Part shown: positions 1 to 27,801 of the stretch, in pieces
Layout of the letters: every line of letters begins with the position of its first letter
Position numbering within the stretch: position 1 is the stretch's first letter
Source: a virus
Strand: one strand, 5' to 3'
DNA length: 27,801 bases
Virus record (IMG/VR): IMGVR_UViG_3300044648_000037
Coordinates: 1 to 27,801 of that record
Translations under genes and position numbers: made by a program
The notes under the pieces: model-generated
What the model saw: the letters and a program-made list of their open reading frames with translations, nothing else
The model's database searches: none
What the model was told of the DNA's origin: nothing

Positions 1-1
1 C

Positions 2-196
2 CAGTGGCTGTTGAAGAACGGAGCGAGACCAGCGAAGGGGAGACCCGAGCTGACGGTGCCGGCAGTGGGACTGAAGAAGCTGGGAGCGCTGGGGTACCTA
101 CGCCAGCACAAGATTCCAGTGCAGATCAGGGACAGCAAAGCGACAGTGTACCTGAAGCAGAGCGACCTCGCTCAGCTCGCTCCGTCACATTCTTGA
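2..196 (+). CDS. Unknown protein, C-terminal part (5' end outside window)
   Basis: The reading frame is open from the left edge and stops at TGA 194-196, giving about 64 residues of the C-terminal end. The product is basic and looks like a folded protein, with the stretch LGYLRQHKIPVQIRDSK followed by a short beta-like segment ending in LAQLAPSHS. Codon choice (CTG, AAG and GTG rich) also suggests real coding. I do not recognise the family. A TTG at 11 could start a shorter version, but the frame continues upstream so the gene probably begins outside the window. It is the first of a run of + strand genes that overlap or abut each other. The frame one base off is also open here (from 4), so which frame is coding before 193 is not fully certain. 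Confidence 0.5.
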   Translation, partial: QWLLKNGARPAKGRPELTVPAVGLKKLGALGYLRQHKIPVQIRDSKATVYLKQSDLAQLAPSHS

Positions 197-348
197 ATGG
201 AGCGAAGTTCTATCTCGGCGAGTTGATCGCCTGGAAGGGCATTCAATTCCAGGTCATCGGAATGAAGGGGCAGTCGGTGGTGCTGCATGCGATTGATCTG
301 ACCGGCAGTGAACGCAAGCGATTACAGAGGGAGGCGAGACGTGCATAG
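193..348 (+). CDS. Small unknown phage protein (about 51 aa)
   Basis: The segment reads NGAKFYLGELIAWKGIQFQ, then VIGMKGQSVVLHAIDLTG, then a basic Arg/Lys-rich tail. This resembles the small beta-rich phage proteins of the type 'gekF.lrG..f.V..i....ivL', but I cannot name a family. The proposed start is TTG 193, which overlaps the TGA of the upstream gene (TTGA), the same kind of junction used throughout this genome. No clear Shine-Dalgarno is visible, so translation would depend on coupling. The frame is open back to GTG 4, so a 114-aa version is possible. Its extra N-terminal part is Glu/Ser/Gly-rich and looks like a shadow of the upstream gene. The 3' end overlaps the next gene by 8 bases. 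Confidence 0.45.
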   Translation: MNGAKFYLGELIAWKGIQFQVIGMKGQSVVLHAIDLTGSERKRLQREARRA

Positions 349-898
349 ATACCAATCAGATAATTGGCAGACACGCATGAGATCGGCTGCTGTTGCGGCA
401 GTCATGCTCGGATTGCTCTTGGCCTTGTTTGCAGTGGCAGGCTGCGCGACGAAGTTCACCGATTACAATCCGCTCGGCGGTCCTGCGCCGGCAGACATTG
501 CCGAAGAGCAGTGCGCGGACGAACATCATCAAGGTGCAGAGCAGCAAGCAGATCGGCCGACAGAGCCGGCCTTCAAGCGCATCGCCTGCCCTGGTATTCC
601 TGACGTGTCAGGACTGGTGCCGGTGCTTGAAGAGATCATGCCGAATGGATTGATGTACCGTGCGTACGATCTGGATGGAGATGGCAGAATCGATCACGCT
701 CAGGCGCATGTCGTGAATAACCAGTCTGACGTGCAGAGGTTCCCGCTGTTCTACGAGATCGATGACAATGGCGACCATCAGCCGGATCGAGTCATGGTAG
801 ATAAACTCGGTACGGGAAAGTGCGAAGATATTGTCCTGTATATGGATCTCACGGTGCCGCACGAGAATCGCGGCCGAGGGGATGCTGCCGGAATTTGA
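341..898 (+). CDS. Lipoprotein with DxDxDG-type acidic loops
   Basis: This encodes about 185 aa. The start is taken as GTG 341 because GAGGGAGG lies just upstream at 327-334; an upstream in-frame GTG at 308 has no such site. The N-terminus has Arg residues, then the hydrophobic run MLGLLLALFAVAGC, a good lipobox (AVAG|C), so lipidation and membrane anchoring are expected. The mature part has two acidic loops, DLDGDGRID near residues 110-118 and DDNGDHQPD about 30 residues later. These are the EF-hand or dockerin-like pattern that normally binds calcium. Several Cys are present, suiting an exported protein. Family and role are unknown. Superinfection exclusion or a lysis accessory role are possible for phage lipoproteins but nothing here proves either. 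It overlaps the preceding gene by 8 bases. Confidence 0.7.
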   Translation: MHRYQSDNWQTRMRSAAVAAVMLGLLLALFAVAGCATKFTDYNPLGGPAPADIAEEQCADEHHQGAEQQADRPTEPAFKRIACPGIPDVSGLVPVLEEIMPNGLMYRAYDLDGDGRIDHAQAHVVNNQSDVQRFPLFYEIDDNGDHQPDRVMVDKLGTGKCEDIVLYMDLTVPHENRGRGDAAGI

Positions 899-914
899 CC
901 TACAAAATTCGTGC

Positions 915-943
915 TTGAAAGAAACTAGGGAATCCCCTAGTAT
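915..943 (+). promoter_or_regulatory. Candidate sigma70-type promoter overlapping a palindrome
   Basis: TTGAAA (915-920) and TAGTAT (938-943) are separated by exactly 17 bases. The spacer is largely a perfect inverted repeat, ACTAGGG (924-930) / CCCTAGT (935-941) with a 4-base loop, so the palindrome overlaps the -10 box as an operator would. A start near 950 would leave a leader of under 10 bases and would exclude the ribosome site GGAGG at 944-948 from the mRNA. The hairpin could therefore instead be a post-transcriptional element. This is inference from pattern only. Confidence 0.35.
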
Positions 944-957
944 GGAGGTATGCGAAA

Positions 958-1395
958 TTGGCGACAGAAGAAACAAAGCCAAGCAATCCAAAGGACATCA
1001 TCGGGAGCGACAAGCTCCCTATGTCCCTCCTGCCTGGATCTCTCAAGGCGTACGCTACGCTGGGATTTCTTGAAGGCATGCTGAAGTATGGTTTGGTGAA
1101 TTGGAGATCTGCCGGCGTTCGCGCATCGATTTACATCGACGCGATGGAGCGGCATGCGACGAAGTTCAAGGAAGGTGAATGGGCAGATCCCAAAACGAGA
1201 GTGCCGCATTTGGCGAGTGTTATTGCCTGCTGCGGCATCCTCCTCGATGCACACTTATGCGGCAAGATGATTGACGACCGGCCGCTGCCGTCTCCGGTCA
1301 GTCAGTTGATTGACGATCTTGGCGACATCGTTGTGCATCTGAAGGAGATGTTCAGGGACAAGGCACCTCACCACTACACCATACAGGAGGAATAA
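958..1395 (+). CDS. dATP/dGTP diphosphohydrolase-family protein (DUF5664-like)
   Basis: This encodes 145 aa from TTG 958, chosen because GGAGG (944-948) is 9 bases upstream. The sequence has the family's conserved blocks: a Lys-Leu-Pro segment (DKLPMSLLP, about 18-26), KYGLVNWR (about 43-50), YIDAMERHATKFKEGEWADP (about 58-77) and PHLASVIACCGILLDA. This matches the N-terminal dATP/dGTP diphosphohydrolase (formerly DUF5664) group, helical proteins with metal-binding acidic residues thought to hydrolyse deoxynucleotides to monophosphates. Such enzymes occur in many phages, including phages that replace adenine with 2-aminoadenine, but no PurZ or DatZ gene lies in this window. The role here is most likely nucleotide-pool adjustment. 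It stops 5 bases before the next gene. Confidence 0.7.
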   Translation: MATEETKPSNPKDIIGSDKLPMSLLPGSLKAYATLGFLEGMLKYGLVNWRSAGVRASIYIDAMERHATKFKEGEWADPKTRVPHLASVIACCGILLDAHLCGKMIDDRPLPSPVSQLIDDLGDIVVHLKEMFRDKAPHHYTIQEE

Positions 1396-1400
1396 AAATC

Positions 1401-1655
1401 GTGTCAGCATCAACCAGCTCGGAGAAGCCTCGAAGTAGCCCCGCTGTTGGGGTCGAGCAGTTGACCCCAGAGCAGAGAGAGCGCCTTTATACAAATCTCT
1501 TAATCGCAGTACTGAGCACTGTTGTGGTTGCGGGAGGAACGCTCGACATCAGTCAGTCGAAGCTACGAGCTGCATCCGGTACGACACTCTCCGTTGAGAG
1601 CAACGGACATGGTGGATTGTCCCTACGCCTGCATCGGCGAAGGAATAGTCACTAG
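1401..1655 (+). CDS. Small membrane-associated protein, unknown
   Basis: This encodes 84 aa from GTG 1401, with a strong ribosome site AGGAGGAA at 1385-1392. The N-terminal 30 residues are Ser/Glu-rich and soluble. One hydrophobic stretch follows (NLLIAVLSTVVVAGG, about 32-46), then a short C-terminal domain ending in an Arg/His-rich tail. It is the last gene of the + strand operon and ends just before a strong terminator. The single membrane segment suggests an inner-membrane peptide, and early or middle phage genes often encode such host-modifying proteins. I recognise no family. Confidence 0.55.
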   Translation: MSASTSSEKPRSSPAVGVEQLTPEQRERLYTNLLIAVLSTVVVAGGTLDISQSKLRAASGTTLSVESNGHGGLSLRLHRRRNSH

Positions 1656-1662
1656 AAACACG

Positions 1663-1710
1663 AAGGCCCCTACTTGGATAATCTCCAGGTAGGGGCCTTT
1701 TCGTTTTTAT
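1663..1710 (+). terminator. Strong intrinsic terminator between converging operons
   Basis: The 15-bp stem pairs 1663-1677 with 1685-1699 (AAGGCCCCTAC against GTAGGGGCCTT, continuing with one G-U pair) around a 7-base loop. It is followed by TTTTCGTTTTTATT. It lies 8 bases after the end of the + strand operon and directly before the last - strand stop at 1711. On the - strand the same hairpin is followed by a poorer T-tract (TTCGTGTTT), so it probably also ends the late operon but less efficiently. Confidence 0.9.
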
Positions 1711-1875
1711 TTACTTGTGCGACAGGAACAGGGCGAGCAGGCCGGCGTATGCTCCAGCCACTGCCAGCTTGATGTAATCGACCGTTGCCTTAAACCCGAG
1801 CACTTGGTCAATCTTCGTCTCCATCCGTTCGAGTCGTGCGTCGATCCGTGCGATTGGATCTCTCTCCTCAGTCAC
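1711..1875 (-). CDS. 54-aa membrane protein of the lysis cassette (XhlA-like layout)
   Basis: GTG 1875 to TAA 1711 gives 54 codons. The N-terminus is charged with heptad-like spacing (DPIARIDARLERMETKIDQV), suggesting a short coiled coil. It is followed by one hydrophobic segment (LAVAGAYAGLLALFL) and a Lys at the end. This layout, an amphipathic helix then a single membrane span, is that of XhlA/hemolysin-like holin partners. The gene overlaps the end of the holin gene by 8 bases and is the last gene of the late operon, so it is probably a lysis accessory or second holin. It is below common length cut-offs and easily missed. I call it from frame, overlap and membrane topology rather than family recognition. 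Confidence 0.65.
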   Translation of the reverse strand: MTEERDPIARIDARLERMETKIDQVLGFKATVDYIKLAVAGAYAGLLALFLSHK

Positions 1876-2320
1876 GATGATTCACCACGCGATCCAGGGT
1901 CTCGTCCTTCTTGGCTGATCCATGAGACGTACCGAAGTAGTAGTCTTTCACGGCCAGCACCATCGCAAATAAGACACCAGTGCTGATGTCGAGGGTGCGC
2001 TGGATGGGTGTAGAGATTTGATGGTTGAACCATGCGAACGTGAACTGCATTACGAGCACTGCCGAGAACAGGCCGAGTGTCGCATACGCCAGCCGGCGAG
2101 TCGTGGGATCTTGGAGCTTGATCTCACGGTCCCTGGCATTGGCCTTGTCGTTGACGATGAGCTGGTACATTGCCAGCTCGAACTGCATCAACTTTTCTCG
2201 CATCGTGTTCTGGAGGATGATCGCCTTCTCGGGTTCCAGGTGGAACTCCTTGATGATCTCCACGATGCCTTCACTGACTGAGCTAATCGCTTTCGATACG
2301 GTCTCGATTATCGGGATCAC
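1868..2320 (-). CDS. Holin
   Basis: This encodes 150 aa. The start is GTG 2320, which overlaps the endolysin stop as GTGA and has AGGA 9 bases upstream; a longer frame back to 2392 only shadows the endolysin gene. The first 80 residues are amphipathic helices (SVSEGIVEIIKEF, RDREIKLQDPTTRR). Two hydrophobic spans follow, LGLFSAVLVMQFTFAWF and STGVLFAMVLAVKDYYF, then GTSHGSAKK and a charged tail. The RDRE segment before paired spans and the FGxSxGSxxK ending match the phage and gene-transfer-agent '3TM' holin group. It would permeabilise the inner membrane and release or activate the adjacent cell-wall hydrolase. Its position between endolysin and the 54-aa membrane protein supports this. Confidence 0.8.
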   Translation of the reverse strand: MIPIIETVSKAISSVSEGIVEIIKEFHLEPEKAIILQNTMREKLMQFELAMYQLIVNDKANARDREIKLQDPTTRRLAYATLGLFSAVLVMQFTFAWFNHQISTPIQRTLDISTGVLFAMVLAVKDYYFGTSHGSAKKDETLDRVVNHRD

Positions 2321-2736
2321 GCTGTCACATCCTGGTAAAAATGATGATTGTGAATCGCCTTCACGAATTTCACACTCGGTGCCTCTGCCCATGCCGGCGT
2401 CTTCTTAACACCCTTCGGCGCAAAGTACAGTACAGCACCGTTCGTCACATCGTCGTACACTGATTCCTTCCAGGCACGAACACATTCCCTGACGACTGGG
2501 TTGTCGTCATCGAGCATCATGCTTCGCTCTCGAAGCGTGTCCTTGGGATCGGTGTTCCAGCCTGAGAACTGATAGTCCTTCAGCACTGTGCCGGCAACTG
2601 TGCCGTCACTCTGATACTTGCGTTTCATTCTGTTGCGGATCACGGAGGCAACTGCCAGCTTACCCTCGTAGGGTTCGCCGGCAGCTTCTTGCCAGATCGT
2701 GGCCGCAGCCAGAGCGTCATCTGAGATGAGCCTCAT
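2317..2736 (-). CDS. SleB-like cell wall hydrolase (endolysin)
   Basis: This encodes 139 aa. The sequence begins with the Hydrolase_2/SleB signature: AAATIWQEAAGEP, with Glu17 as the likely catalytic acid, then KLAVASVIRNRMKRK. The family's C-terminal pattern GAVLYFAPKG...PAWAE...NHHFYQ is present. Enzymes of this family cleave peptidoglycan glycan strands as lytic transglycosylases or amidases. The length fits a single catalytic domain with no cell-wall-binding domain and no signal peptide, so export would need the downstream holin. The start ATG overlaps the preceding stop as ATGA (2733-2736). It is the core of the lysis cassette at the end of the late operon. Confidence 0.88.
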   Translation of the reverse strand: MRLISDDALAAATIWQEAAGEPYEGKLAVASVIRNRMKRKYQSDGTVAGTVLKDYQFSGWNTDPKDTLRERSMMLDDDNPVVRECVRAWKESVYDDVTNGAVLYFAPKGVKKTPAWAEAPSVKFVKAIHNHHFYQDVTA

Positions 2737-3050
2737 AGCGACCTGTACTCTGTCCTGATCTCGGCGAGCGTCACGACACCCTTCTTGATGAGTGCCGTGG
2801 CCAGGGCTTTCACCACCTTGCCCCCTGCGGAATCCAGGAAGGCTTGGAGTTCGGAATCTTTTTCCGATGTCTGTTCAGGCGCAGTCTTCGCTCGCCAGCA
2901 GACAGAAGGGTCCATCGGTGCCGATGCCCAGCCAGCCGCAAAGACGTGGTTTGCCGAAGGCCGCAGTGCCACTTGCACTAACGTGTCGGCCACTGGAGTC
3001 GTGTCGTCCAGCTCGATATACACACCGGTTGGCTTGCGATAGCCTTTCAT
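2733..3050 (-). CDS. Small fibre-linked protein, unknown (105 aa)
   Basis: The N-terminal half reads GVYIELDDTTPV, then VQVALRPSANHVFAAGW, like short beta-strand phage proteins that follow a tail-fibre gene. The C-terminal half is helical (KVVKALATALIKKGVVTLAEIRTEY). The start ATG 3050 lies 3 bases after the fibre gene and has AAAGGT upstream; the end overlaps the endolysin start by 4 bases. Position suggests a fibre accessory protein or chaperone, but I do not recognise a defined family and the role is inferred from context only. Confidence 0.6.
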   Translation of the reverse strand: MKGYRKPTGVYIELDDTTPVADTLVQVALRPSANHVFAAGWASAPMDPSVCWRAKTAPEQTSEKDSELQAFLDSAGGKVVKALATALIKKGVVTLAEIRTEYRSL

Positions 3051-3053
3051 GGA

Positions 3054-4382
3054 TTACCTTTCGTAGATTACACTGACCGCTCCAGCGTCGAACGTATCGG
3101 CACCGCTGACGGTCAACTGAAGTTGAGTGAGTTCTGCGCTGAGCGATTTTTCTCCAGCCGCATAGCTCATCGCACTCGTGCTGATCTTGACGTTGCCCGA
3201 CGCGACCCAGAAAAACGCTGCCGTACTGAGCAATGTCAACGTAATCGCCCCGCTCACAATGCCGGCCGCAGTACCGCAGTAGATGATGAACCCAGCAGTC
3301 GAGTTCACCACGGTCCCTGCTTGGTTCATTGAGGACGTGACATACCCAGTGGTTTCGATCCCGCCTGCATCACCCAGTTGGATGAGGAGGTGGTCGGTTC
3401 CGCTCAGCGATATGCCATTGAACTGTACGGTGATTCTCTTGATTCCCGCTGGCAAACTACTTCCGAGGAACACAGCCGAACTAGAGGCTGCTACTACGGA
3501 CCCCTGCACGATCCGATTGTGACTCGGCGTGATGAGTTTCGTCGTGCTCACCATCGCGTTGACTTCTGCTTGAGACGCAATGGGGGCGAGCGTGTTCAGC
3601 AGGATCTTCTTCGCGGCTGATGCGCTCGCGTCATACGTGACAAGGTAGTCAGCGGCCAGATCCGGTGTGGCATCTGCCGTGAGCGCATTGATGACCTTGA
3701 AAAAGTTCGGGAGCGTGATCTGAGTCCCACGACCGTGACTGCCTATCTCACGGACGATCATTACATCGTCAGCGTCAGGTGCCGTCATCACCTCAAGGTC
3801 ATCCACTAACGTGCCGATGAAGTTGCCGCCAGATGAATCATCTAGCAGCGACTCTGTGAACGCTGTGGTCAGTGATGTGGTAGTCGGTGCGCCCAACATC
3901 ACCGGATACCCAGTGGTCTCATCGAACCCGAGATACTTACCTTTCCGCTCGGCCAGTGCCGGCAGAGTCACGAGATCCTCAGTGCCAGCCTCAGTGACAG
4001 GAATGGTGAACTGCCGGCCGAACTTCTCAGCGTGTTGCTGAGTAATCATCGTGAGATAGTCCAGCCCCTGCTCGTGCGTGTTCGCTGGAAACTTCCCAAA
4101 CTCTTCGTAGTCGATCTCCTGAATGAGTGGCACCTCACGCAGGATGATGATCTGATCGTCTTCATCGGCTGCTTCCGTGAGCGTGACTGTCCCGCCAGGT
4201 GTCCCGTTCGGTGTGTTCGTGGTGGGATTGACGGTGTAGTCCACGCCAAGCGTGAGGAGTTCACCGTTCTGATAGACCTTCAGGTGTTCCTGATCGAAGT
4301 ACAACACGTCTCCAAAGGCGAATGCGCTTTGAGACGCACTCGCCGTGAAGACCTTCCGATTGAGATTACTTTCTAATGCCAT
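3054..4382 (-). CDS. Tail fibre with T7 gp17-type N-terminal domain
   Basis: This encodes 442 aa. Residues about 1-150 match the T7 tail-fibre attachment domain: FTASASQSAFAF, LKVYQNGELLTLGVDYTV, GGTVTLTEAADEDDQIIIL, REVPLIQEIDY and DYLTMITQQHAEKF. In T7 this part binds the fibre to the tail. The centre is Thr/Ser/Asp-rich and probably a trimeric shaft. The last 180 residues (from RIVQGSVVAASSSAVFL) are beta-rich and end in VSVIYER; they are the presumed receptor-binding tip. No autoprotease or lyase motif is visible. It follows the 1954-aa internal protein by 8 bases and precedes the lysis genes. The tip is the part expected to vary with host. Confidence 0.88.
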   Translation of the reverse strand: MALESNLNRKVFTASASQSAFAFGDVLYFDQEHLKVYQNGELLTLGVDYTVNPTTNTPNGTPGGTVTLTEAADEDDQIIILREVPLIQEIDYEEFGKFPANTHEQGLDYLTMITQQHAEKFGRQFTIPVTEAGTEDLVTLPALAERKGKYLGFDETTGYPVMLGAPTTTSLTTAFTESLLDDSSGGNFIGTLVDDLEVMTAPDADDVMIVREIGSHGRGTQITLPNFFKVINALTADATPDLAADYLVTYDASASAAKKILLNTLAPIASQAEVNAMVSTTKLITPSHNRIVQGSVVAASSSAVFLGSSLPAGIKRITVQFNGISLSGTDHLLIQLGDAGGIETTGYVTSSMNQAGTVVNSTAGFIIYCGTAAGIVSGAITLTLLSTAAFFWVASGNVKISTSAMSYAAGEKSLSAELTQLQLTVSGADTFDAGAVSVIYER

Positions 4383-4390
4383 ACGGTACC

Positions 4391-7300
4391 TTACTGTACT
4401 CCAAAGTTCAGGTTGAGCTTCTGTCCTGAAATGGCCTCGGCCTGCTTCTGTGCTTGCCGGAATTTCAGGAAGCGTTCGTTCCGTCCACCGTCAGCCATGT
4501 AATCGACAGCGGCCATGTTGTAGCCTTCGACCAGCTTCTCGATCATCAGCTTCCGTGCCGCATTCGTCGTGTCCTTCTTGCGATAGTCATTGGTGTTGAA
4601 CAGGTCGATCAATGCTTCGCGCAGATCCTTCCCGTTCCATGCCTTGACGTGTTTGCCGCGAGCTTCCACGAGATCGTGGTATTCCTGAGTGGTCAGATCC
4701 TGTCCGTCGAGCTGCTTGCTAGGCATGCCGACAGCCGCTCGCATCTCGATCATCTCATCTATGACATCATCGCCTGTGTTGTCCTTCAGTGGGAATGGAA
4801 GGAAGGCGTTGTATCGAGGATTCGTGATCGGGTCGCCGAAGAAGTCGAGCTTCATCGGCAAACGATTCGAGAGTCCAGGAATCCCGTTCATAAACTTCTC
4901 GCTCAGGTCGAACGCTTCGCGCATGTTCGGATCGACGGCGTTACGTGCAGCCCGAGTCAGTGATGACCAGGGAATGTACGCTGTCGCCTTCTTCTCCAGG
5001 TACCGGTCGAGTGCCTCCAGCGAACTAGAGGCCGTCTCGCCAGGACGTACCGTGAGCTGGTCAAGGAACTCGAACGTGTCTCGCGTGTAGGTCTTATCGG
5101 TGAAGTTCCGCATAAGCCCCAACACCCCAGCCATCGCCATTTCCCCGCCAGTCAGATCGTCCTTATCAAACTTCATAAACATCGCAGCATCGGCCGCTGT
5201 ACCCATCCAGGCCGCAATCGGATCGAACCGACGATAGCTCACCCACTTGTCCAGTCCAGGAACCTTGACTGAGTATGGCTGATGGTCGATAGACCACAGC
5301 GCTCGCATCTTCGGATCTTGTGGGCCAGCTCCAGTGAGACGATCATTCATCGCCAGGATCGCAGCCGTGCCGAGTACGGTCGAGCCAACCACCATCTTGG
5401 CTACAGCCAGATCGCGCCTTGCTCCACCAGCCGCGATGTCATCCCGCACAGCTTTCTGTGTCAGGTTCAGTAACGGCATGCCTTCGAGGTTGTACTTGAA
5501 GATGTTGACCGGCGTACGCACGAACGTGATGAACGGTCGCAGTGCCGGATGTCCAAGTCCCTCGACAATCTTGCCCGAGAATCCTTCGATAGGTGCCTTG
5601 AAGATTTCGTGCATCGCAAATCTCTCGGCTTCCTGTCGGATCTCGCGTGTCGGATTCAGCATCTCTTTATTGACGAACGCTTCCAGCTCTGCCCCAGTCT
5701 TGCCGAGCTTGTGTCCCTCGCGGAACGCTCGCGCAGCCTGAGCCATGTCCAGGTTCACGGCATAGGAGAGATGGTCTCCCAGCTCCATCAGTGCCGGACC
5801 CACACGGATCGCTGAACCGAGTCCATCTACCAGCCGGCCGATCAATCCCTGCGGATCGAATTGGAACGGCTTGGGCATCAGCTCACTGACGTTTGCGCCA
5901 GTGATCGAATGGTTGAGGCCGGACTTGTCAGCCTCTTTGCCGAGAGGCTTGACACTCTTCATGCCTCGCATCAGCTCGATTGCTCCACCCTTCTTGTAGG
6001 TGTCTGCAACCGCTCGCATCAACCGCTGTGCTCCGTGGTAATAGCCGAACAGCATCGCTGCCGCTTCGCCTTCCACGACTGCCCCGCTGCCGGCAATCTC
6101 TGCCAGCCCACGAGACATCACTGAGATGAGCGGATTGAGCACCGCACCGGAACCCACGTTGACCGCAGCAGAGATCGGATTCGATAACACGAACCCGTAC
6201 GTGACCTCTGCAACCATGTCCCAGAGTCCAGCTTTCTCTACTGCTTTCCCGATTGCGGCCGTACGCTCTAGTCCGACTTCCTTAACGAGTGCAGCAACTG
6301 AGTCTCCGTTAAGAGAACCGTGTTTCTGCATAATCTCGAACGGTCCCGAGAAACTTCTGAATCCCTGAGTAAGAGCTTTGACATCCGGCTGTCCTGCCGC
6401 TTGCAAGCCTCGTCCCAGCTCTTCGAGTAACCCATCAAGCTGATAACCGACCTTAACGTATCGATCAATGTCTCCAAGAAGCTCCTTCTCGAAGCTCTTG
6501 TTGCCGGCATTGTAAAGCTCATAGCTTTGCATTGCCCGACCCTTCGCGGCATCGAGCACGTCAGCATACGCGAATACATGTTCGACTGGACCAACGCTTC
6601 CTCGAACTCGGTTGAGGACATCCTCTTGAGTAAGGTTGAGATGTTCACCGAGCCGACGAGCGAGTGCATTAGGGATGGTTCCACGACTGCCAAGTGTCAA
6701 CCCTCCATTGTCGATCTGTTCACGATAGACCTTCGCCATCTCATCCACTGCCTGCTTCAGTTGCTCAGGCGTGTTGAGCGCTTGCATGTCCAGCTCGTAC
6801 GTCTTCTCACCAACAGTCACGGTCTTCGGCTTGTTACGTAATGCGTCGAGCCGCGCCTTCTGCTGAGCTTCCGCATCAGCCTGCGCCATCACTTCTTGTG
6901 GCGACAGGGGTTTCGGCACGGTAGGAGCTGGAGATTGACCGGCAGGCTTGAACCACTTCGCCGGCCGATTCTCTCGAATGGCGTTTCCAACTTTCTGCCA
7001 GATCGGCTTGCTGGCCACAGCACCCAGGCCGGCACCGATCAAGGCGTTCTTGATCTGCTCTTCAGGATTGTCACCGAATGTTCCACCGGCTGCACCACCA
7101 GCTACGATCTTGGTCAGCAGCCATGCGGCCGAGAGCCTGGTGCGTCCTGCCTCGTCTAGGATCGCTTCTGCACCAATCAAGTCAGGGTTCGCCTGAGCTG
7201 CTTCGCGCAGGAACTCATCGAGGTTCTTCAGTTCACCACCTTGGCCCTTCAGTGCTTTCCAGGAACCCCACAGGGTTGCCTGTGCATCTGCCGGTGCCAT

Positions 7301-10255
7301 GCCAGTCTCTGCTGCCAGCATGCGAACGTGTTCTTCAATGAAGGAGTAGGCATCGTCAGGAAGCACGTCAGCGTAGCCGAACATGCTGCCCATGTGCCGG
7401 TCGATCACCACGGCATTGGGATCACCCTTGATCGCGGCGTAGAAGTTAGAGACCTTGCGGCCGGCCAGCTCTTCGCCTCGTAACGTGCGAGCCATGTTGT
7501 GGTTCAGGGCATCGTACTTCTCAGCCTTGTCCACACCAGCCGCTCTACTGAGTGCAATGGGATCTCGCTCGCCCAGCTTGTACGCACGGTATGCACCGAA
7601 CGCACGATCCACGTTCATCTTTACGTCAGCCTGCGGCGAGTACAGCGCAATGAATCGCGCCATGAGATCGGCATCTTCGCCGAACAGTCTCGTCAGCTCA
7701 GGCCATGCCGTGGAATACCAGTCCGTGATCTGCCGGCCATGACTGTCGTTCATCATCTCGATGAGCTTCTTGGTGTTCGGTAACTCACCTTCAGCAGCCT
7801 TGAGATGTTTCGTGTACGCCTTGACGGATTCATTGAACAGGTCACGGTAGTCATCGAGGCCGACCTTGCCACGAGCCGTCTCAGGCAAGCGCTCTTCGAT
7901 CTGCCGGACCCAGGAACCAAACAGGTCTGCGGATGCACCTTCAACCAGGCCGAGCTTGTCGCGCTGTGCCTTGAGGTTGAACAGCTTCTGTTTCGGGAAC
8001 TTGCCGCCACTCGCCAGCATCGAGCTGGCTTGGCCGAGCACTTCCACTCGAAGCGCATCCTTCGCGTCATCACCTTCAATGGAATCGACGTGAGACTTGT
8101 AGGCCCCGCGCTCGCCTTCCATCCCGAACGTGGTGTCCGGTTCGATGTGACCTTTGTAATCATGCACGGCACGGAACTTCAGATTCTGTTCCGGCGTGAA
8201 GACAGGATGTTCGTTGAAGTCTTTGCTGACCTTCAGCGTCCCAGTCTTCTTGAAGTCATCAATCATCTCTTTCGATGAGGCATACGGCTGACCATCAACA
8301 TACTCAACCTTGATGCCGGCCTCGTCGAATTGTTTCTCGACTTGCGCGATGAGCTTTTCCCATCCACCGCGAACGGCAGGATCTGCCGATTGATCTTCAG
8401 CGCTCAGGTATGCCAGCGCATCCTGAAGGTCTTCATGTGTGAGGTCATCTTGTGCATTGAACTTAAAGTTCCTGCCGAGACGAGTTGAGAATTGTTTCTT
8501 GTCACCCTTCTTAAGTGCGACATTGTTCTCGACTTCCATACCAGGCCAGTTCGACTTGGCGCGAGCGAGAGCATGTCCTTCGTTCAGTCCCTTGACGGCA
8601 TCGATATGATGTGATCCGTCAGCTCCGCGAACCTTAACATCGACTGAGCTGCCGTACTGTTCTGCCTCGTAGCCTTTGCCTCCAGGCTTAACGAAGTCCT
8701 TGTAACCATCGTTGATCCTCGGCTTTGCCGTGGACATCTCAGGCTGAGCCAGGATCGCGGCACCCATCTGCACCAAGTCCTTGCGAACCTGGGGATCACT
8801 GATGTTGCCTTCGGCCGCAGCCGCTGCCACACGCTCGGGCATTGCAGCCGGATAAACCACGCGAGGTGCGCCCATCGGCACACCGGTCTCAGGACCATAG
8901 AACGCTCGCGGCCTGTCAATCGTGCGAGACACCGGCTCATCACCGAGCGTCTGCAAGGACGGCATGTCATCTTGATAGCGGATCGCTGCACGGTAGCCGG
9001 CATCTTTCAATGCTTGCTCGTAACCGGTCTCGGGCAGGTTCAGCGGATTGTCTTTGAAATCGTAAACGGCTGTTCCAGGGAGCTTCACCTCATTGCGGTA
9101 TCGAGGCAGATCCTTGTACGACAGACCTTTCGGTACATCGCCAAGGAAGTGTTCACCAGCCGGCACAGACAGGAAGCGCTGAGCGCTCATGTTCACGCCA
9201 GTGACGTGATCCTGATAGGCACCGCTGACGGTCTTGTCCCAGTCAATGGACATACTGAACGGCACTTCGCCTGACTCGGATTCGATGATCGAGTAGCCAG
9301 GCTGGAGCTTGGCTTCTTCGCCATAGATCGACGGACCCTTGCGAGGATTCAGCCGGCCATCCACATAGAGGATGCCGTCATTGGTCGCAATCGATTCCTG
9401 GCCGGATGCCTTGGCCCATCGGAGCGCTGACGTGAGGAGCTGCTTGTCGTTCGCTTTCGGCGAGACGATCATCACCGAGTTCTCAGGCAGCTCGCTGTAG
9501 TAGCCACGGACCTTGTATGATTCGTACTGGCCGGCAAGCCTGCTGAGCGAGCCTGACTCGAATCCAGACTGTGTGGCCATCTTCGGATTGTCTTCGGTCA
9601 TCAGCACGAACGTGCGACCGGCACCGACCGGACCATCGACCAGCTTCTTGAGATCCTGTTCGGTCTTGATCGTGGCAACGGGTGCAGTACGTTCCAGTAC
9701 CTTACCGCCCTTCAGGGCTTTCGCTGCCTTGCCAGCCTTGGCCGGCGCAGATCCAGGGATGAGGTTCGTGGGATCGGTTCCCACCATCATCCCAAGCGCA
9801 CCGACTCCAGACATGACTTGAGCTGCCCCAGCGAATGGAGCATCAGGGTTGATCTCTCCAGGCATCGGGAATTTCTGATCGTGCATGAACCGTTCAGTGT
9901 CGAACGTGGACACGTCACCGACTTGCCGGCCTGTCGCCTTCTGTACAGCGGCACGACCAGGCAAGCTCGTGACCTCGGCAGTACGGTTCAGCTCATCGAG
10001 CGGGTTATCGCTCGGGCGTAACCATTCCCTGCCGGCGTATGGATCGGCCTTGTCGGTCTCTGCCATTGAGCCAGAGAGCTTGCCCCTGCGGTTCAGTTCC
10101 TTCTCGGCATCGGCACCGGACATACCTACAGTCTTGAGCTTACGACCTTGTTCGTCAGTGCCGGCAGGCTGCGAGCCGATCTCACGCTGCACCTCTCTGA
10201 GTGCCTCGGTATAATCTGACTGCGCCCTTCGTTGCTCGAAGATATTCTGATCCAT
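4391..10255 (-). CDS. Giant internal virion / ejection protein, multidomain (1954 aa)
   Basis: It is the largest gene here, third of three virion-core genes, starting TAATG at 10255 with GGAAGGAA upstream. By position it equals T7 gp16, the protein ejected with DNA, but I see no lysozyme motif. Parts seen: residues about 215-300 (FVLMTEDNP...GQESI...YVDG) resemble a DUF3293-type segment; about 360-450 resembles pieces found in MuF/polyvalent phage proteins (DAGYRAAIRY); about 695-760 has FRAVHDYKGH (His698, Asp699, His703) followed by GE and GQ motifs; about 880-990 has GRK...IDRH with Lys934 and Asp952, the spacing seen in endonuclease III-type glycosylases; Gly/Ala-rich segments near 1050 and 1620 could insert in membranes; about 1340-1750 (SNPISAAVNVGSG, FVRTPVNIFKYNLEG) resembles the C-terminal domain of large polyvalent phage proteins. 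The overall role is well supported; the individual domains are inference. Confidence 0.8.
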   Translation of the reverse strand: MDQNIFEQRRAQSDYTEALREVQREIGSQPAGTDEQGRKLKTVGMSGADAEKELNRRGKLSGSMAETDKADPYAGREWLRPSDNPLDELNRTAEVTSLPGRAAVQKATGRQVGDVSTFDTERFMHDQKFPMPGEINPDAPFAGAAQVMSGVGALGMMVGTDPTNLIPGSAPAKAGKAAKALKGGKVLERTAPVATIKTEQDLKKLVDGPVGAGRTFVLMTEDNPKMATQSGFESGSLSRLAGQYESYKVRGYYSELPENSVMIVSPKANDKQLLTSALRWAKASGQESIATNDGILYVDGRLNPRKGPSIYGEEAKLQPGYSIIESESGEVPFSMSIDWDKTVSGAYQDHVTGVNMSAQRFLSVPAGEHFLGDVPKGLSYKDLPRYRNEVKLPGTAVYDFKDNPLNLPETGYEQALKDAGYRAAIRYQDDMPSLQTLGDEPVSRTIDRPRAFYGPETGVPMGAPRVVYPAAMPERVAAAAAEGNISDPQVRKDLVQMGAAILAQPEMSTAKPRINDGYKDFVKPGGKGYEAEQYGSSVDVKVRGADGSHHIDAVKGLNEGHALARAKSNWPGMEVENNVALKKGDKKQFSTRLGRNFKFNAQDDLTHEDLQDALAYLSAEDQSADPAVRGGWEKLIAQVEKQFDEAGIKVEYVDGQPYASSKEMIDDFKKTGTLKVSKDFNEHPVFTPEQNLKFRAVHDYKGHIEPDTTFGMEGERGAYKSHVDSIEGDDAKDALRVEVLGQASSMLASGGKFPKQKLFNLKAQRDKLGLVEGASADLFGSWVRQIEERLPETARGKVGLDDYRDLFNESVKAYTKHLKAAEGELPNTKKLIEMMNDSHGRQITDWYSTAWPELTRLFGEDADLMARFIALYSPQADVKMNVDRAFGAYRAYKLGERDPIALSRAAGVDKAEKYDALNHNMARTLRGEELAGRKVSNFYAAIKGDPNAVVIDRHMGSMFGYADVLPDDAYSFIEEHVRMLAAETGMAPADAQATLWGSWKALKGQGGELKNLDEFLREAAQANPDLIGAEAILDEAGRTRLSAAWLLTKIVAGGAAGGTFGDNPEEQIKNALIGAGLGAVASKPIWQKVGNAIRENRPAKWFKPAGQSPAPTVPKPLSPQEVMAQADAEAQQKARLDALRNKPKTVTVGEKTYELDMQALNTPEQLKQAVDEMAKVYREQIDNGGLTLGSRGTIPNALARRLGEHLNLTQEDVLNRVRGSVGPVEHVFAYADVLDAAKGRAMQSYELYNAGNKSFEKELLGDIDRYVKVGYQLDGLLEELGRGLQAAGQPDVKALTQGFRSFSGPFEIMQKHGSLNGDSVAALVKEVGLERTAAIGKAVEKAGLWDMVAEVTYGFVLSNPISAAVNVGSGAVLNPLISVMSRGLAEIAGSGAVVEGEAAAMLFGYYHGAQRLMRAVADTYKKGGAIELMRGMKSVKPLGKEADKSGLNHSITGANVSELMPKPFQFDPQGLIGRLVDGLGSAIRVGPALMELGDHLSYAVNLDMAQAARAFREGHKLGKTGAELEAFVNKEMLNPTREIRQEAERFAMHEIFKAPIEGFSGKIVEGLGHPALRPFITFVRTPVNIFKYNLEGMPLLNLTQKAVRDDIAAGGARRDLAVAKMVVGSTVLGTAAILAMNDRLTGAGPQDPKMRALWSIDHQPYSVKVPGLDKWVSYRRFDPIAAWMGTAADAAMFMKFDKDDLTGGEMAMAGVLGLMRNFTDKTYTRDTFEFLDQLTVRPGETASSSLEALDRYLEKKATAYIPWSSLTRAARNAVDPNMREAFDLSEKFMNGIPGLSNRLPMKLDFFGDPITNPRYNAFLPFPLKDNTGDDVIDEMIEMRAAVGMPSKQLDGQDLTTQEYHDLVEARGKHVKAWNGKDLREALIDLFNTNDYRKKDTTNAARKLMIEKLVEGYNMAAVDYMADGGRNERFLKFRQAQKQAEAISGQKLNLNFGVQ

Positions 10256-12069
10256 TATTCCTTCCCGCGCTTCTTGAACTCGCGCACAGGCTTGTCGTCC
10301 TTACTCTCCTCAAGTGGCTTGCCATACGGATCGAGACCCTGCATTGCTCGCCACGCCTTCAGCTTCTCAAACTCCCTTGTGAAACCCTTCCAGTCGAGCT
10401 TGCCTTCGTTGTGCGCTCGATTCAGACTGTCGGCATCAGGGAACATCGGCAGCTCGCCAATGGCCTTGGCCTTGAACCCGAGATTCTCACGAGCGGTCTT
10501 GACGATGTTCTGCATCAACTGCTTGGCCTCGTCTTGCGAGGGATGTGCCTTGCCGTCTTCGTACAGCTTCCGGTACTCGTCTCGATACGCGACTTCAGCC
10601 TGCGAGAGGATCTGCAAGGCTGACGCATTCGTGAACGGACTGAGCTTGATGATGCCGAGCTGTTCCTGAATCTGTCCTTCATAGAACTTGTAGTTGGGAT
10701 GGTTCGAGAAGTGCTTCGGATCTTTCGATGCCGACTGCTCGAACTCGTACTGTGTCCGCTTCGCCGTGTACAGTTCCTGCCGCTGCTTGTAATTGAGGTT
10801 GTTCATGCCCAGGATCTGATCGGCCGAGAGTGCATCGGAATTGTGGAAGAGTTTCATCTTCCAGTAATTCATGCTGCTCTCATCACCCTGACCGCCAGTG
10901 TCACGAGCGTTCGCAATCTTCTCGCGGATATGTTCGTACCGTGTCGGCTCTAGCTTCTTGAGCTGACCGTCCATCTCCAGCGAGACGGTTCCACCAATCA
11001 TTGTCGGCTTGCTGAAGTAGGAGTCCCAGAAATTGCGTTCGATGTTATCCTGCTCCAGCTTGAGTTCGCGCTCTTCGCTCTTGCGCTTCTGCTCCATGTT
11101 TGCCAGAACTATCTTGTCGTTCTCATCGAGCTGCGACTGGAGCTTCGTGAAGTCTTCCGGCGTAAAGAACGGTGCCATGTCCTTCAGGTCAGTCCGCATG
11201 ATGCGGCCGGCCACGGCTTGAGGGAACGCGAACCGCATGCGAGCGGCCGACTGTTCCTTGAAGTCCTTGCCTCGGTGCTCGCCGTACTCCTTCAGGAAGG
11301 ACTGGATCTTCGATCCATCGACCGGAGCAAGCAGTGCCTTGTCATCGGGATTGTCTGAGTAGATCGCACGGAACATTCCCTCGGGATTCTTTGCGGCCTG
11401 CCGCTCGAACCACTGAGTCGATGCCTTCTCCTGGAATTTCAGGAGACGTTCTTCCGACTTACCTTCCGAGAGCGTTCCACCGTGAACCGCCTTTTGCAGT
11501 TCGAGTCCGTACTGTCCAACGGTGTCGAGGAGTGAGCCGGCATCGGGAGCATCAACAGCCTTCTGGAGCTGGAGCGCTTCTGCCTCGCCGAGTCGCTTCT
11601 CACTGCCCTGCACGATCATCTCGCTGGACATCTTGCCCAGCTCAGGGATCATCGTGTCGATATGTGCGAGACCTTCAGCCTTGAATCGTGCGCGAGCGAT
11701 CTGCGACATCTTGTCGAACTCTTCCGAGTCCAACCAGTCCGTCAGCTCGCCAACCACTTCAGGCTGGAACTTTGACATGCCCAGTCCAACCGAATCGTCT
11801 TGAGCATACGCCGTGCGCTTGTTCTCCACGACCTGTTGGGCAATCGATTTGAATCGCGTGATACTCTTACTGACTTCCAGGTCTTCTTCGGCTTTTATCC
11901 GGCGATTCGCGTGACCTGGCTGTTCGACCATGATGTTGCCTGCATTGACCGTTGCACGGCCAAGATCCTGCACGGCCTCACCGACTCGGGTGAAGGATTG
12001 GAAGTCTACAGTGCCAGTTGCCGTTCTGCTCGGCATCTGCTCTGAGTTGAGAAATCGTTGCAGCTTCAT
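10255..12069 (-). CDS. Internal virion protein (T7 gp15-like position)
   Basis: This encodes 604 aa and is almost entirely helical and charged, with long Glu/Lys/Gln/Ala runs and no Cys. The N-terminus QMPSRTATGTVDFQSFTRVG resembles the start of podovirus internal core proteins. The ATG overlaps the preceding gene as ATGA (12066-12069) and the stop overlaps the giant gene as TAATG, so the three core proteins are translationally coupled. By order it corresponds to the middle ejection protein, which forms the core stack above the portal and part of the trans-envelope channel. The C-terminus is strongly basic (VREFKKRGKE). No enzymatic motif is visible. Confidence 0.75.
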   Translation of the reverse strand: MKLQRFLNSEQMPSRTATGTVDFQSFTRVGEAVQDLGRATVNAGNIMVEQPGHANRRIKAEEDLEVSKSITRFKSIAQQVVENKRTAYAQDDSVGLGMSKFQPEVVGELTDWLDSEEFDKMSQIARARFKAEGLAHIDTMIPELGKMSSEMIVQGSEKRLGEAEALQLQKAVDAPDAGSLLDTVGQYGLELQKAVHGGTLSEGKSEERLLKFQEKASTQWFERQAAKNPEGMFRAIYSDNPDDKALLAPVDGSKIQSFLKEYGEHRGKDFKEQSAARMRFAFPQAVAGRIMRTDLKDMAPFFTPEDFTKLQSQLDENDKIVLANMEQKRKSEERELKLEQDNIERNFWDSYFSKPTMIGGTVSLEMDGQLKKLEPTRYEHIREKIANARDTGGQGDESSMNYWKMKLFHNSDALSADQILGMNNLNYKQRQELYTAKRTQYEFEQSASKDPKHFSNHPNYKFYEGQIQEQLGIIKLSPFTNASALQILSQAEVAYRDEYRKLYEDGKAHPSQDEAKQLMQNIVKTARENLGFKAKAIGELPMFPDADSLNRAHNEGKLDWKGFTREFEKLKAWRAMQGLDPYGKPLEESKDDKPVREFKKRGKE

Positions 12070-12524
12070 TCAAATCCCTTCCCGTAGTTGGCATAGGCAT
12101 ACGCACCAGCCTGGAGCATAGATGCCCCTGCCCTGACGTAGCCGGCCGATTGCGCCTGCCTACCGGACATGCGGTAGAGTCGTCCTCTATTCCTATGGCC
12201 ATAGGCTTCCACGCTTGCGGTGTATCGTGCCTTGTTCGCACCGAGAGCGGCCTGGTACACGGCTTCTTCCTGCACAAGCAGTGGAGAGCCGGTGTCGGCG
12301 ACAAGACCGGATGCCGATGCCCGAGCACGAGTCGTGGAGCGAGATTCATCGCCTGCGCGAATGATCTGCTTCGCCCGTTCCTCGCCGGCAACCTTCGCAA
12401 ACTCGGCGTTGTCTTCTTCGATGCGAGCGTTGAACTCACCAGCAGCTTTCGCTTCGTTACCTGCGGCGATGGACCCGTACGCACCGATAAGTCCACCACC
12501 AAGAGCCATTACTGATACGGGCAT
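12066..12524 (-). CDS. Internal virion protein (T7 gp14-like position)
   Basis: This encodes 152 aa. The Gly/Ala-rich hydrophobic N-terminus (MALGGGLIGAYGSIAAG) is followed by Ala/Glu/Arg helices (NARIEEDNAEFAKVAGEE), then the motif ASASGLVADTGSPLLV and an Ala/Gly/Tyr-rich end. The pattern R-x-R-A-x-x-S-G-L-x-x-x-x-G-S-P is typical of the small podovirus internal protein that is ejected first and forms the outer-membrane end of the channel. The ATG directly follows the stop of the tail tubular B-like gene, with GAGG 7 bases upstream. A second ATG six codons in could also start the protein. Confidence 0.75.
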   Translation of the reverse strand: MPVSVMALGGGLIGAYGSIAAGNEAKAAGEFNARIEEDNAEFAKVAGEERAKQIIRAGDESRSTTRARASASGLVADTGSPLLVQEEAVYQAALGANKARYTASVEAYGHRNRGRLYRMSGRQAQSAGYVRAGASMLQAGAYAYANYGKGFE

Positions 12525-14462
12525 TTAGTCCTCTACTTCGAGGTGTCCAAAGACACCGAGCACGTTGAACGGAAGTGGAAGCGTTTGCTCAATCGTGATC
12601 TCGCCTTCGCGGTCCCATCCAGTATTGAGCGCATATTCATCACCGGTCACGGCCTCAAGCGATTCGTCCATCTCATCATCTGACGAGCGAGACTCGACTT
12701 GATCGCCATTGATCGTGACACCTTTTGTATTGAGTAGCCTGACACCGACATCGACCCATCGCTTCTTCTTGCCCTGGATCGAACCGTCCTGTGTCGGCAC
12801 CTCGGGACGAAGCGTGACGATGCGAGGCGTGAACGAGAGACCGACATCGATGACCTCTGCTGGTCCATCGGGAGTCAGCTCAACTTCACCGCCATCAACG
12901 GTCTGACTGTTATAGACGGCACCGTCGCCGACGATCACGACTTCCTTGCCTTCAAGATGATCGAGTCCTGTCACAGTCGAGACGGCCACTCCGTCATACG
13001 AGATCGCACAGTCCATGTTCAGATCGGGATCGAAGAACTCAATGTACCGTACGGTACTGCCGTCAACGGTACGATTCACCAATGCCCAGATCTGATCGCC
13101 ATCACCATGAGGGATACAGGCGAATGACTCGAACTCACCCTGCGTGTCGTGCTGCGCCCAGCCGAGCACGTTCTGCTCAGCCACGTATGTCATCGATGCG
13201 AACTTGCCATCACTTCTCACGCCGGCCAGGATCGAGTCAGGTTCCTGCTGATAGCACCAATCTACGATGCCGTCGCCAGTGATGTGCTCGGACAGGATCG
13301 TGAGATCCGGCGAGCTGTATGAATCCTTGTTGAAGTTATACTCCAGCGAACGAACCTTCTTGCCGGACCTCGTGAGGTACACGGTGGAATCGCCGACCTT
13401 GATCGGCTGCACACCCTTCGATCCGTAATTCGTCTGCACCATCGCACGAGCGTTCGACGGAGTGAGTGGGGCATCCGACCCACCCTGTAATCTGAATTGA
13501 GCCTTTGAGGTGCCAAGCGTGATGCCACGATCTTCCGTCATTGAATGGAACGGGTTGACGTAGCTCGATGCAACCACATACGTGACGGCATCATCATCGG
13601 CCGTTCCTGGAGTCATGTCCTCGAATGAACCGTTAACCGATCCCCAAACTGTTTGCTGCTCGCTCGGCGTACTGGCCCACCACAATCGCTCTTCACTGAA
13701 CCCGACGCAGGACGGATAGCCTCGATACGCTGAGAAGGAACCTTCTCGCCAGAACGCTGTCGCGGTCGTTGCGCCAAGAGCCTTCTGCACTGTGATGTTC
13801 ACGAGAGATGAGCTGGTGAACCCAGTGATGAGAACGTATCCCCAATCGACTCCAGAGTTATGGGACAGTCTCCAATACGATCCAACGTGATTGATGTTGA
13901 ACGGTGTATGTCCTGTCGCTGTGAGCGTCCCCGTTGCACCGAGCGCATTGACTGACGGCGTGAGCGTCTTAGTCGTGTCCGTGTTCATCCGCATGTACGG
14001 ACCATCGACAAAGCTGATGGACTGAATCGACCAACTGGTGTGCGATGTCCTGGTGAGCTTTCTTGGCGCATACGATTGATGCGCCAGGAACATCACGTCA
14101 GCGGACTGCGAGTACTTGACATCGAAGAGATGAGCTTCGAGGTAAGGCGATGCCAGCTCGACAGGGGTTCCGCTGATGATCTGCCCTTCATCCATGAAGA
14201 ACCGGAAGTACTGATCTCCCATCTCCAGGATGTATGCTTGCGTGGTCGAGAACTCGAACGGGATCAGCCGAGCGACTTTATCGGCATGCTTCGCTGCCGC
14301 AACATACCGAGTGCCAGGACGACCGTAGACTCCACCTTGAGGCTGGATGAAACAGTTCCGCAGCTCCTTGCATGCGCTCCGGTACTTTTCAAGATCGGTT
14401 CGCGCATGGAGCTTCGGCGAGAACTCTCCAGACACGAAGCTGTTCATCATCACTTGCGGCAT
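12525..14462 (-). CDS. Tail tubular protein B-like / stabilisation protein (nozzle)
   Basis: This encodes 645 aa. The N-terminus has the hallmark of this podovirus family: NSFVSGEFSPKLHARTDLEKY, then ELRNCFIQPQGGVYGRPGTRYVAAA and RLIPFEFSTTQAYILEMGDQYFRF. The middle has an APRKLTR segment and WWASTPSEQQTVWGS; the rest is beta-rich. Proteins of this family form the nozzle of the short tail below the adaptor. It lies 3 bases after the adaptor gene with GGAG 8 bases upstream of the ATG, and directly before the internal virion genes, the same order as T7 genes 11, 12 and 14. There are no oddities in length or frame. Confidence 0.85.
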   Translation of the reverse strand: MPQVMMNSFVSGEFSPKLHARTDLEKYRSACKELRNCFIQPQGGVYGRPGTRYVAAAKHADKVARLIPFEFSTTQAYILEMGDQYFRFFMDEGQIISGTPVELASPYLEAHLFDVKYSQSADVMFLAHQSYAPRKLTRTSHTSWSIQSISFVDGPYMRMNTDTTKTLTPSVNALGATGTLTATGHTPFNINHVGSYWRLSHNSGVDWGYVLITGFTSSSLVNITVQKALGATTATAFWREGSFSAYRGYPSCVGFSEERLWWASTPSEQQTVWGSVNGSFEDMTPGTADDDAVTYVVASSYVNPFHSMTEDRGITLGTSKAQFRLQGGSDAPLTPSNARAMVQTNYGSKGVQPIKVGDSTVYLTRSGKKVRSLEYNFNKDSYSSPDLTILSEHITGDGIVDWCYQQEPDSILAGVRSDGKFASMTYVAEQNVLGWAQHDTQGEFESFACIPHGDGDQIWALVNRTVDGSTVRYIEFFDPDLNMDCAISYDGVAVSTVTGLDHLEGKEVVIVGDGAVYNSQTVDGGEVELTPDGPAEVIDVGLSFTPRIVTLRPEVPTQDGSIQGKKKRWVDVGVRLLNTKGVTINGDQVESRSSDDEMDESLEAVTGDEYALNTGWDREGEITIEQTLPLPFNVLGVFGHLEVED

Positions 14463-14465
14463 GCG

Positions 14466-15032
14466 TTATCTCCGACAATCAATGAGCACGGTTGACACGA
14501 GTTCGTCCTGCGTTCCCTCGAAGCTATCGATGCCCTTGGCCTTCTTTAGGCGCATGTCGTAGAGCTTCAGCATCGCGTCCTTGTACGAGACCTTGCCGGC
14601 AATGCCGAGCGAGAGCTTGTACGCGAGAAACGCCTCGACGCATTCCGTGAGCTGGCTGTCCCACTTCGCTGGGTTGTTGAGGAAGTAGACGTACTTCATG
14701 TAGACGGACTCTTCGTCCGTCAGGATCTTGTTATCTTCCTGCGACCACTTATACCCATCCTCATCAATGTCCAGCTCGCTAGTCCTGATCCAGTCCGATG
14801 GAATCTCGAACTGATACTCGAACCCGAAAGCCGGCGCAGCTTCAAGGCGAGAGAGCTGCTGCCGCTTGGTCGCACATCGCCAGTTGTGCTCTCGCAGCAC
14901 AGTCTTGACGGCATCATCGAAAAACAGATTGCAGAGCCGTGCTCGCTCGGTCGAGTCCGAGAGAGAAGTGATCGACTTCTCTCCCAGCTCAGACAAAGCT
15001 CCATTGCACACGGCTACTTTACTACTTGCCAT
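14466..15032 (-). CDS. Tail tubular protein A-like adaptor
   Basis: This encodes 188 aa. It begins VAVCNGALSELGEKSITSL, followed by LCNLFFDDAVKTVLREHNW, and then FEYQFEIPSDWIRTSELDID. The pattern 'N.AL..lG...I.sl......A..c...yd.v...lL....W..A' is shared by T7 gp11-type adaptors that connect portal to nozzle. A helical C-terminus follows (AFLAYKLSLGIAG...MRLKKAKGID). The ATG has AAAGG upstream. In T7 the equivalent gene directly follows the capsid gene and its terminator; here three genes for exported proteins are inserted between. Confidence 0.85.
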   Translation of the reverse strand: MASSKVAVCNGALSELGEKSITSLSDSTERARLCNLFFDDAVKTVLREHNWRCATKRQQLSRLEAAPAFGFEYQFEIPSDWIRTSELDIDEDGYKWSQEDNKILTDEESVYMKYVYFLNNPAKWDSQLTECVEAFLAYKLSLGIAGKVSYKDAMLKLYDMRLKKAKGIDSFEGTQDELVSTVLIDCRR

Positions 15033-15044
15033 GTTGACCTTTCT

Positions 15045-18000
15045 TTATGTCCCGCTCCCGTTTGATCTAACAATATTCACCCTAAACCCACCAGAAGGGG
15101 TCAGGCTGTCAATATCGCTACCGTTTTGATTCTTCGGCACAAGACAGAAGTAATCAGTAACAGGAGTCGCAGAACCAATCTGCATGAGATACATGACAAC
15201 AGTTGAGCTGCCGTTAGTAAACCCAGTCACAGGGACAGCGGCAGACGTTCTCACGATACCGCCAAGGATGAAATCTTTCACACCTGTCAAGACAGCGCCA
15301 AGCGGGGACGAGACTATGTTCGTTCCGCTTCGCTCCTGTCCAAGGAATCGAATTTGATGTGAACCAAATGCGTCAGAAAGCTGGAGCAGATCGCCTGAGC
15401 ATTGGTACTTATAGTGCATCCGAAAGGCGGCAGCTTCTATACCGGCTCCATCGCCGTCATACTGGAATGCAACGCCCAGGTAGGAATTGGGACGCACATC
15501 AACGGCAGTATTGAGAGCGGCGAGATATTCCACTGCACCGCCCTTCAGTTGCGGGTTAAATGCACGAGCTGCTGCAAGTGCATATGTTCCCACGGAAGGT
15601 GCCGGTGGTGGGTTGTAGGCTGCTGCTAGATCGGCAATTTCCTGATCGGTCAACGCTTCATTGAAGTACTTATACTCATCAACCGTTACTCCACCATAAT
15701 TGACATCGAACGTCCCTTGACCTATTCTGAAATCGGTACTGAACGTGAATGACGTATATGACTTAGCAGACTGCGCTCCCGTACCCTTGACTCCGTTCAC
15801 GAATAGTCGAGCCAAGTTCGCCGTGTCAACGACCCCTGCCGGATCGTTTCTTAAGCAGACGTAGGATTTTGAGGCGCTAATCGCAAAGTCCCCGCCAGTC
15901 GTGAACGGGTTACCTTGAATGCCAATCGCATAGAATCCACCGATCTGACCGATGTACCAGCGCTGACTAGTTCCGTTAGATGGCCCGATAGCAATCTTCT
16001 GCGCCGCAGTGATGTCGTGCCATTGCAGACCCAAGCAATGCGTCATGGCCTGAGTAGTTGGATTCACTCCAGAGCCAAAGCCGGTGTCCACATATTCATT
16101 GACACCGCTATCGAAAGACACTCCACGAGGACTCACCCAGGATGGAGAGCCGCTAAAGCTCCCTGGATCGTCACCGCCTTCAAGGTCCGTGACTGTCGTT
16201 CCGGCTCCATCACTGAAGCTGTAGTGAATCACCAATCCGGTGTCCGGTGGTGTCGTGCCGGCACCAGTGCAGGTTTCATTCACGGCCTGGTTACTAAATG
16301 ACAGGAGCGGCTGATTGATCGTGCCGCCGATCTTGGCAGAATCCGTAATGGTTCCGGTAGCAGAATTGAAACTGATCGTGTATTGCTGAGTTGCTGCGTT
16401 GCAGAAACCTGTCCCTCCGATCCCAGTCACGAACACGCGAAGAATACTGTCTGATCCTGGACTTAATATCACGCTGGAGACTACTGGAGTCCCGCAGTCG
16501 GTCCCAGTGCAACCAACAGTCCACCCAAGTTGATTCACAACCTGTAGTGGAGTGTGCAGGTTCATCGTAAACGGAACATCGATGAACACCGTGCCGTTCG
16601 CCGTATCATTGTCCATCGTGGGTTCATTTGCGATGGAGAATACTTCGGCCGGCCCTTGATCTGGATTGCCGTTCCCCACAATCGTGAGAGCTGCTGACGG
16701 ACTTGCCGTACCAGCGTTAATCGTGGCCGATCCAGCAATCTGAACAGGGTTAGAAGTTGACGCGAAAAAGTCGGTGATCGTACCGCTCGTGCGGTTGTTC
16801 GATTTCGTGGCGGTATTGTTTAGCTCGTTTATTGCCGTCCCGTTATTTAGGAGCACATTGTTGGCAATCACAACACCAGTCAAGCCATTCGTGCCGGCAT
16901 CGGCACCAATTTGAATCCCAGCCGCTGGCGCATTGTTGTAAACGAGATTGTTATAGAATTGTGCATTGTCGGCATTAGGGCCTATTGTGTAAGCACCAGC
17001 ACCCAACCCGCACCCAGTCATGTCAAAATAGTTGTGATGGACCTTTCCATTCGGCCCCTCGAACACAACCCCCCAGCACGAGAGATTGCCGCCAGAACTT
17101 AGGCTCTTTTGCAGGTCGTGAACATAGTTGTATGCAAACGTGGGAGATGGGACATTCATCCCAACAGTCGATGAGGTAAACTGAACGGCTGCGGTCACAT
17201 GGTAAAACTCGGTATGATCCACCACCGCATCTGCCCCGCCGCCATTATATAACCCGTATCCGTTAGACTGAGAACTCCCTCCGTTTTCAGGCGCACACCG
17301 ATTCGTGTCACGGATAACTGAATTGGTGATGTGCAGACCGGAGATATTGGTCGTCCCCGCTTGCATGAATGCAGCCACGCCATGCCTGCAAGCGTTGTAA
17401 ATCTCTACATCGTCAATGAGAATATCAATGCCTTCAGGCTCAATCTCGCCACCACCGGTGTTGGTGCCGCCCGTACCGTTACAGATCAGGTGCCGGATCG
17501 TGATATGATCGCGCCGAGTTGTTGTATTCGCGTCTTGAAACGTGATGCAGTTCGGGACTTGTAGTACCGGCTTCGCCAGTCCTGGCACTCCCTCAATGAT
17601 TGTATGCACGGAAGTCGATGACCCGCTTTTCAGGCCAGTCGAAGGGATATTGCCGTTTGACGCCGTGTTGATCCTCGCATTCGCTCCAGTGTACGTCCCT
17701 GGCTTAATCCACACTCTATCGCCAGCCTCGTCCGCGCATTCCGCTGCACGTTCGACTGTGTAGTAACCTCCCAATGGATCAACGTCTGATGGCGCACATG
17801 CCGCAACATTGCTGCCACCAACACTCGCCCAAAAGATTCCAGGCGCGAGAATAGCCTTGCCGAACGGCCAGATCCCCAAAACAAGCACGAGTGCCGCGAG
17901 GTGTGCGCGAGTTGCAGACAGAATGAACGTGGCGATCCATACGGCTGCAACAGCCCAGAAGTACCGCCCAGTACCTTGCAGTACCGCACCCCACAGCACC

Positions 18001-18047
18001 GCCAGCGCCATGAGAAGACGGAGGACTTCGCCGAGACGCTCCTTCAT
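15045..18047 (-). CDS. Membrane-anchored beta-helix / LamG-like protein (1000 aa)
   Basis: The start is ATG 18047, ATGA-overlapping the preceding gene, with GGAGGA upstream. The first 66 residues contain three hydrophobic stretches (LLMALAVLWGAVLQG, WAVAAVWIATFILSA, LAALVLVLGIWPF), so the protein should be membrane-anchored or exported. Residues about 100-410 read as a right-handed parallel beta-helix with short repeating turns (ITIRHLICNG, GLHITNSVIRD, NAQFYNNLVYNN, GVVIANNVLLNN), as in pectin-lyase-like and tailspike folds. Residues about 600-805 are a LamG/concanavalin-like domain (GLVIHYSFSDG ... VTVDEYKYFNEALTDQEI). The last 190 residues are beta-rich. It could be a surface glycan-binding or glycan-cleaving protein. 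No catalytic residues can be assigned by eye. The membrane anchor is odd for a virion part. Confidence 0.65.
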   Translation of the reverse strand: MKERLGEVLRLLMALAVLWGAVLQGTGRYFWAVAAVWIATFILSATRAHLAALVLVLGIWPFGKAILAPGIFWASVGGSNVAACAPSDVDPLGGYYTVERAAECADEAGDRVWIKPGTYTGANARINTASNGNIPSTGLKSGSSTSVHTIIEGVPGLAKPVLQVPNCITFQDANTTTRRDHITIRHLICNGTGGTNTGGGEIEPEGIDILIDDVEIYNACRHGVAAFMQAGTTNISGLHITNSVIRDTNRCAPENGGSSQSNGYGLYNGGGADAVVDHTEFYHVTAAVQFTSSTVGMNVPSPTFAYNYVHDLQKSLSSGGNLSCWGVVFEGPNGKVHHNYFDMTGCGLGAGAYTIGPNADNAQFYNNLVYNNAPAAGIQIGADAGTNGLTGVVIANNVLLNNGTAINELNNTATKSNNRTSGTITDFFASTSNPVQIAGSATINAGTASPSAALTIVGNGNPDQGPAEVFSIANEPTMDNDTANGTVFIDVPFTMNLHTPLQVVNQLGWTVGCTGTDCGTPVVSSVILSPGSDSILRVFVTGIGGTGFCNAATQQYTISFNSATGTITDSAKIGGTINQPLLSFSNQAVNETCTGAGTTPPDTGLVIHYSFSDGAGTTVTDLEGGDDPGSFSGSPSWVSPRGVSFDSGVNEYVDTGFGSGVNPTTQAMTHCLGLQWHDITAAQKIAIGPSNGTSQRWYIGQIGGFYAIGIQGNPFTTGGDFAISASKSYVCLRNDPAGVVDTANLARLFVNGVKGTGAQSAKSYTSFTFSTDFRIGQGTFDVNYGGVTVDEYKYFNEALTDQEIADLAAAYNPPPAPSVGTYALAAARAFNPQLKGGAVEYLAALNTAVDVRPNSYLGVAFQYDGDGAGIEAAAFRMHYKYQCSGDLLQLSDAFGSHQIRFLGQERSGTNIVSSPLGAVLTGVKDFILGGIVRTSAAVPVTGFTNGSSTVVMYLMQIGSATPVTDYFCLVPKNQNGSDIDSLTPSGGFRVNIVRSNGSGT

Positions 18048-18772
18048 TGATTCCTCCTTCGGATCGCGCCCGTTGCCGTATCAGCAGCCGGAAGGACCGG
18101 AATGGCACGTATGCTGGTAGAGGTCGAACTCGCCCAACTCCAACTCATGGTTTTCGTCCCTGCTCCGCTTTCATACGAGGAATGCACACGCAGGTTGCCG
18201 TTATCCGGTTGACCACTAGCGACAATCTCTGTTTGGTTAGCGCCCTCTGCGGCCACTTCCGTAGACAGCCCTTTCACAATGCCGTCAATGACGACACCAT
18301 TCGCCACGCCCGTCGCATCAGTAGTAATCGAGGTGGTTGAGGAGGTCGTTTGCGCTTCGGTGCCATGCGGACTCACGGGGTCCACTCCAGACCAACAGGA
18401 GGCAATCGCGGCCCATTGATCGGACGCGCTAAGGGTGATCGTCAGCGTATTGCTGCCAGAGGCGGCGCTCACCAAATAAAACTGTTGTTGCGCTCGGCTT
18501 CCCGTGACGAGCTTCGCGCCAATCTGTGATAGAGCCACACCGTTATAGGTGATGCCGGAGACGGCGTTAGTCGCATCATTAACACCAGTGACGACCCGCA
18601 CGTAGCGATTCTCACCCGCACCACAATTCAGCGTGAGGTTGCCGTTCGGGTTCCCTCCAGCGTTGTTCCCGTTGCCGGACACTTCCGCAACGAACGTGAC
18701 CGTTGCTGACAGGGCAGGAGTAGCGACGAGAATGAGTGGCGCAAGGAGAATGCTCAGTAAAAGTTTTTTCAT
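18044..18772 (-). CDS. Exported beta-sandwich protein with Sec signal peptide (242 aa)
   Basis: The N-terminus is a textbook Sec signal: MKK, then LLLSILLAPLILVATPALSA, with cleavage expected around residue 22-23. The mature part is Gly/Asn/Ser/Thr-rich with regular beta strands (YVRVVTGVNDATN, GITYNGVALSQIGAKLV, NTLTITLSASDQW) and a CWSGVDPVSP motif. The strand pattern ending in SGVDxxxP is a common beta-sandwich in secreted bacterial and phage surface proteins. Only two Cys remain after cleavage. The ATG follows directly after the 415-aa gene, with GGAGAG upstream. Periplasmic or surface location is inferred from the signal; function is unknown. Confidence 0.65.
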   Translation of the reverse strand: MKKLLLSILLAPLILVATPALSATVTFVAEVSGNGNNAGGNPNGNLTLNCGAGENRYVRVVTGVNDATNAVSGITYNGVALSQIGAKLVTGSRAQQQFYLVSAASGSNTLTITLSASDQWAAIASCWSGVDPVSPHGTEAQTTSSTTSITTDATGVANGVVIDGIVKGLSTEVAAEGANQTEIVASGQPDNGNLRVHSSYESGAGTKTMSWSWASSTSTSIRAIPVLPAADTATGAIRRRNQ

Positions 18773-20020
18773 TTAGTTCGCTCTCCAGACACGACCGATC
18801 TTTTGCAGGAACGCATCGCCGGCAGCATCATCAGTGACGGCACCTCCATTCGCATCACGAGAGATACGAACGTAGACACGATCACCAGCTACGCAGCTCG
18901 TGCATGTCACGCCGGTAATCGTTGCGAGATTTTCCTGTAAGGTTGTTCCTAGCGCAGCATCAGAAACGCAGTTTCCAGCGGCTTGTGCCGGATACGCAGG
19001 ATCGCTCGTTGCTCCAATCGGCACACGGACCAACTGAGCGCACCAGCCAGTTGAGCCAGTCGTCGCGGCCTGCTTGTAGCGAAACATGATGTCGATACCA
19101 AGGGAGGGGACGAATCCGGTAGGGATAATCCAGCTCAGCTCGAACGATTCATCCGTCGCGGCATCAAAGGCAGCATGAGCCTTTTGAGTATTTGAGCCAG
19201 TGTCGCAAAGCGGAGCTGGAGAGTTGGCAGTTGGGACATCATAGATCAGCGATGGAGTGGCGTTGCTACAGGCGGCAACGTCGAACCAATCCTCTATACG
19301 ACGAATAATTGTAGTAACACCGGTAGCCTCGTCATAGTCGTGATCTATATTGCCACTACTATCCTTGAACCCTGCCTTCTTGCCTGCTCCAATTTTCGTG
19401 TATCGATCACAGGCATCTTCTACGCCGCCGCAGTAGACAGCGTACTTCGGCCCTTCGGTAGGATGTACGTACTGACGAATGCCGTCGCCAGAGTCGTCGT
19501 GAACATCCAACCCGCTTCCAAATGCATCAGCCCCGTCATAGCTGCACCCGCGACCGCAGACGGATTGAAGCGTGTCAGATTCAACCACTGCACCGCCGCC
19601 CCCCCTTCGAGAGACGGCAGTGGAAGCGTTCGCCTTAACAGTGACGGTCCCACTTGTCCAGGAAGTCACATCGGCGATGAAAGTTTTGTTTCCGTTGGTA
19701 GGACAGAAATACAGGCCAGATGCAGCAGATCCACTTGCTGACGTGACTGCCGTGTACGCAGTGTCATCCGACTTTGTGCAGGTAATCTCGTCATAGACAA
19801 CGCCATCAAGAGAAGCCTTGAAGGTAACTTCTGCCGTGTCCGAGATCGTGACGCGAACAGCAATGGTGCTGAACGGATCGACATTGAGAACTGTTCCGTC
19901 ACCAGCAGCCCCAACCGCATCTTGCAGCGTGGTCGTGCCGGTCGATGCAGCATGAGACTTGTCCCATCCACCACCGATCAATGCAGCGGCCAGAAGGAGA
20001 GCGCTTAAGAATTTCTTCAT
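18773..20020 (-). CDS. Exported Cys-rich protein with Sec signal peptide (415 aa)
   Basis: It starts MKKFLSALLLAAALIGGGW and the signal is likely cleaved after SHA at residue 24. The mature protein begins with a beta-rich domain (TIAVRVTISDTAEVTFKASL, about 50-130) and then has CGRGCSYDGADAFGSG and a run of Cys residues in pairs (about 14 in all), which suggests disulphides formed in the periplasm. The C-terminus ends in VYVRISRD and IGRVWRAN. I recognise no family. The ribosome site AAGGGA is 8 bases before ATG 20020. It is the first gene after the terminator that closes the capsid module, so its expression depends on read-through or an unseen promoter. Confidence 0.65.
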   Translation of the reverse strand: MKKFLSALLLAAALIGGGWDKSHAASTGTTTLQDAVGAAGDGTVLNVDPFSTIAVRVTISDTAEVTFKASLDGVVYDEITCTKSDDTAYTAVTSASGSAASGLYFCPTNGNKTFIADVTSWTSGTVTVKANASTAVSRRGGGGAVVESDTLQSVCGRGCSYDGADAFGSGLDVHDDSGDGIRQYVHPTEGPKYAVYCGGVEDACDRYTKIGAGKKAGFKDSSGNIDHDYDEATGVTTIIRRIEDWFDVAACSNATPSLIYDVPTANSPAPLCDTGSNTQKAHAAFDAATDESFELSWIIPTGFVPSLGIDIMFRYKQAATTGSTGWCAQLVRVPIGATSDPAYPAQAAGNCVSDAALGTTLQENLATITGVTCTSCVAGDRVYVRISRDANGGAVTDDAAGDAFLQKIGRVWRAN

Positions 20021-20035
20021 CGTGTTTTTCCCTTG

Positions 20036-20076
20036 AAATGAAAAATGGGGAGAACCGAGTTCTCGATCCTCCCCAT
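20036..20076 (-). terminator. Intrinsic terminator at the end of the capsid module
   Basis: On the - strand ATGGGGAG pairs with CTCCCCAT (20045-20052 / 20069-20076). The interior continues pairing to give a stem of about 14 bp with a GAAC loop, and TTTTTCATTT follows immediately. It lies 8 bases after the decoration gene and before the first exported-protein gene. This is the same place as T-phi after gene 10 in T7, which lowers but does not stop transcription of the tail genes. Confidence 0.85.
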
Positions 20077-20083
20077 CAATCAG

Positions 20084-20518
20084 TTACTCTCCAGCGGAGA
20101 TGTACTCGATGTACCCGAGAATGTTCTTGTCAGCAGCGTAGTTCGCACCACCAGCCGTGAGGATGATGGTCTCTTCCTGCGTAAGAACATCGCCGAATGC
20201 TTCAGCTTCGACGTTCGCCCATGCCTCCGAACCGGCAGCAGACACGTCTTCAGACGCCATGTAGCGGTTCGTGTCGCCAGCAATGCCGATGATCGCTGTC
20301 GCCGACGCACCCATTGCGCCATAGACGATGAATCCACCGACGATGCGAGCGTTCACAGGAACCTTGCACAGCTCAACCGTGTCACCATCGCTGACCGGAG
20401 TGTCCGTGGTGTTCAGGCTGAAGTACGCCCGTTTCACCTTGCCCTTGGTGTTGTGGGAGTTCGGCACCGGAGGAACAGCCACGTCATTCGCTCTCTGATC
20501 TGAATAAGTAGTTGCCAT
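20084..20518 (-). CDS. Putative capsid decoration / minor head protein (144 aa)
   Basis: The product is beta-rich: KRAYFSLNTTDTP, then VELCKVPVNARIVGGFIVYG, then ATAIIGIAGDTNRYM and ETIILTAGGANYA. It is a pattern I associate with small phage proteins encoded directly after the major capsid gene that are thought to decorate or stabilise the head. It has no signal peptide and one Cys. The ATG 20518 has only a weak purine-rich ribosome site, and a 74-base gap with a hairpin separates it from the capsid gene. A terminator follows, so capsid and decoration proteins form the end of a highly expressed unit. The structural role is inferred from position and fold pattern. Confidence 0.65.
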   Translation of the reverse strand: MATTYSDQRANDVAVPPVPNSHNTKGKVKRAYFSLNTTDTPVSDGDTVELCKVPVNARIVGGFIVYGAMGASATAIIGIAGDTNRYMASEDVSAAGSEAWANVEAEAFGDVLTQEETIILTAGGANYAADKNILGYIEYISAGE

Positions 20519-20551
20519 TGTCTTTCTTTGCTCTCTGAGTTAGAGGGTGAT

Positions 20552-20577
20552 GGTGCAGTACCGAATTGCACTGCACC
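20552..20577 (-). other. Hairpin between capsid and decoration genes
   Basis: GGTGCAGT (20552-20559) and ACTGCACC (20570-20577) form a perfect 8-bp stem with a 10-base loop in the gap between the capsid stop and the next start. No T-run follows, so it is not a standard terminator. It may stabilise the 3' end of capsid mRNA or be an RNA-processing site. Confidence 0.45.
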
Positions 20578-20592
20578 GGACGTTACCGTACC

Positions 20593-21477
20593 TTACGACA
20601 CCAAACACTTGATCTCGATGACCTTCTCTTCTTCCATGCGAACCGCACCGAACGCCCATCGAGCATAGCCGTACCAGTTGAACGACTTGTCCGACCGTTC
20701 ACTGATGCGAGTCGTGAAGTCCATGCCGACAGTGTGCAGGATCGCACTCTTGCACCACACCGGAATCCGGCGATGGCCTGAGCCGTCGAGCAGCAAGCGC
20801 TGTGACGGTACGAACGTGAAGCCCATGAACTTGCTGATCTGACCATCGACCAACGGCTTGATCGCGTTGTAGTCGCTGGATGCAACCTGTGTTTCAGAAA
20901 GCAGGTTGTCCACTTCTTCAGCGGAGACCGAGATGTAGACTTCCTCGCGCTCGAAGTCCACTTCAAACGCAGTCAGGAGCTTCCGCGCCCGACGCAGTTT
21001 GGCGACCGTCAAGCTGACGTTGGAACCACCGAGGTTGACCGGAACCACATAGCTCGCGCTCGTGGGATAGGTCGTGGCAGTTGTTCCAGCCTTGCCGGTG
21101 TAGGCCGTGCCGAACATTGAGGCGATGATGATGTCATCGCGGTCACGGTTCGCAGCCGCACGGAAGTTCTGGATGTAGTCTGACGTAGGATCGATGGATG
21201 TCTGCATCTCATCGAAGCTATCGAAGAAGTCACCGAGGTGGTACTTGCTCAGTGTGACCTTCCGCTTGTAGTGCGGAGTGTTCATCACGGGCGAGTCAGC
21301 AAAGCGCACGTTGACTTCTTCCGAGTCAATCTTCCCGATCTGATCGAAGTACTCTTCCTCGCTGTGCTGATTTTCCTTTCGGACGCACATCGAGAACTTG
21401 GAGTCCTCTTGCTGGAGAAGACGATAGATCGAAGAATTGAACCCTTTTTGATATGCGGTAACTATTTGATCGGACAT
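20593..21477 (-). CDS. Major capsid protein
   Basis: This encodes 294 aa. It begins DQIVTAYQKGFNSSIYRLLQ and continues with FDQIGKIDSEEV, TPHYKRKVTLSKYHLGDFFD and DPTSDYIQNFRAAANRDRDD. The segment LTVAKLRRARKLLTAFEV plus VYISVSAEEVDNLL is the usual capsid helix and the preceding conserved strand. The C-terminus has the paired strands VGMDFTTRISERSDKSFNWYGYARWAFG. This is the pattern of the podovirus HK97-fold 'phage capsid protein' family. It sits between scaffold and decoration genes, with a 165-base leader. The ribosome site before ATG 21477 is AGAGAG. Length is normal for this short family and no maturation protease gene is nearby. Confidence 0.85.
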   Translation of the reverse strand: MSDQIVTAYQKGFNSSIYRLLQQEDSKFSMCVRKENQHSEEEYFDQIGKIDSEEVNVRFADSPVMNTPHYKRKVTLSKYHLGDFFDSFDEMQTSIDPTSDYIQNFRAAANRDRDDIIIASMFGTAYTGKAGTTATTYPTSASYVVPVNLGGSNVSLTVAKLRRARKLLTAFEVDFEREEVYISVSAEEVDNLLSETQVASSDYNAIKPLVDGQISKFMGFTFVPSQRLLLDGSGHRRIPVWCKSAILHTVGMDFTTRISERSDKSFNWYGYARWAFGAVRMEEEKVIEIKCLVS

Positions 21478-21642
21478 GATTCTCTCTTGTTCACGATTTG
21501 TGAACGGCAGAAAACAGTGAACACGGAATGCGGAGGGTTGCCCGAATATCGGACCCAGCCTTGCGCGTTTCGTGCGCCTTGCCGAATCGACTTTCCGATT
21601 GGTCAGTCAGGCCCAGCGGGTTGTCTGACGAGAGGAACGAAC
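21478..21642 (-). promoter_or_regulatory. Leader of the capsid gene with several inverted repeats
   Basis: No gene is seen in these 165 bases. They hold GTTCAC/GTGAAC arms (21489-21494 and 21500-21505, loop of 5) just before the capsid ribosome site, a further GTGAAC at 21517-21522, GCGC/GCGC arms (21563-21566 and 21574-21577) and AATCG/CGATT arms (21585-21589 and 21596-21600). I find no convincing sigma70 promoter and no terminator. A phage-specific promoter or an mRNA-stabilising leader for the capsid gene is plausible. Confidence 0.35.
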
Positions 21643-22518
21643 TTAGACGGTGAGCTTCAACAGCTCCTCGTAATCTTTCACGGCATCCTTGTGACCGACA
21701 TGCTTCTTGTCAAACAGTGGATGGTCTGGAGTGTTGCGAATTTCTCTGAGCTTCTTTTCTGCGTCTTCCTTTGTCATGGCTTCAGGCTTCTCCCCGTTTA
21801 TGATTTTGTCTTCACCAACTTCTGAACCGATTGAATGCATGAACCGCAGAATCGCCGGATGGTTGTCCAGGCCGGCAGACTTCAGCAGATCTTTGACCTC
21901 ACCCTTCGGATCGTGCGCGGCAAGGCCGGCACCGACCGAGGCGAGGTTCGCATCGTACTTGGTACCCCACTCTTCCTTGAGAGTCTTCTCGGCTTCAGCG
22001 TACGCTGCATCGCCAGACTCGTGGAGCTTGCCGAGCTGTCCGCTGTAGTATTCAAGCAGCCCCTTGTGCTGTGCCGGCGTCAGGCCGAGCTTGTGCGCGA
22101 CATCATTGAATATGCCGATGCCAGCCTCGTCCCACTTGCCTTCGCCAGGGAGCTTGACTTCATCGACCTTGTACTCTTTCGGATCTTTTGGCACACCGAG
22201 CTTCTCGCGGAAGGCCGCGATCTCTTCCGGCGTTGACTTATCTGTCGGCACCTGGAGGGTACTGCCGATCTTCTTCTCGGCATGGTGCAGGGACTTCAGC
22301 GCTGACGGAAGATCCTTGTACTTCTCCCAGGTCTTCTCGCCCCGCAGATCCTCTGGAATGTGCTGGTGCCACTCCGGTGCAGATGTAGTCGATTGCTTCG
22401 GATCTACGCCGGCAGTGCTCCCTGTATTCTGGCCAGTAGTCTGGCTGCTCTGGGAGCTTGATGGCGTCGATTGCGTCCCCTTGTCTAACATCGATTGTGA
22501 TGCATCTCCCGCTGGCAT
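21643..22518 (-). CDS. Capsid assembly scaffolding protein
   Basis: This encodes 291 aa. The Ser/Thr/Gln-rich disordered N-terminus is followed by the typical scaffold pattern: WHQHIPEDLRGEKTWEKYKD, LPSALKSLHHAEKKIGSTLQ, VPTDKSTPEEIAAFREKLGV and PKDPKEYKV. After that come long charged helices and a helical basic C-terminus (DAVKDYEELLKLTV). Scaffolds of this type guide procapsid assembly and leave before DNA packaging. Its location between portal and major capsid is the standard one. The start overlaps the preceding stop as TAATG at 22518. There are no Cys and no other domain. Confidence 0.85.
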   Translation of the reverse strand: MPAGDASQSMLDKGTQSTPSSSQSSQTTGQNTGSTAGVDPKQSTTSAPEWHQHIPEDLRGEKTWEKYKDLPSALKSLHHAEKKIGSTLQVPTDKSTPEEIAAFREKLGVPKDPKEYKVDEVKLPGEGKWDEAGIGIFNDVAHKLGLTPAQHKGLLEYYSGQLGKLHESGDAAYAEAEKTLKEEWGTKYDANLASVGAGLAAHDPKGEVKDLLKSAGLDNHPAILRFMHSIGSEVGEDKIINGEKPEAMTKEDAEKKLREIRNTPDHPLFDKKHVGHKDAVKDYEELLKLTV

Positions 22519-22748
22519 TACTCATCTTCCTCCCGTTCGAGTTCAAAAATTCGGTTCTCCATCCCGAGCAATCTCAGGATCGATAGAACCACTTCACGCC
22601 TACCTTCACGTCGAGCCATCTCCAGTGCATCGGTGTTGAATACTGGCCCACCGTACGATTGGTACAAGTCGGCCAGCACTCGCTTCCCAGTCACTGAATT
22701 GAATGTATCGACATAATCCTTTAGACGACCTCGCTGTTTTCCTCTCAC
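22518..22748 (-). CDS. Bbp19-like small protein
   Basis: This encodes 76 aa from GTG 22748, which overlaps the portal stop as GTGA and has AAGGAG 8 bases upstream. The pattern FNSVTGKRVLADLYQSYGG, then NTDALEMARREGRREVVLSI, then LRLLGMEN is that of the Bbp19-like phage family, small helical proteins encoded beside portal genes. Their exact role in the virion or in head assembly is not settled to my knowledge. The highly acidic end (ELEREEDE) overlaps the scaffold start. Confidence 0.75.
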   Translation of the reverse strand: MRGKQRGRLKDYVDTFNSVTGKRVLADLYQSYGGPVFNTDALEMARREGRREVVLSILRLLGMENRIFELEREEDE

Positions 22749-24436
22749 GCAGCCACTCCTTGTGGTTGTCCCATCATTCCACCAGCAGCCTCTTGCACTT
22801 CAGGAGCACTCATTGTCGAGACCGCATCAGCCATATTCTTGGCTGTACCTGATGCGACATTCTCGATCTCAGTGTCCTGCGCTTTTGCTGCGGACTTCTG
22901 ACGGATCTGCCTTACGTTGTCTCTCATCTTCGGATCGTTCATCAGCTTCGGTGACAGACCGTTCACGTCAGCAACGAACTCTGCAATGGCATCGGCATTG
23001 AAGTTATCGGCGATCTCAGGGAAGGTTTCCTTGAGCGCCTGCACGATGGCCATCGTCTTCTCTAGTGCAGCCATCTCACTGCTGCGTTGAGCGCGAGCGA
23101 GCGGACCTTCGTAGACGACATCGATGTCATCGCCGGTTCCGTTCTGCGCGGCCATCAGCAGCTCATCCGGCATCACAGGCAACCGCTTGTTGCGGTTCAG
23201 CTCCTGCATGACACGGAAGATGAGCGGATTCAAAAACTCGTTCTCGATTCGACCGAGCGTAGGACCGAGCAAGCGCTGCATCAGCTCCCATCGACGCTCC
23301 ACTTCCGTGGCCGTCATCTGAGTGCCTTGCTGTAACTGCAACTGATCCCAGAAGAAGATGTGCCGGATCTCTTGTCGGAGATCGGCCTTCTCTTGATAGG
23401 TGACGGAGAAGTTCGAGCCGAACTCTATCGGCTGTAGATCGTCCATCTCCAGCACGGTGTTGAGACTGTCCGGCGTGAGCCTGACCTTCCCGATCACACC
23501 GTTGTGCCGTTGCTTCATTGGAGGCGAAATCACTTTCGCCAGCGCTTTAAGGAACAGCTCCTGGATCTTGTTCAGTGTCTTGATGTTCGGAAGCGCGGTA
23601 TGGCCAGGACCACGACCGTACTGTTCGCCACTGGTCTTGTCCCAGCGAGCGACCATGTAGGGGAACTCGTCGTAGCCGGACTCGCGCACAATGTGCGTCT
23701 CAGCCAGCTCCATGTAGACGGAGGCGAACATCTTGAGCGTGGCCTTTTTCGCGTTTTCCTTTCCACCTTCTCGTGGATAGACGGCGTGAAGAATCTCGAC
23801 TTGCTCGTCAGGCTTGACGTTGTGGAGCTTCTTGGTTTTCTCGGAGCAGTTCTCTAGTCCAAACTTCTCAACGACTGCCGCACGAGTCAGCTTGAATAAT
23901 CGGAACAGGACATTGACTTTCCCTTCGGCATCTTCCGCAATGGCGTACTCGCCGATGGACAGCGCTTGAAACTTCAGCCCCTGGAACTCGTTATGCTTCT
24001 TGTCCTTCGCATCCACGAAGATCGCCATCGTGCCAAGGCCGCTGATGTCCTTGTAGCCTTCGTGCGCTTCTGAATGGAAGTTGCTCTGACGCAGCTCGTG
24101 GTAGACCACGTTCGCGGCATCTTCGAGCCATTCACGAACTTTCTTCTTGCGAGCCAGCAGCGGGTTCCGCATGCGGAGCGAGAACCATCGCGTTGCCGGC
24201 GAGGTGAGTGATCCAGCCATACTGGAGGCGAGCAGCTCGTTCGCATGAACGCCGACACCATCGTACAGCTCAGCCGTTTGGTTCTGCCCGTTCGTAACAG
24301 TGAGGTTCACGTTCGAGCGGTGAGGGATCAGATACTTGCCGAGATCGCGCCAGCCTTTTTCCCAACCAGCTCTGTCATTGAGGAGGTTGCTCCAGCGTCT
24401 CTTGAGTTCGTAAGCCTTCTTGTTGGGTTTCGTCAT
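22745..24436 (-). CDS. Portal protein (T7-type head-to-tail connector)
   Basis: This encodes 563 aa. Features of the family are present: YELKRRWSNLLNDRAGWEKG, then WRDLGKYLIPHRS, LLASSMAGSLTSPATRWFSL, VYHELRQSNFHSEAHEGYKD, and the conserved YGRGPGHTALPNIKTLNKIQ. The crown region has the helices TEVERRWELMQRLLGPTLGR and NPLIFRVMQELNR. Twelve copies form the ring through which DNA enters and leaves and to which the adaptor binds. The C-terminus is Gly/Ala/Gln-rich. It lies 3 bases after the 183-aa gene. Length is typical for this family. Confidence 0.92.
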   Translation of the reverse strand: MTKPNKKAYELKRRWSNLLNDRAGWEKGWRDLGKYLIPHRSNVNLTVTNGQNQTAELYDGVGVHANELLASSMAGSLTSPATRWFSLRMRNPLLARKKKVREWLEDAANVVYHELRQSNFHSEAHEGYKDISGLGTMAIFVDAKDKKHNEFQGLKFQALSIGEYAIAEDAEGKVNVLFRLFKLTRAAVVEKFGLENCSEKTKKLHNVKPDEQVEILHAVYPREGGKENAKKATLKMFASVYMELAETHIVRESGYDEFPYMVARWDKTSGEQYGRGPGHTALPNIKTLNKIQELFLKALAKVISPPMKQRHNGVIGKVRLTPDSLNTVLEMDDLQPIEFGSNFSVTYQEKADLRQEIRHIFFWDQLQLQQGTQMTATEVERRWELMQRLLGPTLGRIENEFLNPLIFRVMQELNRNKRLPVMPDELLMAAQNGTGDDIDVVYEGPLARAQRSSEMAALEKTMAIVQALKETFPEIADNFNADAIAEFVADVNGLSPKLMNDPKMRDNVRQIRQKSAAKAQDTEIENVASGTAKNMADAVSTMSAPEVQEAAGGMMGQPQGVAA

Positions 24437-24439
24437 TCC

Positions 24440-24991
24440 TTAACCTAGTAGCGATTTCCCGCCGAGCGATGAGCGCCCAACGGTCGCACTGTCGAGCAAG
24501 CCGATTGCTGGACTGTTGATGAAGTTGACTCCTCGACCGAAGCGGCCGAAGCTGCGAGATTGCTGCACGAGGGACTGCGCCTCGATTCTCTTCTTGCCGG
24601 ATGCAAACTGTTCAGGCACTTCAACGAGGTCGCCATCGCCCTTGTGGAACCCGCCAGTGAACATACCGAACGTCCCACCTTGCCGGCTTCCTTTCGGATG
24701 CTGCGACATATGGGTCAGACCGTTCTGGACTTCTTCCCAGAGGTTCTTCCCGCCGAGCGTAGCCGGTGTTGCAAATGTCTCACCGGTCCAAGCCTTGACG
24801 AATCCGGCATCGCCCACATTGGATACGCCGGCCGCGATCCGTTGAATCGCATCAAGCTCACGATCTGAGAATCGATTCCCGAAGAAGGCGTTGATGTCGG
24901 TGCGGTTGAATCCGTACGTGAGCGGACCTTCCTTCTCCCGAGCTTCCAGATACCAGGGCTGATCCTTGATGAGATCCCAGAGCGTAGCCAT
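24440..24991 (-). CDS. Unknown virion-region protein with KSLLG tail (183 aa)
   Basis: The N-terminus reads WDLIKDQPWYLEAREKEGPL, then NAFFGNRFSDRELDAIQRI. The centre is Gly/His/Phe-rich (GGTFGMFTGGFHKGDGD). The C-terminus ends in SSLGGKSLLG, which matches the end of the next gene upstream (SLSGKSLLG). No membrane span, signal or known enzyme motif is visible. It sits between the 104-aa gene and portal, with 3-base gaps on both sides. A structural or head-assembly role is likely from context. I recognise no family. Confidence 0.65.
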   Translation of the reverse strand: MATLWDLIKDQPWYLEAREKEGPLTYGFNRTDINAFFGNRFSDRELDAIQRIAAGVSNVGDAGFVKAWTGETFATPATLGGKNLWEEVQNGLTHMSQHPKGSRQGGTFGMFTGGFHKGDGDLVEVPEQFASGKKRIEAQSLVQQSRSFGRFGRGVNFINSPAIGLLDSATVGRSSLGGKSLLG

Positions 24992-24994
24992 CGC

Positions 24995-25309
24995 TTACCC
25001 GAGCAAGCTCTTGCCGGACAGGGATGCCTTCGCAATCGGCGCGGATGCCAACAGTCCTTGCGGCCCTGTCGCAATCGTGCTCTCTCGTCCAGACCGTTGA
25101 CGCTTGTTCAGCTTGTCGATGTACTCTTGCTGCGCCTTACCTTCGATAGCAGCCTGCTCATCCTTGAGCGCTTGCTTCTCGGCATCGGCCTGGTTCTGCA
25201 TCTTGTGCCGCTCGTGCATGGCATCGTTCTGCTGCTTCAAGCCATACGCACCGGAGGCCACGGTTGCAGCCAGGGCCATTGCCATCATTCCTGTGGTCGT
25301 GATCGCCAT
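24995..25309 (-). CDS. Small membrane/helical protein with KSLLG tail (104 aa)
   Basis: The hydrophobic N-terminus (MMAMALAATVASGAYGL) is followed by a long charged coil rich in Gln/Glu/Lys/Ala (about 25-70) and a C-terminus ending LASAPIAKASLSGKSLLG. The layout resembles small podovirus internal proteins (membrane-prone N-terminus, helical middle). The closing 'A-x-K-x-L-L-G' ending appears in similar small phage proteins as I know them. The start overlaps the acetyltransferase stop as TAATG. It may be a minor virion protein carried in the capsid. Confidence 0.65.
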   Translation of the reverse strand: MAITTTGMMAMALAATVASGAYGLKQQNDAMHERHKMQNQADAEKQALKDEQAAIEGKAQQEYIDKLNKRQRSGRESTIATGPQGLLASAPIAKASLSGKSLLG

Positions 25310-25755
25310 TACAGTTCCTTCGTGAAGTGAGTCTCGGATCGTTCATAGTTGCGGCGAGTGAAGAACTTGAACAGCGAATCGTGGTGCGGACCCTGAGCGC
25401 AGCCGACTCGAATCTGATCGGCCTTGATTTCTTCGGCCCACTTCTCGAACTCGATGAAGAGCTTCAAGCCAAGCCGAGTGTTCCGGTAGGGTTCACTGAC
25501 GTACCAAAAACATTCCTGCGCCAGGACTCTCGTGGTGTACAAATCGAATGCACGGAATCCACTGATTGCGCCGACGATGCTGCCGTTCTCTTGTGCGGAG
25601 ATAATCACTCCACCGGCCTGCCCGAGCATCAGCGTCCAGACTTCAATGAAGCGCTCGACACTGAACGATCCAGGCATATTGTTTTCAGCAAAGAAGTCTT
25701 TACCGAACTGGGCCAGCTCCTTCAGATCACCGAGGCCAGCTCTGATGATTTCCAT
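25309..25755 (-). CDS. GNAT-family acetyltransferase
   Basis: This encodes 148 aa with the GNAT order of strands: an N-terminal IIRAGLGDLKELAQF helix, strand GGVIISAQENGSIVGAISG, then motif A with FWYVSEPYRNTRLGLKLFIE (Arg91-x-x-Arg-Leu-Gly96, the acetyl-CoA pyrophosphate loop), and the last strand with FFTRRNYERSETHFTKEL. Small GNAT genes next to terminase and portal are common in podoviruses; their substrate is unknown and may be a host or virion protein. Both ends overlap neighbours as TAATG, so it is firmly part of the packaging operon. Confidence 0.8.
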   Translation of the reverse strand: MEIIRAGLGDLKELAQFGKDFFAENNMPGSFSVERFIEVWTLMLGQAGGVIISAQENGSIVGAISGFRAFDLYTTRVLAQECFWYVSEPYRNTRLGLKLFIEFEKWAEEIKADQIRVGCAQGPHHDSLFKFFTRRNYERSETHFTKEL

Positions 25756-27209
25756 TAGTCGAACACCTCCGCATTCAAACTGCTCTCGTACTCTGCTGTA
25801 CTGTGCCGTACACTCTCTTCAAACGGATCAAACCAGCTCTCGGCTCTCGTCTGCACTTGCCGTGCAAAGTCACGCTCTGATGTGGCGAGGTACCTGAATG
25901 AGTCGGCACCGTTGCTCGCCCAGTTGTGGAGCGGCGTGTCCTTGTAGCACTTGTTGATCTCGTCGTACTCTTTCCGGTACTCCATCAAACAGTCGAGACC
26001 GGATCTCTTCTTGCCAGCAATCGCAAACGTCTTCTCTTCACAGTTCGTGATGTCGAAGTAACATCGACTGAGAATGCGCCGGCCGGCATCGATACCGTCC
26101 TTAACACCGAGCTTCTTCAGCACATGGAATGGATGGAGACCGAGATCGGTTGCCGCGACCATTCTGGAATTGCCACTGCCCCACTCGTGCTGCTTCATGT
26201 CGTGCGGGAGATAGTGCATGCCGTAGCTGTACGGCTTGGCGTTGACGATCTTCGTCCAGTCCGGTAGACCCTTGCCGACTCCCATCTCGAAGTCGATCAC
26301 ATGGATGCTGTTCGGCCGCACCATCTGATAGAACCAAATCGCGTTCGCGTCTCCGTAGCCTAAGTCCCAACTTGTGAAGACCGGCAACGAGGGGTCGTAG
26401 GCTACATCGCAGATCCGGCCGGCCTTCCTGAGATCGCTGATCTGCTTGGCCCAGTATGCTCCGACGTTCGCTCCCTCAAATGAACAGTAGAACTCTTGCT
26501 GCACGATCTCTTCCGGCATGCCGGAATCGCGCTCGTCTTGAATCGCCTGCTCTGTCACCACTCGATTGCCAAGCTCATCCTTCGTGTCATCCACGGTGAG
26601 GACTTGCACGAACCAGCTCTTGCTCCGTTGCTGGAGCTTGAGCGCTTGCTTGTAGAGGTGATAACCGTGATTGCCCATGCCGCGAGGCGTATAGACAAAC
26701 ACCGCCCAGCCCCCGTTCTCGGCGAGGATCGGCCGGATGAACTCCCATGCCTTCTCGTCTTGAATCGAGTACTCACTGAAGATGCAGCCGATGGGATTGG
26801 TGCCGACGATGCTGTCGATGTTGTCAGTCCCGATGATCTGAATGATCGAGCCATTGGTCAGCTCAATCTTCATCTCGGTCTTGTTCATCATCAGCTCGTT
26901 GGTCTTCGGATCACGAGCGATCACTTCACGAGGAATGAAGTCCAAGAACTTCTTCCCGTTCTTGTCCATGCCGTCCCAGATAATCTTCCGGCCTTGGTTG
27001 AACGTGGGAAAGAAGTAGTAGTAGGTTCCAGGCTTTTGTAGTGCCTTGGTGATGAGGAAGTTCCAGACCGTGGTGTCCTTGCCGGCACGTCGATGCCATA
27101 CAAGCACAGCACGTTTCACGCCTCTGGCCATTGCCTTCAGGAATGGAAGCTGGTACGGACGAGGATGATAGGAGAAGACGACTTCTTGCGCGACTTCGGT
27201 GAGTGACAT
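25755..27209 (-). CDS. Terminase large subunit
   Basis: This encodes 484 aa. The ATPase half has the adenine-binding QLPFLKA segment, Walker A WHRRAGKDTT (38-47, Lys44), a Walker B-like GCIFSEY (Glu146, with Ser in place of the usual Asp, which is common in this subgroup) and the coupling motif YTPRG (173-177). The nuclease half has FTSWDLGYGDANAIW (Asp282, Asp287) and a second acidic strand (HVIDFEMG), the RNase H-like metal site that cuts concatemers. It would drive packaging through the portal. No obvious small subunit is in the window; it may lie upstream, beyond the right edge. The ATG follows a 9-codon mini-ORF with a weak ribosome site, suggesting coupling. Confidence 0.93.
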   Translation of the reverse strand: MSLTEVAQEVVFSYHPRPYQLPFLKAMARGVKRAVLVWHRRAGKDTTVWNFLITKALQKPGTYYYFFPTFNQGRKIIWDGMDKNGKKFLDFIPREVIARDPKTNELMMNKTEMKIELTNGSIIQIIGTDNIDSIVGTNPIGCIFSEYSIQDEKAWEFIRPILAENGGWAVFVYTPRGMGNHGYHLYKQALKLQQRSKSWFVQVLTVDDTKDELGNRVVTEQAIQDERDSGMPEEIVQQEFYCSFEGANVGAYWAKQISDLRKAGRICDVAYDPSLPVFTSWDLGYGDANAIWFYQMVRPNSIHVIDFEMGVGKGLPDWTKIVNAKPYSYGMHYLPHDMKQHEWGSGNSRMVAATDLGLHPFHVLKKLGVKDGIDAGRRILSRCYFDITNCEEKTFAIAGKKRSGLDCLMEYRKEYDEINKCYKDTPLHNWASNGADSFRYLATSERDFARQVQTRAESWFDPFEESVRHSTAEYESSLNAEVFD

Positions 27210-27212
27210 GAC

Positions 27213-27242
27213 TTAGTATTTCGGTTTGCGTTTGCGAGCCAT
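27213..27242 (-). CDS. Possible 9-aa basic mini-ORF before terminase
   Basis: ATG 27242 to TAA 27213 reads MARKRKPKY. AAGGGG lies 7-8 bases upstream and the ATG follows the TAG of the 24-aa peptide gene directly. It ends 3 bases before the terminase ATG, whose own ribosome site is poor. It may be a leader that delivers ribosomes to terminase, or a genuine basic micro-peptide. Without homologues it cannot be told from chance. Confidence 0.3.
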   Translation of the reverse strand: MARKRKPKY

Positions 27243-27317
27243 CTATCGACCCCTTATTATTCCAGCAAGTAGCATGATGATCCCGATGACGACGATGAAC
27301 GCGAGCACGTCGCGCAT
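27243..27317 (-). CDS. 24-aa single-span membrane peptide
   Basis: ATG 27317 to TAG 27243 reads MRDVLAFIVVIGIIMLLAGI followed by IRGR. This is a charged start, a 17-19 residue hydrophobic helix and a positive end, the ideal layout for one membrane span. AGGA lies about 7 bases upstream and it begins 4 bases after the stop of the Acb2-like gene. It is too short for standard gene callers. The chance of such a hydrophobic run with good spacing on both sides is low, so I take it as real. Function unknown; micro-peptides of this kind could be holin-like or exclusion peptides. Confidence 0.5.
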   Translation of the reverse strand: MRDVLAFIVVIGIIMLLAGIIRGR

Positions 27318-27321
27318 GGCG

Positions 27322-27516
27322 TTATCCTGTGATTCCTTTCACGGCCCACATCACGCACTCTTCGAGCTTGGTCAGTGCCAGGGACTTCTCACGGCCGGCC
27401 TTCACACTGTCAGTGATCTGAGTATGCAAGTAGCCGGCAAGGGTCTTCACGTTTTCGATGACCGCCAGCTCAGGGGCAGTCAGCGCACGGTGCTGCTTGC
27501 GAAATACATCGGACAT
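27322..27516 (-). CDS. Acb2/Tad1 hairpin-like protein, candidate anti-CBASS/anti-Thoeris sponge
   Basis: This encodes 64 aa with a strong ribosome site AGGAGG 7-8 bases before ATG 27516. The layout is a short N-terminus with FRKQHRALTAPELAVIENVK (first helix of the hairpin) and then GREKSLALTKLEECVMWAVK and GITG (second helix). The pattern 'R..sLA.TkLEea.mWAvk.I' is one I know from the Acb2/Tad1 hairpin-domain proteins of many phages. Acb2 forms hexamers that bind cyclic di- and trinucleotides and so block CBASS immunity; related sponges block Thoeris. I identify the family from this pattern and not from a search. A different small helical protein, even a divergent terminase small subunit, cannot be excluded. 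Confidence 0.6.
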   Translation of the reverse strand: MSDVFRKQHRALTAPELAVIENVKTLAGYLHTQITDSVKAGREKSLALTKLEECVMWAVKGITG

Positions 27517-27682
27517 TTTGAAAACCTCCTAAAAAATTGGTAGCTCAGTGCATTGGTTCCCAGCGTACACACGGACGCAAAATTTGGGGTGGTAGGGGGT
27601 CTCGATTCGAGTCGAGGCCGGCCAGATCGGGCCGATTGGCCGAGGATTCAGCCCATGTCTCGTGGTAGCAGAGGGGTAGCAG
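27517..27682 (-). promoter_or_regulatory. Repeat- and palindrome-rich gap upstream of the packaging genes
   Basis: No gene is seen. The gap holds four copies of GGTAG on the + strand (27539, 27591, 27664, 27675), the last two as the longer direct repeat GGTAGCAG (27664-27671 and 27675-27682). It has a hairpin CTCGA/TCGAG (27601-27605 / 27612-27616), the palindrome GGCCGGCC (27616-27623) and GGCC-GATT-GGCC (27630-27641), and a repeated ATTGGT (27536-27541 and 27552-27557). It could be the late promoter, a packaging (pac/cos) site, or both. I see no good sigma70 boxes. Confidence 0.35.
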
Positions 27683-27801
27683 CTATTCAGAAGGCGTTGA
27701 TATTACAGCCTCTTCAACCCTGCCCCCTTCATTATCAAGTGGTGTCACATCGATGATCGGCTTGGCCCAGTCAGGGAGCTTGACCTCGACGACAACCTTT
27801 A
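27683..27801 (-). CDS. Unknown protein, C-terminal end (start outside window)
   Basis: The frame is open from the right edge to TAG 27683-27685 and reads VVVEVKLPDWAKPIIDVTPL, then DNEGGRVEEAVISTPSE. The residue mix and hydrophobic spacing look like a true protein end. Only 39 residues are visible so I cannot assign a family. It is the most upstream part of the - strand operon seen here. Confidence 0.5.
   Translation of the reverse strand, partial: KVVVEVKLPDWAKPIIDVTPLDNEGGRVEEAVISTPSE

Follow-up and report, generated by a model that had tools for sequence, protein, structure and literature searches.

The window analysed here comprises positions 1-27,801 of the IMG/VR record IMGVR_UViG_3300044648_000037, and 21 of its genes were examined. 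Three co-oriented, coupled ORFs (20020-15045), encoding proteins of 415, 242 and 1000 aa (E415, E242 and E1000), lie on the minus strand between the end of the head module and the gene for the head-tail adaptor (Table 1). The window belongs to an HTVC010P-type podovirus, as its capsid, portal, tail tubular A and B and internal virion proteins are related to those of this group and are encoded in the same order. The capsid protein is 35-41% identical to those of the best-matching phage records and 34-41% identical to those of pelagiphages and Manatee Spring podoviruses. Relatives of the capsid protein were also found in genome assemblies of Dongia, Ensifer and Pelagibacteraceae and in other, mostly proteobacterial records, which makes a Gram-negative host likely. 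In the isolate Dongia mobilis (L160), an HTVC010P-type capsid locus is located well within a 615-kb bacterial contig, and this suggests the existence of an integrated prophage within the group.

The coupled starts described in the earlier note are present: the TAA of E415 abuts the ATG of E242, and E242 and E1000 overlap in ATGA. A Shine-Dalgarno-like sequence precedes each of the three starts. However, tight gene spacing is a general feature of this operon, and E1000 is almost equally close to the tail adaptor gene, which starts 12 bases after its stop codon. The coupling thus does not imply that the three products act together, as the earlier note had proposed.

Table 1. Features of the trio and its flanks in the window.
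Feature	Position	Strand	Basis
Major capsid protein (Phage_capsid_2), left flank	20593..21477	-	PF19821 E 5e-76, phrog_3437 E 6e-68
Head decoration-like protein, 144 aa, final gene of head module	20084..20518	-	phrog_486 virion structural protein E 3e-6
Terminator-like hairpin, 15 pairs and T run, closing the head module	20044..20077	-	fold; kept in L157
E415, 415 aa, Sec signal peptide	18773..20020	-	ORF, signal scan; missing at the empty site of L157
E415 signal peptide, residues 1-24, ending SHA before A	19949..20020	-	rule-based scan
E415 XepA C-terminal-like domain, residues about 31-132	19625..19930	-	NF047953
E242, 242 aa, Sec signal peptide	18044..18772	-	ORF, signal scan; phrog_2106 E 2e-3
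E242 signal peptide, residues 1-22 or 1-23	18704..18772	-	rule-based scan
E1000, 1000 aa, N-terminal membrane spans and large soluble part	15045..18047	-	ORF, hydrophobicity
E1000 hydrophobic spans, residues 5-68	17844..18035	-	hydrophobicity
E1000 LamG-like stretch, residues 664-805	15633..16058	-	PF13385 E 2.4e-4
Tail tubular protein A (head-tail adaptor), right flank	14466..15032	-	phrog_394 E 3e-48; L157 58% identical

An insertion that separates the head and tail modules

Among the syntenic relatives found, L157 (SYOC01000201.1) is the closest; this contig belongs to a 'Proteobacteria' MAG and is phage-like wherever it can be compared. Its proteins are 63% (terminase), 67% (portal), 73% (capsid), 60% (decoration protein, a family present in 166 fetched sequences), 58% (tail tubular A) and 60% (tail tubular B) identical to those of the window. 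In L157 the interval from capsid to adaptor is 578 b long and contains the decoration gene alone, meaning that the site is empty. The nucleotide alignment of the two sequences extends from the capsid gene to position 20036 of the window and picks up again at 15017, just within the adaptor gene. Inside the aligned region lies the hairpin, with a folding energy of -29.8 kcal/mol in the window and -26.3 kcal/mol in L157. Since the alignment stops after the hairpin and restarts at the adaptor, the trio occupies the gap between a conserved terminator and the adaptor gene.

The trio also differs in composition. Its codon usage scores -0.03 to 0.02 nats per codon versus 0.10-0.17 for most other window genes, the exceptions outside the trio being a small internal protein (12066-12524; 0.005) and the fibre (0.064), and its GC3 is 0.52-0.60 versus 0.58-0.73 for core genes. 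In line with the earlier note, which had regarded the block as inserted between the capsid and tail modules, the site is empty in L157, the codon usage of the trio is foreign, and the trio directly follows the head-module hairpin. The simplest reading is a recent horizontal gain, because loss in L157 by itself would leave the codon usage unexplained. Flanking repeats, sought as signs of mobile-element insertion, were not found, and promoter-like and terminator-like matches that could belong to the trio occurred only at chance number. The strong hairpin was assigned to the head module because L157, whose site is empty, has it as well.

Genes of the moron type, for example those responsible for lysogenic or lytic conversion, are foreign and located between conserved structural genes after a terminator, and some of them encode exported or membrane proteins; by the strict definition, they have their own promoter and terminator. 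The trio is similar in that it is foreign, follows a terminator and is missing at the same site in the close relative L157. It differs in that its three coupled genes are large, that the podovirus carrying them is probably lytic, and that no promoter or terminator of their own was found.

Foreign codon usage is also what would be seen if a bacterial operon had been joined into the phage contig during metagenome assembly, with junctions at 20036 and 15040, and the failure to find homologues in the other phages searched (see below) points in the same direction. The sole near-identical contig, L117 (IMGVR_UViG_3300042904_000231; 7.6 kb), has a portal identical to that of the window and stops short of the slot between the two modules, so that it neither confirms nor denies the insertion. 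However, both junctions are intergenic, one at the conserved terminator and the other at the adaptor gene and its ribosome-binding site. The strand and the coupling within the operon are preserved, and relatives hold cargo at the equivalent place. We therefore consider a chimeric assembly very unlikely.

Predicted export and domains

Signal peptides were called by a rule-based n-h-c scan and not by SignalP. In agreement with the Sec signal peptides proposed for E415 and E242 in the earlier note, the scan found n-h-c signals with signal peptidase sites in both proteins. Cleavage is predicted between MKKFLSALLLAAALIGGGWDKSHA and AST in E415, and between MKKLLLSILLAPLILVATPALS(A) and TV in E242. 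Among the 21 window genes only E415, E242 and E1000 were positive, while the chance level was 1.6-2.5% of composition-shuffled versions and the background in relatives 21 of 1288 ORFs (1.6%). A comparable signal score was reached in relatives by 11 of 2283 ORFs of at least 120 aa, several of which encode small lipoproteins or gp14-like internal proteins. In E415 the next Met does not occur before residue 312, and thus the signal is not an artefact of start choice. The N-terminal hydrophobic spans of E1000 were recovered as well, strongly around residues 5-26 and 41-68, with helices predicted at 2-22, 30-42 and 50-57. As far as can be judged from sequence only, E415 and E242 look like Sec substrates and E1000 like a membrane-anchored protein. 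Enrichment in Cys was considered as a sign of periplasmic disulfides and dropped, since high Cys content is not specific for the trio: the signal-less cargo of the relative L118 is equally Cys-rich.

Hydrophobic N-termini might merely mimic signal peptides if the trio encoded internal virion proteins that are ejected, similarly to gp14-like proteins, some of which are indeed false positives of the same rule in relatives (e.g. in L127, L227 and L019). These false positives, however, are without the MKK n-region and clean cleavage site, and genes for internal virion proteins are already present in the window at 4391-12524, which makes such a role of the trio hardly credible.

The match of E415 to the XepA C-terminal-like domain has an E value of 3.2e-5 for the isolated domain, nearly over the full domain length, and of 2e-4 for the whole protein, and the reversed-sequence control was negative. 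Only this domain matches: the full-length XepA equivalog is not reached (20.5-23.2 bits versus a cut-off of 400). Filing E415 as XepA was rejected, since the N-terminal disc domain and the two-domain dumbbell are not matched. In E1000, Laminin_G_3 (ConA-like lectin) stays below the Pfam cut-off, with 21.7 bits versus the curated 27.6; a domain of this type is likely but unproven. E242 weakly resembles the C-terminal domain of a minor tail protein family (phrog_2106).

The earlier note had described all three proteins as beta-rich, a claim that could be upheld in part. For E415 it agrees with the match to the XepA beta-sandwich and with strands in a single-sequence model whose confidence is low (pLDDT 55-71 at about residues 43-137), while the LamG match of E1000 is sub-threshold. 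A beta-helix in E1000 was recognized by eye only and was discarded, as Pfam and PDB sequence searches gave no support. Single-sequence structure predictions of the trio proteins were generally poor (mean pLDDT 40.6 and 33.0), and the fold search with predicted structures returned nothing below E 0.001.

The idea that the same trio might be present in other phages was not confirmed: among 50,697 phage records there was no close homologue, and the matches were to unrelated genes at E values of at least about 0.1. No trio homologues were found in pattern scans of viral contigs, no E1000 homologue in a scan of genome contigs, and none of the trio in sampled whole genomes. All of these scans, including that of the phage records, cover mainly close relatives, and distant homologues may escape them. 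Two matches of E242 among 385 genomes (E 1e-4 to 6e-4 per genome) were taken as chance. The searches yielded no homologue by which the trio could be connected with proteins of exclusion, lysis or adhesion, and no tRNA or Rfam element was found.

The nearest known counterparts of E415 are XepA and YomS of the Bacillus prophages PBSX and SPbeta, with the likeness confined to residues about 31-132 of E415 and the C-terminal beta-sandwich of XepA (E 3e-5). XepA is made late, is reportedly exported during phage development although it has no Sec signal, and is absent from mature particles (PMC6834076). E415 differs from XepA and YomS by its Sec signal peptide, its unrelated C-terminal part and the absence of the N-terminal disc domain. 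It is also encoded in a head-tail operon and not in a lysis cassette, and the host of the phage is presumably Gram-negative. XepA is cytotoxic and was proposed to dissipate the proton motive force (PMC6834076). Together with the shared domain and the several membrane spans near the N-terminus of E1000, this would be compatible with accessory lysis, in which the cassette disturbs the inner membrane or the envelope and aids release. However, the matching XepA domain by itself is not cytotoxic (PMC6834076), the slot is distant from the endolysin-like gene of the window (2317-2736), and E242 and E1000 contain nothing lysis-like, so that we regard a lysis function as quite unlikely.

Cargo between capsid and adaptor in related phages

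Both flanking genes were present in 196 sequences, for which the distance between capsid and adaptor amounts to 554 b at the median and 885 b at the 90th percentile. The window, with 5561 b, has the largest value of these. Other cargo occupies the slot in several relatives. L118, whose portal is 42% identical to that of the window, carries about 11.5 kb encoding Kelch/NHL and BNR propellers and a LamG-like protein; on its contig L156 (845-12356) this is the largest cargo slot seen, and no signal peptide is present on its proteins. The slot cargo amounts to 3.1 kb in L006 and 2.5 kb in L076, and a slot protein of L076 matches the virion structural family phrog_10356 (E 3e-13). In L208 (10758-13444) the slot encodes three proteins, namely one of 90 aa, one of 556 aa that is of the right-handed beta-helix type (PF13229, E 1e-3), and a third that is open-ended. 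No convincing signal peptide was found on the slot cargo of L118, L006, L076 or L208. Judging from these comparisons, the slot is a recurrent cargo site, and its exported-looking cargo singles out the window phage.

Very basic 91-aa proteins were also detected between capsid and adaptor in L061 (3301-3576), L052 (2334-2609) and L167 (7545-7820). That of L061 matches DUF6321 (E 2e-12) and may bind DNA.

Several resemblances between the trio and slot proteins of relatives appeared plausible by eye and were rejected. The N-terminal domain of E415 compared with slot proteins of about 90 aa, E242 compared with a 401-aa slot protein of L006, and E1000 compared with the beta-helix of L208 were all at shuffle level in hhalign, and BLAST was not significant either.

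The most natural reading of the signal-less slot cargo is display on the virion, and this is the main rival to the explanation that we prefer for the trio (see below). The trio proteins would then be variable head or neck decorations binding surface glycans at adsorption, encoded by genes captured from secreted proteins, with the hydrophobic N-termini kept without effect or used as anchors. The slot adjoins the decoration gene within the structural operon, the cargo of relatives is of the lectin, propeller or beta-helix type without signal peptides, and the L076 protein belongs to a virion structural family. A precedent exists in the archaeal virus HFTV1, where carbohydrate-binding proteins form turrets added to the head of a tailed virus; their presence in virions was demonstrated (PMC12494034), and no homology to the trio is evident. 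On the other hand, the three adjacent genes encode two clean signals, each with a lysine n-region and an AXA-type site, and a multi-span anchor, which is difficult to reconcile with assembly in the cytoplasm. Further, the trio shares with the signal-less cargo the position between decoration and adaptor genes and the presence of large proteins, but not the signal peptides, and sequence homology between the two is not significant. We regard display on the virion as less likely for the trio than the explanation that we prefer.

Two proteins of Manatee Spring podoviruses likewise have signal-like N-termini: a fibre-like one of about 900 aa, which was annotated as caprin-2 domain protein (L004, MW202898; 28249-31002), and an FN3-type protein of 181 aa (L003, MW202510; 19848-20393). 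Like the trio, these C1q/fibre-like and FN3-like proteins are large or of beta type and encoded in the structural region. Unlike the trio, they are located after the tail fibre genes, outside of the capsid-adaptor slot, and no sequence similarity to the trio is evident.

A cassette that may act on the cell envelope

The explanation that we prefer, to which we give about an even chance, is that the trio is a horizontally acquired cassette for envelope-acting, probably glycan-binding, non-virion proteins which change the envelope of the dying cell. The foreign cassette would occupy a recurrent slot of HTVC010P-type phages, after the head-module terminator and before the tail-adaptor gene, and this position in the structural operon suggests that it is probably transcribed late. 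E415 and E242 would be exported by Sec to the periplasm of the presumably Gram-negative host, while E1000 would be anchored in the inner membrane with its LamG-containing part of roughly 920 aa outside the cytoplasm. Outside the virion, the three products could then bind envelope glycans or modify them during late infection.

This proposal is in line with the empty site in L157, the foreign codon usage and GC3, signal or membrane N-termini on all three proteins against a background of about 0.5-2%, the interval of 5561 b versus 554 b, the relatives with other cargo, the XepA-type domain and the LamG-like stretch. Counted against it are the lack of signal peptides on the slot cargo of relatives, which looks cytoplasmic or virion-bound, the absence of a Sec signal in XepA, and the lack of cytotoxicity of the XepA C-terminal domain alone. 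It is tempting to speculate that the altered envelope of the dying cell makes release easier or causes arriving particles to fail to inject or to stick. Such a gain in exclusion, release or adhesion is guessed from the lectin-type and XepA-type domains, and we consider it doubtful. The slot could even serve display in two compartments, with glycan binders on the particle in some phages and display proteins on the infected cell in others. This is unlikely, but if true, the phage would alter what sticks to the dying cell, be it neighbouring cells, rival phages or its own progeny.

The identification of this slot is important for several reasons. Late export of large proteins by lytic phages is seldom considered. 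The comparisons mark the position between head terminator and tail adaptor as a site where HTVC010P-type phages appear to swap surface-type proteins. Its content is exported-looking, signal-less or empty depending on the phage, which provides a concrete place to seek envelope-acting phage proteins and allows one to ask if phages use late export for exclusion, for release or for adhesion.

A variable site in the structural region was described before in the same HTVC010P-type group: Polarivirus skadi has a hypervariable region (13,646-15,713 in Skadi-1) in the internal virion protein region, which includes a lectin-domain structural protein (PMC10504331). It differs from the slot in that it is not between capsid and adaptor and no exported proteins were reported for it (PMC10504331). 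In the Pelagibacter phage Skadi-3, Skadi3_22 (L005; 9944-10390) carries the annotation of a TonB-dependent receptor domain protein, from which TonB was suggested as receptor (PMC10504331). The protein matches the decoration family phrog_486 (E 8.5e-11) and is encoded at the decoration position, and the annotation looks wrong.

Finally, an acetyltransferase-like gene (25309-25755; phrog_1249, E 2e-17) is located in the window beside the terminase gene, ahead of the portal gene. At the equivalent position, L157 harbours an ORF of 149 aa.
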